Origin: Nonomuraea jabiensis
GTDB lineage: Bacteria; Actinomycetota; Actinomycetes; Streptosporangiales; Streptosporangiaceae
Assembly (NCBI RefSeq): GCF_014204795.1
Contig: NZ_JACHMB010000001.1
Span: forward strand, 12,180,501-12,244,500
Direction of reading: 5' to 3'
DNA length: 64,000 bases
Shown in pieces: positions 1 to 64,000 of the stretch. The translations under genes and the position numbers were made by a program. The notes beneath the pieces were generated by a model. The model was not told where the DNA came from and searched no databases. It was given only the letters and a program-made list of their open reading frames with translations. How positions within the stretch are numbered: the stretch's first letter is position 1; each line of letters begins with the position of its first letter.

Positions 1-1
1 G

Positions 2-703
2 CTCGCGGACTACGCCGGAGTGACCATCAAAGCCATCCGCCACTACCACGAGCGCGGTCTGCTCCCCGAGCCCGACCGCGACTCGTCCGGCTACCGGCGC
101 TACACCGCCAAAGACGCCATCGACCTCGTCAAGATCAGGACCCTGGCGAACGCGGGCGTGCCACTGGCCCGCATCAAGGACCTGCTCGACGCCGAGCCCG
201 ACGCGCTCGCGGCGGCCATCGCCGAGATCGACCACAACCTCCAGGACCGCATCGAGGAACTGCGGCGAACCCGCGACCAACTCGCCGAGCTGCGCGGCGG
301 CGACCGGCTTTTCGTCGCTTCCGAAGTCGCCGACCATCTCGACGATCTGCGCGAACTCGGCGTCAGCGAGCGCCGGATACGCGTCGAACGCGACGGCTGG
401 ATCCTCATGCAGACCGCCTCCCCCGAGGACGCCCGCGTGTGGATCGCCGAGAAGCGCGAGCTCATGACCGATCCCGAGTTCCGCGCCCTCTACCTGGAAC
501 ATGACGCCGCCTACGACTGGTCGCCGAACGATCCCCGCCTGCCCGCCCTCGCGGACCGCACCCGGGACTGGTTCGCCAAGCACCACAGCCGGTCGGAGAG
601 CCGCCCCGTCCACAACCCGACCATCGCGCGGCTGGCCGAGCAGTCCCAGCCGGGGGCCTCATCCCCGGCTTGGGACCGCCTGGCCCAACTCATGGAAGGC
701 TAG
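2..703 (+). CDS. MerR family transcriptional regulator, 5' end cut by window
   Basis: The reading frame is open from base 2, so the start codon lies outside the window; 233 residues are visible. The second half of a MerR winged helix is present (LADYAGVTIKAIRHYHERGL, then the wing GYRRYTAKDAIDLVKI), followed by a long helix around LQDRIEELRRTRDQLAEL that would form the dimer coiled coil. The C-terminal part (about 120 residues, ending in DRLAQLMEG) is a putative effector domain that I cannot assign. The GTG at 20 should not be taken as the start, because the recognition helix begins before it. Family assignment is firm; the inducer and targets are unknown. Confidence 0.9.
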   Translation, partial: LADYAGVTIKAIRHYHERGLLPEPDRDSSGYRRYTAKDAIDLVKIRTLANAGVPLARIKDLLDAEPDALAAAIAEIDHNLQDRIEELRRTRDQLAELRGGDRLFVASEVADHLDDLRELGVSERRIRVERDGWILMQTASPEDARVWIAEKRELMTDPEFRALYLEHDAAYDWSPNDPRLPALADRTRDWFAKHHSRSESRPVHNPTIARLAEQSQPGASSPAWDRLAQLMEG

Positions 704-745
704 CCTCGAACCGCGTCGCCGGTGCCAGATCCGCGCGACGCCCGC

Positions 746-1180
746 TCACCCGCGGTTGTCAGCCCTTTCCAGCACCACTACCGGAATGGTCCTGCCGGTC
801 TTCGTTCGGTATCGCTCGTAGTCCGCCCAGAGTCCGGTCATCATCTCCCACAGCCGTTCCCGCTCCTCCCCTTCCGCCTCCCTGGCCGTCACGGCAAAAC
901 GTTCCGCACCCACCTGCACGTGCGCGGACGGTTCGGCGAGCAGGTTGAGGTACCAGGCCGGGTGGGCGTCACCGCCTCCGTTCGATCCCACGATGACGAG
1001 CCGCTCGCCGTCCGTTCCGTAGATCAGTGCCGTCCTTCGGGGCAGACCCGACCTTCGCCCCCGCGTGGTGAGCAGCAGCGTCGTCACTCCCCACCGCCGG
1101 TGCCCTTTGCGCCCGTCCGTCTCGATGTACTCCTTGATGTGCCTGGCGACCCAGTCGATCGGGCTGTCCGTGGGGTTCAT
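746..1180 (-). CDS. DUF385/Ddn-like nitroreductase family protein
   Basis: 144 residues with the DUF385 layout: an N-terminal WVARHIKEYIETDG helix, the core LLLTTRGRRSGLPRRTALIYG, then VIVGSNGGGDAHPAWYLNLL and HVQVGAERFAVTAREA. Family members bind deazaflavin F420 (or FMN) in a split beta-barrel; the TRGRRSG and HPAWYLNL blocks are the cofactor-side signatures. The ATG at 1180 has GGAGG about 10 nt upstream. It faces the MerR gene convergently. The substrate cannot be deduced. F420 use is inferred from family knowledge and fits an actinobacterial host. Confidence 0.85.
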   Translation of the reverse strand: MNPTDSPIDWVARHIKEYIETDGRKGHRRWGVTTLLLTTRGRRSGLPRRTALIYGTDGERLVIVGSNGGGDAHPAWYLNLLAEPSAHVQVGAERFAVTAREAEGEERERLWEMMTGLWADYERYRTKTGRTIPVVVLERADNRG

Positions 1181-1234
1181 CAGCGAGTGCCTCCGTGTTC
1201 CGCTCTGCGGCCTTCGACGTCGAAGGTCGTGAAA

Positions 1235-1465
1235 TCAGGTGGTCAGCCCGCGCTCCAGATCCGCCGCGTTGGCCAGCGCGTCGCAGAGGGCTTCGCGCTG
1301 GGCGTCGTCCAAGGGGATGTTCCGGACGGGCGAACTCCTCGAACAGTGCGGCGGTGTCGTCCACGGCGACGATGCACGAGCCGTCCGACTGCTCCGGATC
1401 GAAGCCTCACGCTGCACGGTCACACCTCGGATTTCGTATATGTCGTACACAGCGATAGGCAGCAT
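1235..1465 (-). pseudogene. Frameshifted small ORF, unknown function
   Basis: No single frame gives a sensible protein, but two frames together do. From a GTG near 1427 the text starts MQRE, then continues in another frame as GFDPEQSDGSCIVAVDD and TAALFEEFAR, then returns to the first frame as RNIPLDDAQREALCDALANA and stops at 1235. Restoring one G near 1410 and removing one C near 1325 would give a continuous protein of about 60 residues. Either the gene is dead through two compensating 1-nt indels, or these are sequence errors. I do not recognise the family. Confidence 0.45.
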
Positions 1466-1534
1466 ATAGGCAAAGCCGATCAGGATGACGAGCCCGAGCT
1501 GACAATGCGTCAGGTCAAGATCGGCGAGGTTTCG

Positions 1535-1555
1535 TCACGCTTTTTGTCACGCTTG
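1535..1555. repeat. Two direct repeats GTCACGCTT
   Basis: GTCACGCTT occurs at 1535-1543 and 1547-1555, a 12-bp period, about 135 bp upstream of the CBS-domain gene in an otherwise non-coding stretch. It could be a regulator half-site pair, but nothing else supports that. Confidence 0.3.
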
Positions 1556-1688
1556 GAGTGGTGACGACTTCGGGGCCGCGCGGGCGCGGTGGCGGGCGGG
1601 ATCGGCGGCGTGGACGCCCGTTTGGTTTCGGCTCCGGGCGCGCGGGCAGGCGGCCTTTACCCCAAATCGACGCAAACGGGAGAAATCT

Positions 1689-2105
1689 ATGCCAACCGCA
1701 CGAGAGATCATGACCCCGAACACCGAATGCGTCAGCGCCGACGAGCCCGTCCTCGTCGCGGCCGAGAAGATGGCCCGCCTGGACGTCGGCTCCCTGCCCA
1801 TCTGCGGCACCGACGACCGGCTCAAGGGCATGCTCACCGACCGCGACATCGTGGTGAAGGTGCTCGCCGCCGGAAAGGACCCCAAGACGTGCCGAGCCGG
1901 CGAACTCGCCCAGGGCGAGGCGGTCACCATCGGCGCCGACCACGACGCCCGCGAGATCCTCCGCACCATGGCCAGCCACAAGGTTCGCCGCCTGCCCGTC
2001 ATCGACGGTCACAAGCTCGTCGGCATCGTGGCCCTCGCCGAAGTGGCCAAAGCCGTCCCGGACGCCACCACAGGCGACCTGCTCGAATCCCTCACCTCCG
2101 ACTGA
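1689..2105 (+). CDS. Two-CBS-domain protein, Hrp1-like
   Basis: 138 residues made almost entirely of a Bateman module. CBS1 begins MPTAREIMTPNTECVSADEP and ends near LKGMLTDRDIVVKVLA; CBS2 runs from EAVTIGADHDAREIL to KLVGIVALAEVAKAV. The GMLTDRDI and GIVALAEV strands are the classic adenosine-nucleotide-binding CBS strands. Stand-alone proteins of this size resemble the hypoxic-response protein Hrp1 of mycobacteria (family knowledge); the ligand is not known. GGGAGAAAT precedes the ATG, and a strong hairpin at 2121-2152 follows, so it is probably monocistronic. Confidence 0.9.
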   Translation: MPTAREIMTPNTECVSADEPVLVAAEKMARLDVGSLPICGTDDRLKGMLTDRDIVVKVLAAGKDPKTCRAGELAQGEAVTIGADHDAREILRTMASHKVRRLPVIDGHKLVGIVALAEVAKAVPDATTGDLLESLTSD

Positions 2106-2120
2106 CAAGCGGTGCCGACC

Positions 2121-2152
2121 CATACCCTCGCAGGCCGTCCTGCGAGGGTATG
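2121..2152 (+). terminator. Strong stem-loop after CBS gene
   Basis: The arms CATACCCTCGCAGG and CCTGCGAGGGTATG form a perfect 14-bp stem around the 4-nt loop CCGT, 16 bp after the stop of the CBS-domain gene. There is no T-run, as is common for actinobacterial terminators. Confidence 0.75.
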
Positions 2153-2250
2153 AGTCCATAGACGACGGTTATCACCGCAGCTATTGGACCCGCGGCCCCG
2201 GCGGCGGCGACCATGATGATCGATTCCGACCCACCGAGCGGAGAGACATC

Positions 2251-3168
2251 ATGACCGAACAGCCGCAGCCGTCAAGACGGGCCATCCTCACGAGCGGCGC
2301 CACGGGCGCGGTGGCGCTGGCCACCGGGATCGCGGCCGACGCCGCCGCGCCCGCCTCGGCCAACACGCAGAACCCGCCCGCCCCTTCCACGGGCAGGGCC
2401 GACCCTCGCGGGCGCTTCGCCGACAAGGTGGTGCTCATCACCGGCGCGACGTCGGGCATCGGACAGGCCACCGCGTACGAGATGGCCAGGCAGGGCGCGC
2501 ACGTGTTCTTCTGCGGGCGGCGCGAGGAGCTCGGCCGGCGGCACGAGCGGGAGATCAGGCGGTTCGGCGGGGAGGCCACGTACATGCGGGCCGACGTGTC
2601 GAAGGAGGACGACGTGCGGGCGTTCGTGAGCGAGTGCGTACGCCGCTACGGGCGCGTGGACATCGCCTTCAACAACGCCGGCATCGAGAGCCCCAAGGCC
2701 GCACCGCTCCACCAGCAGACACTGAGCGACTTCGAGCAGGTCTGGCGCACCAACGCGGCCGGGGTGTTCCTGGCGATGAAGTACGAGATCCCCCACATGC
2801 TCCGGCAGAAGGCCGGCGTCATCGTCAACACCGCCTCCATCTCGGCCGAGGTCGGCTTCGCGACGATCTCGCCGTACAACGCGAGCAAGCACGCGGTGGC
2901 GTCGCTGACCAAGGTGGCCGCGCTGGAGTACGCCGACAAGAACCTCCGGATCAACGCGCTGGCCCCGGGCGCCGTGGACACGCCGATGCTGGAGCGGGCG
3001 GCGAAGGCGTTCGGGGTGACGTACGAGCAGATCGCGCAGGACTACCCGATCAAGCGGATCGTGCAGCCGCAGGAGATGGCCCGGGTGGTGATGTGGCTGG
3101 CCTCCGACGACGCCACCGCCGTCCTCGGCACGGACATCGACGCCTCCGGCGGCTACCTCACCGGCTGA
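2251..3168 (+). CDS. Tat-exported short-chain dehydrogenase/reductase
   Basis: 305 residues. A twin-arginine signal (SRRAILTSG, hydrophobic stretch to about residue 31, cleavage probably after APASA) precedes a classical SDR. The cofactor motif TGATSGIG is at 64-71, NNAG at 141-144, the catalytic Ser in NTASIS near 196-198 and the YNASK catalytic pair at Tyr209/Lys213. The C-terminal ASGGYLTG is typical of glucose-1-dehydrogenase-like SDRs. Export of a nicotinamide-dependent enzyme by Tat would mean folding with its cofactor before transport. The substrate is unknown. A T-tailed hairpin follows at 3204-3236, so it is probably transcribed separately from the next gene. Confidence 0.88.
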   Translation: MTEQPQPSRRAILTSGATGAVALATGIAADAAAPASANTQNPPAPSTGRADPRGRFADKVVLITGATSGIGQATAYEMARQGAHVFFCGRREELGRRHEREIRRFGGEATYMRADVSKEDDVRAFVSECVRRYGRVDIAFNNAGIESPKAAPLHQQTLSDFEQVWRTNAAGVFLAMKYEIPHMLRQKAGVIVNTASISAEVGFATISPYNASKHAVASLTKVAALEYADKNLRINALAPGAVDTPMLERAAKAFGVTYEQIAQDYPIKRIVQPQEMARVVMWLASDDATAVLGTDIDASGGYLTG

Positions 3169-3203
3169 CCCCGAAGCCGCCCGCCGGGACCGCCCGCACG
3201 TTC

Positions 3204-3236
3204 GGACCGGATAAAGATGATCTTTCGTCCGTTTTT
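3204..3236 (+). terminator. Hairpin with T-tract after SDR gene
   Basis: GGAC and the arm AAAGAT pair with ATCTTT and GTCC around a single central G, with a small internal mismatch region, and are followed by GTTTTT at 3231-3236. It lies about 35 bp after the SDR stop and before the next gene's ribosome binding site. Confidence 0.65.
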
Positions 3237-3289
3237 GCGGGTGATCCGCTTGGCTGGTCATGTTCTTGATCACCTGCGTGAGGAGAGAC

Positions 3290-4654
3290 GTGGAAGTCCA
3301 GCACCCGTCACGGCGGCAAGCGTTGCGCACCTCGCTCACCGCGGCCTCCGCGCTGGCGGCGACCCAGGCCGTCGCCACACCTGCCCGAGCGGACGCCCCG
3401 CAGGCAGGTCCGAGAGGCCAGTACGCCCGCAACGTCGAGCTCGTCGGATACACCGACATGGACCACAGGCCGGCCTTCAAGATGGCGATCCGCCGCGTGG
3501 GCAACCGCTGGTTCCTCTACACCGGCCACTTCTGGCACTCGGGCTGGAGCATCGTGGACGTCACCGACCCGCGGCGGCCGGAGGTGGTGGCGTTCGTGCC
3601 AGGGCCGGAGGACACCTGGACGCTGCAGGTCGACGTGCACGGCGACATCATGGTGACGGCCCTGGAGCAGATCTTCCCCAACTTCGGCGGCGACCCCGCG
3701 GCCGGCTTCGAGGAGGGGATCTACATCTGGGACGTCAAGGATCCCGTACGCCCGCGCCGGCTCGGCCACTACCGGACCGGTGGGACCGGCACGCACCGCA
3801 ACCTCTACCCCGGCGGCCGCTACGTGCACGTGGCAGCGGGCGCGCCGGGATTCCGGGGCAACATCTACACCATCGTCGACATCGAGGACCCGGCCCGGCC
3901 CAGGGAGGTGAGCCGCTGGTGGGTCCCGGGCCAGCGTGACGGCGAGGAGGGCCCGCCGCCGGCCGAGCGGCCGCACACGCACGGCTTCTGCTGCGCGAAC
4001 AGCGCCGACGTGTCCCTGCACGGCCCCCCGTACGCCGTCGGGGGCCTGGCCTACCTGCCCTACGGTGCGGCCGGGCTCATCGTGCTGGACATCTCCGACG
4101 TGACCGCGCCCGTACCCGTCGGCGGCCTGAACTTCAGCCCACCCTTCCACTCCCGGTTCGGTGTGCACGGCGTACTGCCGGTCCCGGACAGGAAGATAGC
4201 CTTCGCCAACTCCGAGGACGTCTCCTACGGCAAGGGAGCCGCTCCGCACGCCTCGATCGTCGACATCTCGGACCCGGCCCATCCGTGGCTGCTGTCCCTG
4301 TTCCCCACGCCCGAGCCACCACCGGGAGCGCCGTACCCGGACTTCTCGAGCAGGGGCGGCTGGAGCGGGCCGCACAACATCAACCACCACCAGCACCATC
4401 CCGACGTGCAGCGCCAGGGCGACCTGTTCTACATCGCGCACTTCAACGCCGGGCTACGGGTCTACGACGTGTCCAACACCCGGCTGCCCCGCGAGGTGGG
4501 TTACTTCGTGCCACCGGACCCCACCCGCAGGTACGGCCCCATGCCCGAGGACCGGCTCGTGGCGCAGACGGAGGACGTCGTGGTGGACCGGCGCGGCTAC
4601 ATCTACATCTCCGACAAGAACCAGGGCGTCCATATCCTGCGCTACACCGGCTGA
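3290..4654 (+). CDS. Tat-signal LVIVD-repeat beta-propeller protein
   Basis: An upstream in-frame ATG at 3260 exists, but the GTG at 3290 is preferred because AGGAGA sits 4-9 nt before it and the protein then begins MEVQHPSRRQALR, a twin-arginine signal. The mature part contains repeated LVIVD-type blades: GWSIVDVTDPRRPEVV, GIYIWDVKDPVRPRR, IYTIVDIEDPARPRE, GLIVLDISDVTAPVPV, ASIVDISDPAHPWLL and GLRVYDVSNTRLPRE. These predict a secreted beta-propeller of about 454 residues. Its ligand or enzymatic role is unknown. It follows another Tat substrate and fits the run of exported proteins here. Confidence 0.85.
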   Translation: MEVQHPSRRQALRTSLTAASALAATQAVATPARADAPQAGPRGQYARNVELVGYTDMDHRPAFKMAIRRVGNRWFLYTGHFWHSGWSIVDVTDPRRPEVVAFVPGPEDTWTLQVDVHGDIMVTALEQIFPNFGGDPAAGFEEGIYIWDVKDPVRPRRLGHYRTGGTGTHRNLYPGGRYVHVAAGAPGFRGNIYTIVDIEDPARPREVSRWWVPGQRDGEEGPPPAERPHTHGFCCANSADVSLHGPPYAVGGLAYLPYGAAGLIVLDISDVTAPVPVGGLNFSPPFHSRFGVHGVLPVPDRKIAFANSEDVSYGKGAAPHASIVDISDPAHPWLLSLFPTPEPPPGAPYPDFSSRGGWSGPHNINHHQHHPDVQRQGDLFYIAHFNAGLRVYDVSNTRLPREVGYFVPPDPTRRYGPMPEDRLVAQTEDVVVDRRGYIYISDKNQGVHILRYTG

Positions 4655-4754
4655 CGGAGCGCGGTCAGCACGAGTCGGCGGAGGGCTGCCCGCGGTGGCA
4701 TCCGTGAGATCATTTTCTCCGATCAGTCCGGCGGCGTCGAAGAAGGTTGTGGAC

Positions 4755-6485
4755 ATGCTCCGTGCACATCTGGCCGTCCTGGCCGCGGGAATCGTCGGAG
4801 CCTCCTTACTGTCCACGGTCGATTCACCTCCGGCCGCGGCCGCCTCCGCCCTGACCTGCTCGGCGGTCGTGCCGGTGTACGGCATCGACGGCGGGGGCAA
4901 GCTGCGCTGGTACGGCCACCGCGCCGGCGCCTCCGGCGAGGATTTCTGGGCCGACGGCAGCGGCAAGGAGATCGGCTACGGCTGGAACACGCTGGCCAAG
5001 GTGTTCTCCGGCGGCAACGGCGTGATCTACGCGGTCGACGGCGACGGGGACCTGAAGTGGTACCGCCACCTGGATCCGGCGACCGGTGAGCGCGGCTGGG
5101 CTCCCGGCGAGCGCACGGTCCTCGGCCACGGCTGGGGCGACTTCGTGGACATCGTGTCGGCCGGCTCCGGGGTCATCTACGCCCTCGACAGAGCCGGAGA
5201 CCTGCACTGGTACCGCCACCTTGCGCCGGCAACCGGCGAGGCCCGGTGGGCGGCGGGGAGCGGCAAGGTCATCCGCTCGGGCTGGACAGCGATCACCACT
5301 CTGATGACCGGGCGCGACGGCACGCTGTACGGCGTGAACACCAAGGGGCACCTCCGCTGGTACGACCACACCGATCCGGTCGCCGGCGGCACCGCCTTCG
5401 GCCCGGGCACGGGGCTGGTGACCGGCGAGGGCTGGGAGGACTACCGCAGCCCGTCCGGCGCCGGAGCGGGGGTCGTCTACGCGCTCGACGCGTCCGGCCG
5501 GATGTGGTGGCAGCGTCATGCCGACCCGCTGGCCGGGGCACCGGTCTGGCAGGACCGCCGCCCCTTGAAAACAGGATTCTCCGCCTTCACCACCCTGTTC
5601 GCCGACGCCGCCGCCTGCTCGCCGGGGCAGTCCTTCACCGGTTACGCTCCCGGCAGATCCGGCCAGAGCCTGTACTACAGCCAGGGCCGGGTCGCAGCCG
5701 TCCTGACGGAAGGCGCCCGAACCGCCGTCACGTACGGCGAGCAGCGTAAGTTCGCCGAGGCCACGACCGAGGCGACCGTCTCGACCCGGGCCTGGGTCCG
5801 CCTGCTGCCCGGCCCGTGGTCACCGTCGGCGTCATGGGCGGCCTCATGGCCGGCGGCCACCATCGGCAGGACCGACGAGGATCTGCTGGACATCGCCACG
5901 CAGTACCTCGCGGACGCCCCCGCCAAGGTGCGCGACGGCCTGCGCTACGCGGGCGACGCCCACTACGGTCCCTTGCTCCCGGACGGCACCCGGGAAGAGG
6001 GCTCGGACTTCAACGACTACCTCGGCCTCGCATGGACCTACGACGACAAGGTCGACCCCCCGGAAGCCCGGCAGAAGGACTCGCTGGACTGTTCCGGTTT
6101 CGTGAGAATGGTCCTTGGCTACCGCGGCGGCTACCCCCTGGGCATCGGCGACACGCTGAGCAAGTCCGCGCTTCCCCGCCGAGCCGTGCAGATGGCCGAC
6201 GACAACGCCCCGGGGATCACCGTGATCGACGGCGGTACGGCCAAACCCGCGTCCTACGCGGACCTGCAGCCGGGCGACCTGCTGTTCTGGGATGCCAGCA
6301 CGGACGACGGCACAGCCCTCGACCACGTCGGCATCTATCTGGGCATCGACTCCACCGGCAAACACCGGTTCGTCTCCAGCCGCAAGACGGTCGACGGTCC
6401 TACGCTGGGCGACGAAGGCGGCCCCTCCACCCTCGACAGCGGCACGCTCTACGACCGCTCGTGGCGCAAGGCCAAGCGCGCCTGA
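4755..6485 (+). CDS. Secreted NlpC/P60 hydrolase with tachylectin-like propeller
   Basis: The ATG at 4755 is chosen because AGAAGG lies 9 nt upstream and a normal signal peptide follows (MLRAHLAVLAAGIVGASLLS). Residues about 35-290 hold five repeats of about 50 residues with GxLxWYxH cores (GKLRWYGHRAG, GDLKWYRHLDP, GDLHWYRHLAP, GHLRWYDHTDP, GRMWWQRHADP), a tachylectin-2/PLL-like sugar-binding propeller. The C-terminal third is an NlpC/P60 cysteine peptidase with Cys446 in LDCSGFV, the LQPGDLLFW strand and His524 in DHVGIYLG. The probable role is peptidoglycan stem-peptide cleavage aimed by glycan binding; the architecture is visible, the target is inferred. Confidence 0.87.
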   Translation: MLRAHLAVLAAGIVGASLLSTVDSPPAAAASALTCSAVVPVYGIDGGGKLRWYGHRAGASGEDFWADGSGKEIGYGWNTLAKVFSGGNGVIYAVDGDGDLKWYRHLDPATGERGWAPGERTVLGHGWGDFVDIVSAGSGVIYALDRAGDLHWYRHLAPATGEARWAAGSGKVIRSGWTAITTLMTGRDGTLYGVNTKGHLRWYDHTDPVAGGTAFGPGTGLVTGEGWEDYRSPSGAGAGVVYALDASGRMWWQRHADPLAGAPVWQDRRPLKTGFSAFTTLFADAAACSPGQSFTGYAPGRSGQSLYYSQGRVAAVLTEGARTAVTYGEQRKFAEATTEATVSTRAWVRLLPGPWSPSASWAASWPAATIGRTDEDLLDIATQYLADAPAKVRDGLRYAGDAHYGPLLPDGTREEGSDFNDYLGLAWTYDDKVDPPEARQKDSLDCSGFVRMVLGYRGGYPLGIGDTLSKSALPRRAVQMADDNAPGITVIDGGTAKPASYADLQPGDLLFWDASTDDGTALDHVGIYLGIDSTGKHRFVSSRKTVDGPTLGDEGGPSTLDSGTLYDRSWRKAKRA

Positions 6486-6788
6486 CCTCAGCCGGGGCCC
6501 CGGCTCGTACGCGGTCCAGCAGGCCGCCGCGGCACGAGGAGCATCGGAAGCGCCGTATTTCGATCACGAGAAGTGCTGGATTGTCGGCCTGATTCTGGCA
6601 AGTCGCTACGTTCTCGGCCGGATCACCGCTGATTACACTCCCGTTCGGACCGATCCACCCCAACCGGGGCGGCGGTCCAGCTCGTCACCCACCGGGGAGG
6701 GTCAGTGATCTCTCCGGCGTACCGGAAATCGGGGTGACACGACGCCTCCCGGGCGGGCCCACGCAGCCCCTCGACGAGGAGGTTCTCC
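6486..6788. other. Intergenic stretch before subtilase gene
   Basis: No convincing gene in about 300 bp. A perfect 16-bp palindrome, AGCCGGGGCCCCGGCT, at 6490-6505 just after the NlpC gene stop may act in termination. The rest probably carries the subtilase promoter, but I cannot pick -35/-10 boxes with confidence. Confidence 0.5.
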
Positions 6789-9700
6789 GTGTTATCCCGT
6801 TCCCGCTCATCCCGTGTACGACGGCTGGTGTCGGTGGCCGTCGGGCTCGGCGTCGTGATCGCCATGAGCCCGGTCGCGGCGCAGGCCACGCCGACGCCGC
6901 CGCCCGGGAAGTGGCGCGCCACTCCCCTGACCGGCCCCGAGCTGGTCGAGGGCGCCAAGTCCCCGACCGGCAAGCTCGCCAAGAGCGACCAGGCGCTGCT
7001 GCGGGCCACCTCGCCCGCGCCGGTCAACGTCGTGGTCAAGCTGGACTACGACTCGCTCGCCGCCTACCGCGGCGGGCTCCCCGGGCTGCCGGCCACCAGC
7101 CCCGCCACCACCGGCAGGGCCCTCGACACCAGGAGCACCGAGGCCAGGAGGTACGGCGAGCACATCCAGGAGGTCGAGAACGCGTTCCTGGGCGAGCTGG
7201 CCAGGAAGGTCCCCGGCGCGGTGGTCGGCCAGCGGATCCGGACCGTGTACGGCGGCATCGCGCTCAGGATCCCCGGCGACAAGGCGGCCGAGGTGCTGAA
7301 ACTCCCCGGCGCGGTCGCCGTGCAGGAGGACAGGCCGCAGCAGCTGCTGACCGATTCCAGCCCGGCGTTCATCGGCGCCGGCACCATCTACGGCCAGCTC
7401 GGCGGCAGCGACTCCGCGGGCAAGGGCGTGGTCGTGGGCGTGCTGGACAGCGGTGCCTGGCCCGAGCACCCGTCCTTCGCCGCCAAGCCCGGACTGCCCG
7501 CCCCCGGCCCGACCAAGGACGGCACGCCGCGGGTGTGCGACTTCGGCGACAACCCGCTCACCCCGGCCGCCGACCCGTTCACCTGCAACAACAAGCTGAT
7601 CGGCGGCCGGCCGTTCCTGGAGACGTACAACGCGGTCATCGGCGGCGAGGTCTACCCCGACAGCGCCCGCGACTCCAACGGGCACGGCACCCACACCGCC
7701 ACCACCTCCGCGGGCGGCGCGGTGGCCGACGCCAACCCCATGGGCATCAGCCGGGGCCCGATCCACGGCATCGCGCCCGCCGCCCAGGTCTCGGTCTACA
7801 AGGTGTGCGGCGCGGAGGGCTGCTTCCCCTCCGACTCGGCGCAGGCCGTCGCCCGGGCCATCCTGGACGGCGTACGCGTCATCAACTTCTCGATCTCGGG
7901 CGGTTCGGACCCGTACAGCGACCCGGTCGAGCTGGCCTTCCTGGACGCGTACGCGGCGGGCGTGCTGGTCTCGGCGTCCGCGGGCAACTCCGGGCCCGAC
8001 GCCAACACCACGGACCACCGCAGTCCCTGGGTGACCACGGTGGCCGCTTCCACGCAGACCAGGACGTTCCAGTCCACGATCACGCTGTCCGGCGGCGGCG
8101 CCACGGCGACGATCAAGGGGGCCTCCGTCACCGCGGGTCTCGCCTCGCCGCTGCCCGTCGTGCTGGCGTCGGCGCCGCCGTACTCGCGCCCGCTGTGTGA
8201 CGTCCCGGCGCCCGCCGGGATCTTCACCGGGAAGATCGTCGCGTGCGAGCGCGGCCCGAACCGGGTGCTGAAGAGCTTCAACGTCAGGCAGGGCGGCGCG
8301 GCCGGGATGATCCTCTACAACAGCTTCCCGTTCGACGTCTTCACCGACGCGCACTGGGTTCCGTCCGTGCACATCGACAAGCCCGAGACCGACACGCTGA
8401 TGGCCTTCCTGGCCGCCCACCCGGGCGCGACCGCGTCGTTCACCCAGAGCGCCAAGGCCAGTTGGCAGGGCGACGTGATGACGTACTTCTCCTCGCGCGG
8501 TCCCGGCGGGGACTTCCTCAAGCCGGACGTCACCGCGCCCGGCCTGCACATCCTGGCGGGCATGACCCCGACCCCCGAATCGCCGCTGGAGGGGCCGCCG
8601 GGCAACCTCTACCAGGTCATCCAGGGCACCTCGATGTCGGCGCCGCAGGTGACGGGCGCGGCCGCGCTGGTGTTCGCGCTGCACCCGGCCTGGACGCCGG
8701 GACAGGTGAAGTCGGCGCTGGAGACCACGGCGAAGACCGCGGTCACCAAGCCGGACCGCACCACGCCGGCGGACCCGTTCGACATGGGCGGCGGGCGCAT
8801 CGACCTGACCAAGGCCGGTGACCCCGGGCTGACCCTGGACGAGAGCGCGGCCAACTTCGTCGCCTCGGCCGCCGACCCGCTCGACCGGATCGACCTCAAC
8901 CTGCCCTCCGTGAACGCGCCGACCATGCCGGGCATCATCACCGCCAACCGCACGGTCACCAACACCACGAGCAAGTCGCTCACCTTCTCCGCCTCGGCCA
9001 CGACCGTCAGCGGGGCGGACATCACTGTGCTGCCGCCGCGCTTCACGGTCGCGCCGGGCAAGAGCGCCAAGCTGAGCGTGGTCATCACCGCGCCGGAGCT
9101 GCCCGACGGGCAGTACTTCGGCCAGGTGAACCTCAAGCAGGTCGGCGGCCCGCGCGCGCTGCACCTGCCGGTCGCGTTCTTCCGCCAGGAAGGCGCGGTG
9201 CCGGTCGACCAGACCTGCGCGCCGCCGGCCATCCCCAGGAACACCGGCGAGTCCACCTGCACGGTCACCGTGCGGAACAACACGTTCAAGGACGCGGACG
9301 TGACCGCGCTCACCACGCTCGACGGCCGCCTGCGCCTCAACAGCGTCACGGGAGCCACCAAGATCGGCAGCCAGATCGCGACCACCAAGGCGACGCTGGC
9401 CGCCACCCAGCCCGCCCGGCCGACGATCGCGCCCGGCGCGGGACCGGCCGGATACCTGCCGCTGGACGCCTTCGGCGTCACCCCGACCCCGATCGGTGAC
9501 GAGCAGGCGCTCAACTTCACCGTGCCCGCCTTCACCTTCGCGGGCCAGACCTACACCAGGCTCGGGGTGACCTCCAACGGCTACAGCGTCGCGGGCGGCA
9601 CCGCGGGCGCCGACGACATCGCCTTCCAGCCGCAGACGCTGCCCGACCCGGCACGCCCGAACAACGTGCTCGCCTCCTACTGGACCGACCTCGACGGCAC

Positions 9701-10124
9701 CGGCGCCCCCGGCGTCTTCGCCACGGTCCTGACGGACGGGGTCAACCGCTGGGTGGTGGTGGAGTGGCGGGTGAACGTCTTCGGCACCACCGACCTCAAG
9801 GTGTTCCAGCAGTGGATCGGGGTCAACGGCGCCGAGGACATCAGCTACGCCTACGACCCGGGCAACCTGCCCGGCGCCCCTCCCGCCGCCGCGGGCCTGA
9901 CCGTGGGCGCCGAGAACGCGGAGGGCACGGGGGGTGACCAGATCACCGGGCCGCCCACCGAGGACCTGGTCGTCAAGAGCACGCCGGCCGTTCCCGGCGG
10001 CACGCTGACGTACTCGCTGAAGGTCAAGGGCGTCAGTACGGGGGCCGGCAAGGTGACGACGGCCACCTCGACACCACAGGTGAGGGGGATCACGGTCGAA
10101 GTGGACAAGATCACCGTCCAGTGA
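6789..10124 (+). CDS. Secreted S8 subtilisin-like protease with PA insert
   Basis: 1111 residues from a GTG with AGGAGG about 6 nt upstream. A Sec signal (RRLVSVAVGLGVVIAMSPVA) is followed by an I9-like propeptide (VVVKLDYDSL through GAVAVQEDRP). The triad is Asp220 (VVGVLDSGAW), His299 (SNGHGTHTA) and Ser615 (GTSMSAPQVTGAA). The large spacing between His and Ser holds a PA domain (KIVACERGPN, GGAAGMILYNSF). After the catalytic domain come Fn3/beta-sandwich regions of about 400 residues. Comparable proteins are C5a-peptidase/cucumisin-like extracellular proteases. It ends at a very strong hairpin. The substrate is unknown. Confidence 0.93.
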   Translation: MLSRSRSSRVRRLVSVAVGLGVVIAMSPVAAQATPTPPPGKWRATPLTGPELVEGAKSPTGKLAKSDQALLRATSPAPVNVVVKLDYDSLAAYRGGLPGLPATSPATTGRALDTRSTEARRYGEHIQEVENAFLGELARKVPGAVVGQRIRTVYGGIALRIPGDKAAEVLKLPGAVAVQEDRPQQLLTDSSPAFIGAGTIYGQLGGSDSAGKGVVVGVLDSGAWPEHPSFAAKPGLPAPGPTKDGTPRVCDFGDNPLTPAADPFTCNNKLIGGRPFLETYNAVIGGEVYPDSARDSNGHGTHTATTSAGGAVADANPMGISRGPIHGIAPAAQVSVYKVCGAEGCFPSDSAQAVARAILDGVRVINFSISGGSDPYSDPVELAFLDAYAAGVLVSASAGNSGPDANTTDHRSPWVTTVAASTQTRTFQSTITLSGGGATATIKGASVTAGLASPLPVVLASAPPYSRPLCDVPAPAGIFTGKIVACERGPNRVLKSFNVRQGGAAGMILYNSFPFDVFTDAHWVPSVHIDKPETDTLMAFLAAHPGATASFTQSAKASWQGDVMTYFSSRGPGGDFLKPDVTAPGLHILAGMTPTPESPLEGPPGNLYQVIQGTSMSAPQVTGAAALVFALHPAWTPGQVKSALETTAKTAVTKPDRTTPADPFDMGGGRIDLTKAGDPGLTLDESAANFVASAADPLDRIDLNLPSVNAPTMPGIITANRTVTNTTSKSLTFSASATTVSGADITVLPPRFTVAPGKSAKLSVVITAPELPDGQYFGQVNLKQVGGPRALHLPVAFFRQEGAVPVDQTCAPPAIPRNTGESTCTVTVRNNTFKDADVTALTTLDGRLRLNSVTGATKIGSQIATTKATLAATQPARPTIAPGAGPAGYLPLDAFGVTPTPIGDEQALNFTVPAFTFAGQTYTRLGVTSNGYSVAGGTAGADDIAFQPQTLPDPARPNNVLASYWTDLDGTGAPGVFATVLTDGVNRWVVVEWRVNVFGTTDLKVFQQWIGVNGAEDISYAYDPGNLPGAPPAAAGLTVGAENAEGTGGDQITGPPTEDLVVKSTPAVPGGTLTYSLKVKGVSTGAGKVTTATSTPQVRGITVEVDKITVQ

Positions 10125-10128
10125 TCCG

Positions 10129-10166
10129 GCGGCGGCCGCGGGCGGTTCCGCGCCCGCGGCCGCCGC
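10129..10166 (+). terminator. Very strong GC hairpin after subtilase
   Basis: The 16-nt arm GCGGCGGCCGCGGGCG at 10129-10144 pairs perfectly with 10151-10166 around the 6-nt loop GTTCCG. It begins 5 nt after the protease stop codon. Confidence 0.8.
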
Positions 10167-10271
10167 ACCGCCCGGCCTCTTCGGAGCCGATCCACTCCAA
10201 ATGTCAAGTGGCGACAAATCCCGAGAAAATCGTTACTTTCCCAGGGCAGCCATTGATCACGGGGAGTGTCC

Positions 10272-12086
10272 ATGAACATTCGCGGGAAGGCCTCGACCGC
10301 CGCGGCGGCCGGTGCGCTGCTCACCATCACCACCCTCGCCTCGGGCGGATTACCCGCCGCCGCCCAGGCCGGCACGGCGGACGCGGCCGCCGCAGGCCCG
10401 GTCACGCACGAGGAGAACCCGCGGGTTCCCAAGGGCGCCGCGTGGACGGAGGCGTACTTCCCGTCCTCGGACGGCAGCGGTGTCGAGCTGCACGCCGACG
10501 TGCTGCGCCCGGCGCACCTGCCGGCGGGGGCGAAGACGCCCGTGATCCTCTCAGTGGGCCCCTACTTCGCGCACGCGGGTCAGACCGGTCCCGAAGGGTG
10601 GGACCGGGTCGGGCCGTCGGCGCGTTTCCAGGACTTCGTCGACGGCGCCGGCCTGATGGCGCGCGGCTACACCTTCGTGATGGTCGACCTGCGCGGCTTC
10701 GGCGGGAGCACCGGGTGCCTGGACTGGGTCGGCCCGGGCGAGCAGGCCGACGTCCGAGCCGCCGTCGAGTGGGCGGCCCGGCAACCCTGGTCGACCGGCA
10801 AGGTCGGCATGTACGGCAAGTCGTACGACGCCGTCACCGGGCTGGTGGGCAACAACCTCAAGCTGGACAGCCTGAAGGCGGTCGTCGCCCAGGAGCCGGT
10901 CTGGGACATGTACAACTACCTGTTCAGCAACAAGGTCCCGCGCCCCAACGTCACGGGCACGCCGAACGCGTACAACTCGATCGCGACGATCCCCGCGATG
11001 GCCGACGACAGCGACCGGTACAAGGCGAACGCGGCGTACGAGGCGAGCCATCCGCAGTGCCTGAGCGACAACCTCACCAACAACAACAATCCGGACCCGC
11101 GCTCGGCGTACTGGAGAGCCCGCGACCTGGCCGCCCAGGCGGCCGGCACTAGGACGCCGCTGTTCGTGACGCAGGGGTTCATCGAGCCCAACACCAAGCC
11201 TGAGGACATGGAGGAGTACCTCGGCAACCATCGGGGCCGGGAGCGTGGCTGGCTCGGCCAGTGGGAGCACGTGCGCGGCAACGACACCGACGCCGACGGC
11301 CGGCTGCTGCAGGGTCGTGCCGGCTGGTTCGACGAGGTGATGCGCTTCTACGACCAGTACCTTCGCGGCATCACCCCGTCGGTGACCGACCCGGCGTACG
11401 CCGTCGAGGACAGCCTCGGCAAGTGGCGTGCCCAGCCGACCTGGCCCGTGGCCACGACGTCGTACGACGCGCGGCTCTCCGCCGGCCGCTACCTCGACGA
11501 CGGCGGCGGCCCGGCGGCGGCCGCCCGGGCGGACGGCGGCCAGTGGGACATGGAGCACGCGCCGCGGATCGAGCCGCTGTCCGGGACCGAGAAGAGCGCG
11601 GCCAAGCGGGGCGACACCGCGGCCACCAGCTTCTGGACCTGGTCCACCCCCGCGCCGCAGAAAGTGCGGATGACCGCCACGCCGCGGATCAGGCTCAACG
11701 CGAGCGCGACCGGGAACGTGATGGTGCGCCTGTGGGACCTCGCCCCGGACGGCACGGGCACGATGTTCGACGAGAACGTCGCCCTGCTGGAGCGCAGGGG
11801 GCCGATCGCGTTCGACCTGAAGTCGACCGACTGGACCTTCGAGCGGGGGCACCGCCTGGGGGTCCAGATCGGGACCATCGACTCCGGCCGCTGGCTGGAC
11901 GTGCCCTCCGGCAACACGATCAAGGTCTCCGACGCGCGGCTGACCCTGGACGTGCAGGCCCCGAGGTTCGACGTGCCGACGCAGGGTGACCGCTCCCCGT
12001 ACCTGGACCAGTACCTCGCGGCGAACACCACCACGCTCGGCGACGTCGGTCCCGGCACCTTCCCGCTGAGGGTCTGGGAAGGCTGA
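10272..12086 (+). CDS. Secreted CocE/NonD-type hydrolase (X-Pro dipeptidase family S15)
   Basis: 604 residues counting from the ATG at 10272, which has GGGGAG close upstream; a GTG two codons earlier is possible. A signal peptide (about residues 1-35) leads into an alpha/beta hydrolase of the PepX_N type: GVELHADVLRPAHLPAG, FVMVDLRGFGGSTGCLDW and the nucleophile elbow GKSYDAVTG with Ser184. The C-terminal PepX_C jelly roll includes SATGNVMVRLWDLAPDG and GHRLGVQIGTIDSGRW. The family cleaves Xaa-Pro peptides or esters such as cocaine; which applies here is not visible. It lies between two other secreted hydrolases and ends in a hairpin. Confidence 0.9.
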   Translation: MNIRGKASTAAAAGALLTITTLASGGLPAAAQAGTADAAAAGPVTHEENPRVPKGAAWTEAYFPSSDGSGVELHADVLRPAHLPAGAKTPVILSVGPYFAHAGQTGPEGWDRVGPSARFQDFVDGAGLMARGYTFVMVDLRGFGGSTGCLDWVGPGEQADVRAAVEWAARQPWSTGKVGMYGKSYDAVTGLVGNNLKLDSLKAVVAQEPVWDMYNYLFSNKVPRPNVTGTPNAYNSIATIPAMADDSDRYKANAAYEASHPQCLSDNLTNNNNPDPRSAYWRARDLAAQAAGTRTPLFVTQGFIEPNTKPEDMEEYLGNHRGRERGWLGQWEHVRGNDTDADGRLLQGRAGWFDEVMRFYDQYLRGITPSVTDPAYAVEDSLGKWRAQPTWPVATTSYDARLSAGRYLDDGGGPAAAARADGGQWDMEHAPRIEPLSGTEKSAAKRGDTAATSFWTWSTPAPQKVRMTATPRIRLNASATGNVMVRLWDLAPDGTGTMFDENVALLERRGPIAFDLKSTDWTFERGHRLGVQIGTIDSGRWLDVPSGNTIKVSDARLTLDVQAPRFDVPTQGDRSPYLDQYLAANTTTLGDVGPGTFPLRVWEG

Positions 12087-12095
12087 CCGCGCGGC

Positions 12096-12130
12096 TGCCC
12101 GGCACCTGCCCCGACGGCGGGTGCCGGGCA
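12096..12130 (+). terminator. Stem-loop after CocE-type gene
   Basis: TGCCCGGCACC at 12096-12106 pairs with GGTGCCGGGCA at 12120-12130, an 11-bp perfect stem with a 13-nt loop, 10 nt after the stop codon. Confidence 0.7.
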
Positions 12131-14499
<2,369 letters not shown>

Positions 14500-14619
14500 C
14501 CCGGGCTTACTCATAGGCCAGTACTGCCTTACCTCGGTTGCCTCCATGCGTGCTCAGAGCTAACCTGCAAATGAAGTTAGAGGTTGGGTACGAACGAGAG
14601 CGCGGCAAGGAGGTTCGAA

Positions 14620-15051
14620 ATGCAGTTGACCTCGATTGACCCCTTCTTCCAGGAGTTCGAGCGCCAGTTCGACCGCCTGGCTCGTCAGGCCTTCGGCACC
14701 GAAGGCGCGGTCATGCCCATGGACGGGCTGCGCCGCGACGACGACGTGCTCCTGCGCTTCGACCTTCCCGGCATCGACCAGGACTCCATCGAGGTGACGG
14801 TCGACCGCGGCGTCCTCAGCGTCACCGCCCGCCGGGAAGAGGAGGTCGCGGAGAACGAGCGGCTGTTCGTCCGCGAGCGCCCCATGGGCTCGTTCACCCG
14901 GCGCGTCTACCTCTCCGAGCACCTGGACAGCGAGAAAATCGACGCCGGCTACGCCAACGGCGTGCTCACCGTCCGCATCCCGGTGCTGGAGCGGGCCAAG
15001 CCACGCAAGGTCGAGATCCAGCGCGGCGAGACCAAGGCCATCAGGGCCTGA
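14620..15051 (+). CDS. Hsp20/alpha-crystallin small heat-shock protein
   Basis: 143 residues from an ATG with AAGGAGG 7 nt upstream. The alpha-crystallin domain spans about 38-130: DDVLLRFDLPGIDQDSIEVT, GVLSVTARREEE and the late strand pair ANGVLTVRIPVLERAKPR, where the hallmark AxLxNGVLxVxxPK is present as YANGVLTVRIP. It acts as an ATP-independent holdase in the cytoplasm. The next gene encodes an HspR-like MerR protein 55 bp downstream, so heat control by that repressor is likely. Hsp20-HspR pairing is known in Streptomyces (hsp18 region, established knowledge). Confidence 0.93.
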   Translation: MQLTSIDPFFQEFERQFDRLARQAFGTEGAVMPMDGLRRDDDVLLRFDLPGIDQDSIEVTVDRGVLSVTARREEEVAENERLFVRERPMGSFTRRVYLSEHLDSEKIDAGYANGVLTVRIPVLERAKPRKVEIQRGETKAIRA

Positions 15052-15106
15052 CCGGCGATACGGGGGTGGGCACCCCCGCCCGCCCCCGTACGACGAGGAG
15101 TTCCTG

Positions 15107-15418
15107 ATGGCCGACCTGCCCTTCGACGACGAATACGCACCCCTCTACTCCCTGGGGCAGGTGGCGGAGATGCTGCAGGTCCAGCAGGCGTACCTGCGCC
15201 GGCTCGACCAGCACGACGTCATAAGCCCGAGCCGGTCCAGCGGCGGCCAGCGGCGCTACTCCCGGCGCGACATCATGATCGTCCAGCACGTCACGCGGAT
15301 GGCCGACGAGGGCATGACGCTCATCGCCATCCGCCGCATCCTGGAGCTGGAGCGAGAGCTCACCGAGCTGCGCCGGCAGCTGAAGGAGGCCCGGGAGAGG
15401 ATCCGCGAGCTGGAGTGA
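15107..15418 (+). CDS. HspR-like MerR family regulator
   Basis: 103 residues, with GAGGAG before the ATG. The winged helix is YSLGQVAEMLQVQQAYLRRL with DQHDVISPSRSSGGQRRYSR, followed by a C-terminal coiled coil ELERELTELRRQLKEARERI. Length and sequence match the HspR branch of MerR, repressors of chaperone operons. It lies directly after hsp20 on the same strand and probably represses its own operon. I could not find a clean HAIR element (CTTGAGT-N7-ACTCAAG) upstream; the sequence near 14560-14585 has only a loose repeat (CTAACCT and AGGTTGG). Confidence 0.85.
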   Translation: MADLPFDDEYAPLYSLGQVAEMLQVQQAYLRRLDQHDVISPSRSSGGQRRYSRRDIMIVQHVTRMADEGMTLIAIRRILELERELTELRRQLKEARERIRELE

Positions 15419-15478
15419 CGGCGACATGCCCCTCGGTCGTCCACGACGTCGAAACCGGGCAGCGACACGGCCCCCGCG

Positions 15479-16420
15479 TCATCGCCTCTCTGGCGGGCCG
15501 AGCAGGAGTTCGCTGGAGCGGGACTCGACGGCGTCGAGGGTGGCCAGGGTCGCGGCGTCGAAGGTGATGTCGCCGACCGCCATGTTGGCCTCCAGGTGGG
15601 CGGCGTCGGCGGTGCCGGGGATGAGCAGCACGTTCGGGGCGTGGTGCAGCAGCCAGGCGAGGCCGACCTGGGAGGGCGTGACGCCGAGGGACTCGGCCAC
15701 GGCGCGGGCGGCCGGCTCCTCGGTCACCTTGGGCAGTCCGGGGAAGGCCCCGCCGAGCGGGAAGAACGGCACCCAGGCGATGCCCTCCGCCGCGCATAGC
15801 GCCAGCAGGTCCTCGTCGTCACGGGAGACGAGGCTGTAGGCGTTCTGCACGCAGGCGATGCCGGCCGGCAGGGCGCGGCGCAGGCCGTCGAGGGTGACGC
15901 TGCCCAGCCCGATGGCGCCGATCTTGCCCTCGTCGCGCATCGCCGTCATCACGGCGAGCTGGTCGTCGAGGTCGACCACCTGCTCGCCCGTGGCCCGTAT
16001 CCCGGGGCCGGAGTCCGTGCGGCGCAGGTTCACGACGGGGATCTGCTCCAGGCCGAGGCTGATGAGGTTGTCCTCGACGCCGGCGCGGAGTTCTTCGGGC
16101 CGCTGTGCGAGGCGCAGCCGGACGGGGCCGTGGGGGTCGGGGGCGGCGCCGACCTTGCTGACGATCATGACGTCGTCCTGCGGCCGGATCGCCTCGCGCA
16201 GGAGCTCGTTGACGTAGCCGTTGCCGTAGAACTGGGCGGTGTCGATGTGGTCGACGCCGAGGTCGACGGCGCGGCGCAGGAGTGCGATGGCCGCGCCGCG
16301 GTCGTCGTGCAGGCGCTCCAGTTGCATCGCGCCGTAGCCGATGCGGGAGACGGTGCGTCCGGCGAAGGGAGCGGTGCCGCCGGGTCGAGGGGCGTCGGAA
16401 AGGGGGTTGCTGGAGGCCAT
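15479..16420 (-). CDS. Aldo/keto reductase
   Basis: 313 residues with the AKR barrel: the N-terminal SRIGYGAMQLERLHDD, the catalytic DHIDTAQFYGNGYVNELLRE (Asp, Tyr), the Lys in MIVSKVG and the cofactor loop VLLIPGTADAAHLEAN. The catalytic His position reads VVNLRRTD rather than the usual xxHxPD, so activity on the normal substrates is uncertain. The protein uses NADPH to reduce carbonyls in the cytoplasm (family knowledge). Two near-identical palindromes lie upstream over a TATAGT box, so the gene is probably tightly repressed. No regulator gene is adjacent. Confidence 0.9.
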   Translation of the reverse strand: MASSNPLSDAPRPGGTAPFAGRTVSRIGYGAMQLERLHDDRGAAIALLRRAVDLGVDHIDTAQFYGNGYVNELLREAIRPQDDVMIVSKVGAAPDPHGPVRLRLAQRPEELRAGVEDNLISLGLEQIPVVNLRRTDSGPGIRATGEQVVDLDDQLAVMTAMRDEGKIGAIGLGSVTLDGLRRALPAGIACVQNAYSLVSRDDEDLLALCAAEGIAWVPFFPLGGAFPGLPKVTEEPAARAVAESLGVTPSQVGLAWLLHHAPNVLLIPGTADAAHLEANMAVGDITFDAATLATLDAVESRSSELLLGPPERR

Positions 16421-16448
16421 GGGGATCCCCGTCCACGTAGGATGCCAG

Positions 16449-16512
16449 AGATAACGGAGGGTCCTCCGCTATCTCTGACTCACTATAGAGCAATACCGGA
16501 GGTTCCTCCGGT
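16449..16512 (-). promoter_or_regulatory. Promoter region with two matching operators for the AKR gene
   Basis: Operator 1 is a 26-bp imperfect palindrome at 16449-16474 with core CGGAGGGTCCTCCG; operator 2 is an 18-bp palindrome at 16495-16512 with core CCGGAGGTTCCTCCGG. Their centres are 42 bp apart, four helical turns. A -10-like TATAGT on the minus strand lies between them at 16482-16487, so operator 2 would cover the -35 region and operator 1 the transcription start, a repressor arrangement. Confidence 0.7.
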
Positions 16513-16535
16513 TCCGTGCGGCCAGCGGGTTGTTG

Positions 16536-16623
16536 TGCGCTCGGGGGGAGTCGAACCCCCACGCTCCTTGCGGAGCACTGGATCCTGGGTCCAGCGCGTC
16601 TGCCGAAGTTCCGCCACGAGCGC
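16536..16623 (-). tRNA. tRNA-Leu (CAG)
   Basis: The acceptor arms GCGCTCG/CGAGCGC pair fully, with a long variable arm (TGCTCCGCAAGGAGCG) and a T arm GGGGGTTCGACTCCCCC. The anticodon loop is CCCAGGA inside CTGGA/TCCAG, giving anticodon CAG. Position 33 is C instead of the near-universal U. CCA is not encoded. Confidence 0.88.
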
Positions 16624-16740
16624 CTGGGCCCCGGGCCTGGCTGGCGTCGGCCTGCCCGGGGCGAGGGCCGGGTCCGGCCGGGGGGCGCCATTCCCGCCGG
16701 TCAGGCCGTGGCCCGCGGCCCTGTTCTTTCAGGGCCGCTG

Positions 16741-16816
16741 TCCGAGTGGCAGGATTCGAACCTGCGGTGCTCCTGCTCCCAAGGCAGGCGGGCTGACCAA
16801 ACTGCCCCACACTCGG
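16741..16816 (-). tRNA. tRNA-Pro (TGG)
   Basis: The acceptor arms CCGAGTG/CACTCGG pair perfectly, the T arm contains GGTTCGAATCC, and the anticodon loop CTTGGGA inside CCTGC/GCAGG gives TGG with U33 and G37. Discriminator base A; no encoded CCA. Confidence 0.93.
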
Positions 16817-16853
16817 TCATCAACAAATAAGCCGCCCCGGTGCATTCCGAGAC

Positions 16854-16888
16854 GGCTTTCCGATAAGCGGATGGTTATCCGGAAAGCC
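16854..16888 (-). terminator. Stem-loop terminator after MscS gene
   Basis: GGCTTTCCGATAA at 16854-16866 pairs with TTATC and GGAAAGCC (16875-16888) with one bulged C and an 8-nt loop. It lies between the 3' end of the MscS gene and the 5' end of tRNA-Pro. Confidence 0.7.
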
Positions 16889-16984
16889 CTCGCCACAGTC
16901 GGGGGTAGCGCACTTCACTGCCTTTCTTTCGCGCGGCTGGACAATGTCCACGGTAAAGGAGTGATCGGCGGCCGTGCCACCCGA

Positions 16985-18031
16985 TTATTTCTGCGCGCGC
17001 GTTTCCGGGGTCTCCACGCGGAAGTGGGGCAGGGACTCGGGATAGTTGTCCCTGACGTAGTTGACCAGGAACTCGCGTACGTCGCACTTGAGGTCCCACG
17101 AGGAAGGCGAGTCCGCGGCGCTCATCAGGGCGCGCAGTTCCACCAGGCCGTTCGGCAGCACGTCGGTGACCTGGAGCGTCCAGTCCTTCTGGTCCCACAG
17201 CGGGTTGCCCTGCAGGAACTCGTACAGCGCCTCCCGGAGTTTGGGCACCGGCACCGACCAGTCCACGCGCAGGAACACGACGGCGAGGACGCGGCTGCCG
17301 TGCCGGGTCCAGTTCTGGAACGGGTTCTGGGTGAAGTACGACACCGGCAGGACCAGGCGGCGCTCGTCCCACAGGCGCACGACGACGTAGGTGAGCGTCA
17401 GCTCCTCGATCCGGCCCCATTCGTTCTCCACGACGACCACGTCGTCGAGCCGGAGCGCGTCGCTGAAGGCCAGCTGGAGGCCGGCCAGGGCGTTGCCGAT
17501 GGTGGGCTGGGCGGCGATGCCGACGATGGCGCCGGCGATGCCCGCCGAGGCCAGGATGCCCGCGCCGAGCGCGCGTACCTGGGGGAACGAGAAGAGCACC
17601 GCCCCGATCGCGATCACGACGATGACCGCGGCAGCGATGCGGCGGACCAGCCCGATCTGGGTCATGATCCGCCGCGCCCGGCGGTTGCGCTCCCCTTCGA
17701 CCCGCACCAGCCGCTCGAGCACCACGTCCGTCAGCGCGTAGTTGGCCTGCACGATCAGCCAGGTGACGGCGCCTATGGTGACGATGCCGAGCGCCCGGTT
17801 CACGGTCGCCGCGGCGTCCTGGCTCACCCCCAGCGTGCCCGGCGCGAACACCAGGTTGAAGGCCGCCACGGCCGCCACCGTGAACGCGGGCCACGTGCAG
17901 TGCTCCACCAGGTGCCGGGCGAACGCCCATTTGCGTCCGACCCTGTTCAGCACCCTCCGTACCAACTCAACCAGGAGGATCGAGCCGATCACCGCGATCA
18001 CGAGAATCAGCCAGCCTGCTGGAGACTGCAC
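16985..18031 (-). CDS. MscS-family mechanosensitive channel
   Basis: 348 residues. Hydrophobic segments lie near 7-24, 43-62, 80-98 and 125-150. The pore-lining TM3 is Gly/Ala-rich (ALGAGILASAGIAGAIVGIA) and leads into the MscS beta domain (PTIGNALAGLQLAFSDALRL, DVVVVENEWGRIEELTLTYV, VRLWDERRLVLPVSYFTQNP). The C-terminal region is a typical mixed alpha/beta cage. Function: tension-gated osmolyte release at the inner membrane. It ends at a hairpin and is followed, about 170 bp on, by tRNA-Pro. The preceding nrdB gene on the same strand ends 17 bp upstream, so some read-through is possible. Confidence 0.9.
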   Translation of the reverse strand: MQSPAGWLILVIAVIGSILLVELVRRVLNRVGRKWAFARHLVEHCTWPAFTVAAVAAFNLVFAPGTLGVSQDAAATVNRALGIVTIGAVTWLIVQANYALTDVVLERLVRVEGERNRRARRIMTQIGLVRRIAAAVIVVIAIGAVLFSFPQVRALGAGILASAGIAGAIVGIAAQPTIGNALAGLQLAFSDALRLDDVVVVENEWGRIEELTLTYVVVRLWDERRLVLPVSYFTQNPFQNWTRHGSRVLAVVFLRVDWSVPVPKLREALYEFLQGNPLWDQKDWTLQVTDVLPNGLVELRALMSAADSPSSWDLKCDVREFLVNYVRDNYPESLPHFRVETPETRAQK

Positions 18032-18048
18032 GCCTATGCCCCCAATGT

Positions 18049-19044
18049 CTAGAAAGTTTCGTCAAAGGTCACATTGCCCTCAACTGCCACTTGATACGCA
18101 GAGACGCGCCGTTCGAAGAAATTGGCCAGCTCCTGCACGTCCTGCAACTCCATGAACGCGAAGGGGTTGGCCGAGCCGTACCTCGTGGGCAGGCCCAGCC
18201 TGGCCAGCCGCTGGTCGGCCACGTATTCCAGGTATTGGCGCATCTGTGCGACCCCCATGCCGGGCATGCCGTCCCCGCACAGGTCCTCGGCGAAGGCCAG
18301 CTCGGCGGCCACGGCCTCCTCCACCATGAGGGTAACCTCTTTGCCCAGCTCATCGTCGAAAAGGTCCGGTTCCTCGGCCCGCACGGTCTCCACCACGCTG
18401 AAGGCGAACTCCATGTGCATGGACTCGTCGCGGAAGACCCAGTTCGTCCCGGTGGCCAGGCCGCCGAGCAGGCCCCGGGAGCGGAACCAGTAGACGTACG
18501 CGAAGGCCCCGTAGAAGAACAGGCCCTCGATGCAGGCGGCGAAGCAGATGAGGTTGAGCAGGAAGCGCCGCCGGTCCTCCCGCGTCTCCAGGCGCTGCAG
18601 CTCGTTGATCGAGTCGATCCACTTGAAGCAGAATTCCGCCTTGTCGCGGATCGAGGGGATGTGGTCGATCGCGGCGAAGGCCTTCACCCTTTCGGCGGGA
18701 TCCGGCAGGTAGGTGTCCAGCAGCGTCAGGTAGAACTGGACGTGCACGGCCTCCTCGAACAGCTGCCTGCTGAGGTAAAGGCGCGCCTCGGGGGCGTTGA
18801 CGTGCTGGTAGAGGTTGAGCACGAGGTTGTTGGCCACGATGGAGTCGCCGGTGGCGAAGAACGCGACCAGCCGGTTGATCAGGTGCCGCTCCTGCGGCGT
18901 CATCCTGGCCAGGTCGGCGAGGTCGGAGTGGAGGTCCACCTCCTCGACGGTCCACGTGTTGCGGATGGCCGCGCGGTAGCGTTCGTAGAAGTCCGGGTAG
19001 CGCATGGGCCGGAGGGTGAGGTCCATGCCGGGGTTGAGCAGCAC
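18049..19044 (-). CDS. nrdB: Class Ia ribonucleotide reductase, beta subunit
   Basis: 331 residues. The GTG at 19044 has AAGGAGA 8 nt upstream and is only 10 bp after nrdA, so the two genes form one operon. Di-iron ligands appear in the expected order: SDLADL (Asp), RQLFEEAVHVQFY (Glu and His), ACIEGLFFYGAF (Glu) and WVFRDESMHMEF (Glu, His). The C-terminal tail VEGNVTFDETF provides the peptide that docks on the alpha subunit. The enzyme supplies the tyrosyl/di-iron radical for NDP reduction and depends on oxygen. It is controlled together with nrdA by the upstream B12 riboswitch. Confidence 0.95.
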   Translation of the reverse strand: MLLNPGMDLTLRPMRYPDFYERYRAAIRNTWTVEEVDLHSDLADLARMTPQERHLINRLVAFFATGDSIVANNLVLNLYQHVNAPEARLYLSRQLFEEAVHVQFYLTLLDTYLPDPAERVKAFAAIDHIPSIRDKAEFCFKWIDSINELQRLETREDRRRFLLNLICFAACIEGLFFYGAFAYVYWFRSRGLLGGLATGTNWVFRDESMHMEFAFSVVETVRAEEPDLFDDELGKEVTLMVEEAVAAELAFAEDLCGDGMPGMGVAQMRQYLEYVADQRLARLGLPTRYGSANPFAFMELQDVQELANFFERRVSAYQVAVEGNVTFDETF

Positions 19045-19054
19045 AACGGTCTCC

Positions 19055-21232
19055 TTACTGGCAGGCTTCGCAGGTCTCGGGGTTCTCCAGGGAGCAGGCG
19101 ATCGCCTCCGTGAGGGCTGCCGGTGCCGCCTGGACGGTGGTCTGCGCGATGCGCGTGGCTGGCCGGGAGCGCAGGTAGTACGTGGTCTTCAGGCCCCGCT
19201 TCCAGGCGTAGGCGTACATCGACGAGAGCTTGCCGATGGTCGGGCTGGCCATGAAGAGGTTCAGGGACTGGGACTGGTCGATGTACGGCTGGCGCGCGGC
19301 GGCCAGGTCGATCAGCGCCTTCTGCGGCAGCTCCCAGGCCGTGCGGTAGAGCACCTTGAGGTCGTCGGGGATGCCGGGGACCGTCTGGACCGAGCCGTCG
19401 GCCCGCTTGATGTCGTCGCGCAGTTGCTGCGTCCACAGCCCGCGCGCCTGCAGATCGGCCACCAGATACCGGTTGACCTGCAGGAACTCGCCCGACAGCG
19501 TCTCGCGCTTGAACACGTTGGACACCTGCGGCTCGATGCACTCGTAGCAGCCGGCGATGGAGGCGATCGTGGCGGTCGGCGCGATGGCGATCATGAGTGA
19601 GTTGCGCAGGCCGGTGCGGGCGATCTTCTCCCGCACGGCGTCCCAGCGCCCGGTGCTCGCGACGTAGTGGTCCGGGTGCAGCACTCCCCCGGCCGCCCGC
19701 GTCTCGGCGTACGACGGGTGCCGGCCGCGCTCGGCCGCCAGGTCGGCCGAGGTGTCGTACGCGGCCAGCGCGATCTCCTCGGCGATCCTGGTGGACAGCG
19801 CCAGCGCCTCGGGCGAGTCGAACGGCAGCCGCAGCGTGAAGAACACGTCGGCCAGGCCCATGACGCCGAGCCCGATGGGCCGCCAGCGCTTGTTCGCCGC
19901 CTCGGCCTCGGGCGTCGGGTAGAAGCCCAGGTCGATGGTCCGGTCCAGGAAGCGCACGGCCGTGCGCACGGTGCCGCGCAGCCGGTCCCAGTCCAGGTCG
20001 GCGGCCAGGAGGTGGGCGGCCAGGTTGACCGAGCCGAGGTTGCAGACCGCGGTCTCGGCGTCGCTGGTGACCTCCAGGATCTCGGTGCACAGGTTCGACA
20101 GGTGGATGACGTTCCCGGGGCGGCCGGTCTGGTTGGAGGTGCGGTTGGCGGCGTCCTTGAACGTCATCCAGCCGTTCCCGGTCTGGGCGAGCGTGCGCAT
20201 CATCCGGCCGTACAGGGTCCTGGCGGGGATCTGCCGGACATGTCGCCCGGCGGCCTCGTACGCGCGGTACGCCCGCGTGAACGCGTCACCGTACAGGTCG
20301 GTGAGGTCGGGCACCTCCTTCGGGTCGAACAGCGACCAGACCTCGTCCGCCTCCACCCGGCGCATGAACTCGTCGGGCACCCAGTTCGCCAGGTTCAGGT
20401 TGTGGGTGCGGCGGGCGTCCTCGCCGGTGTTGTCGCGCAGCTCCAGGAACTCCTCGATGTCGGCGTGCCAGGTCTCCAGGTAGACGCAGGCCGCGCCCTT
20501 GCGCCGCCCGCCCTGGTTGACGGCCGCGACGGACGAGTCGAGCGTGCGCAGCCACGGGACGATGCCGTTGGAGTGGCCGTTGGTGCCCCGGATCAGGGAG
20601 CCGCGCGAGCGCACCCGGGTCCAGGAGATGCCGATGCCTCCGGCGTACTTCGACAGCCGCGCCACCTGCCCATATCTGTCGTAGATCCCCTCCAGCTCGT
20701 CGCGCGGCGAGTCGAGCAGGAAGCACGACGACAGCTGCGGGCGGCGCGCGCCCGAGTTGAACAGCGTGGGCGAGCTGGGCAGGTACGACAGCGTGGACAT
20801 GAGCGCGTAGAGCTCGGCGGCCTCGGCCACCGACTCCGACAGCCCGCAGGCCACGCGGAGGAAGAAGTGCTGCGGGCGCTCCAGCACCGCCCGCGTCTCG
20901 GGGTGGCGCAGCAGGTAGCGGTCGTAGACGGTGCGCAACCCGAAATACTCGAACCGCTCGTCCGCCACGGCCATGAGCTCGGCGGAGACCAGCGCGTCCA
21001 GCTCGGCGGCGTGCGCGGCGACGAACTCCGCCAGCCCGTCCTGGATCAGCCCGGCCGCGTGGGTGGCGGCGATGGACTCCGAGAACGTCCGCACCCCGTG
21101 CGCGGCGGCCTCGTCGGCGATCTCCTCGGCCAGGAGCCGGGCGGCGACCCGGGAGTTGGCCGGGTCGGCGATGACCCGGGCGGCGGCCTCCTCGATGGCC
21201 AGCCGGCGGTCGACCTCGATGATCTGCGTCAC
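19055..21232 (-). CDS. nrdA: Class Ia ribonucleotide reductase, alpha subunit
   Basis: 725 residues using the GTG at 21232, chosen because GAGGAGAG lies just before it and this site is part of a sequestering hairpin; an ATG at 21295 would add 21 unusual residues. Catalytic features: LSSCFLLD and NLGSVNLA cysteines, the thiyl site SNLCTEI (Asn, Cys, Glu), the LRNSLMIAIAPTATIA loop and the C-terminal redox pair CEACQ. The N-terminus lacks the VxKRDG signature of an ATP-cone, so overall activity regulation by ATP/dATP may be absent. It reduces ribonucleotides for DNA synthesis together with NrdB. Confidence 0.95.
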   Translation of the reverse strand: MTQIIEVDRRLAIEEAAARVIADPANSRVAARLLAEEIADEAAAHGVRTFSESIAATHAAGLIQDGLAEFVAAHAAELDALVSAELMAVADERFEYFGLRTVYDRYLLRHPETRAVLERPQHFFLRVACGLSESVAEAAELYALMSTLSYLPSSPTLFNSGARRPQLSSCFLLDSPRDELEGIYDRYGQVARLSKYAGGIGISWTRVRSRGSLIRGTNGHSNGIVPWLRTLDSSVAAVNQGGRRKGAACVYLETWHADIEEFLELRDNTGEDARRTHNLNLANWVPDEFMRRVEADEVWSLFDPKEVPDLTDLYGDAFTRAYRAYEAAGRHVRQIPARTLYGRMMRTLAQTGNGWMTFKDAANRTSNQTGRPGNVIHLSNLCTEILEVTSDAETAVCNLGSVNLAAHLLAADLDWDRLRGTVRTAVRFLDRTIDLGFYPTPEAEAANKRWRPIGLGVMGLADVFFTLRLPFDSPEALALSTRIAEEIALAAYDTSADLAAERGRHPSYAETRAAGGVLHPDHYVASTGRWDAVREKIARTGLRNSLMIAIAPTATIASIAGCYECIEPQVSNVFKRETLSGEFLQVNRYLVADLQARGLWTQQLRDDIKRADGSVQTVPGIPDDLKVLYRTAWELPQKALIDLAAARQPYIDQSQSLNLFMASPTIGKLSSMYAYAWKRGLKTTYYLRSRPATRIAQTTVQAAPAALTEAIACSLENPETCEACQ

Positions 21233-21280
21233 GTGCTCTCTCCTCGCGAGCTCGTCCCCCGTGAGGGCACGCGAGAGCAC
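21233..21280 (-). promoter_or_regulatory. Putative SD-sequestering hairpin at nrdA start
   Basis: GTGCTCTC at 21233-21240 (plus strand) is the exact inverted repeat of GAGAGCAC at 21273-21280. On the transcript the 3' arm overlaps part of the nrdA Shine-Dalgarno (GGAGAGA) and ends next to the GTG start. This fits a translation-blocking expression platform for the riboswitch upstream; it is an inference from sequence. Confidence 0.55.
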
Positions 21281-21357
21281 GGCGGCACGGATCATCCCCC
21301 GGCCGTTTCGCTCCCCGGCCCTCCCGCGAGGCCATGGTCACTTCGTGCCGGGCGGGC

Positions 21358-21545
21358 GGCCCGGGCACACCGCTGGCAGGTCTTCGGGCTCGCGGGCGCG
21401 CACATCGTTCCTACTGGCCGTCGCTTCCCAGATCGCTCCAGTGCACGTGACGGCGGTCGTTCCCGCTCACCGCTGCGGGGCAGCCCCGGAATCACACCGG
21501 GTTCCCTTTTGCTCCGCCTCCGGAGAGGCGAACCAGCGACGAGCA
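21358..21545 (-). promoter_or_regulatory. Cobalamin riboswitch upstream of nrdAB
   Basis: On the minus strand the conserved cobalamin aptamer blocks appear in order: GGGAACCCGGTG and ATTCCGGGGCTGCCCCGCA, then CGGTGAG, an AGTAGGA-type segment (CCAGTAGGAACGATG) and GAAGACCTGCCAGC (a B12 box variant). It sits about 125 nt upstream of the nrdA GTG. In Streptomyces a B12 riboswitch represses class Ia nrdAB when cobalamin allows the class II enzyme NrdJ to work (established knowledge); the same logic is expected here. No nrdJ is in this window. Confidence 0.92.
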
Positions 21546-21556
21546 GGATCCTACAT

Positions 21557-22504
21557 CTAGTGGCCGTTCCCGCAACTACCCCAGCATGTTGTGGCCTTGG
21601 TGGTGCCGAGGAGACCGAGATCCCGCAGGACGGCGCGGGTGCGCTCGACCTCGGAGCCCAGCCACTGCCGGAAGTCGGCGCCGCTGAGCGGGATCGAGAC
21701 CCAGCCCGCGGACCGGCAGGCCGCCTCCCAGCCGGCCGAGGCGGTCACGTCCTCGCACATGCGGATGGCCGATTCGCGGCTCTCGTCCGGCATGCGCTTG
21801 GGCCCGAAGGCCGCCGCCCAGTCCGTGAAGTCGACCCGTACGCCGGACTCCAGCAGCGTCGGCGCGTCGAGGCCGGGCACCCGCCTGGCGGTGGCCACCG
21901 CGAGCGCCTTGACCTGACCGGCCTTGATGCTCGCGCGCCAGTCGTTCAGCGGGCCCGCGGCCGCCCCGGCCTTGCCGGACAGCAGCGCGGTGGCGGCCTC
22001 CTGGCTGCTCGGGTAGCCGGTGTAGTCGAGCTGGCGGGTGTCGGCCCCGAGCCCTCTGGCGATCAGGCCGAACAGCAGGTGGTCGGGCTCGCCCTGGGGA
22101 CCGCCCGCCAGCTGCGTCTGGCCCGGACGGGCGAGCAGCTGCGCGCCGAAGGCCCCGAAGTCCCCGAACGGCGACCGGGCGGGCACGACCACGACCTCGA
22201 CCTCGCCGGTGAGCCTGGACAGGGGGGTCGCGGTGTCGAGGAGGGTCTGGCCGTTGTTCAGCTCGGCGGCGGCCAGCGCGGGCAGCCCGCTCACCGTGAT
22301 CCTGGTGCCCGCTCCGATCTCGTATCCGCCCGCCCGGGCCGCGTCGGCGAACGCCTGCCCGACCCGCTCCCAGCGGCGCCCCTGAGGGCTGATCGAGTAT
22401 CGGGCGCGCAGGCCCGCCGCGCTCCCGGCGAAGCGCTCCGTCCCGCAGCCGGCCGCGCACGCGGCCAGGCCCAGTCCCCATGCGAAGAACCGCCGACGGC
22501 GCAT
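21557..22504 (-). CDS. TctC/Bug-type tripartite tricarboxylate transporter binding lipoprotein
   Basis: The ATG at 22504 is preferred over an upstream start because GGGGGAGAGG precedes it and the protein then starts MRRRRFFAWGLGLAACAAGC, a Tat-like lipoprotein signal with lipobox LAAC. About 315 residues. The Bug fold is recognisable from GTRITVSGLPALAAAELNN, the binding loop DYTGYPSSQEAATALLSGKA, VKALAVATARRVPGLDAPTL and SGADFRQWLGSEVERTRAVL. These proteins capture carboxylates outside the membrane for TctAB, but no TctA/TctB gene is adjacent. It ends about a dozen bases before the B12 riboswitch on the same strand. Confidence 0.82.
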   Translation of the reverse strand: MRRRRFFAWGLGLAACAAGCGTERFAGSAAGLRARYSISPQGRRWERVGQAFADAARAGGYEIGAGTRITVSGLPALAAAELNNGQTLLDTATPLSRLTGEVEVVVVPARSPFGDFGAFGAQLLARPGQTQLAGGPQGEPDHLLFGLIARGLGADTRQLDYTGYPSSQEAATALLSGKAGAAAGPLNDWRASIKAGQVKALAVATARRVPGLDAPTLLESGVRVDFTDWAAAFGPKRMPDESRESAIRMCEDVTASAGWEAACRSAGWVSIPLSGADFRQWLGSEVERTRAVLRDLGLLGTTKATTCWGSCGNGH

Positions 22505-22580
22505 GTGCCTCTCCCCCGAGCTTCGCGAGTCATCGCTCACCCTAAGTTATCGACACAATACGCAGAGATACACATATCTC

Positions 22581-23351
22581 TCATAGTGGCTTTTTGCCGA
22601 CCCCGGCCATGAGGGACGACGGCAGCGACCAGTCCCCCACCAGCTTGGGCCGGTCGGGACGCCAGTCGACGGCCTGCACCAGGCCCGGCGGCTCCAGCGG
22701 GAAGTCGCCGAAGAAGGCCCGGATCTCGGCGGGCGTGCGGTCGGTGCCGCCGCCCGGATCGTCCGAGGAGGCGCCCCGGTAGCGCTGCCCGTCCTCCAGA
22801 CGGCCCATCGAGGTGGCGTGGGTGATCACCAGGTAGCTGCCCGGCGCCAGCCGCTCGCACAGGGCCGCCACGGCCTGCTGCGGCCGCGCCGAGTCCGGCA
22901 GGAAGTGCAGGATCGACACGAGCAGGACCCCGACCGGCCGGCGCAGGTCCAGGAACGCGCCCGCCCCCGCGAGCACCGCGTCGGGGTCCAGGAGGTCGGC
23001 CTCCACGAGCGCGGCCCTGCCCGTACGTCCGAGCAGGGCCGTGGCGTGTGCGGCGACGACCGGATCGTGATCCACGTAGACGACCCGGGCCTCGGGCGCG
23101 ACCTCGTGCGCGCTGCCCTGGGTCGGCAGCCCGCTGCCCAGGTCGAGGAACTGCCGTACCCCGGCGGCGGCCACGTAGCGCACGGCACGCTGGAGGAACG
23201 CCCGGTTCGCGCGGGCCAGCGGGACCGCGGCCGGAATCAGCTCGGCGAGCTGCTCGATGGCCTGGCGGTCGACCGCGAAGTTGTCCTTCCCGCCGAGCAT
23301 GTAATCGTACATGCGTGCGAGATTGGGCCTCTCTGGGTCGAACTGCCGCAC
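22581..23351 (-). CDS. PF04672-type SAM-dependent methyltransferase
   Basis: 256 residues with the family opening RPNLARMYDYMLGGKDNFAV, the SAM-binding block FLDLGSGLPTQGSAHE, acidic YVDHDPVV, EADLLDPDAVL, and the ILHFLPD and LVITHAT strands. This S-adenosylmethionine methyltransferase family is strongly expanded in actinomycetes and its substrates are mostly unknown. The start is a GTG without a clear ribosome binding site. It is flanked by the TctC gene and glmS on the same strand but with gaps of 60-80 bp, so operon membership is uncertain. Confidence 0.88.
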   Translation of the reverse strand: MRQFDPERPNLARMYDYMLGGKDNFAVDRQAIEQLAELIPAAVPLARANRAFLQRAVRYVAAAGVRQFLDLGSGLPTQGSAHEVAPEARVVYVDHDPVVAAHATALLGRTGRAALVEADLLDPDAVLAGAGAFLDLRRPVGVLLVSILHFLPDSARPQQAVAALCERLAPGSYLVITHATSMGRLEDGQRYRGASSDDPGGGTDRTPAEIRAFFGDFPLEPPGLVQAVDWRPDRPKLVGDWSLPSSLMAGVGKKPL

Positions 23352-23409
23352 GTATCGAATTTATGTCGTCCGCAGCGAGATAACGAGGTTTGAGGCCAAA
23401 TTAGCCTGT

Positions 23410-25230
23410 TTATTCAACCGTGACGCTCTTGGCGAGATTGCGAGGCTTGTCCACATCCCGGCCCAGCGCCACCGCGGCGTAGTACGCGAGCAGCTGAAGC
23501 GGGATCGTGAGCAGGATCGGGTCCAGCTCGATCTCGTTCTTGGGGATCACGATCACGTCGTCGGCCAGCTTGGCGTCGGGTTCGCGGTGGCCGACCATGA
23601 GCACCTGCCCGCCGCGGGCGCGGATCTCGCCCAGCGTGGTGAGGTTCTTGTCGAGCAGCTCGTCATCGGGGACGATGGCGACTGTCGGCATGTCCGGGCC
23701 GATCAGCGCGAGCGGCCCGTGCTTCAGCTCGCTGGCCGGGTACGCCTCGGCGTGCACGTACGAGATCTCCTTGAGCTTCTGCGCGCCCTCCCTGGCCACC
23801 GGGTAGCCGCGCACGCGGCCCACGAACATCATGCTCGGGTGCTTGGCGTACTTCTGCGCCAGCTCGGCGATCTTGTCGCTCTGCGTGAGGATCTCCTCGA
23901 TCTGCCCCGGCAGCCTGCGCAGGCCGTCCACGATGCGCCGGCCGTCGGCGGGCGACAGGTCGCGCACTCGGCCCAGGTGCAGCGCGAGCAGCGCGAACGC
24001 CAGCGACGTCGAGGTGAACGCCTTGGTCGAGGCCACCGAGACCTCGGGGCCCGCGTGCAGGTAGATGCCGCCGTCCACCTCGCGGGCGATGGCGCTGCCG
24101 ACCGCGTTGACGATGCCGATGACGCGGCCGCCCTTGCGCTTGAGCTCCTGCACGGCGGCGAGCGTGTCGTACGTCTCGCCCGACTGGCTGATGGCGACGT
24201 AGAGCGTGTCGGGGTCGACGACCGGGTTGCGGTAGCGGAACTCGCTGGCGGGCTCGGCGTCGGACGGGATGCGGGCCAGCTCCTCGATGAGCTGCGCCCC
24301 GATCTGGCCCGAGTAGTACGCCGACCCGCAGCCGATGATCTTCACCCGGCGGAAGCCCCGCGTCTCGCGGGCGTCCATGTTGAGCCCGCCCAGGTGGGCC
24401 ACGTGGAAGCGCTCGTCGAGCCGGCCGCTCATCGTCCGGGTGATCGTCTCGGGCTGCTCGGAGATCTCCTTGAGCAGGTAGTGCTCGTAGCCGCCGGTGT
24501 CGTAGTGGCCGGCGTCCCAGTCGACGGTCAGCGGCTCCTTGGCGGTCTCGCGGGCGTCGCTGGCGAAGGTGTGGAAGCCGTCGGCCTTGAGCACAGCCAG
24601 CTCGCCGTCCTCCAGGTGCACGACCTGGCGCGTGTAGCGGACGAGCGCGGCCACGTCGGACGCGGCGAACATCTCCTTCTCGCCGATGCCCAGCACGATC
24701 GGGCTGCCGTTGCGCGCCACGACCACCTCGCCGGGGCGTTCGCGGTCGATGACCGCGATGCCGTACGTGCCGACGATGCTCTTGAGCGTCTTCCTGACCG
24801 CCTCCTCGAGGGAGTCGTTCTCGTCGGCGGCGCGCGCGATCAGGTGCGCGAGCACCTCGGTGTCCGTCTCGGAGGCGAACACCACGCCGTCGGCCTCCAG
24901 CTTCGCGCGCAGCTCGCCGGCGTTCTCGATGATGCCGTTGTGCACGACCGCGATGCGCTCGTCGGCGGACAGGTGGGGATGGGCGTTCTCGTCACTCGGC
25001 ACGCCGTGGGTGGCCCAGCGGGTGTGCCCGATGCCCAGGGTGCCCTTGAACCTGGCCGGCACGACCTTGGCCAGGTCCGCCACGCGGCCCTTGACCTTGC
25101 GTACCTTGAGCCCCCGGTTGGACACCACGACCCCGGCCGAGTCGTACCCCCGGTACTCCAGACGCTGCAGGCCCTCCAGCAGGATGGGCGCCGCGTCCCG
25201 TGGGCCGACATAGGCCACGATTCCGCACAT
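23410..25230 (-). CDS. glmS: Glutamine--fructose-6-phosphate aminotransferase (isomerizing)
   Basis: 606 residues, the normal GlmS length. It begins MCGIVAYVG with the N-terminal nucleophile Cys2 of a class II glutamine amidotransferase, followed by GHTRWATHG and VVHNGIIEN. Two SIS domains follow (IGCGSAYYSGQIGAQLIEE and SQSGETYDTLAA; MFVGRVRGYPVAREGAQKLK), and the end is PRNLAKSVTVE. It makes glucosamine-6-phosphate, the first step to UDP-GlcNAc for the cell wall. GAGGAGA lies before the ATG. A small conserved gene ends 13 bp upstream and probably shares its transcript. No glmS ribozyme is apparent. Confidence 0.97.
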   Translation of the reverse strand: MCGIVAYVGPRDAAPILLEGLQRLEYRGYDSAGVVVSNRGLKVRKVKGRVADLAKVVPARFKGTLGIGHTRWATHGVPSDENAHPHLSADERIAVVHNGIIENAGELRAKLEADGVVFASETDTEVLAHLIARAADENDSLEEAVRKTLKSIVGTYGIAVIDRERPGEVVVARNGSPIVLGIGEKEMFAASDVAALVRYTRQVVHLEDGELAVLKADGFHTFASDARETAKEPLTVDWDAGHYDTGGYEHYLLKEISEQPETITRTMSGRLDERFHVAHLGGLNMDARETRGFRRVKIIGCGSAYYSGQIGAQLIEELARIPSDAEPASEFRYRNPVVDPDTLYVAISQSGETYDTLAAVQELKRKGGRVIGIVNAVGSAIAREVDGGIYLHAGPEVSVASTKAFTSTSLAFALLALHLGRVRDLSPADGRRIVDGLRRLPGQIEEILTQSDKIAELAQKYAKHPSMMFVGRVRGYPVAREGAQKLKEISYVHAEAYPASELKHGPLALIGPDMPTVAIVPDDELLDKNLTTLGEIRARGGQVLMVGHREPDAKLADDVIVIPKNEIELDPILLTIPLQLLAYYAAVALGRDVDKPRNLAKSVTVE

Positions 25231-25243
25231 CGAGGTCTCCTCT

Positions 25244-25552
25244 TCATCCGTAGACGATCCTGCGCAGCTGCCGCAGGGACAGCTCCGGTGCCGCGACCCG
25301 GCGACCGCGTAATTCGGCGGCGATCCTGGGGAAGATCTCGTCGTTGGTGTGACCGACCGTTTTCAGCTCGGCGTGCCGGCGGCGGACGTACTCCTCGACG
25401 GACTCGGAGAAGTACGACAGCACGTCGGCGATCACCTTCGCCGCCTCGCCCGGGCCCAGGGGGCTCGTCTCGGTGAGGTGGAGGATGAGGTCTTCGTAGG
25501 GATGTCGTGCCGGGGACACAGACGAGGACATTACGCATCTGGAACGAGACAC
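25244..25552 (-). CDS. Conserved small protein upstream of glmS
   Basis: Up to 102 residues; an ATG at 25531 would give a 95-residue protein and is equally plausible, as neither start has a clear ribosome binding site. The protein is mostly helical and soluble: HPYEDLILHLTETSPLGPGE, AAKVIADVLSYFSESVEEYV and RRRHAELKTVGHTNDEIF, ending SLRQLRRIVYG. I do not recognise a domain. The 13-bp spacing to glmS suggests co-transcription and perhaps a function connected with amino-sugar supply, which is only positional inference. Confidence 0.7.
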   Translation of the reverse strand: MSRSRCVMSSSVSPARHPYEDLILHLTETSPLGPGEAAKVIADVLSYFSESVEEYVRRRHAELKTVGHTNDEIFPRIAAELRGRRVAAPELSLRQLRRIVYG

Positions 25553-25558
25553 TTCAAC

Positions 25559-25582
25559 TTCCTGCCCGAAATCGGGCAGGAA
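25559..25582 (-). terminator. Stem-loop after ABC permease gene
   Basis: TTCCTGCCCG pairs perfectly with CGGGCAGGAA around the loop AAAT. It lies 18 bp past the permease stop and just before the small glmS-linked gene, so it separates two same-strand units. Confidence 0.75.
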
Positions 25583-25599
25583 TTAACTCGAACGCCTGT

Positions 25600-26340
25600 C
25601 TAGAGCAGGCTGCCACGGCCCCATCCCTTGCCGAAGCGCCACCAGGCGAAGGCACCGGCGGCCAGACCGAGCCCGACGAGGACGGCCGCGGGCCGGACCG
25701 TGCCCGCGACGTCGCCCCTGACGGCGGCCTGGAGCATGGTGGTCGCCCAGTATCCGGGCGAGACCGGCGCGATCGCCTGCGCCCAGGCGGGCATCATCGC
25801 GTACGGCACCAGCGCCCCGCCCAGCGCGCTGACCGACAGCGCCGCGATGTTGCAGAGCGTGCTCAGCTCCCCCTGGCTGCGCACCACCCCGGCCAGGGCC
25901 GTGCCGACGCCGAGCAGCGCGAAGCACCACGCTGCCACGGCCAGGGCCAGCGGCCACACCGTCCCGGCCGGCCGCAGCCCCACCACCATCATCCCGTACG
26001 CGAGCAGCACGACCTGCTGGAGGGCCAGCACGGCGAACACCGGCAGGGCCTTGCCGATCATGATTTCCGGGACGCGGGCCCTGGTGGCCCTGAGGCGGTC
26101 CCAGGTGTGCCACGTGCGCTCGGCGAGGCCGGCCGTGGCCACGTCGGCCATCGACAGGACCGAGAACATGACCAGCAGGCCCGTCACGACCTGGGCGGGC
26201 TCGCCCAGCATCGACTTGAAGACGAGCATGAGGACCATGGGCATGACCAGATAGCTGACCAGGTGGGCCGGGTCGCGCCGGCGCAGGAGCACGTTGTGCG
26301 CGGCCAGGACGGCGATGCGGTGCAACGTCTCACGCGGCAT
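25600..26340 (-). CDS. ABC-2 type transporter permease
   Basis: 246 residues from the ATG at 26340, which overlaps the end of the ATPase gene by 11 bp (ATGCCGCGTGA), a coupling signature; TGAGGAG lies upstream. Six hydrophobic segments are visible, starting with HLVSYLVMPMVLMLVF and VVTGLLVMFSVLSMADV and including LALAVAAWCFALLGVGTALA and NIAALSVSALGGALVPYAMM, the ABC2_membrane layout. With the ATPase it forms a drug- or lipid-type exporter in the cytoplasmic membrane. The divergent TetR gene with paired operators probably represses it. Confidence 0.88.
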   Translation of the reverse strand: MPRETLHRIAVLAAHNVLLRRRDPAHLVSYLVMPMVLMLVFKSMLGEPAQVVTGLLVMFSVLSMADVATAGLAERTWHTWDRLRATRARVPEIMIGKALPVFAVLALQQVVLLAYGMMVVGLRPAGTVWPLALAVAAWCFALLGVGTALAGVVRSQGELSTLCNIAALSVSALGGALVPYAMMPAWAQAIAPVSPGYWATTMLQAAVRGDVAGTVRPAAVLVGLGLAAGAFAWWRFGKGWGRGSLL

Positions 26341-27154
26341 CCGCGGGCTCCTCACTGAGACCTTTGTAGAGGTCGTCGAGTGACGGCCGGCGGATGTCGA
26401 TGCCGCGTACCGGGCGGTCGAGGTCACGCAGCAGGGCGGCCAGGGTGGCGGTGGGGTCGGTGGTCGCGACCGCGATCTCGCCGTCGTCCAGGGTGACGCG
26501 GACCTCGCCCGGCAGATCCCTGAGCAGCTCGGCGCCCGCGCCCCTGGCGATCACCCGCCCGCTGCGCGCGACGGCGATCGTGGCCGCCAGCTCGGTGAGC
26601 TCGGGAAGGTAGTGCGTGCAGTAGACGACCGCCGCGCCGCCGTCCGCCCGGCGGCGCACCGCCGCCAGGAGGGCGGTGCGGGTCTCGGGGTCGGCACCCG
26701 CCGTGGGCTCGTCGAGCAGGAGCACGTCCGGGTCGGGCAGGAGGGCGGTGGCGGCCTGCGCGCGGCGCTGCTGGCCGCCGGAGAGCACGCTCACCCGCCG
26801 GTCGAGCACCCCGGTCAGCGCCAGCTCCTCCGCCACGGCGTCGATGGCCCCGGCCAGGGCGCGCCGCCGCAGCCCGGCCAGCCCGCCGAACAGCCGCAGC
26901 GTCTCCCGTACGGTGACGCCGGGGTAGAGGGCGAGCCGCTGGGGCGCCATCCCGACCTCGCCCCGCACCGCGACCCTTCCGGCGTCCGGGCGGGTCAGGC
27001 CCGCGGCGATCTCGAAGAACGTCGTCTTGCCCGCGCCGTTGTGACCGACCAGCCCGGCGATCTCGCCCGGCTCCACCCGCAGGTCGAAGCCGTCCAGCGC
27101 GGCGACGTCGCCGTACCGCTTGACCAGCCCGGCCGCCTCCACCAGCCCGCCCAT
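26330..27154 (-). CDS. ABC transporter ATP-binding protein (exporter type)
   Basis: 274 residues. Walker A GHNGAGKTTFFE, Q-loop region GMAPQRLALYPG, signature LSGGQQRRAQAA, Walker B VLLLDEPTAG and H-loop YCTHYLPE are all intact. The C-terminal extension GEVRVTLDDGEIAVAT to RRPSLDDLYKGL is typical of DrrA/CcmA-like exporters. It energises the downstream-coupled permease. The start lies about 20 bp from the first of two TCTAC-N3-GTAGA operators shared with the TetR gene. Confidence 0.93.
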   Translation of the reverse strand: MGGLVEAAGLVKRYGDVAALDGFDLRVEPGEIAGLVGHNGAGKTTFFEIAAGLTRPDAGRVAVRGEVGMAPQRLALYPGVTVRETLRLFGGLAGLRRRALAGAIDAVAEELALTGVLDRRVSVLSGGQQRRAQAATALLPDPDVLLLDEPTAGADPETRTALLAAVRRRADGGAAVVYCTHYLPELTELAATIAVARSGRVIARGAGAELLRDLPGEVRVTLDDGEIAVATTDPTATLAALLRDLDRPVRGIDIRRPSLDDLYKGLSEEPADAA

Positions 27155-27174
27155 GCGTCTTTCCTTCCCCTCTG

Positions 27175-27205
27175 GTCTACGTTGTAGACTGCTCTACACT
27201 GTAGA
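27175..27205. promoter_or_regulatory. Paired operators between ABC exporter and TetR gene
   Basis: Two copies of TCTAC-N3-GTAGA lie at 27176-27188 and 27193-27205, with centres 17 bp apart; the first extends to the 15-bp palindrome GTCTACGTTGTAGAC (27175-27189). The position between divergent start codons (27154 and 27214) is what a TetR autorepressor would use. Confidence 0.75.
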
Positions 27206-27213
27206 CTCGCGTC

Positions 27214-27822
27214 GTGCGCAAGCTCAAGACCTCCCGGCAGCCGGAGATCCTCGACGCGGCCCTCGCCATCGCCGACGAACGCGGCCTGGAAGCCCTGTCG
27301 ATGCGGGCCGTCGCCGAGCGGGTCGGGGTGACGCCCATGGCCCTGTACGGATATTTCCGGAACAAGGATGAGTTGCTCGACGGCCTCGTCGGCCGCCTGC
27401 TCGACCGGCTCGCGCCCGACGATCCCGGGCAGACCTGGCAGGAGCGCCTGGGCGCGATCGCCTGGGCCACCCGGCGGCTGGCCCGCGAGCACCCGTCGGT
27501 CTTCCCGCTCCTGCTGCTGCGCACCTCGGCGACGCCCGACGGGGTCCAGGTGGTCGACCAGCTCTACCAGGCGCTGCTCGACGCGGGCGTGCCGGAGGCC
27601 GACGTTCCCCGGGTCGAGCGGCTGGTGAGCACGTTCGTGATGGGGTTCGCGCTCTCGGAGGTGAGCGGGCGCTTCTCCGACGCCTCCCGGGACATCAGGC
27701 TCAGCCGCGGCGCCGACGCGCCTGCCCACCGGCGATTGGCCGAGCATCTGACGCCCGATGACTGGGATGCCGAGTTCGCAGCCGATCTGGCGGATCTCAT
27801 GCGTATCATCCGACCCGTCTGA
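27214..27822 (+). CDS. TetR family transcriptional regulator
   Basis: 202 residues from a GTG. The N-terminal TetR HTH is ILDAALAIADERGLEALSMR, then AVAERVGVTPMALYGYFRNK. The C-terminal ligand domain resembles the TetR_C class with HPSVFPLLLLRTSATPDGVQ and a late FVMGFALSEVSGRFSD segment. It is divergent from the ABC exporter genes with two matched palindromes between, so it most likely represses both itself and the exporter until an effluxed compound binds. Confidence 0.9.
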   Translation: MRKLKTSRQPEILDAALAIADERGLEALSMRAVAERVGVTPMALYGYFRNKDELLDGLVGRLLDRLAPDDPGQTWQERLGAIAWATRRLAREHPSVFPLLLLRTSATPDGVQVVDQLYQALLDAGVPEADVPRVERLVSTFVMGFALSEVSGRFSDASRDIRLSRGADAPAHRRLAEHLTPDDWDAEFAADLADLMRIIRPV

Positions 27823-27886
27823 CCCATCCCTTTCTGGGAATGGTTACGGTGAGTAGTCGTATCGTGACCTTCCTGGGGGAGATGTC

Positions 27887-30175
27887 ATGCGCCTCTGGCT
27901 CGCCGCCGCCCTGACCGCCGGCACGTTCACCGCGCCCGCGGACATGCCCGCATCCGGCTCTGCCCCAGGACGACCGCCCGGCCTCGCCCTCGCGAGCTCC
28001 GGCCACCGGACCACCCCTCCCCTCACGGGCCCGCCCGACCTCCTCTTCGCCGGCCCACCCGGCCTCTCCTCCACGAACCCTTCCGGGCGGCAGGCCCCTT
28101 CCGGGCGGCAGGCCGAGTTCGCCGCGGCCGCTCGGGAATTCGGGGTGCCGGAGAGCGTGCTGCTCGGCGTCTCGTACCTGGAGTCCCGCTGGGACGCGAA
28201 CGGCGGGTCGCCGAGCACGGCGGGCGGCTACGGGCCGATGCACCTGGTGGACGCGTTCCCCGCCGACACGCTCACCCCCTTGACCGCCGCCGCCCCTTCA
28301 ACCGGGGACGCGCACGCCTTGTCGACCGGCGGTGGGCACGGGTGGCCGATCGGTGACGCGCTGGGCGACGGCCGGGGGGACGATGCCCGCCCGATGCCCC
28401 GTACGTTCGCCGAAACCCCTCCCGCCTCGGCGCTCTCGGCGCCGCCCACCACGCTGCCCGAGGCCGGACGTCTCATCGGCGCGGACCCCGCCCTGCTGCG
28501 CACCGACCCGGCCGCCAACATCAGGGGCGGCGCCGCCCTCCTCGCCTCCTACCAGGACCGCCCGAGCGCGAACCCGGCCGACTGGTACGCGGCCGTCGCC
28601 CGCTACTCGGGCTCGGAGGACGCGGCCGCGGCCCGCGAGTTCGCCGACGAGGTGTTCTCGGTGATGCGGGAGGGCGCGCAGCGGCATACCGACGACGGCC
28701 ACCTGGTACGCCTCGAACCCGTGCCCAACCTCCCCCACCCCGTCGCCGCCACCGCCGAGGACCCCGCAACCTCCAAGAACTCCGGCACCGTCACGATCCA
28801 GAGGGACCCCGCCGCCCCGCCCGTAGCCAGTTCGCAGACCGACAACGACCCGCCACCACCCCCGTACAACGACCCGTTCGACACCGACCCGCTGTCCTTC
28901 TCCGGGGAGGAGTACGGGACGGACGATGAGAGCGACCCCGACGAGAACTGGGCCGAACCCGGAAATGTGGAGAAGACCGGAAACGGCGGGCAGGTGGAGT
29001 GCCCCAGCTCGCTCGCCTGCGAATGGATACCCGCCGCCTACGAGCGCTTCGGCCGGAAGAAGCACCGCGACTACGGCAACCACGACCGCCTGAGCCGGGC
29101 CCGTTCCGTCGACTACATCGTCATTCACGACACCGAGGGCACCTACCAGGGCGTCCCGTCCCTGGTCCGGAACCCGAGGTACGTGAGCTGGCACTACACG
29201 ATCCGCTCCCGAGACGGACATGTCGCCCAGCACGTGGCGACCAACGACATCGCCTGGCACGCGGGCAACTGGGACGTCAACACCCGTTCGATAGGGATCG
29301 AGCACGAGGGCTACCTGGCCAAGGGCACCTGGTACACGGAGGCGATGTACCGTTCGTCGGCCAAGCTGGTCAGATACCTGGCCGGCAAGTACCGCATCCC
29401 GCTCAACCGGGCCCACATCCTCGGCCACGACAACGTCCCCGGCACCACCCCGAAGATGGTCGCGGGCATGCACGAGGACCCCGGACCGTACTGGGACTGG
29501 GCCCACTACTTCGACCTGCTGGGCAGGCCGCTCAAGGGGGTGCAGAGCGGCAACTCCATCATGATCCGCCCCTCGTACGCCACCAACCGGCCCCGCTTCA
29601 CCGGCTGCGTCGCCGTCAAGCCGGACAAGGCGTGCCCGCCGCACGGCGCCGCCACGGTCTGGCTGCACCAGGAGCCGCGCGAGTCGGCCCCCCTGGTCAG
29701 GGACCCGGGCAAACATCCGGGCAAGCCCAGCACGTACAGCGTGTACGACCACAGCGCCCGCGCCTCCACCGGCCAGCGCTACGCGGTCGCGGACCGGCAG
29801 GGCGACTGGACGGCCATCTGGTACCTCGGCCAGAAGGCGTGGTTCCACAACCCGCCCTCCGACCCCACCGCCGTCCCCGCCAAGGGCCCGCTGGTGACTC
29901 CGCTGAGGCCGGGGACCAGGGTGTACGGCCGCGCGTACCCGGAGCAGGCCGCCTACAAGCTGGCGTCGTACCAGCCGCTGGCCCCGCTCCAGTACAAGAT
30001 CGGCCCCAGCCAGACGTACACGGTGGGCGACACGATCACCGGCTCCTACTACTCCGCGGGCGCCTTCAGCCCGGCCAAACACGTCACCACAACCGGACAG
30101 ACCCGCTACTACCAGATCCAACTCGGTCACCGGGTGATGTTCGTCATGGCCAAGGACGTGCGCCTGATCCGCTGA
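27887..30175 (+). CDS. Secreted N-acetylmuramoyl-L-alanine amidase with lysozyme-like N-terminus
   Basis: 762 residues. After a short signal peptide (MRLWLAAALTAGTFTAPA) comes a transglycosylase-like helical region: AREFGVPESVLLGVSYLESR with a candidate catalytic Glu, then GGYGPMHLVDA, ANIRGGAALLASYQ and DWYAAVARYSGS. A Pro/acidic linker follows at about 290-360. The zinc-dependent Amidase_2 domain is about 405-545 with YIVIHDTEG, DIAWHAGNWDVN, SIGIEHEGY and HILGHDNVPGT. The C-terminus has two SH3-like wall-binding stretches (AATVWLHQEPRESAPLV; TRVYGRAYPEQAAYKL). It probably cuts both glycan and peptide bonds of peptidoglycan; glycan cleavage is inferred. Confidence 0.9.
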   Translation: MRLWLAAALTAGTFTAPADMPASGSAPGRPPGLALASSGHRTTPPLTGPPDLLFAGPPGLSSTNPSGRQAPSGRQAEFAAAAREFGVPESVLLGVSYLESRWDANGGSPSTAGGYGPMHLVDAFPADTLTPLTAAAPSTGDAHALSTGGGHGWPIGDALGDGRGDDARPMPRTFAETPPASALSAPPTTLPEAGRLIGADPALLRTDPAANIRGGAALLASYQDRPSANPADWYAAVARYSGSEDAAAAREFADEVFSVMREGAQRHTDDGHLVRLEPVPNLPHPVAATAEDPATSKNSGTVTIQRDPAAPPVASSQTDNDPPPPPYNDPFDTDPLSFSGEEYGTDDESDPDENWAEPGNVEKTGNGGQVECPSSLACEWIPAAYERFGRKKHRDYGNHDRLSRARSVDYIVIHDTEGTYQGVPSLVRNPRYVSWHYTIRSRDGHVAQHVATNDIAWHAGNWDVNTRSIGIEHEGYLAKGTWYTEAMYRSSAKLVRYLAGKYRIPLNRAHILGHDNVPGTTPKMVAGMHEDPGPYWDWAHYFDLLGRPLKGVQSGNSIMIRPSYATNRPRFTGCVAVKPDKACPPHGAATVWLHQEPRESAPLVRDPGKHPGKPSTYSVYDHSARASTGQRYAVADRQGDWTAIWYLGQKAWFHNPPSDPTAVPAKGPLVTPLRPGTRVYGRAYPEQAAYKLASYQPLAPLQYKIGPSQTYTVGDTITGSYYSAGAFSPAKHVTTTGQTRYYQIQLGHRVMFVMAKDVRLIR

Positions 30176-30266
30176 ATTTCGCCCCGCGGGCCTCTCAGTG
30201 CGCACGGGCACTCCTGGAAGACGATATGGTTTTCCCGTAGCCCGGCGCACGTCGCCCGGGGTTAAC

Positions 30267-30338
30267 GCGGAAGTGGCTCAGTGGTAGAGCATCACCTTGC
30301 CAAGGTGAGGGTCGCGGGTTCGAATCCCGTCTTCCGCT
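30267..30338 (+). tRNA. tRNA-Gly (GCC), copy 1
   Basis: 72 nt. The acceptor stem GCGGAAG/CTTCCGC, anticodon loop TTGCCAA and T arm CGGGTTCGAATCCCG are intact. It is identical to the copy at 30475. Confidence 0.97.
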
Positions 30339-30354
30339 CGGAGCAAGACTCCAG

Positions 30355-30425
30355 GGTGGAGTGGCCGAGAGGCGAGGCAGCGGCCTGCAAAGCCGTCTAC
30401 ACGGGTTCAAATCCCGTCTCCACCT
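30355..30425 (+). tRNA. tRNA-Cys (GCA)
   Basis: 71 nt. The acceptor stem GGTGGAG/CTCCACC, anticodon loop CTGCAAA and T arm CGGGTTCAAATCCCG are intact. It lies between two identical tRNA-Gly genes. Confidence 0.96.
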
Positions 30426-30474
30426 CGGCCGAACGGCGGACCCCCAGGATCCGCTAAAGTAAAGGCAGCACCAC

Positions 30475-30546
30475 GCGGAAGTGGCTCAGTGGTAGAGCAT
30501 CACCTTGCCAAGGTGAGGGTCGCGGGTTCGAATCCCGTCTTCCGCT
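30475..30546 (+). tRNA. tRNA-Gly (GCC), copy 2
   Basis: Identical in sequence to the tRNA-Gly at 30267, with the same anticodon GCC. The 50-bp spacer before it contains TAAAGTAAAGG. Confidence 0.97.
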
Positions 30547-30565
30547 CTGAGTTCTAACTCAATAC

Positions 30566-30637
30566 GGACGATTAGCTCAGCGGGAGAGCGCTTCCCTGAC
30601 ACGGAAGAGGTCACTGGTTCAATCCCAGTATCGTCCA
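30566..30637 (+). tRNA. tRNA-Val (GAC)
   Basis: 72 nt. The acceptor stem GGACGAT/ATCGTCC, anticodon loop CTGACAC within CTTCC/GGAAG and T arm CTGGTTCAATCCCAG are intact. It is the last gene of the Gly-Cys-Gly-Val cluster. Confidence 0.96.
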
Positions 30638-30650
30638 CCTCAATGAGAAA

Positions 30651-30683
30651 GCCCCCGGTCGCCACCAGCGCCGGGGGTTTTCC
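30651..30683 (+). terminator. Rho-independent terminator of tRNA cluster
   Basis: CCCCCGG at 30652-30658 pairs with CCGGGGG at 30671-30677 and is followed by TTTTCC, 14 bp after tRNA-Val. Confidence 0.85.
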
Positions 30684-30846
30684 TCTTCGGGCTTGAGTAT
30701 GGTGTCGCGCTGACGTGGGTCCTGCGAGCTGGTCAAATCCCGGCCGGGTCGACCAGCCCGGCCCTGCCTGGACCATTGCCCAGACAGGGCCGGAATGCGG
30801 ATCTTGGCCACGTCCGCGCCGGCCCGGATCAGCCGCCTGCTGCCCC

Positions 30847-31590
30847 TCACCCTGAAGATGAGCTCCCGTCATAGACTCCCGCGGACCACGTTCCGGGCCT
30901 GGCTCCCAGGTCGGCGGCCAGTTCCAGGGCGACGTCGTACCTGACCAGCTCCTGAGCCACGTACCTGCCGTTGCAGGTCCCCTTCCGCTTGTCGACCACG
31001 GCGCAGCCGTCCAGTGACGCCTGCCCGATGAGTTCGGTGGGAGGGAAGCCCACACGCGGATGGACTGGCGCCCGGCCGACCACGTGGACGGGAGCGAACT
31101 CCGGTCGTAGGCGTGCCGAGCCATGCCGCCCTGGCACCGGGTGACCTGCCCCCCGCGCCCGCCCTCGACGGCCGTGACCACCCACGACTGCGGGTCCGCG
31201 CAGATGACGACCACGGTGGTGGCCTGGCTGGTCGGCTTGACCTCGATGTCCATTCCGGTCGCGGACATCGTGCTGAGCACGGCCCCGATCCTGGTCAGGC
31301 CGTCGATAGTGGCCGGCGGATCTGACACGCGCGACGGTGTCGCGGAGTCCACGCTCGACGAGGTGACCGGGGCGGCCGGCCGGGCCGCCGGAGTCGTCGT
31401 CACCGTCCCCGGCAGCGTCCAGATCACCGCGGTCGCGGCGGCCCCCGCCGGCGCCGCGCCCGCGCCCCATCGGGCAAGCCTGCCGCCGCCTGCCCCTCCG
31501 TACGATCCCGGCCACGTCCATGTCCCCTCCGGGGCCGTACGCCGTGCGCTCGGCGAGCAGCTCGCGCAGGTCGTCTTCGGTATGGTTCAT
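30847..31590 (-). pseudogene. Frameshifted membrane-anchored protein partner of an ECF sigma factor
   Basis: The start reads MNHTEDDLRELLAERTAYGP and GGDMDVAGIVRRGRRR in one frame. The protein-like text then continues in a second frame (RLARWGAGAAPAGAAATAVI, a membrane segment, then STMSATGMDIEVKPTSQATT), and returns to the first as PEFAPVHVVGRAPVHPRVGF to the stop. One extra C near 31481 and one missing C near 31102 explain this. With these corrected it would be a one-TM protein of about 247 residues, the usual neighbour of SigE-type ECF sigma genes in actinomycetes. Its ATG overlaps the sigma remnant stop. Confidence 0.65.
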
Positions 31591-31755
31591 TGCTCCACCT
31601 CCATCAGCTCGATCGCCGGTTGCACCCGCAGCCGCGCCAGCGCCCGCCCCAGCTGGGTCTTGACCGTGCCCAGCGAGCAGCCCGAACCGGATGACAGCCG
31701 CGCCAGGGATTTCTCACCGCACCTGCGCCATCGCCGTGCAGTGGCGACATGCCAG
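31587..31755 (-). pseudogene. C-terminal remnant of an ECF sigma factor
   Basis: Only the end of sigma region 4 remains: SLARLSSGSGCSLGTVKTQL then GRALARLRVQPAIELMEVEQ and a stop overlapping the next ATG (ATGA). The GCSLGTVKTQLGRALARLR part is the recognition helix of region 4.2. Upstream of about 31710 the frame degenerates and no sigma region 2 can be found within the next 500 bp, so the gene is truncated. Confidence 0.6.
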
Positions 31756-32201
31756 GGGCCGTGACGGTGATCACCATGTGGTGCGCCGGCGAAGCTGACC
31801 GCCTCTCTCCGGGCACCGACGTGTCCTGGCAGAGCGGTGACATTTCGCGAGCATGGTCGAGATCCGCGCTCGTAGAGGCAGCGTCGGGGCGTCAGCCAGG
31901 TGACCTCGGCGCCGCAGAGCGGGCGTCTGTGACGCTTGTCAGCCCGACGTGCTCGGCGCCAGGCTCGGCCGGGCGCTGTTGCCGGTCACTCAAGATGGAG
32001 ATGAACGCGACATTCGCAGTGGTGATGCGGCTGCGCGACAAGACCCTGCCGGACGGGACCGACGTGTCCGGCGGGGTCCTGGTGTGCAGGCTGACGGCTT
32101 GATCAGGAACCGGCATGGGTCGGCAACTTCGTGTCTGATGCCGTGGTCATCGATGTGGTGGTGGCGGTCGAGATATCGGCAGTCGGTTTCCTGGTAGCCG
32201 A
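31756..32201. other. Gene-poor stretch beside decayed sigma locus
   Basis: No convincing gene. A short frame ending at 32102 contains FAVVMRLRDKTLPDGTDVSG, which reads like coding sequence but has no clear start signal or homologous context. The region where sigma region 2 should be is unrecognisable. Confidence 0.4.
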
Positions 32202-34094
32202 TCAGCGGTGTTCGTGGCCGGGTTCGGCACCAAGTTGCTTCACGATGGCCCGCGCGGCGGATTTGCGCAGATTGGTGTGGACCGGGTTGTATCTGATCAA
32301 TCGTATGCCCACGTTCCGCCGAGAGCTCGAATGCGGGATCAGGGGTCTGAAGTGGGTGGAGTACGACCACTTCGGCGAGCTGCTGAAGCAGCCGCCCGCT
32401 AGCCGGAAGTCGCCGAGGCGGGTGCCGTCCACCCGCCACTCCACGAGCTCGTGAACGTTGCCGCAGCAGTCGCGGATGCCATGCGGGGACGCCCCGGAAA
32501 GCCGGCTGCCGACGCGTTCGACCCGATAGTCGGTGCGCCTGCCGCCGTAATAGAGGTTCGCCCGGTCGGGTGTGGGCCGTTCCGGTCCCCACGGGTATTG
32601 CTTGTCCAGCGCCGCGCACCCGGCGAGGGCCAGCCATTCCGCCGGCGTGGGGACGGCCCACACCCCCGGCGCGCCCGGGTCCAGCTCGACACAGCCCATG
32701 ATTAGCTCGTGCAGGAATGCGCGCAGTTCGACCTCGGTGCTCCGACTCCCGGTGCGGGGGAGATCGATGATGTACGGCTCCTCAAGGGCAGGGAGGCGGA
32801 GGGGCCGACCCGGGAGGACGGTGGCGGCTTCCTCGTTCTTGAGGGGGAAACGCATCGCCTCGAATTCGTAGGGGCAAATGCCGTCGATCTTCGGAATAAG
32901 GTCGATATCGGGACTGAACGCGCTCGGCAACGGGGCGAAGCGATGGGACGCCAGGGACTTCTCCTTCCTCACCACCACCCGCATGTCCCAGGCCGTCTTG
33001 GCAGGAAGGCCCCGCTCGTGGGCTTCCACAGCGCGGCGGATGGCGGACCAGAGGGACCGGTCATGGGGGACAACCTGCTGCAGCCAGCGCATGAACACGT
33101 GAAACCGGTCGGCGTGCGTCCCCGCCCATCGGGCGAAGTGATCGAAGATGCTCTCGACCGGCCACGCGGAGGCCTCGGCATCGTGCTCGCGCAGGAAGTG
33201 CTCGAAGAGCACCTCCCAGGTTCGCCGGACCACTTCCAGGTTCGACGATGGGTCCATCAGGATCTGTCCGGTCTCCTTGACGAGCCACTGCAGGTCGCCG
33301 GGGCGTGCCAGGTAGAGGGTCATGTCCGCGGCCAGCACCGCCCAGAAGTCGGTGGCGGAACGTACCGGTATAGAGAGTCTGCGGAAGGCGGTCACCAACT
33401 CGGCGTTTATCCCGGATTCCGTCAGGTGGCCCAGGGCCGACGGCAGGGCGGAAAGGCCCTTGTCCGCCTGGACGGGACCCAGGCCGCGAAGGATGAGTTC
33501 GGAGGGGCCGAGGCTCTTCTGCGGCTCCTCCTCCGTGTCTTCGTCGTCGGTTCCCGTGCGCGGCTGATCGAACTCGATCACCCATTTGTCAAGCTCGATG
33601 CGCAGGTCCGCGGTTTGGGGCGCGATGAATCCCCGGCGTGCTGTCGGCTCCATCGCGGAGCCTTCGGAAGGCGCGGGGGGTTCGAGGGCGGGAACTTCGG
33701 TGGTGGGCAGTTCGGGAAGCACCGCCGAGCCCGTGGTGGCCTTGTCCTCCATGGATACCGCCGGGAGCGTCGCAACGGAGATGCCGGATCTGGCGATCTG
33801 CTTGACTCGGGCCACGTTCACCCATGCGCGAACCCACTGGTCGACGTCGTCGGACGGCACGCCGCAGCCCTCGACGAACGCCTGGAGATGCTCCTTTCTC
33901 GCCATCACGGCACCGCTAGCAATCTTGTGCACTTGCGATTTGGATATCTTGAAGGCGACGGGGCTGTGGATTTCCCTGATTGACCTGCCCGAGATGATGT
34001 AGAGCTCGACCTGGAGGCGCTTCAACGCGTCCTCGGAGGTCACGGCCGCAGGGTCGAAGTGTAGTTCGGTCTGCAATTTGTTTCTGTCGGCCAC
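32202..34094 (-). CDS. HTH protein with catalytically dead FGE/SUMF1-like C-terminal domain
   Basis: The GTG at 34094 is preferred (ACAGGAAA upstream); 630 residues. An N-terminal HTH of the actinobacterial XRE-like kind spans about 20-90 (ALKRLQVELYIISGRSIREI, ISKSQVHKIASGAV, LQAFVEGCGVPSDDVDQWVR). An acidic, Pro-rich linker (about 105-195) and a helical middle domain with many Trp residues follow. The C-terminal 200 residues have the SUMF1/FGE fold signature: PTPAEWLALAG, YPWGPE, GASPHGIRDCCGNVHELVEW, FRLAGGCFSSSP and NVGIRLIRY. The catalytic Cys pair of true FGEs near the HFRP segment is absent, so ligand binding rather than catalysis is likely. The role is unknown; a conflict or signalling system is possible. 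Confidence 0.75.
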   Translation of the reverse strand: MADRNKLQTELHFDPAAVTSEDALKRLQVELYIISGRSIREIHSPVAFKISKSQVHKIASGAVMARKEHLQAFVEGCGVPSDDVDQWVRAWVNVARVKQIARSGISVATLPAVSMEDKATTGSAVLPELPTTEVPALEPPAPSEGSAMEPTARRGFIAPQTADLRIELDKWVIEFDQPRTGTDDEDTEEEPQKSLGPSELILRGLGPVQADKGLSALPSALGHLTESGINAELVTAFRRLSIPVRSATDFWAVLAADMTLYLARPGDLQWLVKETGQILMDPSSNLEVVRRTWEVLFEHFLREHDAEASAWPVESIFDHFARWAGTHADRFHVFMRWLQQVVPHDRSLWSAIRRAVEAHERGLPAKTAWDMRVVVRKEKSLASHRFAPLPSAFSPDIDLIPKIDGICPYEFEAMRFPLKNEEAATVLPGRPLRLPALEEPYIIDLPRTGSRSTEVELRAFLHELIMGCVELDPGAPGVWAVPTPAEWLALAGCAALDKQYPWGPERPTPDRANLYYGGRRTDYRVERVGSRLSGASPHGIRDCCGNVHELVEWRVDGTRLGDFRLAGGCFSSSPKWSYSTHFRPLIPHSSSRRNVGIRLIRYNPVHTNLRKSAARAIVKQLGAEPGHEHR

Positions 34095-34133
34095 GCGGTT
34101 TCCTGTCCACGATCGTCCACGGGAATCCACAGC

Positions 34134-34172
34134 TTAGACAAAAACGCCCACATGCGTATCAGTGTTGTCCAA
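34134..34172. promoter_or_regulatory. Inverted repeat between FGE-like gene and membrane peptide gene
   Basis: TTAGACAA (34134-34141) and TTGTCCAA (34165-34172) form an inverted repeat with one mismatch, 31 bp centre to centre, in the divergent intergenic region. It may be the autoregulatory site of the HTH protein; this is suggestive only. Confidence 0.35.
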
Positions 34173-34238
34173 ACCACTTCCGGGCCGGCGGTCGCCGCGG
34201 CTTTCCTGGAGGCGTCACGTCAACGACAAGGAGGCGCT

Positions 34239-34349
34239 ATGGCCGAGCAAGGCCCGGACGCGGCACGCTACTGGCGGATTCGGATCGTTCTGGAGGTTCT
34301 CAAGACGGGGTTCTGGCTGCTCTTTTATGCGGCACTCTGGAACGGCTGA
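34239..34349 (+). CDS. 36-residue membrane peptide
   Basis: The ATG at 34239 has a near-perfect AAGGAGG 4-10 nt upstream. The peptide starts MAEQGPDAARYWRIRIVLEV and ends LKTGFWLLFYAALWNG. A polar, basic N-terminal half (RYWRIR) leads to one hydrophobic segment of about 17-20 residues rich in aromatics, so a single membrane span with the N-terminus in the cytoplasm is expected. It is divergent from the HTH/FGE-like gene with a shared 145-bp intergenic region. The function is unknown; a toxin-like or regulatory peptide is one possibility. Confidence 0.6.
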   Translation: MAEQGPDAARYWRIRIVLEVLKTGFWLLFYAALWNG

Positions 34350-34876
34350 GGATGAATTCGGGGGCAAGGTCGCGCGGGCGGCAACCTGTTGACGGAGAAT
34401 TATGTGTCAACCAATGGTTGATACGTGATCGTACATAACAGGCACATGGAGCGACCGCCGACCTGCCCCTGGACTACCTCGTATGGCACACCGCCGAGAG
34501 CGTGGCCTCACGGGGCCGATCGAGCAAGCCGAGCGTGCTGAACGGCCCCTCGTCCGCGAGCCGGGCCCACTCCGGCAAGGCCGCCGGCTCGCTGACGGGG
34601 CAGCCCGAGACCGACGTTCATACGTCCCCCGAGGCTTCCACCGTCGGCGAGGCGCCGCCGGCTCCGCTGCGCGCGCCGGTCACCGTGCCCACCGGTTGTT
34701 GATCGCGCGCGGTCGGCGGGCGGCGCTCCGCCGAACATCGAGAGCCTGACGCCGGGGCGCCGGCACGCCGGCACTGTGCGCGTGGCGTTGTGCAGCTGCG
34801 GCTCGGGGCGGCAGGACCGAGCGTGAGCCGCGGATTGGCCGCACTCCCGTGTACGGGCGGGCAGCCCGACGTCTAC
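34350..34876. other. Gene-poor stretch with an ArsR-like operator
   Basis: No intact gene. At 34407-34421 is the perfect palindrome TCAACCAATGGTTGA, nested in a wider inverted repeat TTATGT (34400-34405) / ACATAA (34433-34438); TTGACG lies at 34389-34394. Downstream, one frame reads TADLPLDYLVWHTAESVAS before losing coding character, which looks like the start of a lost gene. Confidence 0.4.
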
Positions 34877-35263
34877 CTACCCGGCGGCGGGCTGTTCGGT
34901 GGTGGCGAGGCCGGGTGCGTGGTCCACGTCGTGGCGGTCGATGCCGCTGTCGATGTGGTCGGCGTGGTAAAGACCCTGGGTGAGCAGGCGGCGCACATGT
35001 TCGTCGGCCGCGCTGTAGTAGACGAAGGTCCCCTCGCGGCGGCCCTTGACGAGACCGGCCAGGCGCAGTTTGGCCAGGTGCTGGCTGACCGCGGTAGGTG
35101 CGGCGTCGGCGAGTTCGGCCAGGCAGGCGACGTTTGACTCGCCCTGCAGCAACGCCCACAGGATCTTGATGCGGGTGGGATCGGACAGTAGCCGGAACGA
35201 CTCGGCGGCCAGGTGCACCTGTTCCTCGTTCGGCATGTCGAAGTCCGGCAACGACGTGTGCAT
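34877..35263 (-). CDS. ArsR/SmtB-family metal sensor, NmtR-like
   Basis: 128 residues from the ATG at 35263 (MHTSLPDFDMPNEEQVHLAA). The winged helix is SFRLLSDPTRIKILWALLQG, CLAELADAAPTAVSQHLAKL and REGTFVYYSAADEHVRRLL. The C-terminal alpha-5 region contains LYHADHIDSGIDRHDVDH, a His/Asp-rich site like that of the alpha-5 sensors NmtR and CzrA (Ni/Co or Zn). The gene is divergent from a P1B-4 metal ATPase whose promoter lies in the 67-bp gap, so it should repress the ATPase until metal binds. The exact metal is inferred. Confidence 0.9.
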   Translation of the reverse strand: MHTSLPDFDMPNEEQVHLAAESFRLLSDPTRIKILWALLQGESNVACLAELADAAPTAVSQHLAKLRLAGLVKGRREGTFVYYSAADEHVRRLLTQGLYHADHIDSGIDRHDVDHAPGLATTEQPAAG

Positions 35264-35293
35264 ACCCGCCAGGATACCCCAACGCCTGCCTAC

Positions 35294-35330
35294 TTGCGTA
35301 TCTTCGTGAGTGCGCATATACGATGGCACG
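35294..35330 (+). promoter_or_regulatory. Probable leaderless promoter of the metal ATPase with ArsR site
   Basis: TTGCGT (35294-35299) and TATACG (35317-35322) are separated by exactly 17 bp, and the GTG start at 35331 lies 8 nt past the -10 box, so the mRNA would begin at or near the start codon. The inverted repeat CGTAT (35297-35301) / ATACG (35318-35322) overlaps both boxes and is a candidate ArsR operator. Confidence 0.6.
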
Positions 35331-37322
35331 GTGACAACGGAACTGAGAACGCCAGCCGCCGGCCACGCCGGCACCACACCGCCTGCCCGGCCGCTTTCGA
35401 CGCGATGGCCGGCGATGTGGTCGCTGCCGGAGGTGCGTTGGGCCGTACTGGCCCTGGCTTTGTTCGCTGTGGGCGGCATCAGCCAGTTGGCCGGGGCGCC
35501 GTCGTGGCTGTGGTGGGGGCTGTATCTGGCCTGCTACGCGGCCGGCGGGTGGGAGCCTGGCCTGGCCGGGCTGCGGGCGTTGCGTGAGCGGACGCTGGAT
35601 GTGGACCTGCTGATGGTCGCCGCGGCGATCGGCGCTGCCGCGATCGGGCAGGTCTTCGACGGCGCGTTGCTGATCGTCATCTTCGCCACCTCCGGCGCGC
35701 TGGAGGCCATGGCCACCAAGCGCACCGAGGACTCGGTGCGCGGCCTGCTCGACCTGGCCCCCGCCACGGCCACCCGACTCACCGACGGTGGCGGGGAGGA
35801 GGCCGTACCCACCGAGCAGCTCGCCGTCGGCGAGGTGATCCTCATCCGGCCCGGCGAGCGGGTCGGCGCCGACGGGCGGGTCCTGGACGGGGCCAGCGAC
35901 ATCGACCAGGCCACCATCACCGGCGAGCCGCTGCCGGTGGCCAAACAGGTGGGCGACGAGGTGTTCGCCGGCACCCTGAACGGCAGCGGCGCGCTGCGGG
36001 TACGGGTCGAGCGCGACCCGTCGGATTCGGTGATCGCCCGGATCGTGGCCATGGTCGAGGAGGCGTCGAAGACCAAGGCGCCGACCCAGCTGTTCATCGA
36101 GAAGGTCGAGCAGCGCTACTCCATCGGCATGGTGGCCGCCACTCTGGCGTTGTTCACCGTGCCGCTGATGTTCGGCGCCGATCTGCAGTCGACGCTGCTG
36201 CGCGCGATGACGTTCATGATCGTCGCCTCGCCGTGCGCGGTGGTGCTGGCCACCATGCCGCCGCTGCTGTCGGCGATCGCCAACGCCGGACGGCACGGCG
36301 TACTGATCAAGTCCGCCGTGGTCATGGAACGCCTGGGCCAGATCGACGCGGTCGCCCTGGACAAGACCGGCACCCTGACCGAAGGCGCCCCCCGCGTCAC
36401 CGACATCCGCCCCTTGCCCGGGGCCGGCCTGGACGCCGACGCTCTGCTGGCGTTGGCCGCGGCGGCCGAGCATCCCAGCGAGCACCCGCTCGGGCGCGCC
36501 GTCGTCGAGGCGGCCCGCGAGCGCGGCCTCAAGGTGCCGGGGGTGGAGGACTTCGCCTCCACCCCCGGCCTCGGCGTCGCCGCCACCGTCGGCGGGGTCA
36601 AGGTCGCCGTCGGCAGCCCCGAGCGGCTGCTGGCCGGCCTGGGCGGGCAGCGCGCCGCCGACGCCGCGACCGCGGTCGCCGACCTGGAAGGCCAGGGCCG
36701 CACCGCGGTCCTGGTCACCCTCGACGGCGTCCCGGCCGGAGCGCTCGCCATCGCCGACCGCGTGCGGCCCGACGCCGCCGCCACCGTCGCCTCCCTCACC
36801 GCCTTGACCGGCGCCGCGCCGGTGCTGGTCACCGGCGACAACCCCCGCGCCGCCGCCCGGCTGGCCGGCGAGGTCGGCATCACCGACGTGCGCGCCGGGC
36901 TGCTGCCGGCCGACAAGGTCGCCGCCGTGCGGCAGATGGAGAACGCCGGACGCAAGGTGCTGGTCGTCGGCGACGGCGTCAACGACGCTCCCGCGCTGGC
37001 CGCCGCGCACAGCGGCATCGCCATGGGCCGCGCCGGCTCGGATCTGGCCCTGGAAACCGCCGACGCCGTGGTGGTACGCGACGAACTGGCCGCCATCCCC
37101 GCCGCGGTGGCCCTGTCACGGCGCGCCAAGCGCCTGGTCGTGCAGAACCTCATCATCGCCGCGGTGTTCATCACCGGCCTGGTCATCTGGGACCTGGTCG
37201 GCGACCTGCCACTGCCCCTGGGCGTCGCCGGGCACGAAGGCTCCACCGTCATCGTCGGCCTCAACGGCCTACGCCTGCTGCGCGAGGCGGCCTGGCGCCG
37301 CGCCGCCACCCCCGAGAGCTGA
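35331..37322 (+). CDS. P1B-4-type metal-transporting ATPase (Co/Zn/Fe class)
   Basis: 663 residues from the GTG at 35331; a GTG at 35310 lies inside the promoter and is unlikely. No N-terminal metal-binding domain is present. Key P-type motifs: TGEP in the actuator (ATITGEPLPV), DKTGT with Asp344, VTGDNPRAAA and GDGVNDAPALAA. The membrane motif is SPC (Cys302) rather than CPC, and the last membrane region has HEGST (His635). SPC plus HEGxT defines the P1B-4 group (CtpD/CtpJ/CoaT), which export Co2+, Fe2+ or Zn2+. The divergent NmtR-like sensor supports Co/Ni response. Confidence 0.94.
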   Translation: MTTELRTPAAGHAGTTPPARPLSTRWPAMWSLPEVRWAVLALALFAVGGISQLAGAPSWLWWGLYLACYAAGGWEPGLAGLRALRERTLDVDLLMVAAAIGAAAIGQVFDGALLIVIFATSGALEAMATKRTEDSVRGLLDLAPATATRLTDGGGEEAVPTEQLAVGEVILIRPGERVGADGRVLDGASDIDQATITGEPLPVAKQVGDEVFAGTLNGSGALRVRVERDPSDSVIARIVAMVEEASKTKAPTQLFIEKVEQRYSIGMVAATLALFTVPLMFGADLQSTLLRAMTFMIVASPCAVVLATMPPLLSAIANAGRHGVLIKSAVVMERLGQIDAVALDKTGTLTEGAPRVTDIRPLPGAGLDADALLALAAAAEHPSEHPLGRAVVEAARERGLKVPGVEDFASTPGLGVAATVGGVKVAVGSPERLLAGLGGQRAADAATAVADLEGQGRTAVLVTLDGVPAGALAIADRVRPDAAATVASLTALTGAAPVLVTGDNPRAAARLAGEVGITDVRAGLLPADKVAAVRQMENAGRKVLVVGDGVNDAPALAAAHSGIAMGRAGSDLALETADAVVVRDELAAIPAAVALSRRAKRLVVQNLIIAAVFITGLVIWDLVGDLPLPLGVAGHEGSTVIVGLNGLRLLREAAWRRAATPES

Positions 37323-37480
37323 TGGACCAGGTCGCCGACTGGCAAGTTACACGATCACCTACGAACCCGGCGAGGACCTGGACGATCTTCCGCCGCACAA
37401 GGTGCGGACGATCCTCGCGGGCGAGTGGCCGACGGTCAAGCTCGCCATCACCATGACCGACGATGCACCGGAGGCCGGTC
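37322..37480 (+). pseudogene. Frameshifted small ORF coupled to the metal ATPase
   Basis: An ATG overlaps the ATPase stop (TGATG) and begins MDQVADWQV. After about nine codons the coding-like text moves to another frame: YTITYEPGEDLDDLPPHKVR, TILAGEWPTVKLAITMTDD. Adding one T near 37349 (GTTTAC instead of GTTAC) would join them. The true 3' end is unclear. I do not recognise the family; its coupling to the ATPase suggests a metal-related accessory protein if intact. Confidence 0.35.
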
Positions 37481-37700
37481 GAAGGCGTAGCTTGCCGCCG
37501 GCCGTTCGCTGTCATAGACGCTCGTCACGGCTCTTCCGAGATCGGCATCGGCCATGCCAAGGATCATGCCGCATGCTCGTTGAGCACAGGCCTCCGGTGC
37601 GGAGCATCAGGCGCTGCGATGGCTCGGCCAGAGCGAACTGGCCGGCGTTCATGCGCGGCGGAGACCGGCGGGGCGGCCGCGGTACGCGGTCGCCCTCACC
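37481..37700. other. Intergenic stretch, no recognised feature
   Basis: No gene, RNA or strong palindrome recognised between the broken ORF after the ATPase and the convergent methyltransferase gene. Confidence 0.4.
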
Positions 37701-38543
37701 TTACGAAGACGCCGGGCAGTACTGCCAGACGAATTCCAGCCACGGCGGGGCCACCCCCGTGAAGTGCGCCCAGCTGCCCGGTTCCGCACCCGGGTAATCA
37801 CCGCTGACCTCAGAAAGGAACGTCAGCGTGAAGCCTTCCCGGATCAGGCTGTTGACTATCCGGCTCAGCGTCTGCCTGTACTCCCTGGGTTCGCGGATGC
37901 GGCGGTCGGCCTGCTCGCGGTCGTAGACCCAGGACTGGTCGGGATAGCTGGTCGCGGCCTCGTCCGTGTAGGACTGCTGCAGCGTGTAGCCCTCCCCGTT
38001 CCAGGAGTGGTGAGTGAGCCCGGAGAAGAACGGGTTGGCGCACATCAGGTAGTAACGCCCGCCCTCGGCGACGACTCTCGCGACCTCGCGGAAGACGATC
38101 CGGCAGTCCGGGACGAAGGTCAGCGAGTACGGATGCCAGACCAGGTCGAACGAGGAGTCGTCGAGGGCCGACAGGTCCCGCATGTCCCCTTGGATCGTGC
38201 GGATGCCGACACCGTAGTGCTCGGCGGCCAAGCGGTCCCGCTCCAACTGCCCGGACGAGATGTCGAGAACCGTCACGTCGGCTCCGAGCAGAGCGAAGGC
38301 CGCAGACTGCTGCCCGCCTCCTCCCGCCAGGCAGAGCACCTTCCGGCCCGCCACGTCGCCGTCGATGCCCAGCCTCTCCAGGCCCAGATAGGCCTGGGCC
38401 TTGTCGGCGTCCAGGTCGAGCATGGGACGGGTGAACAACGCGTCCGCCTGCACAAGGGCTTCCCAGCGATCCACGTTGTAGTGGTAGACCTCGTCCTGCA
38501 CGGCAGGCAGCCTATCTGCCGTCCAACGGCCGGGACGAACCAT
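37701..38543 (-). CDS. Class I SAM-dependent methyltransferase
   Basis: About 280 residues from the ATG at 38543; a GTG at 38501 (then QDEVYHYNVDRWEAL) is an alternative and neither has a good ribosome binding site. The SAM-binding strand is VLCLAGGGGQQSAAFALLGA followed by acidic DVTVLDISSGQL; motif II is GDMRDLSALDDSSFDLVWHP and motif III VARVVAEGGRYYLMCANPF. It resembles UbiE/Methyltransf_11-type enzymes. The neighbours give no hint of the substrate. Confidence 0.85.
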   Translation of the reverse strand: MVRPGRWTADRLPAVQDEVYHYNVDRWEALVQADALFTRPMLDLDADKAQAYLGLERLGIDGDVAGRKVLCLAGGGGQQSAAFALLGADVTVLDISSGQLERDRLAAEHYGVGIRTIQGDMRDLSALDDSSFDLVWHPYSLTFVPDCRIVFREVARVVAEGGRYYLMCANPFFSGLTHHSWNGEGYTLQQSYTDEAATSYPDQSWVYDREQADRRIREPREYRQTLSRIVNSLIREGFTLTFLSEVSGDYPGAEPGSWAHFTGVAPPWLEFVWQYCPASS

Positions 38544-38885
38544 ATTCGGCCGGGTCTTGTGGTTCACGCGCAGGCCATGGCAGCACACTGCTAATGCCAC
38601 AGCTGAGGGGCGGGCCTTGGCAGTGTCCTCGATGCACTTCCCTGGTCCCTGAAGGCAGGTGGACCCCGTTTCGCCTCAGCTTTGAAACCTCCGCTACGCG
38701 GGGCCGGTCCGCTTCATTCCTGACCCGAAGGCTGGAGTATTACGGGCGAATCGGGTAGCCCAGCCCCGGTATCGGGCCGACGATGCCGTCAAGGTCGGGC
38801 TGCGCCCTCCTCATCCCCTCCGCCGGCTTGCCGCCGCACCGCCTCTTGCCGTCTCCGCTCCCCGCCGCCTCCACTCCCCGTCCCC

Positions 38886-38939
38886 GCCCCGTCCCCTCCC
38901 GCCCCGTCCCCTCCCGCCCCGTCCCCTCCCGCCCCGTCC
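38886..38939. repeat. 15-bp tandem repeat, about 3.6 copies
   Basis: The unit GCCCCGTCCCCTCCC repeats perfectly three times from 38886 to 38930 and continues as GCCCCGTCC. One strand is almost pure pyrimidine (CT-rich), so unusual DNA structure or copy-number variation is possible. Confidence 0.85.
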
Positions 38940-39030
38940 ACTCCTCCTCGCTTCCCCGTCGCCCCCTCGCTGTGGCTCCCCTCGCCGAGAAATTCCGCCT
39001 TCCCGTCGGAGAATCAGGGGCGAAAGCGTT

Positions 39031-39113
39031 CTGGAAGGCGCCCGAGCGGAGCGAGGACGAACAGGGGGGCGGGCTTCAGCCCGCCTGGAAGGGCGCGCGA
39101 GCGGAGCGAGCAC
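39031..39113. repeat. Imperfect 28-bp direct repeats flanking a hairpin
   Basis: Segments at 39031-39058 and 39085-39113 share CTGGAAGG and the 12-mer GAGCGGAGCGAG (39044-39055, 39099-39110). Between them GGCGGGC and GCCCGCC (39068-39085) form a 7-bp stem with the loop TTCA. This may be a dispersed intergenic repeat family. Confidence 0.6.
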
Positions 39114-39197
39114 CTCTGGTTCGGGGCGGGCGTCAGTCGCGTAACCACCCAGATGGGCAAGGGGTGGGTGAGCCCGCCACACCTACTCCGAACCAGG

Positions 39198-39581
39198 TCA
39201 GGGCCAGGTTCTGGCCTCCGCTTCGAACCGGTCGCTCTCCGCGGGCAGGACGCAGAGCAGGTGTCCGCCCGGTGCACGTAGGATGCGGCATTCCTGCCAC
39301 CGCGACACCTCCGTCGCCCCGAGTGCCAGCAGCCGCCGGGTCTCGGCCTCGACGTCGTCCGTCTCGATGTCGAGATGGAATCTGGGCGCGTCGTCCACCG
39401 CCTGGACCGCCACGTCGAGGCCGGGAACGGCGCCGTGCAACGAGGTGAACTGCTCGTACCCGGGCAGCGGGCGCGGGCTGGCGCCGAGCGCCGCGGCCCA
39501 GAACGCCGACGCCTGCTCGGCCTCGGAGGCGGGAGTGTCGATCAGAAGGGCATAGACCCGGCTGCGATGCATGGCGGTCAT
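39198..39581 (-). CDS. VOC (glyoxalase-fold) family protein
   Basis: 127 residues; starting at the second ATG (39572, reading MHRSRVYALLIDTPASEAEQ) is more likely because AGGA lies about 9 nt before it. One VOC module is visible: ALLIDTPASEAEQASAFWAA, GLDVAVQAVDDAPRFHLDIE, TDDVEAETRRLLALGATEV and APGGHLLCVLP. These proteins bind metal and small ligands (dioxygenases, glyoxalases, antibiotic-binding proteins). The His in RFHLDIE and the end of the fold suggest a metal site is retained. The substrate is unknown. Confidence 0.85.
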   Translation of the reverse strand: MTAMHRSRVYALLIDTPASEAEQASAFWAAALGASPRPLPGYEQFTSLHGAVPGLDVAVQAVDDAPRFHLDIETDDVEAETRRLLALGATEVSRWQECRILRAPGGHLLCVLPAESDRFEAEARTWP

Positions 39582-39700
39582 CCTAGCTGGGCGGATCTTG
39601 CCCGAAATGTCGCCTTATGAGAAGTTTCGACTGCTCTGTGTGCATACACGGTGTCTGTACGGGTAGCGCTCGTTGCAGTGGCTCCTCATAGGAGGAAACC

Positions 39701-40552
39701 GTGGACATCAACATAGGCCAGGGCATCACGGATGCCTGGCGGCAGATAGCGACGTTCGTTCCGAAACTTGTCGCGTTCCTGGTCATACTCATCATCGGAT
39801 GGATCGTGGCCAAGGCGCTGCAGAAGATCGTCGACAAGGTGCTCGAGCGCGTCGGCTTCGACCGGGCGGTGGAGCGCAGCGGCGTGCGGCGCTGGCTGGA
39901 GCACAGCCGGTACACCGCCCGGAGCCTGCTGGCCAAGATCGTCTACTATGCGATCCTGCTGGTCACCCTCCAGATCGCCTTCAGCGTGTTCGGGCCCAAC
40001 CCGATCTCGGCGTTGCTGAACAGCGTGGTGGGCTGGCTGCCCGCGGCCCTGGTCGCCATCGTGATCATCGTGGTGGCGGGCGCGATCGCCATGGGAGTCA
40101 GGGACATCATCGCCGGCGCGCTCGGCGGGCTCTCCTACGGCCGGCTGGTGGCGACCGCCGCGGCGGTCTTCATCTGGGCGCTGGGCATCATCGCCGCGCT
40201 CAACCAGATCGGCGTGGCCACCACGGTCACGACTCCGGTGCTGATCACGGTTCTCGCCACCATCGGCGCGATCGCGGCGATCGGCATCGGCGGCGGGCTC
40301 GTCCGCCCGATGCAGCAGCGCTGGGAGGGCTGGCTGAGCCGTATCGAGCGGGAGGCCCCGCAGGCCAGGGCGCACGCGGAGGCGTACCAGCGGGGGCGTG
40401 AGGACGCCCGCGCGATGGCGGGAGAGCCTGTACGCACCACCCCGGGCGCTCCCGGCACTCCGGGCACTCCGGGTGCTACGACCACCCGAACCGCTCCGAC
40501 CACCCCGGGCACCCCAGGCACCCCGCCGCGCTCCGAGATGCCTCCGGACTGA
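39701..40552 (+). CDS. TM-helix repeat membrane protein with PGTPG tail
   Basis: 283 residues from a GTG with AGGAGGA upstream. It starts with an amphipathic segment and at least four hydrophobic helices, beginning FVPKLVAFLVILIIGWIVAK and later LLAKIVYYAILLVTLQIAF, the conserved TM_helix (PF05552) pattern also found next to MscS cores. LLNSVVGWLPAALVAIVIIV and VLITVLATIGAIAAIGIGGG follow. There is no MscS beta domain. The C-terminal 45 residues are cytoplasmic and collagen-like (GAPGTPGTPGATTT, TTPGTPGTPPRSE). The role is unknown; a channel-like or scaffolding protein is possible. Confidence 0.85.
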   Translation: MDINIGQGITDAWRQIATFVPKLVAFLVILIIGWIVAKALQKIVDKVLERVGFDRAVERSGVRRWLEHSRYTARSLLAKIVYYAILLVTLQIAFSVFGPNPISALLNSVVGWLPAALVAIVIIVVAGAIAMGVRDIIAGALGGLSYGRLVATAAAVFIWALGIIAALNQIGVATTVTTPVLITVLATIGAIAAIGIGGGLVRPMQQRWEGWLSRIEREAPQARAHAEAYQRGREDARAMAGEPVRTTPGAPGTPGTPGATTTRTAPTTPGTPGTPPRSEMPPD

Positions 40553-40576
40553 GCCGTCCGCCCGCTTGGCCCTGGC

Positions 40577-40608
40577 CCCGCCTGCCCCTGGCCGGGAGGG
40601 CAGGCGGG
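40577..40608. terminator. Bidirectional stem-loop between convergent genes
   Basis: CCCGCCTGCCC (40577-40587) pairs perfectly with GGGCAGGCGGG (40598-40608) around a 10-nt loop, between the TM-helix gene and a convergent small gene. Confidence 0.75.
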
Positions 40609-40664
40609 CAGGCCAGGCGGGCAGGGCAGGCGGGCAGGGCAGGCGGGCAGGGCAGGGCAGGGCA
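40599..40664. repeat. G-rich ~13-bp tandem repeat
   Basis: GGCAGGCGGGCA-type units recur about five times with a period of 12-13 bp (variants GGCCAGGCGGGCA and GGGCAGGCGGGCA), then degrade to GGGCA triplets. It overlaps the terminator's 3' arm and ends 11 bp before the convergent gene's stop. Confidence 0.8.
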
Positions 40665-40674
40665 GGCCGGAAGG

Positions 40675-40989
40675 TCAGGCCGGAAGGCCGTCTTCCAGGA
40701 AGCCTTCCTCGCGGGCCAGCCAGCAGACCGCCGTCAGCCGGAGCGCCGCCGCGTCCGGCTCGCCGGTGAAGACCCAGGCGCGCTCCCGCAGCTCGTCGAG
40801 GAAGCCCAGCAGGTAGTCGCCCAGGGTCTCCCGGTCCAGCGGGATCGCGTCGCGCAGCACCGCCGCGTGCTGGTCGACCGCGGCGACCAGGCCGGGGTCG
40901 CCGTGCATCCGGGCGAGCTGGGCGTCGCCCAGCGTGTTCATCAGCCAGCGCAGGGGCGAAACCGCCCAACCCTCCTCAAAGACCACCAA
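40675..40989 (-). CDS. Hypothetical small helical protein
   Basis: 104 residues: FEEGWAVSPLRWLMNTLGDA, QLARMHGDPGLVAAVDQHAA, LGDYLLGFLDELRERAWVF and LRLTAVCWLAREEGFLEDGL. It is acidic and predicted to be all-helical, with no signal or membrane segment. I do not recognise the family. It lies 24 bp after pcaL on the same strand, so it may be the last gene of the pob-pca operon, which is positional inference only. Confidence 0.65.
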   Translation of the reverse strand: MVVFEEGWAVSPLRWLMNTLGDAQLARMHGDPGLVAAVDQHAAVLRDAIPLDRETLGDYLLGFLDELRERAWVFTGEPDAAALRLTAVCWLAREEGFLEDGLPA

Positions 40990-41013
40990 ACAACCTTAAA
41001 GCATCTCCCAAGG

Positions 41014-42138
41014 TCAGCGGCCCTCCGCGTCGATGTCGGCGAGCGTGCGGCGGGCCACCGCGAAGGCGGCGTTGGCGGCCGGAACCCCGCAGTAGACGGC
41101 CGTCTGGAGCAGCACCTCCTTGATCTCCTCGCGCGTGAGCCCGTTCCGCAGAGCCGCGCGGACGTGCATGGCGAGCTCCTCCATCTGCCCCCTGGCCACG
41201 AGCGCGGTGAGCGTGACGCAGCTGCGGGTGCGCCGGTCCAGGCCGGGCCGGTTCCAGATCTCGTTCCACGCGTAGCGGGTGATCAGGTCCTGGAAGTCGC
41301 GGGTGAAGTCGGTGGTGGCGGCGACAGCCCGATCGACGTGCGCGTCCCCGAGCACCTCCCGCCTGGTGCGCATGCCCGCCGCGAAGGCGGGCTCGTCGCC
41401 CCGCAGGTGGCCCAGGAGGGCGGCGGTCACCGCGTCGGGGCGCTCCACGTTCGCCAGGTGCGAGGCCCTGGGCACCACCGTCAGGGACGCGCCCGGGATG
41501 TCGCCGGCCAGCGTGAGCGCGTGGTCGAGCGGCGTGGCCGGGTCCTCGGCGCCGGCGATCACCAGCGTGGGCGCGGCGATCTTCCCCAGCCGGCCGGTCA
41601 GGTCGAAGGCGGCGATGGCCTCGCAGCAGGCCGCGTACGACTCGGCGTCCACCTCCACGAACCGGTCGAACACCCGCTGCCCGTCGAAGCCGGGGGTGAA
41701 CCAGCGAGCCTTCAGCGTCGGCACGAGCTCCGCCAGGCCCTTGCCGCGTACCAGCGCCGCCCGCTCCAGCCACGGCCCCGGCTCGCCGAACCTGGCCGAC
41801 GTGCAGCACAGCACCAGCCCGCGCACCCGGTGCCCGGCCCCGTCGGCGAGCATGACGGCGATGGTGGTGGCGATCGCGCCACCGAGGGAGACGCCACCGA
41901 CCGCGAACCGCTCGTCGTCGACGAGGTCCAGCACGGCCTGCGCCAGGTCGTCGATGGTGAACCCGGCCGCGGCCGGGGCCGAGCCGCCGTGGCCCGGCAG
42001 GTCGTACCTGAGGACCCGCCAGGACTCGGTGAGCGCGGGGAGCTGGGGCTGCCAGATCTCCATCGTGGTGCCGAGCGAGGGCCCGAGCACCAGCAGCGGC
42101 GCGTCGGCGGGGCCGTCGATGCGGTGGTGGAGTTTCAC
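41014..42138 (-). CDS. pcaL: Fused 3-oxoadipate enol-lactonase / 4-carboxymuconolactone decarboxylase
   Basis: 374 residues from a GTG overlapping the pcaB stop (GTGA). Residues 1-250 are the alpha/beta hydrolase PcaD: LVLGPSLGTTMEIWQPQLPA, nucleophile elbow GGVSLGGAIATT, acid in IAGAEDPATPLD and His in VPRASHLANVE. Residues about 255-374 are PcaC, a carboxymuconolactone decarboxylase: GMRTRREVLGDAHVDRA, TRYAWNEIWNRPGLDRRTRS and the AHVRAALRNG-type block ELAMHVRAALRNGLTREEI. The PcaD-PcaC fusion (PcaL) is common in actinobacteria. It converts carboxymuconolactone to 3-oxoadipate in the beta-ketoadipate pathway. Confidence 0.95.
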   Translation of the reverse strand: MKLHHRIDGPADAPLLVLGPSLGTTMEIWQPQLPALTESWRVLRYDLPGHGGSAPAAAGFTIDDLAQAVLDLVDDERFAVGGVSLGGAIATTIAVMLADGAGHRVRGLVLCCTSARFGEPGPWLERAALVRGKGLAELVPTLKARWFTPGFDGQRVFDRFVEVDAESYAACCEAIAAFDLTGRLGKIAAPTLVIAGAEDPATPLDHALTLAGDIPGASLTVVPRASHLANVERPDAVTAALLGHLRGDEPAFAAGMRTRREVLGDAHVDRAVAATTDFTRDFQDLITRYAWNEIWNRPGLDRRTRSCVTLTALVARGQMEELAMHVRAALRNGLTREEIKEVLLQTAVYCGVPAANAAFAVARRTLADIDAEGR

Positions 42139-43415
42139 GGTTGCTCCCGGTAGGTGGCGAGGATGCGATCAACGAGCTCGGGGGCCGCCCCCAGGTACGC
42201 CGCAGGGTCGAGCAGTTCGGCGTGGCCCTCCAGCGGGCCGTCCCCGGACAGCGCCTCCTCGAGCGCCTTGCGGTCGAGGTGGGCGGCCAGCCGCTCGGCG
42301 AGCAACCGGCCGCCGGTCAGCTCGGCGTTGGCCCGCATCCGGTCGGGGAAGACCCGCAGCCCGGCCACCAGCTCGGCGGCGGTCTCGGCCGCGCCGCCCG
42401 TCAGGCGCAGCGCCTCGCGCAGGGGCAGCCACTCCGCCTGCCAGGCTCCCGCGGCCCGCTCGTGCTCGCCGACCTGCCCGAGGACCTGCGCGTACGCCGG
42501 CACCTGGAACGCGGCCGACCGGACCAGGACGGACAGGGCGGGATTGCGTTTCTGCGGCATGGCCGACGAGGAGCCGGCCGACGACTCGGCCACCTCCCCC
42601 ACCTCGGTCTGGGCCATGAGGACGATGTCGGTGGCCGGTTTGCCGAGCGCGCGGGCCGTGGCGGCGAGCGCCGCGCCGAGCTCGGTGACGGGAGAGCGCT
42701 CCGCGTGCCACGGCATCGGGGGCGCCGCCAGCCCGATCTCCTCGGCGAACACCTCGGCCAGCAGCAGCGCGGTCCCCGCGCCGGCGCGCTCGGCGAACGC
42801 GGCCAGGGTGCCGGCCGCGCCGCCCAGCTGGGCCGGCAGGCGCAGCTCCCGGAGCCGGGCCCGGGCACGCATGAGACCGGCCAGCCACCCCGCCGCCTTC
42901 AGCCCGAACGTGGTGGGCACCGCCTGCTGCCCCAGCGTCCGCGCGGCCATCACCGTGTCCCGGTGCCGCTCGGCCAGCTCGCAGAGATCCCGCATGATCG
43001 CGCTCAGATCGCCCACGATGCCGCGGATCGCCCGCGTGGCCACCAGCATGGCGGCGCTGTCCAGGATGTCCTGGCTGGTCGCCCCCCGGTGCACGGACGA
43101 CGCCGCGCCCGGCACGGCCCGCCGCAGGTCGGCCACGAGGGGCACGACCGGGTTGGCCGACTGGCGGGCCCGCCTGGCCAGGTCGGCCGGGTCGAGCACC
43201 AGCGTGGCGGCCGTCCTGTCGATGGCCGCGGCCGCCTCCGAAGGGATGAGCTCCAGCCGCGCCTGGGCGCGGGCGAGCGCCGCCTCGGCCTCCAGCATGG
43301 CCCGCAGCCAGGCCGCGTCCGAGGTGATCGCCTCCGCTCGCGTCCCCGCCCAGACCGGGGCGAGCAAGCCGCCGTCAGAACCCAACGCGGTCCACCTCCT
43401 CAGTCCTGCCATCAT
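42135..43415 (-). CDS. pcaB: 3-carboxy-cis,cis-muconate cycloisomerase
   Basis: 426 residues of the fumarase/aspartase superfamily. The signature loop GSSSAMPQKRNPALSVLV, the VHRGATSQDILDSAAML block and the RTLGQQAVPTTFGLKAAGWL region are all present. It cyclises 3-carboxymuconate to 4-carboxymuconolactone. The ATG directly follows the pobA stop (no gap), and the 3' end overlaps pcaL by 4 nt, so pobA-pcaB-pcaL are translationally linked. Confidence 0.94.
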   Translation of the reverse strand: MMAGLRRWTALGSDGGLLAPVWAGTRAEAITSDAAWLRAMLEAEAALARAQARLELIPSEAAAAIDRTAATLVLDPADLARRARQSANPVVPLVADLRRAVPGAASSVHRGATSQDILDSAAMLVATRAIRGIVGDLSAIMRDLCELAERHRDTVMAARTLGQQAVPTTFGLKAAGWLAGLMRARARLRELRLPAQLGGAAGTLAAFAERAGAGTALLLAEVFAEEIGLAAPPMPWHAERSPVTELGAALAATARALGKPATDIVLMAQTEVGEVAESSAGSSSAMPQKRNPALSVLVRSAAFQVPAYAQVLGQVGEHERAAGAWQAEWLPLREALRLTGGAAETAAELVAGLRVFPDRMRANAELTGGRLLAERLAAHLDRKALEEALSGDGPLEGHAELLDPAAYLGAAPELVDRILATYREQP

Positions 43416-44570
43416 TCACGGCAGGCCCACGTAGTTCTCGGCCAGGGTGGTCGCCGCCGCCTCCGAGGAGGTCACGTAGTCCAGGTACGACAGCTGCAGC
43501 CGCCGCGCGTACGGGTCCTCGTCCTCGAACGTGTGCAGCAGCGTCGTCATCCACCACGAGAAGTGCTGCGCCCGCCACACCCGTTTCAGGCACGCGTCGG
43601 AGTAGCCGTCGAGCAGCCCGGTGGAGCCGTCGGCGAAGTACGCGGCCAGGGCCTCGGTCAGCACGCGGACGTCGGCCACGGCCAGGTTGAGCCCCTTGGC
43701 GCCGGTCGGCGGCACGATGTGGGCGGCGTCGCCGGCGAGGTAGAGCCGCCCGTACTGCATGGGCTCGGCCACGAACGCCCGCATCGGCGTGACGCCCTTC
43801 TCCGTGATCTCGCCGGTCGTCAGCGTGAAGCCGGGCACGCTCTCCAGCCGGGCCTTCAGCTCGGCCCAGACGCGCTCGTCCGGCCAGTCCTCCACCCGCG
43901 CGTCCGCCGGGACCTGCAGGTAGAAGCGGCTGACGGTGGGCGAGCGCATGCTGTGCAGGGCGAAGCCGCGCTCGGTCCTGGTGTAGATCAGCTCTTCCGA
44001 CGAGGGCGCCACCCTGGCCAGGATGCCCAGCCAGGCGAAGGGATAGTCCCGCTCGTAAACGCTCAGAACGCCCTCGGGGATGGCCGGCCTGGACACGCCG
44101 TGGAAGCCGTCGCACCCGGCGATCACGTCGCAGTCGAGCCGCTCGCCGCCGAAGGTCAGGTACGGCCCAGAATCCGGCGAGTGCACCTCCACGTCCTCGA
44201 CCTCGAACCTGATGTCGCCGCCCGCCGCCAGCCTGGCCGCGATCAGGTCCTTGACCACCTCCTGCTGCCCGTACACGGTGATGGACCTGCCCGGCACGAG
44301 CTTCTCGAACGCGATGCGGTGGCCCGCGCCCCCGTACCTGAGCTCGATGCCGTGGTGCGGCAGCCCCTCGCGCAGCAGGCGCTCGCCGACGCCCGCCTCG
44401 ACCAGCGTGTCCACCGTGCCCTGCTCCAGCACCCCGGCCCGCACCCGCCGCTCGACGTAGTCGCGGCTGCGCTTCTCCAGCACCACGGAGGAGATGCCGC
44501 GCAGGTGGAGCAAGTGGGAGAGGAGCAGCCCGGCGGGGCCCGCCCCGATGATCCCGACCTGAGTTCGCAT
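43416..44570 (-). CDS. pobA: 4-hydroxybenzoate 3-monooxygenase
   Basis: 384 residues, close to the 394 of classic PobA. FAD motifs: GIIGAGPAGLLLSHLLHLRG (GxGxxG), the mid-chain CDVIAGCDGFHGVSRPAIPE (DG motif) and LAGDAAHIVPPTGAKGLNLA (GD motif). The RVRAGVLEQGTVDTLVEAGV stretch is characteristic of PHBH. It makes protocatechuate from 4-hydroxybenzoate using NAD(P)H and O2. It is the first gene of the operon and is divergent from an IclR regulator, with a 17-bp palindrome between them. The start lacks a strong ribosome binding site. Confidence 0.95.
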   Translation of the reverse strand: MRTQVGIIGAGPAGLLLSHLLHLRGISSVVLEKRSRDYVERRVRAGVLEQGTVDTLVEAGVGERLLREGLPHHGIELRYGGAGHRIAFEKLVPGRSITVYGQQEVVKDLIAARLAAGGDIRFEVEDVEVHSPDSGPYLTFGGERLDCDVIAGCDGFHGVSRPAIPEGVLSVYERDYPFAWLGILARVAPSSEELIYTRTERGFALHSMRSPTVSRFYLQVPADARVEDWPDERVWAELKARLESVPGFTLTTGEITEKGVTPMRAFVAEPMQYGRLYLAGDAAHIVPPTGAKGLNLAVADVRVLTEALAAYFADGSTGLLDGYSDACLKRVWRAQHFSWWMTTLLHTFEDEDPYARRLQLSYLDYVTSSEAAATTLAENYVGLP

Positions 44571-44612
44571 GAGGGAAGCATGCTGCCTTGACCGGGATTG
44601 GCCGAGATCCTG

Positions 44613-44629
44613 CTTCCACTCAGTGGAAG
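44613..44629. promoter_or_regulatory. Palindromic operator between pobA and IclR gene
   Basis: CTTCCACT, a central C and AGTGGAAG form a perfect 17-bp palindrome between the divergent starts of pobA (44570) and the IclR regulator (44639). Size and place fit an IclR-family operator. Confidence 0.7.
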
Positions 44630-44638
44630 AATGGCTCC

Positions 44639-45406
44639 ATGGCAGGCGGGGCCCGGGAGGGCGGGCGCTCGGTGACGTCCAAGGTGCTGGCCATCCTGGG
44701 CGCGTTCGACTCCGCGCATCCGCAGCTCACGCTGACCGACGTGGCCCGGCGCAGCGGGCTGCCGCTGAGCACGGCGCACCGGCTGGTGGCCGAGCTGGAG
44801 GAGTGGCAGGCGCTGAGCCGCGCGCCGGACGGGCGGCTGCGGGTGGGGCTGCGGCTGTGGGAGCTGGGCCAGCTCGCGCCCGGCCGGCTCCAGGACCTGG
44901 CCCATCCGTGGCTGCAGGAGCTGTTCGCGACCACGCGCGAGAACGTGCACCTGGCCGTGCGCGACGGGCTGGAGGTGCTGTACGTGGACAAGGTGTACGG
45001 CCGGCGGGCGGTGCCGATCGTGTCGCGGACGGGCGGCCGGCTGCCGATGCACCCGACGGGCGTGGGCAAGGCGCTGCTGGCGTACGAGCCGGACTGGTTC
45101 GTGAAGTCCTACCTGGCACGCAAGCTCGAACGGCCCACCCCGCACACGATCACCGAGCCGGGCCGGCTGGCCAGGGAGCTGGCCGTCGTGCGGGCCCAGG
45201 GCTACGCGCTGACGTACGAGGAGATGACGCTGGGCACCTGCTCGGCGGCGGCGCCGATCCTGGTGGGCGGGCGGCCGGTGGCGGCCGTCGGCATCGTGCT
45301 GTCCTCGCGGCGCGCCCGCGAGCTGCCCCAGCTCATCGATCCCCTGCTGGGCACCGCGGCGGCGATCGCGAAGGCTACTCCCCCAGCCGCTGGATCCGGT
45401 CCTTGA
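44639..45406 (+). CDS. IclR family regulator of the pob-pca operon
   Basis: 255 residues from the ATG at 44639; a TTG at 44588 would place the operator inside the gene. The N-terminal winged helix is SKVLAILGAFDSAHPQLTLT, DVARRSGLPLSTAHRLVAEL. The IclR effector domain follows: VHLAVRDGLEVLYVDKVYGR, GGRLPMHPTGVGKALLAYEP, GYALTYEEMTLGTCSAAAPI and VAAVGIVLSS. Members PcaR/PobR control exactly these genes (family knowledge). The 3' end overlaps the convergent TPP-enzyme gene by 32 bp. Confidence 0.93.
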   Translation: MAGGAREGGRSVTSKVLAILGAFDSAHPQLTLTDVARRSGLPLSTAHRLVAELEEWQALSRAPDGRLRVGLRLWELGQLAPGRLQDLAHPWLQELFATTRENVHLAVRDGLEVLYVDKVYGRRAVPIVSRTGGRLPMHPTGVGKALLAYEPDWFVKSYLARKLERPTPHTITEPGRLARELAVVRAQGYALTYEEMTLGTCSAAAPILVGGRPVAAVGIVLSSRRARELPQLIDPLLGTAAAIAKATPPAAGSGP

Positions 45407-47135
45407 ACAGGGTCGTGGCGATGGCCGCCTTGTGCGGCTGGCCCTTGAGGAACGCCTGCGCGAAGTTCTTCGCCTGCTCGTAGGAGACCTTGGCCGGCAT
45501 GGGCGGCTCGTTCGGGTTCACGTCCACGTCCACCAGCGCCGGGCCGTCATGGGCGAGCGCCTGCCCGATCGCCATGGCGACGTCCTCCGACTTGGTGACC
45601 TTGGCCCCGAACCCGCCGCACGACCTCGCCCAGGCCGAGAAGTCGGCCTCCGGCTCGGGGAAGCGCACCCCGTGCTCCGGATAGCCGAGCACCATCTGCT
45701 CCCAGAGGATCTGCCCGAGCGAGTTGTTGTTGTTGATGATCACCTTGACCGGCAGCCGCTGCTGGACCGCCGTCAGGAACTCGCCCATCAGCATCGTGAA
45801 CCCGCCGTCGCCGACGTACGCGATGACCTGGCGCCCCGGGTAGGCGTGCTGCATGGCGATGGCGTACGGCAGCCCCGGCGCCATCGTCGCCAGCGTCCCG
45901 GACAGGTAGAACCGGCGCTCGCCGCGGATCGTCCAGTGCCGAGCGGCCCAGGTGGCGATGGTGCCGCTGTCACAGGTCAGGATGGCGTCGTCGGTGGCGA
46001 GCTCGTCCACGATGGACACGACGTACTGCGGCGCGATGGGATCCCGGTCGGGGTTCTCCAGAGCGTCCATGTCGGCCCGCCACTTATCCATCATTTCCTG
46101 ATATTTCCTTAGATGGGCGGTGCGGTCGCGGGCGTTGAGCAGCGGCAGCAGGGCCCGCAGCCCCTCCTTCGCGTCGCACACCACGGGCACGTCGGTCGCG
46201 ATCCGCGCCCCCGCCCTGGTCGGGTCCGCCTCGAACTGCACCACCCGCGCCTGCTCCGGCAGGAACTTGGAGTAGGGGAAGTTCGTGCCGACCATGAAGA
46301 GCACGTCGGCCTCGTCCATCAGCTCCTCGCTCGGCCGGGTGCCGAGCAGCCCGATCCCGCCGGTCGTGTACGGCGAGTCGTCCGGGATGACCGCCTTGCC
46401 GGGCAGCGTCTTGGCCACGGGCGCGCCGAGCGCCTCGGCCACGGCCAGCACCTCCTCCCGGGCGTGCAGCGCCCCCTGCCCGACGAGCATGGCGGGGCGC
46501 CGGGCGTTGTTGAGCACCTCGGCCGCCCATTCGACGTCCTCCTGGCGCGGCAGGCCGGACGGGCGCAGGTAGACGGGCGCGGTCTCCGGCAGCCGCGCCG
46601 GGGCCACGGTCCGGTACGGGGCCATCCCCGCCTCGGCCACCTGCAGGTCGTTGGGCAGCGTGAGATGGGCGACCCCGCGCCGCGCGTAGGCGGTCCTGAT
46701 CGCCAGGTCCACCAGCGAGGGCAGCTGCGCCGGGTTGGTGATCATCATGTTGTACTCGGCCACGTCCTCGTACAGCCGGTCGAGGTGCACCTCCTGCTGG
46801 TAGCCGGTGCCCAGCACGGACGTCTCCTGCATGCCCGTGATCGCCAGCACCGGCACGTGGTCCAGCTTGGCGTCGTAGAGGCCGTTGAGCAGGTGGATGC
46901 CGCCGGGCCCCGAGGTGGCCAGGCACACGCCGATCCGGCCGGTGGCCTTGGCGTAGCCGGTGGCCATGAAGGCGGCCGCCTCCTCGTGGTGGACGAGGAC
47001 GAAGCGCACGCGGTCACGGTGGCGCCGCAGCCCTTCCATGATGCCGTTGATGCCGTCGCCCGGCATGCCGAAAACGGTGTCGACACCCCACTCGGCGAGC
47101 CGCTCTACCAGGGATTCCGCTGCGATTCGAGCCAT
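45375..47135 (-). CDS. Thiamine-diphosphate enzyme, pyruvate oxidase/dehydrogenase (quinone) type
   Basis: 586 residues with all three TPP-enzyme domains. The N-terminal Pyr domain has GVDTVFGMPGDGINGIME and the catalytic Glu in VLVHHEEAAAFMATGYAK; the central domain carries PAMLVGQGALHAREEVLAVA; the PP domain has the Mg/TPP motif GDGGFTMLMGEFLTAV ending in NNNN. PoxB-like enzymes (pyruvate to acetate and CO2, electrons to quinone) keep FAD and a C-terminal membrane-binding tail; here the tail AQAFLKGQPHKAAIATTLF fits. Acetolactate synthase is less likely from the context. It lies convergent to the IclR gene. Confidence 0.9.
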   Translation of the reverse strand: MARIAAESLVERLAEWGVDTVFGMPGDGINGIMEGLRRHRDRVRFVLVHHEEAAAFMATGYAKATGRIGVCLATSGPGGIHLLNGLYDAKLDHVPVLAITGMQETSVLGTGYQQEVHLDRLYEDVAEYNMMITNPAQLPSLVDLAIRTAYARRGVAHLTLPNDLQVAEAGMAPYRTVAPARLPETAPVYLRPSGLPRQEDVEWAAEVLNNARRPAMLVGQGALHAREEVLAVAEALGAPVAKTLPGKAVIPDDSPYTTGGIGLLGTRPSEELMDEADVLFMVGTNFPYSKFLPEQARVVQFEADPTRAGARIATDVPVVCDAKEGLRALLPLLNARDRTAHLRKYQEMMDKWRADMDALENPDRDPIAPQYVVSIVDELATDDAILTCDSGTIATWAARHWTIRGERRFYLSGTLATMAPGLPYAIAMQHAYPGRQVIAYVGDGGFTMLMGEFLTAVQQRLPVKVIINNNNSLGQILWEQMVLGYPEHGVRFPEPEADFSAWARSCGGFGAKVTKSEDVAMAIGQALAHDGPALVDVDVNPNEPPMPAKVSYEQAKNFAQAFLKGQPHKAAIATTLFKDRIQRLGE

Positions 47136-47221
47136 GGGCCCGCCCTACCCGGCTCCGCGGCCCGCAGACGCTTTTACCAGATTCCTTGTCATTTCTGGAC
47201 ATTCGCGGGTAGAGGGGCGTC

Positions 47222-48115
47222 ATGCGCATTCTGGTCACGGGAGCAACGGGCACGCTGGGCGGGGCCCTGGTGCCCGCACTGCTCAGGTCGGGCCACCGGG
47301 TGCGGGCGCTGAGCCGTACCAAGCGCGAGGACCGCGGGAACGTCGAGTGGGTGTGGGGCGACCTCGTCTCCGGCAACGGCCTCGCGGAGGCCGTGCGCGA
47401 CGTGGACGTCATCGCGCACCTCGCCACCGGCGGCCGCAAGGGGCGCGGCGCCGTGGACGTGACCGGCACGCGCAAGCTGGTCGCCGCCGCCCGCCAGGCG
47501 GGCTACCCGCACCTGCTGTACACCTCGTGCGTCGGGGCCGACAGCGTGGCCAGCGGCCACCTGCGGCACAAGCTGGAGGCGGAACGGCTGGTCTGCGAGA
47601 GCGAGCTGGGCTGGACGATCCTCCGCTCCACCCACTTCCACCAGGCGCTCGACCGGCGGCTGAGCGACTTCGAGTCGCTCCCCGTGCTCGCCGTGGACCG
47701 CTCGATGCCCTGGCAGCCGGTCCACACGGGCGAGGTGGCGGCCCGCCTCAACGAGCTGATCGCCGCGGGCCCCGCGATGGACGAGCTCGAGTACGGCGGC
47801 CCCCAGGTGCTCAACACGGAGGAACTGGTCAGGACCTGGCTGCAGGCCAAGGGCCTGCACCGCCCCTGCCTGCCCGTGCGCTTCCCCGGCAGCCTGTACG
47901 CGGCCCAGCGCGCCGGCGAGCTGCTGACCGACGCCGAGCCCAAGGGCCGGATCACCTGGCACGACCACCTCTTCCCGGCGTCGGTCGAGCTCTCCGACGA
48001 CTTCGCCTCGGAGCACACCGCCTCGCCCACCAGCCCCGCCAACCAGCCGGAGCAGGACCCCGACCTGCACGTCTACGGGGGCGACGAGGGCTACGAGCGC
48101 CCCACTCGCGGCTGA
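47222..48115 (+). CDS. NAD(P)-binding atypical SDR (NmrA-like)
   Basis: 297 residues, with AGGGG before the ATG. The Rossmann motif MRILVTGATGTLGGALVPAL (GxxGxxG) opens the protein, followed by VDVIAHLATGGRKGRGAVDV, YTSCVGADSVASGHLRHKL, LGWTILRSTHFHQALDRRLS and a C-terminal substrate region. There is no YxxxK pair in the normal place, so it belongs to the atypical/NmrA-like group that often senses or reduces quinones. It is divergent from the TPP enzyme. Confidence 0.88.
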   Translation: MRILVTGATGTLGGALVPALLRSGHRVRALSRTKREDRGNVEWVWGDLVSGNGLAEAVRDVDVIAHLATGGRKGRGAVDVTGTRKLVAAARQAGYPHLLYTSCVGADSVASGHLRHKLEAERLVCESELGWTILRSTHFHQALDRRLSDFESLPVLAVDRSMPWQPVHTGEVAARLNELIAAGPAMDELEYGGPQVLNTEELVRTWLQAKGLHRPCLPVRFPGSLYAAQRAGELLTDAEPKGRITWHDHLFPASVELSDDFASEHTASPTSPANQPEQDPDLHVYGGDEGYERPTRG

Positions 48116-48121
48116 CTCCTT

Positions 48122-48204
48122 TTACGTAGTCGTTACGTAACTCCCTCTTGCTGGGCATTCGGCTACCTATGTACGGTCCTTTCATTGCCACTTAACAACT
48201 TGTT
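48122..48204 (+). promoter_or_regulatory. Palindrome-rich region upstream of XRE-cupin gene
   Basis: Two TACGTA palindromes lie at 48123-48128 and 48134-48139, one helical turn (11 bp) apart, and AACAACTTGTT (48194-48204) is an 11-bp inverted repeat 24 bp before the XRE-cupin start. These are candidate autoregulatory sites. Confidence 0.45.
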
Positions 48205-48228
48205 CAGTGCAGCCAATCGAGAGGTTCG

Positions 48229-48807
48229 ATGACGGAGTCGGAGAACGCCCGCTTGGGTGCGCGAATCCGCGCCTACCGCAACATGCGCCGCATGACCGTG
48301 CGCGCACTCGCGGCGGAGGCCAGGGCGAGCGCGAGCTTCATCAGCCAGCTGGAGCGCGGGCAGACCAGCTCCAGCATCGGGATGCTCAGGCGAATAGCCT
48401 CGGCTCTCGGTCTCACGGTCGCGGATCTGTTCAACGAGGAGGACGAGGTCGGCCACCGCGTGGTGCGCCGCGACGCGCGTCCGGAGCTGCACACGGCTCC
48501 CGGCACGCGCAAGTTCCTGATCTCCCAGCGTCCGCTCCAGAACGTGGAGGTGTACGCCGGGGAGTTCGATCCGGGCTCGTCCACCGGGGACGAACCGTAC
48601 ACCCACGGCGACTCCCAGGAGATCTTCCTGGTCATCCGCGGGCGGATCACTCTCTGGCTCGGCCCCAACGGCTCCGCCGCCGCACACGTGCTGGAGCCCG
48701 GGGACAGCGTGGAGTACCGCACGTCGGTCCCCCACCGGATCGTCAACGAGAGCGACGAGACCGCCGAGGTCCTCTGGACGGTCGCCCCGCCTACCACATC
48801 CTCCTGA
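48229..48807 (+). CDS. XRE-cupin regulator (PuuR-like) of polyamine genes
   Basis: 192 residues. The HTH spans about 8-65 (LGARIRAYRNMRRMTVRALA, ASASFISQLERGQTSSSIGM, LRRIASALGLTVADLF). A cupin_2 barrel spans about 95-185 (VEVYAGEFDPGSSTGDEPYT, HGDSQEIFLVIRGRITLWLG, VLEPGDSVEYRTSVPHRIVN). This architecture is that of PuuR, which represses putrescine use and releases on ligand binding (family knowledge). It starts a same-strand run of polyamine transport and oxidation genes 33 bp upstream of potD. Confidence 0.92.
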   Translation: MTESENARLGARIRAYRNMRRMTVRALAAEARASASFISQLERGQTSSSIGMLRRIASALGLTVADLFNEEDEVGHRVVRRDARPELHTAPGTRKFLISQRPLQNVEVYAGEFDPGSSTGDEPYTHGDSQEIFLVIRGRITLWLGPNGSAAAHVLEPGDSVEYRTSVPHRIVNESDETAEVLWTVAPPTTSS

Positions 48808-48840
48808 GCCCCAGCCATACCTGCCAACAAGGGGGAACCC

Positions 48841-49959
48841 ATGCCGAAGCACCCAGCGCGACTGGCCGCCACGGCCGGTGTCGCGGCTTCGCTCCTGCTC
48901 GCGACCGCCTGCGGAGCCGGCTCGGCGACGCCCGCCTCGATCGACCTCGGGTCGGGGCCCGCCAAGTCGGGCACGATCAAGAAGGACGCGTTGAGCGGCG
49001 TCAACATGACCTTCGTCTCCTACGGAGGCGTCTACCAGGAGGGCCAGCAGAAGGCGGCGGTGGACCCGTTCGCCCAGGAGTCGGGCGCCAAGATCCTCCA
49101 GGACGGCCCCACCGACTACGCCAAGATCAAGGCCCAGGTCGACTCCTCCAACGTCACCTGGGACGTGATCGACTCCGACTCCATCTGGGCCGAGGCCCAG
49201 TGCGGCAAGCTGCTCCAGCCGCTGGACTACTCGATCATCGACAAGTCCAAGGTCCCCGAGGGCCTGTCCGGCCAGTGCACCGTCCCCGCGATGCAGTACG
49301 GCATGGTGCTCGTCTACAACAAGGACAAGTTCGGCGCCAACCCGCCCAAGGGCTGGAAGGACTTCTTCGACACGACGAAGTTCCCCGGCAAGCGCGCCAT
49401 CTCCGGCAACCCCGGCGACTCGGCGCCCGGCCCGTTCGAGGGCGCGCTGATCGCCGACGGCGTGGCGCCCGACCAGCTCTACCCGCTGGACGTCGACCGG
49501 GCCACCAAGAAGCTGCAGTCGGTCCGCTCCAACCTGGTCTTCTGGAAGACCGGCGCGGAGGCCCAGCAGTTGCTGGAGTCCGGCGAGGTGGACATGGGGA
49601 TGGTCTGGAGCGGCCGGGCCTACGCCGCCGTCAAGAACGGCGCGCCGTTCCAGGTCGCCTGGGACCAGTGGATGCCGATCATGGACTCGCTGGCCGTGCC
49701 CAAGAACGCCAAGAACCCGAAGGCGTCGATGGCGCTGATCAACTACTACCTGGGCGCCCAGCAGCAGGCCAAGCTCACGGAGCTGACCTCGTACTCGCCG
49801 ATCAACACCGACGCCAAGCCGAGCCTCGACCAGACCGGCCAGGCGTTCCTGACCACCGCTCCGGGCGTGCCGGAGAAGGCACTCAAGATCGACTCCAAGT
49901 GGTGGGCCGAACACCAGCCGGAGATGATCGAGAAGTGGTCGGCCTGGCTCGGCGGCTGA
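48841..49959 (+). CDS. potD: Spermidine/putrescine-binding lipoprotein (PotD-like)
   Basis: 372 residues, with AAGGGGGA before the ATG. The lipoprotein signal is [20 protein letters not shown] with Cys as first mature residue. The SBP_bac fold is recognisable from NMTFVSYGGVYQEGQQKAAV, ILQDGPTDYAKIKAQVDSSN, WDVIDSDSIWAEAQCGKLL, MQYGMVLVYNKDKFG and the PotD-like MGMVWSGRAYAAVKNGAPF. It captures polyamine outside the membrane for the permeases encoded next. The gene symbol is by family and context. Confidence 0.9.
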   Translation: MPKHPARLAATAGVAASLLLATACGAGSATPASIDLGSGPAKSGTIKKDALSGVNMTFVSYGGVYQEGQQKAAVDPFAQESGAKILQDGPTDYAKIKAQVDSSNVTWDVIDSDSIWAEAQCGKLLQPLDYSIIDKSKVPEGLSGQCTVPAMQYGMVLVYNKDKFGANPPKGWKDFFDTTKFPGKRAISGNPGDSAPGPFEGALIADGVAPDQLYPLDVDRATKKLQSVRSNLVFWKTGAEAQQLLESGEVDMGMVWSGRAYAAVKNGAPFQVAWDQWMPIMDSLAVPKNAKNPKASMALINYYLGAQQQAKLTELTSYSPINTDAKPSLDQTGQAFLTTAPGVPEKALKIDSKWWAEHQPEMIEKWSAWLGG

Positions 49960-49965
49960 TCGCGC

Positions 49966-50841
49966 ATGGCCTCCACCCTGCAGGCGGTCGCCCCGCCCGC
50001 CGCCGCCAGGCAGCCGGCGGACCCTGAGCGCCGCCCGGCGCTCCTGGTCCTGCCGGCGCTGGTGGCGCTCGCCGTCTTCTTCCTGTTTCCGCTGATCTCG
50101 ATGGTGATCAGCGCGTTCACCGATCCGGTGCCCGGTCTGGGCAACTTCACCTGGTTCTTCAGCGAGTCCCAGAACCTGCGCGTGCTCGGCCGCACGTTCA
50201 CCACCGCCCTGTGGGTGACGGTGGTCGCGCTGATCCTGTCGTACCCGTACGCGTACGCCATGACGATCGCCGGCACGCGGGCCAGGGCCGTGCTGACGCT
50301 GCTGGTGCTGGTGCCGTTCTGGACCAGCCTGATGGTGCGGACCTTCGCGTGGGTGATCCTGCTGCAGGACACCGGCGTGGTGAACGACCTGCTGGGCACC
50401 ATCGGACTGGGTCCGTTCAGCCTGATCCGCACCCAGACGGGCGTCGTGATCGGGATGGTGCAGCTGCTGATGCCGTTCATGGTGCTGCCGCTCTACGCGG
50501 TGATGAGCGGGATCGACCGGCGGCTGCTCACCGCGGCGGGCAGCATGGGAGCGCGGCCCGTCAAGGCGTTCCTCGACGTCTACGTGCCGCTGTCGCTGCC
50601 CGGGGTGTCGGCGGGGTGCCTGACGGTGTTCATCAGCGCGCTCGGGTTCTACGTCACGCCCGCGCTGCTCGGCTCCCCCACCGACGCGCTGCTGTCGCAG
50701 CAGATCTTCACGCAGGTCAACGGCCTGCTGAAATGGGGGCGCGGCGGCGCCATGGGCGTGGTCCTGCTCGGGCTCACGCTGGCCATGATCGCGCTGCTGG
50801 CGGTCACGCTGCGCCGCGCCGGGAAGAAGGTGACCGGATGA
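49966..50841 (+). CDS. potB: Polyamine ABC permease (PotB-like)
   Basis: 291 residues, starting 6 bp after potD. Six hydrophobic segments (ALLVLPALVALAVFFLFPLI, TALWVTVVALILSYPYAYAM and others) and the BPD_transp EAA-like loop AAGSMGARPVKAFLDVYVPL, which contacts the ATPase, are present. It forms half of the membrane channel. Its stop overlaps the next ATG (ATGA). Confidence 0.93.
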   Translation: MASTLQAVAPPAAARQPADPERRPALLVLPALVALAVFFLFPLISMVISAFTDPVPGLGNFTWFFSESQNLRVLGRTFTTALWVTVVALILSYPYAYAMTIAGTRARAVLTLLVLVPFWTSLMVRTFAWVILLQDTGVVNDLLGTIGLGPFSLIRTQTGVVIGMVQLLMPFMVLPLYAVMSGIDRRLLTAAGSMGARPVKAFLDVYVPLSLPGVSAGCLTVFISALGFYVTPALLGSPTDALLSQQIFTQVNGLLKWGRGGAMGVVLLGLTLAMIALLAVTLRRAGKKVTG

Positions 50842-51632
50842 GCGCCCGGATCGGACGCGGGGCGCTGTGGGCGTTCTGCGCGCTGGTCGGCGTCTGGCTG
50901 GTGGCCCCTGCGATGATCGTGGTGCCGCTCAGCTTCACCTCGAAGGCGTCGCTCAAGTTCCCGCCGGACGGCTGGTCCACCCGCTGGTACGAGCACTTCT
51001 TCGGCGACCCGGCCTGGATGTCGGCCCTGTGGACCTCGCTGGAGGTCGGCCTGCTGGTCACCGTGGTCGCCACCGCGCTCGGCACGGCGGCGGCGCTCGG
51101 CCTGACCAGGGCCAGGATGCGCGGGCTCGCGCTGCTCCAGGGGTCGATGCTGGCCCCGATGATCGTGCCCGGGGTCGTGCTGGCCATCGGCGTCTACGCC
51201 GTGTTCCTGAAGCTGCAGCTCGTCGGGACGCTCATGGGCTTCGTCATGGCGCACACCGTGCTGGCGCTGCCGTTCGTGATGATCCCGGTGACCGCGTCGC
51301 TGAGCGGGTTCGACCGGCGGCTGGAGAGCGCGGCGGCCAGCCTGGGCGCCGGCCGCTGGACCACCTTCCGCACCGTGACGCTGCCGCTGGTCGCCCCCGG
51401 CGTGGCCGCGGGCGCGCTGTTCGCGTTCGTCACGAGCTTCGACGAGGTGGTCGTCTCGCTGTTCATCCAGAGCCCCTACCTGCAGACCCTGCCGGTGAAG
51501 ATGTACGCGAGCGTCACCCGCGAGACCGACCCGACCATCGCCGCGGCGGCCACGATGATCATCGTGCTGACCACGAGCCTCGTCCTGATCGCCACCTTCT
51601 TCGTCGCCCGGAGGTCACGTGCCCACCAGTAA
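50838..51632 (+). CDS. potC: Polyamine ABC permease (PotC-like)
   Basis: 264 residues from the ATG at 50838, overlapping the potB stop by 4 nt; a much longer upstream frame is not used. Membrane helices include GALWAFCALVGVWLVAPAMI, and the EAA loop is SAAASLGAGRWTTFRTVTLP. ASFDEVVVSLFIQSPYLQTL near the end is the typical PotC motif region (read here as TSFDEVVVSLFIQ). It is the second half of the channel, coupled to potA by a 14-bp overlap. Confidence 0.93.
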   Translation: MSARIGRGALWAFCALVGVWLVAPAMIVVPLSFTSKASLKFPPDGWSTRWYEHFFGDPAWMSALWTSLEVGLLVTVVATALGTAAALGLTRARMRGLALLQGSMLAPMIVPGVVLAIGVYAVFLKLQLVGTLMGFVMAHTVLALPFVMIPVTASLSGFDRRLESAAASLGAGRWTTFRTVTLPLVAPGVAAGALFAFVTSFDEVVVSLFIQSPYLQTLPVKMYASVTRETDPTIAAAATMIIVLTTSLVLIATFFVARRSRAHQ

Positions 51633-52728
51633 CGATCTCGCCGCCCGCGGCGCCGGCATCGAGCTGACCGGACTGACCAAGCGCTACGGCGACTTCGTCG
51701 CCGTGGACGACGTCTCGCTGTCGATCAAGCCGGGCGAGTTCATCACCCTGCTCGGGCCGAGCGGCTCGGGCAAGACGACCACGCTGAACATCATCGCCGG
51801 CTTCGACCACCCCACCACCGGCGAGCTGACCGTGGACGGCACCGCCATCGCCGCGACGCCCGCCCACAAACGGGACATGGGCATGGTCTTCCAGCACTAC
51901 GCCCTGTTCCCGCACATGACGGTCGCCGAGAACATCGCGTACCCGCTCAAACAGCGCAAGGTGCCCAAGGCCCGCCGCGCCGAGCTGGTCGCGGCCGCGC
52001 TGGCCACCGTCCACCTCGGCGAGTACGGCCACCGCTACCCGCGCGAGCTGTCCGGCGGCCAGCAGCAGCGTGTGGCCGTGGCCCGCGCCATCGTCTACAG
52101 CCCGCGCGTGCTGCTGATGGACGAGCCGCTGGGCGCGCTGGACAAGAAGCTGCGCGACTGGCTCCAGCTCGAGATCAAGCGCATCCACGGCGAGCTCGGC
52201 ACCACGTTCGTGTACGTCACGCACGACCAGGACGAGGCGCTGGTGCTGTCGGACCGGATCGCGGTCTTCAACCGCGGCCGCATCGAGCAGGTCGGAGCCG
52301 CCGAGGAGCTGTACGAGCGGCCCGCCACGCTGTTCGTGGCCCGCTTCCTCGGCGAGTCGACGATCCTGCGCGGCGACGTCACGCCCGACGGCATCGGCGT
52401 GTGCGCGCGGCTGCTGCGGGCACCGGGCACCTTGGCCGACAAGGCGGGGGCGCTCGTCGTACGCCCGGAGCGGCTGGCCGTGCGCGAGGCGGGCTTCGAC
52501 CCCGACCCGGAATGGAACGCCCTGCCGGCCACCGTCACCGGCGAGATTTACCTGGGCTCCAGCAGGAAGCTGGAGCTGAGGCTGCCCGACGGCTCGTCCG
52601 CGCTGGTGCGCGAGCAGGCCGGCAGCCTCAGCGACGCCCGTGGCGGCGACGAGGTCACCCTGACGTGGCGCGTCGCCGACTCCGTCCTGCTGCCCGACTC
52701 GCCCGATGTGGAGGCTGTGCTCACATGA
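51619..52728 (+). CDS. potA: Polyamine ABC ATPase (PotA-like)
   Basis: 369 residues from a GTG inside the potC end. Walker A LLGPSGSGKTTTLNIIAGF, signature LSGGQQQRVAVARAIVYSPR, Walker B VLLMDEPLGALD and H-loop YVTHDQDEALVLSDRI are intact. The C-terminal TOBE_2 domain (ALVVRPERLAVREAGFDP, GEIYLGSSRKLELRLPDG) is diagnostic of the MalK/PotA import group. It energises polyamine import. The stop overlaps the next ATG. Confidence 0.95.
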   Translation: MPTSNDLAARGAGIELTGLTKRYGDFVAVDDVSLSIKPGEFITLLGPSGSGKTTTLNIIAGFDHPTTGELTVDGTAIAATPAHKRDMGMVFQHYALFPHMTVAENIAYPLKQRKVPKARRAELVAAALATVHLGEYGHRYPRELSGGQQQRVAVARAIVYSPRVLLMDEPLGALDKKLRDWLQLEIKRIHGELGTTFVYVTHDQDEALVLSDRIAVFNRGRIEQVGAAEELYERPATLFVARFLGESTILRGDVTPDGIGVCARLLRAPGTLADKAGALVVRPERLAVREAGFDPDPEWNALPATVTGEIYLGSSRKLELRLPDGSSALVREQAGSLSDARGGDEVTLTWRVADSVLLPDSPDVEAVLT

Positions 52729-54143
52729 AAGGCATCCCGCTCACCAAGGACTTCGCCAACGGCGGCGTCTCGTTCTGGTACCGGCAGATCGGCCTGCCGG
52801 ACCGGCGTCCCCCGCTGCCGGGGCCGCGCTCGTACGACGTGGCCATCGTCGGCGGCGGCTACACCGGCCTGTGGACCGCGTACTACCTGAAGAAGGCCGA
52901 GCCGGGGCTGCGGATCGCGATCCTGGAGAAGGAGTTCGCCGGGTTCGGGGCGTCGGGGCGCAACGGCGGGTGGCTGTCGGCGGAGTTCGCCGGGTCGCGC
53001 AAGCGGTACGCCAAGGCGCGCGGCCGGCAGGCGATGATCGACCTGCAGCACGCGATGTTCGACGCCGTGGACGAGGTCATCGAGGTGACCCGCGAGGAGG
53101 CCATCGACGCCGACATCCACAAGGGCGGCCTCGTCCACGTCGCGACGAACCCGGCCCAGCGGCGCCGGCTGCGCGCGGAGCTCGACGACCTGCGCACCTG
53201 GGGGTACGGCGAGAGCGACCTGCGGCTGATGGACCGCGACGAGCAGCGCGAGCGCGTGCAGGTGGCGGGCACCCTGGAGGCCACCTACTCGCCGCACTGC
53301 GCCCGCATCCAGCCCGCCAAGCTGGCCGTCGGCCTGGCCGAGGCGGTCGCCCGGCTCGGCGTGGACATCTTCGAGGACACCACGGTCACGAAGATCGTCC
53401 CGCGGCGGGACGGCAGCCAGGCGGCGGCGGTCACCACGCGCGGGGCGGTCACGGCGGACTACGTCATCCGCGCCACCGAGGGCTTCACCGCCTCGCTGGC
53501 CGGCCAGCACCGGCAGTGGCTCCCGATGAACAGCTCCATGATCGTCACCGAGCCGCTGCCGCCCGAGGTGTGGAAGCACATCGGCTGGCAGGGCAACGAG
53601 CTGCTCGGCGACGAGGCGCACGCCTACATCTACGCGCAGCGCACCGCCGACGACCGCATCGCGATCGGCGGGCGGGGCGTGCCCTACCGGTACGGCTCGC
53701 GTACCGACCTGCGGGGCGCCACCCAGCCGCAGACGGTCGCGCTGCTGTGGCGGATGCTGGTCAAGCTCTTCCCCGCGGCGGCGGACGCGCGGATCCAGCA
53801 CTCCTGGTGCGGCGTGCTGGGCGTGCCGCGCGACTGGTGCTCCACGGTCCACCTGGACCACGCGAGCGGCCTCGGCTGGGCGGGCGGCTACGTGGGCAGC
53901 GGCGTCACGACCACGAACCTGGCCGGCCGCACCCTGCGCGACCTGGTGCTGCGCCAGGACACCGAGCTGACGTCCCTGCCCTGGGTGGGCCGCCAGGTGC
54001 GCCAGTGGGAGCCCGAGCCGCTGCGGTGGACGGGGGTGCAGCTCATCTACGCGCTCTTCCGCGCCGCCGACCGGCAGGAGAACGACCACGGCACCACGAC
54101 GTCGCCGTTCGCGCGGGTGGCGAACCTGATCTCCGGCCGCTGA
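52725..54143 (+). CDS. FAD-dependent amine oxidoreductase (PuuB-like)
   Basis: 472 residues from the ATG at 52725 (overlap ATGA with potA). The DAO fold shows YDVAIVGGGYTGLWTAYYLK, the second dinucleotide strand EKEFAGFGASGRNGGWLSAE (GASGRNGG is the hallmark of the PuuB/OrdL group) and the late FAD segment GLGWAGGYVGSGVTTTNLAG. It probably oxidises gamma-glutamylputrescine or a related polyamine taken up by the Pot system. No PuuA glutamylation gene is next to it, so the exact substrate is inferred. Confidence 0.9.
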   Translation: MKGIPLTKDFANGGVSFWYRQIGLPDRRPPLPGPRSYDVAIVGGGYTGLWTAYYLKKAEPGLRIAILEKEFAGFGASGRNGGWLSAEFAGSRKRYAKARGRQAMIDLQHAMFDAVDEVIEVTREEAIDADIHKGGLVHVATNPAQRRRLRAELDDLRTWGYGESDLRLMDRDEQRERVQVAGTLEATYSPHCARIQPAKLAVGLAEAVARLGVDIFEDTTVTKIVPRRDGSQAAAVTTRGAVTADYVIRATEGFTASLAGQHRQWLPMNSSMIVTEPLPPEVWKHIGWQGNELLGDEAHAYIYAQRTADDRIAIGGRGVPYRYGSRTDLRGATQPQTVALLWRMLVKLFPAAADARIQHSWCGVLGVPRDWCSTVHLDHASGLGWAGGYVGSGVTTTNLAGRTLRDLVLRQDTELTSLPWVGRQVRQWEPEPLRWTGVQLIYALFRAADRQENDHGTTTSPFARVANLISGR

Positions 54144-54156
54144 CGCGCCTCACCCT

Positions 54157-54179
54157 CCGGAGCGCGCTCAGCGCTCCGG
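54157..54179. terminator. Bidirectional stem-loop between convergent genes
   Basis: CCGGAGCGC pairs perfectly with GCGCTCCGG around the 5-nt loop GCTCA. It is placed between the convergent ends of the amine oxidoreductase and the LigD-type polymerase. A short direct repeat GGCCATCCGGGG follows twice. Confidence 0.75.
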
Positions 54180-54209
54180 GCCATCCGGGGGCCATCCGGG
54201 GGCCAGAGG

Positions 54210-55412
54210 TCAGCGCTCCGGGGGCCCGGCGCCGCGCCAGGGGTCGTAGTCAACCTCCAGCGGCTCCTGCGGCGGCCGCTCGGCCTCCGGCACGTGCTGG
54301 AGGTTGACCCGGATGCGATACCACACGCTGCTGCGCCCCCGCATGCCGTCGACCAGCACGTCGGCGGGCTCCAGCCGGGCCGCGACCTCCGGGTGGCGGG
54401 CCTTCCACCGCTCGAACCCGGCCAGCGCCTCCTCCTTGTGCTCCGCCCGCGCGATCTCGATGACGGGCATCGTCTGCTGCCTGCGCCCGCTGCCCTTGGG
54501 CGGCTTGGGCGCCGGGCCGAGCTCCTCGGCCAGCTCCAGCAGCGAGTCGAGCGAGCCGGGGTGCAGGTCCATGTCCTCCCACGGATCGCCGGCCTCGGCC
54601 AGCCGCTTGGGCACGGAGTCGATCGTGAACGCCTCGGGGCGGCAGCCGGGCACCTCGTCCCAGGTCAGCGGCGTCGAGACGCGGGCGTCGGGCACGGCCC
54701 GCACGGAGTAGGCGGAGGCCACGGTGCGGTCGTAGGCGTTCTGGTTGAAGTCGACGAACACGCCGTGCCGCTCCTCCTTCCACCACCGGCTGGTGGCCAG
54801 CTCGGGCGCGCGCCGCTCGACCTCGCGGGCCACCGTCTCGGCGGCCTTGCGCACCTTGGCGAACGGCCAGCGCCGCTCGATGCGGGCATAGACGTGAAAC
54901 CCCCGCGACCCCGACGTCTTGGGCCAGGCGACCAGCCCGTGGTCCGCCAGCACCTCGCGCGCCACCTGCGCGGTGGCCAGCACGTCGGCCCACTCGACGC
55001 CCGGCACCGGGTCGAGGTCGATGCGCAGCTCGTCGGGCCTGGACAGGTCGTCGGCGCGCACCGGGTGGGGGTTGAGGTCGACGCACCCGAGGTTGACCAC
55101 CCACAGCAGCTGGGCCAGGTCGGTGCAGACGACCTCCTCCGCGCTCAGCCCCGAGCGGTATTTCAGCTCGGCCACCTCGATCCAGTCGGGCCGCTTGGCC
55201 GGGGCGCGCTTCTGGAAGAACGCCTCCTGCTCGATGCCGTGCACGAACCGCTTGAGCACCATCGGCCGCCCGTGGACGCCCCGCAGCGCCGCCTCGCCCA
55301 CGGCCTGGTAGAAGCGGATCAGGTCGAGCTTGGTGTGGCCGGACTGCGGGAAGACCACCTTGTCGGGGCTGGTGATGCGGACCTCGCGACCCGCGACCTC
55401 GATGTCAGGCAT
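54210..55412 (-). CDS. Stand-alone LigD-type primase-polymerase
   Basis: 400 residues from the ATG at 55412. The archaeo-eukaryotic primase fold of LigD polymerase domains is clear: EVRITSPDKVVFPQSGHTK, LDLIRFYQAVGEAALRGVHG, PMVLKRFVHGIEQEAFFQK, the catalytic DxD in ELRIDLDPVPGVEWADVLA, KTSGSRGFHVYARIERRWP (SxGxxGxH) and DFNQNAYDRTVASAYSVRA. The domain adds ribo- or deoxynucleotides at DNA ends in NHEJ. There is no ligase or nuclease domain and no Ku gene nearby. About 110 further C-terminal residues (IEIARAEHKEEALAGFERWK) form an extension I do not recognise. Confidence 0.92.
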   Translation of the reverse strand: MPDIEVAGREVRITSPDKVVFPQSGHTKLDLIRFYQAVGEAALRGVHGRPMVLKRFVHGIEQEAFFQKRAPAKRPDWIEVAELKYRSGLSAEEVVCTDLAQLLWVVNLGCVDLNPHPVRADDLSRPDELRIDLDPVPGVEWADVLATAQVAREVLADHGLVAWPKTSGSRGFHVYARIERRWPFAKVRKAAETVAREVERRAPELATSRWWKEERHGVFVDFNQNAYDRTVASAYSVRAVPDARVSTPLTWDEVPGCRPEAFTIDSVPKRLAEAGDPWEDMDLHPGSLDSLLELAEELGPAPKPPKGSGRRQQTMPVIEIARAEHKEEALAGFERWKARHPEVAARLEPADVLVDGMRGRSSVWYRIRVNLQHVPEAERPPQEPLEVDYDPWRGAGPPER

Positions 55413-55444
55413 ACGGTCACGATACGCGGGAGCACCGACAAGGC

Positions 55445-58400
55445 TCAGGGCGCCAGCTCGGCGCCGCGGGCGCGGCTGCGCGACTCCAGGTAGGCCAGGC
55501 CGAGCCGCCGGTGCCGGGCGATGGCCGCCCGGTTGTGCCCGAGCGCCTGCTCCGTACGCCCGAGCCGGAGCGCGAGCTCGGCCAGCACGTCGTGCACGCA
55601 GCCCAGGGCCCCGCTGCCCGTGCCCAGGACGATGGGCTGGTCGGCGATCGGCAGCAGCCGCTCGTACATCTCCCCGGGGTCGGGGGTGCCGAGCTGCGCG
55701 GCCACGAGCCCCCAGACCGGGAAGAAGAAGTCGGCCGACCAGTCCTCCCGCAGGTCCACCCCCCACCGTTCGAGGAGCCGGCGCGCCTGCTCGGTGCGGC
55801 CGACGTCCAGGGAGGCCAGGATGGCGAGCGGGCGTACCAGACCCATGAGCGGGCGGTCGCCCGCGGCCACCAGCTCGTCCAGCAGCTCCGCCACCCGGCC
55901 CTCACCGCGCCGGCAGGTGTAGAGGACGCCGAGGCGGCGGGCCTCCTGGCCCCACAGGCTCGCCCCGAAGGAGATCTTGGGGAAGTGCTCGGCCAGCGCC
56001 TCCGCCTCCGCCCACCGGCCGTGCAGGGCGTGGTCGGCGGTCTGCGCGACGCGGACCATGGCCTCCAGCTCGGGCCGGGCGACCTCGTGCAGCAGCTGCT
56101 CGCAGCGGGCCAGGTCCCTGCTCCACTCGGCCAGCTCGCCCGCGCGCAGCAGGCACGACATGCGCAGCACCCGCGCCACCAGCCTGGCCTCCCTGGGCAG
56201 GCCGGGCACGGCCAGCATCTCCTCGGCCGCCGCCAGCCGCTCGGGGTTGCGGCCGGGTACGAAGCTCGCGATCAGGTAGTTGTTGAGCGCCCTGGCCAGC
56301 AGCATGGGGTCGCCGGAGCGGCGGGCCAGGCCGACCGCGTCGAGCGCCAGCCGCTCGCCCTCGGCGCGCCGCGGGCCGTAGTGCAGCTCGATGCCGAGCG
56401 TGCCCAGGAGCGCGGCCCTGGACCGGTCGTCGAGGTCGCCCGCCAGGAGGTCCTCCAGGATCGCGACCATGTCCTCGTCCACGACGCCGTACGGGCGCCA
56501 GTTCCACACCGACAGGCCGCCGAAGACCGACACCGCCGCCACCAGCGCGTCCCGGTCGCCGAGCCGCTGGGCCTGGGCGACGGCCTCGGTCAGGTCGCGG
56601 TAGGCGCCTTCGGCGTCGCCCGTGGTGCGGCGGGCCTGGCCCAGCTCGGTGAGCACGCGGCAGCGCTCGGGCGAGTCGCCGGGCGGCAGGTGGTCGAGCG
56701 CCAGCTCCCACAGCTGCACGGCCTCCTGGTAGCCGTGGCGCTGCGCGGCCTGCGCGGCGGCCCGGGTGGCGTACGTGACCGCCTTGGGCGCGCCGCCCAG
56801 CCGGGCCGCGGCGGCGAAGTGGCCGGCCAGGATCGCCGGGTCGGCGCCGGGCAGGGTCTCCAGGTGCCCGGCGGCCCGCAGGTGCAGGCGGGCGCGGTCG
56901 AGCCGGGTGAGTCCCTGGTCGAGCGCCTGCCGTACGAGGGCGTGGGAGAAGCGGTAGTCGGCGGCCCCGGTCAGCGGCTGGGTGAGCAGGCCGGCGGCCA
57001 GCGCGGGCTCCAGGTGCGACATGACCTCCTCGACGGGGCGGTCCACGAGGGCGGCCAGCAGGTCCAGGTCCACCTCCCGGCCCGCGACCGCGGCGGCCCC
57101 GAGCAGGTCCCGGGTGGGCTCGGGCAGGCGGGCCAGGCGGCGTTCGATGACGTCGCGGGCGCCGGGCGGGACGAGGTGGCGCTCGCGTTCGGGCAGGCGG
57201 AGCAGCTCGGTCAGGTAGAACGGGTTGCCGCCCGAGCGGTCGAGCAGCTCCTGCGGGTCGGCCGCCACGTCGCGCAGGCGCAGGTAGTCGCGCACGCCCG
57301 AGGCGTCGAACGGCGCCAGCGGCAGCCGGCGGCCCTCCCTGGCCAGCGCGCCCAGGGTCTCGCGCAGCTGCTCGGGGTGGTCGCCCGGTTCGGGCCTGAG
57401 CGTGGCCACGACGAGCGCGGAGGTCCTGGCCAGCTCGCCGGCGACGTGGCCGAGCAGCCTCAGGGAGGAGGCGTCGGCCCAGTGCAGGTCCTCCAGCACC
57501 ACGAGCAGGGGGCCGGTCCGCAGCTCCGCCAGCACGGCGTCGTACAGGTCGAACAGCTCGGCCTGCGGGGACGGCGGGATCAGGCCCGCGCGGGTCCACG
57601 GCCAGAACGCGGGGGCGGTGCCGCCGTCGAGGCAGCGGCCCCACTCCACCCGGAAGCCCCTGGCCGTGGCCAAGTCGGCGACGGCCCTGGCCAGGCTCGT
57701 CTTGCCGATGCCCGCCTCGCCGGTGACCAGCGCCAGCCCGCCCCTGCCGTGCCTGGCCCGAGCCAGCAGCTCCTCCAGGACCCGCAGCTCGTCCTCCCTG
57801 GCCACGAGCCTGCCGGAGCCCGGGCCCGCGGGGACGGGTGCCGGAACGGGGTCGGGTGCCGGGCTGGGCTTGGGGGCCGGGTCGAGTTCGGGCGCCTGCT
57901 CGAACACCGCCTGCTCCAGCCGCCTCAGCTCGGGCCCCGGCTCGATGCCCAGCTCGCCGGCGAGCAGGGCGCGTACCTTGCGCAGCGCCGCGAGCGCGTC
58001 GGCCTGGCGGCCCGCCCGGTACAGCCCGAGCACCAGCAGCCCCCACGCCCGCTCCCGGTACGGGTGCGCCTCCGTCAGCGCCTCCAGGTCGGGCACGCTG
58101 GCCTCGCCGAGCGCCAGCCGGGCCGCCAGCCGGTCCTCCTCGGCCACGAGCCGCAGCTCCTCCAGCCGCGCCGACGCCGCCGGCGCCAGATCGGGGAACT
58201 CGGCCAGCGGCTCCCCCCGCCACAGCGCGAGCGCCCGGTCGAGCGTCCGCGCGCCCTCCGCGTGCCGCCCCTGCCTGACCAGGCGCGCCCCGTCGGCGGC
58301 CCACGCGGCGAAGCGGCCCACGTCGGTCTGGCCGGGCGTGACGTCCAGCACGTAGCCGGGCTCGCGGGTGAGCAGCACCCGGGGCGGCGTGCGCGGCTTG

Positions 58401-58633
58401 CGGTCCGGCTCCAGCACCCGCCGCAGATGCGAGACGTACGCCTGCAGCGTCGCCGTCGCCTTGGCCGGCGCCTCCCCCGCCCACAGCTCCTCGATCAGCC
58501 GGTCGAGCGGCACGACGCGGCCCGGTTCGAGCGCCAGCCTGGCCAGGACCGCCCGCTGCTTGCGGGTGCCGAGGTCGAGCCGGTTGCCGTCGCCGTCGTC
58601 CACCTCAAGCGGACCGAACAGTCTGAACTCCAC
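55445..58633 (-). CDS. BTAD/AfsR-like regulator with AAA ATPase and TPR-like repeats
   Basis: 1062 residues from the GTG at 58633 (VEFRLFGPLEV, with GGGG just upstream); the frame stays open far upstream but that part overlaps the divergent gene. Residues about 5-95 are an OmpR-like winged helix (RKQRAVLARLALEPGRVVPL, LQAYVSHLRRVLEPDRK). About 100-245 is the BTAD domain (ARLEELRLVAEEDRLAARLA, ALAALRKVRALLAGELGIEP). A Pro-rich linker precedes an ATPase near 300 (VTGEAGIGKTSLARAVADL; LLVVLEDLHWAD). The rest is helical TPR-like repeats. Such SARP-type activators switch on nearby or secondary-metabolism genes. Confidence 0.92.
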   Translation of the reverse strand: MEFRLFGPLEVDDGDGNRLDLGTRKQRAVLARLALEPGRVVPLDRLIEELWAGEAPAKATATLQAYVSHLRRVLEPDRKPRTPPRVLLTREPGYVLDVTPGQTDVGRFAAWAADGARLVRQGRHAEGARTLDRALALWRGEPLAEFPDLAPAASARLEELRLVAEEDRLAARLALGEASVPDLEALTEAHPYRERAWGLLVLGLYRAGRQADALAALRKVRALLAGELGIEPGPELRRLEQAVFEQAPELDPAPKPSPAPDPVPAPVPAGPGSGRLVAREDELRVLEELLARARHGRGGLALVTGEAGIGKTSLARAVADLATARGFRVEWGRCLDGGTAPAFWPWTRAGLIPPSPQAELFDLYDAVLAELRTGPLLVVLEDLHWADASSLRLLGHVAGELARTSALVVATLRPEPGDHPEQLRETLGALAREGRRLPLAPFDASGVRDYLRLRDVAADPQELLDRSGGNPFYLTELLRLPERERHLVPPGARDVIERRLARLPEPTRDLLGAAAVAGREVDLDLLAALVDRPVEEVMSHLEPALAAGLLTQPLTGAADYRFSHALVRQALDQGLTRLDRARLHLRAAGHLETLPGADPAILAGHFAAAARLGGAPKAVTYATRAAAQAAQRHGYQEAVQLWELALDHLPPGDSPERCRVLTELGQARRTTGDAEGAYRDLTEAVAQAQRLGDRDALVAAVSVFGGLSVWNWRPYGVVDEDMVAILEDLLAGDLDDRSRAALLGTLGIELHYGPRRAEGERLALDAVGLARRSGDPMLLARALNNYLIASFVPGRNPERLAAAEEMLAVPGLPREARLVARVLRMSCLLRAGELAEWSRDLARCEQLLHEVARPELEAMVRVAQTADHALHGRWAEAEALAEHFPKISFGASLWGQEARRLGVLYTCRRGEGRVAELLDELVAAGDRPLMGLVRPLAILASLDVGRTEQARRLLERWGVDLREDWSADFFFPVWGLVAAQLGTPDPGEMYERLLPIADQPIVLGTGSGALGCVHDVLAELALRLGRTEQALGHNRAAIARHRRLGLAYLESRSRARGAELAP

Positions 58634-58687
58634 GAACCCCAAGTCAACCTCAACTCCTCCGCAAATGCCGAAACGCACACTTGATCC

Positions 58688-59968
58688 ATGAACGAGCTGA
58701 AGAACGTGATGAACGGCCGCGTGCTCCTCCCCGGCGACGAGGGTTTCGACGAGGCGCGCAAGCCCTGGAACCTGGCCGTCGACCAGCAGGTGCGCGCGGT
58801 CGTCGAAGCGGCCGACGCCGACGACGTGGCGGCCACGGTCGGCTACGCCCGCCTGCACGGGCTGGCGGTGACCGCGCAGCCGAGCGGCCACGGCGCCTCC
58901 GGCGACACCGACGGCACGATCCTGCTGCGGACCGGCGGCCTGGGCGGAGTGGCGATCGAGAACGGGGTGGCGCGCGTCGGCGCGGGTGTGAAGTGGGGCG
59001 AGGTGCTGGCGGCGGCGAGCCCGCTCGGGCTGACCGGCCTCGCGGGCAGCTCCCCCGTGGTCAGCGTGACCGGGTACACGCTGGGTGGCGGGCTGAGCTG
59101 GTTCAGCAGGAAGTACGGCTTCGCCGCCGACACCGTGCGGGCCTTCGACGCGGTGGACGCCGAGGGCCGGCGGATCCGGGTGACGGCCGAGCGGGACCCC
59201 GAGCTGTTCTGGGCGCTGCGGGGCGGCGGCGGTGACTTCGCGGTCGTGACGGCGATGGAGTTCGACCTGAGCCCCGCCCCCTTCCTGTACGGCGGGCGGA
59301 TCACGTGGCCGATCGAGCGGGCGCCCGAGGTGCTGGCCGCTTACCGCGAGGTCACCGCGAGCGCGCCGGACGAGCTGACGGTCTGGTACGACCTGCTGCA
59401 GATCCCCGGCGGCCCGGGGTTCGTCATGGTCGACAGCACCTACCTGGGCCGGGACCCGGGCGCGCTGCTGCGGCCCTTCGAGCTGATCGGCGGCGCGATC
59501 GGCGACACCCGGCGGCTGCTGCCGGTGGCCGAGCTGGGCTCCATCTGCGACGAGCCCACCGATCCCCAGCCCGGCACCAGCCGGTGCGAGCTGCTGACCG
59601 GGCTCGACGACCAGGTGGCCGGCGTGCTGCTGGGCGAGCCGATCGACCCGATGATCAGCGTGCAGATCCGGCACCTGGGCGGGGCCCTGTCCCGGCCCGC
59701 CGACGGGGGCGGCGCCGCGGGGCACCTGGACGAGCCGTACCTGGTCTACGCGATCGGCCGGCCCACCGAGGCCACGGCCGAGCGTCTGGAGCGGCTGGGC
59801 AAGGCGCTGGTTCCGTTCAGCAGCGGGCGCAAGCCGTACACGATGCTGCACGGCGGCGAGCAGGCCGCGGCGGCGTTCCCGCGCGAGTCGCTGGCCCGGC
59901 TCCGCGACCTCAAGCGCTCCCGCGACCCGCACGGCGTCATCCGGGCCAACTTCCCCGTGCTGGGGTAG
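58688..59968 (+). CDS. FAD-binding oxidoreductase of the berberine-bridge-enzyme type
   Basis: 426 residues. The PCMH/FAD_binding_4 domain is shown by RAVVEAADADDVAATVGYAR, AVTAQPSGHGASGDTDGTIL (His suited to 8-alpha covalent FAD) and LGLTGLAGSSPVVSVTGYTL GGG. The usual second anchoring Cys is Ser here, so single covalent attachment is expected. The C-terminus RDPHGVIRANFPVLG replaces the full BBE motif. Relatives oxidise alcohols or sugars. It is divergent from the BTAD regulator with a gap of only 54 bp and is the obvious candidate target. The substrate is unknown. Confidence 0.9.
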   Translation: MNELKNVMNGRVLLPGDEGFDEARKPWNLAVDQQVRAVVEAADADDVAATVGYARLHGLAVTAQPSGHGASGDTDGTILLRTGGLGGVAIENGVARVGAGVKWGEVLAAASPLGLTGLAGSSPVVSVTGYTLGGGLSWFSRKYGFAADTVRAFDAVDAEGRRIRVTAERDPELFWALRGGGGDFAVVTAMEFDLSPAPFLYGGRITWPIERAPEVLAAYREVTASAPDELTVWYDLLQIPGGPGFVMVDSTYLGRDPGALLRPFELIGGAIGDTRRLLPVAELGSICDEPTDPQPGTSRCELLTGLDDQVAGVLLGEPIDPMISVQIRHLGGALSRPADGGGAAGHLDEPYLVYAIGRPTEATAERLERLGKALVPFSSGRKPYTMLHGGEQAAAAFPRESLARLRDLKRSRDPHGVIRANFPVLG

Positions 59969-59974
59969 CCCGTT

Positions 59975-60862
59975 TCACCCGATGGCCCGGGCCAGGAAAT
60001 CGCGGATCAAGGGGACGATCTCGCCGAGGCTGGTCTCCAGCGCCCAGTGGCCGGCATCGAGCACGTGCAGCTCGGCGTCCGGCAGGTCGCGCAGGTACGC
60101 CCTGGCCGCCCCCTCGGGCATGTAACCGTCGTGCGGGCCCCACACGATCAGCGTCGGCGGACGGTGCTCCCGCAGGTACGCCTGCTCCTTGGGGAACCAT
60201 TCCAGCGTCGTCGCCTGGTCCTCGAAGAGGCCCACGACGTTCGCGCGGCGCCGCGAGGTGTTCATCAGCGACCAGTGCAGCCGCCACAGGTCCGGGCTCA
60301 CCCGTTCGGCCAGATGGTCCGGCAGCTCGCCGGCGAACTCGTCGCGGAAGCCCTCCTCCGTGACGTTCGCGGCGAGCCTGGCCCGGCCCTCGTCCGTCGG
60401 ATCGCTCCAGAACTCCTTGAGCCAGGCGTACTTCGGCCCCAGCTGGTCCTCGTAGATGTCGCCGTTCTGGATGACGAGCGCGGTGACCCGTTCGGGGGCG
60501 CGCATGGCCAGCCGCAGCCCGAACTGGGAGCCGTAGTCGTGCAGGTAGATGGCGTACCGCGACAGTCCCATCACGTGCGTGAAGCGTTCGAGGAAGTCGG
60601 CGTAGCCGGTGAAGGTGTAGGAGAAGTGCTCGGGTGTCGCGCTGTAGCCGAAGCCCGGCAGGTCGGGCGCGATCAGGCGCCAGCGGTCGCCGAGGGCGGG
60701 CAGGAGGTTGCGGAACGCGTACGAGGAGCAGGGGTAGCCGTGCGGCAGCAGGAAGATCGGCGCGTCGCGCGGGCCGGCCTCGCGGTAGAAGACCTCGATC
60801 CCGTCGACGTCGATCCTCCGATGCGCGACCGCGGCGGGCGTGCTGTGTCGGTTTCCGGTCAT
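59975..60862 (-). CDS. Alpha/beta hydrolase, epoxide hydrolase/dehalogenase-like
   Basis: 295 residues. The oxyanion motif FLLPHGYPCSSYAFRNLLPA (HGxP), the nucleophile elbow IYLHDYGSQFGLRLAMRAPE with Asp in place of Ser (as in epoxide hydrolases and haloalkane dehalogenases), the acid region LIVWGPHDGYMPEGAARAYL and the catalytic His in VLDAGHWALETSLGEI are visible. It is probably cytoplasmic, as no signal is seen. Its end is only 6 bp from the convergent flavoenzyme. Confidence 0.9.
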   Translation of the reverse strand: MTGNRHSTPAAVAHRRIDVDGIEVFYREAGPRDAPIFLLPHGYPCSSYAFRNLLPALGDRWRLIAPDLPGFGYSATPEHFSYTFTGYADFLERFTHVMGLSRYAIYLHDYGSQFGLRLAMRAPERVTALVIQNGDIYEDQLGPKYAWLKEFWSDPTDEGRARLAANVTEEGFRDEFAGELPDHLAERVSPDLWRLHWSLMNTSRRRANVVGLFEDQATTLEWFPKEQAYLREHRPPTLIVWGPHDGYMPEGAARAYLRDLPDAELHVLDAGHWALETSLGEIVPLIRDFLARAIG

Positions 60863-60910
60863 GGAACAAGGGCCTACCCCGCAGGCGCGGCATGGTGTCC
60901 TGCGCAGTGC

Positions 60911-61660
60911 CTAGAGGTCGCCGAAGTCTCCGTGGCGGCCCGCGCCCGCGGCGAAGCGGGCGGCGCCGCCCACGGCGTCGGGCATCGAGACGAGCCCGTG
61001 GCGCAGCTCGTTCCGCATCGCCTCCGCCTCGCTCAGCCCCTCCTGCTCCAGCGCCGACAGCCGGTCGCCGCGCAGGCAGGTCTGCGGGAAGCGGGCGATC
61101 TCGCGGGCCAGCTCCTCGGCCTGCCGCCGGGCGGTGCCGTCGGGCACGAGCCGGTTGGCCAACCCCCACTCGTACGCCTCCCGCCCGTCGACGGGCCGGC
61201 CGGTGAGGATCATGTCCATCGCCCGCGAGGCGCCGACGAGCCGGGGCAGCCGTACGGTGCCGCCGTCGATGAGCGGCACTCCCCACCTGCGGCAGAACAC
61301 CCCGAAGACCGCCCCCTCCTCGGCCACCCGAAGGTCGCACCAGAGGGCCAGCTCCAGCCCGCCCGCGACGGCGTGCCCGGCCACGGCGGCGATGACCGGC
61401 TTCGACAGGCGCATCCTGGTAGGCCCCATCGGCCCGTCGCCGTCCTCGCCGACATGGTTGTCGAGCGCCTTCAGGTCGGCGCCCGCGCAGAACGTGCCGC
61501 CCTCGCCCCACAGCACCGCCACGGCGGCGTCGGACCCCTCGAAGTCACGGAACGCGCCCGCCAGCGCGTCGGCCGTCTTGCGATCGACCGCGTTACGCGC
61601 CTCCGGCCTGCTGATCACCACGGTGGTGACCGGTCCCTCGCGCTCCACGCGTACGCTCAT
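60911..61660 (-). CDS. Enoyl-CoA hydratase/isomerase family protein
   Basis: 249 residues of the crotonase fold: MSVRVEREGPVTTVVISRPE, GTFCAGADLKALDNHVGEDG (oxyanion strand), KPVIAAVAGHAVAGGLELAL and the active-site segment GVFCRRWGVPLIDGGTVRLP. The second catalytic position is Gly-rich (IDGGT), as in several enoyl-CoA hydratases of uncertain specificity. It is in line with the hydrolase gene 48 bp downstream. The role in fatty-acid or aromatic CoA turnover is family-level inference. Confidence 0.9.
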   Translation of the reverse strand: MSVRVEREGPVTTVVISRPEARNAVDRKTADALAGAFRDFEGSDAAVAVLWGEGGTFCAGADLKALDNHVGEDGDGPMGPTRMRLSKPVIAAVAGHAVAGGLELALWCDLRVAEEGAVFGVFCRRWGVPLIDGGTVRLPRLVGASRAMDMILTGRPVDGREAYEWGLANRLVPDGTARRQAEELAREIARFPQTCLRGDRLSALEQEGLSEAEAMRNELRHGLVSMPDAVGGAARFAAGAGRHGDFGDL

Positions 61661-61732
61661 GCGGCCCTCCTCGTGCTCGGGAACGGGCCGAGCGTACGTC
61701 CAAGCCTGGGTCTCCGGCCAGCAACCCCACCG

Positions 61733-62494
61733 TCAGTGGTTGCCGAGAGAATGCAGGCGGACAGGTTCCGTCAAAGCGGCCTTGGCACCCTCGAAGTCCG
61801 CCAGACGGATGGCGACGGTCGCTACCGCCAGCCGTTCGGGGAGCACGGTCGCGAATTTGAGTCCGGTGACGGCCCGACGGTCGACGTCCGGGAGAACGAG
61901 GAGTTCTCCGTTGCCGGTGTTCTCTTTCGCCGCCTTCCATACAGCCGGGGTGAGGTCTTGGCGGAGCCGAACCGCGAAGTCGGTCGACCGTTGCACCGGG
62001 TCGGCGATCGAGGGCAGCGTGGCGGCCAGGGTCGCGTTGGCACGGTATCCGGCCCAGGTCCACCAGCGCACGTCGGCGCCATCCCTCGTGATCAGAGTTC
62101 CGCCGGGGTGCACGACGGCGGGGGCTTCTTCGCGCCAGTCCGCCAGGCATGCTTGCGCCCGGCGGGTGAGCGACACCGGTGGGTCGGCGCCGAGCAGGAC
62201 CTCTCGCATCGCGCGCGTCAGGGCGAACGGCAGACCCGCGACGCCGCTGCCGGTCCACTTGGCCACTCCACCGCGGTCAGCCGGTTCGACAAAGGCTCGT
62301 TTGCGCGTCCAGTCGATGAAAGTGACCCGCCAGCTCTGGCCACCCAGCAGCAGCAGTCGCGGGCCGCATTCACAAGTGTGCGAGATCACCCGGATGCGTG
62401 GTGGCCGAGGGGTGGGGTCGTACCAAGTCAGCTTGACGTGGCCGGGCAGGGGCGACTCGACGTGCGGACCATGGAAGTCGGGGATCTTCGACAT
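61733..62494 (-). CDS. Chimeric protein: small regulatory N-terminus joined to Lhr-type helicase tail
   Basis: 253 residues from the ATG at 62494, one base after the stop of the ATPase gene upstream, with AGGAAAGG nearby. Residues about 1-47 (MSKIPDFHGPHVESPLPGHV, KLTWYDPTPRPPRIRVISHT, CECGPR) resemble the small companion proteins found between ATPase and XRE genes in actinomycetes. From about residue 48 the text changes to the C-terminal region of an Lhr-type DEAD/DEAH helicase (LLLLGGQSWRVTFIDWTRKR, AFVEPADRGGVAKWTGSG, VWKAAKENTGNGELLVLPDV). No helicase motor motifs exist. It is either a decayed fusion or a new domain combination. Confidence 0.55.
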   Translation of the reverse strand: MSKIPDFHGPHVESPLPGHVKLTWYDPTPRPPRIRVISHTCECGPRLLLLGGQSWRVTFIDWTRKRAFVEPADRGGVAKWTGSGVAGLPFALTRAMREVLLGADPPVSLTRRAQACLADWREEAPAVVHPGGTLITRDGADVRWWTWAGYRANATLAATLPSIADPVQRSTDFAVRLRQDLTPAVWKAAKENTGNGELLVLPDVDRRAVTGLKFATVLPERLAVATVAIRLADFEGAKAALTEPVRLHSLGNH

Positions 62495-62495
62495 G

Positions 62496-63002
62496 TCACA
62501 CGGTCCTTTCCTCAAGTTCTCGACGAGGGTCCTGCACGTGATGTCGATGGGGGACATCCGCGATGTCCACTGCGGCAGGGGCCTGGACAGGCAGCTCGAA
62601 CCAGACGGTCCGGCCGAACGAGCGCCTTCTGACTCCCCATTTCGTCGCCACGGCCGCCAAGATCTGAAGTCCTCGTCCGCCGGTCTCGAATGGGTCGTCA
62701 CGAAGTCGCGGCCCCGACCACCACCCCTGGTCCTTCACTTCGATACGGATCCGGTCGGCGCCGAGCCACAGGCGGACTCGAAATGACCCCCGTTTCCAGC
62801 GACCGGACATGGTGTGCTTCATCGCGTTGGCGGCGAGCTCGGTGACCAGGAGCCGCAGATCCTCCAGAAGATTCTCATCGTCAGCGGCCTCCGGCAGTGC
62901 CATAACGAGCCAATGAGCAGCATAAATCCGTACATCACGGATTATCTGAGGGCACCCAGGAAACCGCATTGCGCCGATGAGTTTCATTCCGAGTGAAGAC
63001 AT
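62496..63002 (-). CDS. RsbW-like ATP-binding protein (HATPase_c)
   Basis: 168 residues from the ATG at 63002 (MSSLGMKLIGAMRFPG); a start at 63023 is possible. The GHKL ATPase fold has the N box in LLVTELAANAMKHTMSGRWK, the G1 box in RIEVKDQGWWSGPRLRDD and G2 in FETGGRGLQILAAVATKWGV. Stand-alone proteins of this type act as anti-sigma kinases or signalling switches and are abundant in actinomycetes, often next to XRE-DUF5753 regulators, as here (divergent gene at 63221). Confidence 0.88.
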   Translation of the reverse strand: MSSLGMKLIGAMRFPGCPQIIRDVRIYAAHWLVMALPEAADDENLLEDLRLLVTELAANAMKHTMSGRWKRGSFRVRLWLGADRIRIEVKDQGWWSGPRLRDDPFETGGRGLQILAAVATKWGVRRRSFGRTVWFELPVQAPAAVDIADVPHRHHVQDPRRELEERTV

Positions 63003-63220
63003 ATTTATCACCCATACCCCCATTAGCCCGACATGATGATGCCAGCATTGATCCTGCTGGGCTCTGTTATGAGCGCTTGCGAATCATCCATCTCCGCAAG
63101 CCCCTTCAAACAATGCCTGCGACGAGCTACATTGTCTTGCGAAATAATCCCAGAGCGGTCCCAGACTACAACTGGCAACAAACCAGAAGAGCTGGAATGG
63201 ACTTGGTTACGGGAGGCGTG

Positions 63221-64000
63221 ATGCCAGCACCCAAGGAGCTTGACCCAACCGCCAGCCCAGCGGCACATTTCGGTGCCGATCTACGCAAATACCGATATGC
63301 CGCTAAATGGACTCAGGAACAGCTCGCCGAGCGCATCGGCTACAGCAAGAGCCGTATCGGCAATGTAGAACGCGGAGACGAGAACCCCACGCGCGAGCTG
63401 ATCGAGCTCTGCGAAGAGGCACTTGGCCTCAACGGCCCACTGCTCTCCCACTGGCCGGCCATCAGCGGCAACCGGATGCCCGATTGGTTCCGGCAGTGGC
63501 CGCCGATCGAGCGGAAAGCCGATCAGCTCCTCACCTGGGCCCCGCTCATCGTGCCCGGACTGGTACAGACGGTGGAGTACGCGCGTGCGATCTTCGAGGG
63601 CGAGCCTCACACGACCCCTCAGCAGGTCGAAGACGCGGTCGAGGCCCGGATGGAGCGACAATCCATATTCGATCGGCCGAATCCCCCTCAATTCCTTGCT
63701 GTGATAGACGAGGGCGTCCTGTATCGTCCGATTGGAGACGAGTTCGTAACCCACCGCCAGCTAGAGCACCTGATCACTTTGGCCGAGAACAAGTGGTTCA
63801 CCGTCCAACTACTCCCGTACGCAGCCCGGTGTACGGCAGTGCTGGTGGGCCCAGCTCTCTTGGCGCAGCAGAACGGAGTGCCGATCGCCGCCTACGTCGA
63901 ATCAGCCGTCCATGGTCGCGTCGTTGACTCCACCAGCGAGATCAAGCGACTCGTGGACCGACTCGAACTCATACGCAGCGCGGCGCTCCCTGAGTATCTG
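63221..64000 (+). CDS. XRE family regulator with DUF5753, 3' end cut by window
   Basis: The ATG at 63221 follows GGGAGG by 5 nt; the frame stays open to the window end, giving 260 residues without a stop. The HTH is FGADLRKYRYAAKWTQEQLA, ERIGYSKSRIGNVERGDENP. The DUF5753 domain follows: DWFRQWPPIERKADQLLTWA, PLIVPGLVQTVEYARAIF, RMERQSIFDRPNPPQFLAVI, DEGVLYRPIG and VQLLPYAARCTAVLVG. These regulators typically pair with small DUF397 proteins or ATP-binding proteins (e.g. WhiJ/BldB-type systems in Streptomyces). No DUF397 gene is visible yet; it may lie just past the window. Relatively AT-rich codons at the 5' end suggest recent arrival or a different history. Confidence 0.9.
   Translation, partial: MPAPKELDPTASPAAHFGADLRKYRYAAKWTQEQLAERIGYSKSRIGNVERGDENPTRELIELCEEALGLNGPLLSHWPAISGNRMPDWFRQWPPIERKADQLLTWAPLIVPGLVQTVEYARAIFEGEPHTTPQQVEDAVEARMERQSIFDRPNPPQFLAVIDEGVLYRPIGDEFVTHRQLEHLITLAENKWFTVQLLPYAARCTAVLVGPALLAQQNGVPIAAYVESAVHGRVVDSTSEIKRLVDRLELIRSAALPEYL

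What the first reader, a model, noticed from the sequence alone, without database searches (positions are those of the whole stretch)
61733..62494. Chimera of a small ATPase-linked protein and an Lhr helicase tail
The first 47 residues look like the short protein normally encoded after RsbW-like ATPases in XRE/DUF5753 loci; the remaining 200 look like the C-terminal domain of an Lhr-type helicase without its motor. The join falls near CECGPR. Either a deletion fused two genes or a motorless helicase domain was recruited into a signalling locus.
Basis: partly seen in the sequence, partly recalled or inferred. Interest (0 to 1): 0.52.

Follow-up and report, generated by a model that had tools for sequence, protein, structure and literature searches.

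The report
Defence-helicase tail fused to small gene
In one soil bacterium, the second half of a small gene of unknown function has been swapped for the tail end of a phage-defence helicase gene, giving a readable hybrid gene; it looks like a recent accident of DNA repair rather than a conserved protein, though the hybrid could still be made and fold in part.

Summary
The chimera is real. The 253-aa ORF (62494-61733, minus strand) has three parts. Residues 1-44/46 are the N-terminal half of a ~93-aa family of unknown function. About 200 residues are the end of BrxHI, the Lhr-like helicase of type 2 BREX phage defence (PADLOC BrxHI: 190 bits on residues 42-248, profile 490-695 of 698). The last ~5 residues and the stop match former intergenic DNA. 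A relative (G002, ~95% identical around the locus) keeps the intact 93-aa gene; its 259 bp stand where the window has 614 bp of helicase DNA. So neighbours were not fused by a deletion: a foreign fragment replaced half a gene, with no repeat over 8 bp shared by the joins. In the window's genome no other BrxHI and no PglZ_2 or PglY was found; Ku and LigD-type genes are present. Of 341 family genomes searched, only the window's own has a match across the join. Selection cannot be shown: the event appears to postdate the split from G002 (flank dS ~0.09), and an unselected frame would often still be open. Most likely this is end-joining capture of horizontally acquired DNA, with no established function. 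Modest interest.

The parts
62363..62494 (-). Retained 5' part of the small gene: codons 1-44 (the join lies at residues 44-46)
   Evidence: 87.9% DNA identity to the intact gene in G002 over 132 bp, 91.1% to G021 over 124 bp; aligned beside six members; 24 members found by tblastn with residues 1-46
61749..62362 (-). Captured 3' fragment of a brxHI (type 2 BREX helicase) gene, about 614 bp; counterpart of G008 BrxHI residues ~525-730
   Evidence: blastn 72-77% to helicase 3' ends in seven loci (L038-L044; L044 is itself a fragment) over 61752-62366; G002 has 259 other bases here; PADLOC BrxHI 190 bits on P0001 residues 42-248
61733..61748 (-). Former intergenic DNA that now supplies the last residues (LGNH and part of S) and the stop codon
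   Evidence: matches G002 DNA downstream of the small gene rather than brxHI
61733..62494 (-). Whole chimeric ORF, 253 aa
62496..63023 (-). HATPase_c_2 (RsbW-like) ATPase gene; its stop lies 1 nt before the chimera's ATG, with GGAAAGGA upstream, so the chimera is probably translated with it
   Evidence: Pfam HATPase_c_2 E 1.1e-13; spacing TGACATG
63197..64000 (+). XRE/DUF5753 regulator gene, divergent, running off the window; start chosen by eye, the first in-frame start is at 62993
   Evidence: DUF5753 E 2e-43, HTH_31 E 8.7e-15
60911..61660 (-). Enoyl-CoA hydratase gene, the downstream neighbour, also present in G002
   Evidence: Pfam ECH_1 E 7.1e-38; 27 differences in 750 bp to G002

Best explanation
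A recent chimeric gene made by non-homologous (illegitimate) recombination. A break in the 3' half of a small gene was healed by joining in a ~614-bp fragment from the end of a brxHI gene, from DNA that is not otherwise found in this genome and so was probably imported, with loss of ~259 bp. The fragment landed in frame (1 in 3 by chance) and reads on to a stop in former intergenic DNA. The product is probably co-translated with the upstream ATPase. It has lost the conserved second half of the small protein, and it carries 3 of the 5 predicted barrel strands plus the C-terminal domain of BrxHI, but no motor. Shown: parentage, joins, replacement, and failure to find the donor or BREX core genes in this genome. 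Inferred: end joining as the mechanism, imported donor DNA, translation, and lack of a selected function.
For: Syntenic intact locus in G002, with a 259-bp to 614-bp swap and ~95% identity on both sides. No repeat over 8 bp, direct or inverted, shared by the 120-bp stretches around the two joins. Join overlap 0-4 nt (by eye). In the window's genome a BrxHI query finds, besides this fragment, only distant helicases, the best 34-45% identical in a 1610-aa frame. No BrxHI motor at E<=1e-50 in G000 or G002. No PglZ_2 or PglY in G000 or G002. Ku, and LigD-type ligase and polymerase domains, lie side by side at 1.575-1.578 Mb. Match across the join in 1 of 341 family genomes. Precedent: end joining in Streptomyces ambofaciens with 5 insertions of 30 bp to 18.8 kb at break sites (PMC5869714, passages). 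Age: flank dS to G002 0.086-0.098; chance that an unselected frame stays open ~0.42 at 0.045 substitutions per site.
Against: The fragment's terminal branch shows strong constraint (omega 0.035 against 0.070 background; 2dlnL 2.96, not significant; 17 sequences), and only 1 of 66 invariant columns is changed. If the fusion is as young as the flanks suggest, most of that branch predates it, so this does not decide. The retained 132 bp are more diverged from G002 (87.9%, dS 0.295 on 44 codons) than the ATPase gene beside them (95.1%, dS 0.098). If that reflects an older, imported fusion, the age limit loosens: by arithmetic's rates, an unselected frame at 0.148 substitutions per site would stay open only ~6% of the time. 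In G002 two direct 8-mers occur near the breakpoints, though not at them. One assembly only; no reads seen.
Confidence: 0.75

Rival explanations
1. Functional recruitment: the BrxHI tail, a proposed DNA-binding module, now serves as the output of the ATPase/regulator locus, tethered through the small protein's N-terminal half.
For: Frame intact through both joins; stop 1 nt before start gives likely coupling to the ATPase gene; 65 of 66 columns that are invariant in 20 BrxHI tails are kept; a 2026 survey proposes that BrxHI's C-terminal domain is an auxiliary DNA-binding surface (PMC12839542, passages).
Against: Match across the join in 1 of 341 family genomes. The barrel is cut after two of its five predicted strands. 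The conserved second half of the small protein is lost. The chimera model is poor, mean pLDDT 43. No sequence relation between small protein and barrel (hhalign probability 0.1%).
Confidence: 0.12
2. Deletion between an adjacent small gene and an adjacent helicase gene.
For: Would also give an in-frame fusion of a 5' and a 3' part.
Against: In G002 the small gene is followed by the enoyl-CoA hydratase gene, as in the window, with no helicase; the insert is bounded by G002-like DNA on both sides.
Confidence: 0.03
3. Assembly or sequencing artefact: a contaminating or repeat-mediated misjoin.
For: Only one assembly is available here, and the genome's contamination estimate is 5.46%.
Against: Single-contig genome; the insert is 614 bp with DNA on both sides that follows G002 order; no close helicase copy elsewhere in the genome for a repeat to misjoin with.
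Confidence: 0.05
4. The chimera was formed in another lineage and came in whole by homologous recombination through the small gene and its flanks.
For: Divergence from G002 is raised next to the join (16 differences in 120 bp, against 0-8 per 60-bp bin elsewhere).
Against: Of the 16 differences in the retained 132 bp, 5 fit a change in G002, 4 a change in the window, 7 are unresolved. No other genome with the fusion was found.
Confidence: 0.1

Closest known systems
BrxHI, helicase of type 2 BREX (Pgl) systems
   Same: The tail aligns with the last ~200 residues of 20 BrxHI proteins at 56-83% identity (20 of the 24 loci given)
   Different: No RecA motor, no winged helix, first two predicted barrel strands missing; no PglZ_2 or PglY found anywhere in the genome
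Unnamed 91-99 aa family (H..H ... TCxC ... YELC ... RRT)
   Same: First 43-46 residues, start codon and place beside the ATPase gene
   Different: Conserved second half absent. No Pfam or NCBIfam match at E<=0.1 for the G002 member; the G021 member has two Pfam matches at E 0.05-0.1, both under cut-off
End-joining capture of DNA at breaks in Streptomyces ambofaciens (PMC5869714, passages)
   Same: DNA from elsewhere inserted at a healed break, with deleted ends and short microhomologies reported
   Different: Those inserts came from the cell's own genome after induced breaks; here the donor is not found in the genome, the event is natural, and it made an open reading frame
Lhr helicase (M. smegmatis, 5V9X)
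   Same: Best solved relative of G008 BrxHI by sequence (E 5.9e-45) and first by Foldseek (E 9.8e-24, but TM-score only 0.33)
   Different: A repair helicase (recalled); the window fragment is far closer to BrxHI
SngC (PADLOC)
   Same: Second-named family hit by BrxHI (398 bits) and by the chimera (50 bits)
   Different: BrxHI scores 1059 and 190 bits respectively

Membership tests
BrxHI helicase | SF2 motor (DEAD and Helicase_C domains) | tested here: not met
   Pfam finds DEAD and Helicase_C in the G008 protein and no family at E<=1 in the chimera
BrxHI helicase | Lhr-type C-terminal domain | tested here: met
   By sequence: 190 bits to PADLOC BrxHI, profile 490-695 of 698; 65 of 66 invariant columns kept. 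The fold itself was not confirmed: model confidence is low there
BrxHI helicase | Complete beta-barrel before the C-terminal domain | tested here: not met
   Predicted strands 502-506 and 509-514 of G008 BrxHI lie before the cut at ~527; strands 528-531, 534-542 and 547-553 are kept (block pLDDT 65-83 over 501-550). The name HAS barrel is from PMC12839542
BrxHI helicase / type 2 BREX | Operon with BrxD, PglZ, PglY | tested here: not met
   In G052 BrxD and PglZ_2 and PglY lie beside brxHI; PglZ_2 and PglY not found in the whole G000 genome. BrxD was not searched in G000
Small 91-99 aa family | N-terminal half (H..H ... TCxC) | tested here: met
   24 members found with residues 1-46; alignment with six
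Small 91-99 aa family | C-terminal half (typically YELC ... GGQ ... RRT ... LLxGxAR) | tested here: not met
   Replaced by BrxHI sequence
Small family as partner of ATPase + XRE/DUF5753 | ATPase and regulator within 1.5 kb | tested here: inconclusive
   Met at the window, G002 and G021, and both genes also lie beside the G008:C32 copy (L048); 2 of 24 scanned loci (L002-L007, L019-L025, L027-L037) have both, L027 a weak regulator match; divergent ATPases could be missed
End-joining DNA capture | No homology, repeats or transposon ends at the joins | tested here: met
   Within 60 bp on either side: no shared word over 8 bp; no DNA beyond the helicase fragment
End-joining DNA capture | Ku and LigD-type genes present | tested here: met
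   Ku E 6.2e-57; ligD_pol, 3 matches over cut-off; NHEJ_ligase_lig, 2 over cut-off
End-joining DNA capture | Event dependent on Ku/LigD | not testable with these tools
   Needs an experiment

The most novel reading that the evidence does not exclude
A tail of an anti-phage helicase, caught by end joining, has become the working output domain of an ATPase/regulator locus: a new small protein in which the small family's N-terminal half docks to the partner ATPase and the BrxHI tail binds DNA. It would be a case of a defence gene being broken up and re-used as a signalling part in a single step.
Probability: 0.1. Interest if true: 0.65.

Novelty: new member of a known kind. Interest (0 to 1): 0.36.

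Why it matters
It is a cleanly resolved natural case of gene-fragment capture in a large actinobacterial chromosome: the intact recipient locus is known in a close relative, the donor family is known (a BREX helicase), both joins are defined to within a few bases, and no donor copy was found in the genome. It fits the proposal (PMC5869714) that end joining may foster uptake of foreign DNA in such bacteria. It also warns annotation: the ORF hits the BrxHI model although no PglZ_2 or PglY was found in the genome.

Tried and rejected
Deletion between neighbouring genes: rejected by synteny with G002. Conserved fusion family: rejected; only the own genome's match spans residues 1-253 among 341 family genomes (the seven best candidates of each genome are scored), among the listed matches in 54 genus genomes (list cut after the weak ones) and among 345 order genomes, which largely repeat the family set. 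Of the 24 genome-contig loci, 12 listed query matches that begin at residue 1, 6 or 7. On testing, all 24 had helicase motor sequence upstream (in L067 and L072 the frame is broken) and none matched the small N-terminus, so I read those extensions as chance alignment. One plasmid hit, in Azospirillum oryzae, spans residues 1-247 at 32%; opened, it is a full-length BrxHI (residues 5-729, 49%) with no small-protein match.

Mobile-element insertion: no repeats over 8 bp shared by the joins and no extra DNA beyond the helicase fragment. Phage origin: no match in 50,697 phage records at E<=1. Plasmids: 24 records match at E<=1; 12 are annotated as helicases, and only the hit named above was opened. 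A DNA search of plasmids with window 61600-63100 found 3 records, the best covering 24%.

Distant homology of small protein and barrel, to explain the join: none (hhalign). Model of the chimera: mean pLDDT 43, not used. Model of BrxHI from G008: mean pLDDT 62, pTM 0.37; used only for strand positions. Test for changed selection on the fragment: no significant difference (own script, 17 sequences). The enoyl-CoA hydratase comparison was out of register and is not used; one search gives it. GC3 of the fragment (0.80) lies inside the range of 24 homologues (0.67-0.98), so it says nothing about decay. A neighbour-gene family tally was prepared but not run, because the ORF picker missed moderate-GC genes; a profile search replaced it. 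For the G002 hydrolase deletion, no shared word of 12 bases or more was found at the edges.

Papers: PMC12839542 and PMC5869714, passages only; PMC5124664, abstract and outline; others, search listings only.

Full report
WHAT IS THERE. The ORF is on the minus strand, ATG at 62494, stop at 61733, 253 residues. Its ATG lies one base after the stop of an RsbW-like ATPase gene (TGACATG), with GGAAAGGA upstream, so translation coupled to the ATPase is likely (inference). A divergent XRE/DUF5753 gene follows the ATPase gene, and an enoyl-CoA hydratase gene lies on the other side. The window's genome is one 13.17-Mb contig, and the window covers 12,180,501-12,244,500 of it. It carries no name, but its genus appears to be Nonomuraea: G008:C18 and the Nonomuraea cavernae contig NZ_BMNH01000018.1 have the same length, 154,891 bp.

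TWO PARENTS. In a search of 54 genus genomes, residues 1-47 matched short ORFs at up to 83% identity, and residues 42/44-250 matched the ends of long helicase ORFs at up to 82%. The small parent is a family of 91-99 aa; I extracted 24 members. They typically share a first half with a paired-histidine motif (HGPH in many) and TCxC, and a second half with YELC, GGQ or AGQ, RRT and a C-terminal stretch. Pfam and NCBIfam list no family at E<=0.1 for the G002 member (the ORF given carried an N-terminal extension); the G021 member has two sub-threshold Pfam matches. Six other members of the window's genome were fetched, 37-47% identical over the matched part (L002-L007). The large parent is BrxHI, the helicase of type 2 BREX: the G008 protein scores 1059 bits with PADLOC's BrxHI model, and the chimera itself 190 bits over residues 42-248 on profile positions 490-695 of 698. 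No NCBIfam model reached its cut-off for the helicase among the 25 shown. In G052 the gene follows BrxD and PglZ_2 genes (650 and 957 bits, NCBIfam), with PglY beyond; PglY of G016 scores 2245 bits.

HOW THE JOIN WAS MADE. G002 carries the same locus with the intact small gene. Window 54001-61748 and 62363-64000 match it at 94.5-96.4%, apart from a short gap near 55450 and a stretch (60118-60765) that G002 lacks. Window 61749-62362 (614 bp) stands where G002 has 259 bp. The 614 bp match helicase 3' ends almost edge to edge (61752-62366; 72-77% in seven loci). So half a gene was replaced; neighbours were not fused. At the 5' join the overlap between parents is 0-2 nt and at the 3' join at most ~4 nt, judged by eye because neither the true donor nor the pre-event recipient is known. 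The 120-bp stretches around the two joins share no direct word of 8 bases and one inverted 8-mer; the same places in G002 share two direct 8-mers and one inverted, none at the breakpoints. The last residues and the stop codon come from DNA that lies beyond the small gene in G002.

WHERE THE DONOR WENT. In the window's genome a 712-aa BrxHI query finds, besides this fragment, only distant helicases: the best is 34-45% identical and lies in a 1610-aa frame. PglZ_2 and PglY models find nothing in G000, G002, G006 or G030 and near-full-length matches in G008 and G052 (6 genomes examined). In the family, 99 of 341 genomes hold the BrxHI motor at E<=1e-50; G000 and G002 do not. On trees of 25 sequences the fragment sits among BrxHI of this actinobacterial family with weak support, so no donor species can be named. 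Import from outside is the simplest source; loss of an earlier resident BREX system is not excluded.

IS IT UNIQUE? Among 341 family genomes, 113 matched P0001 at E<=1e-20, and only the own genome's match spans residues 1-253; the others listed begin at residue 32 or later, or end by residue 47. The order-level search (345 genomes, largely the same ones) gave the same result at E<=1e-40. A scan of genome contigs gave 24 loci; all 24 have motor sequence upstream, and none has the small N-terminus. That scan uses short peptide patterns and may leave out the window's own record.

IS IT SELECTED? The flanking ATPase and XRE genes differ from G002 at dS 0.098 and 0.086. If the fusion is younger than that split, each lineage has had about 0.045 silent substitutions per site, and a frame of 201 codons under no selection would escape nonsense changes with probability ~0.42 (substitutions only). 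The fragment's branch has omega 0.035 against 0.070 for the others (2dlnL 2.96, about p 0.09; 17 sequences), but on that dating most of the branch was lived inside a whole helicase. One of 66 invariant columns is changed (R to Q at residue 53). Thus the data neither show nor exclude function. One result points to a possibly older fusion: the retained 132 bp are 87.9% identical to G002, against 95.1% for the ATPase gene; the 16 differences fall on both lineages.

WHAT THE PROTEIN COULD BE. A 2026 survey describes BrxHI as SF2 motor, winged helix, HAS-type barrel and Lhr-type C-terminal domain, the last proposed as an auxiliary DNA-binding surface (PMC12839542, passages). On a moderate model of G008 BrxHI (mean pLDDT 62) the cut at residue ~527 removes two barrel strands and keeps three; the C-terminal domain follows but is modelled with low confidence. 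The chimera's own model is too poor to use (pLDDT 43). A partly folded DNA-binding tail is possible, but unproven.

MECHANISM AND PRECEDENT. Ku, a LigD-type ligase and a LigD-type polymerase gene lie side by side at 1.575-1.578 Mb of the genome, with further copies of the last two elsewhere. In Streptomyces ambofaciens, 5 insertions of 30 bp to 18.8 kb were seen at healed breaks, and the authors suggest that end joining may foster horizontal transfer (PMC5869714, passages). The case here has the same form with a donor not found in the genome. That end joining made it is inference.

VERDICT. Observation confirmed; interpretation partly supported. A real chimera, seen in this lineage only, best read as capture of a BREX helicase gene end by non-homologous repair; function unproven and probably absent.

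Noticed in passing
L087, L088, L091-L097, L044, L049, L026: Lone 3' ends of brxHI without motor match are found in other family genomes: 12 of 15 loci examined show only the 3' part (L049, L091 and L097 are cut by contig edges). The query was the 3' end and the loci were picked for short frames, so a bias of decay towards that end is not shown.
   Followed up: partly
L087 (G077) 1793-2443, minus strand: An intact lone BrxHI tail of 216 aa with GC3 0.98 and no motor in 2.5 kb upstream, next to a PAS/GAF/SpoIIE-type phosphatase gene (named by eye from the translation). G008 brxHI is also followed by a GAF/SpoIIE-type phosphatase gene (by eye).
   Followed up: partly
window 54651-55382, minus strand: A LigD-type polymerase domain (ligD_pol, 228 bits, over its cut-off), itself an end-joining gene, lies about 6.4 kb from the chimera; one of three such matches over cut-off in the genome.
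   Followed up: partly
L044 (G006) 8259-8960: A brxHI tail beginning at about helicase residue 506, next to what looks like the C-terminal part of a serine recombinase on the other strand (named by eye).
   Followed up: no
window 60118-60765: About 650 bp of the alpha/beta hydrolase gene (named by eye) are missing from G002, leaving only short ORFs there; no shared word of 12 bases or more at the edges.
   Followed up: partly
L019 (G021) 1100-1500: The ATPase gene beside the small gene in G021 is split by an in-frame stop (two pieces of one frame hit by the ATPase profile), so the locus also decays elsewhere.
   Followed up: no
L042 (G037) 10467-18487: Four genes after brxHI look like a Wadjet (JetABCD) system, named by eye and recall only.
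   Followed up: no
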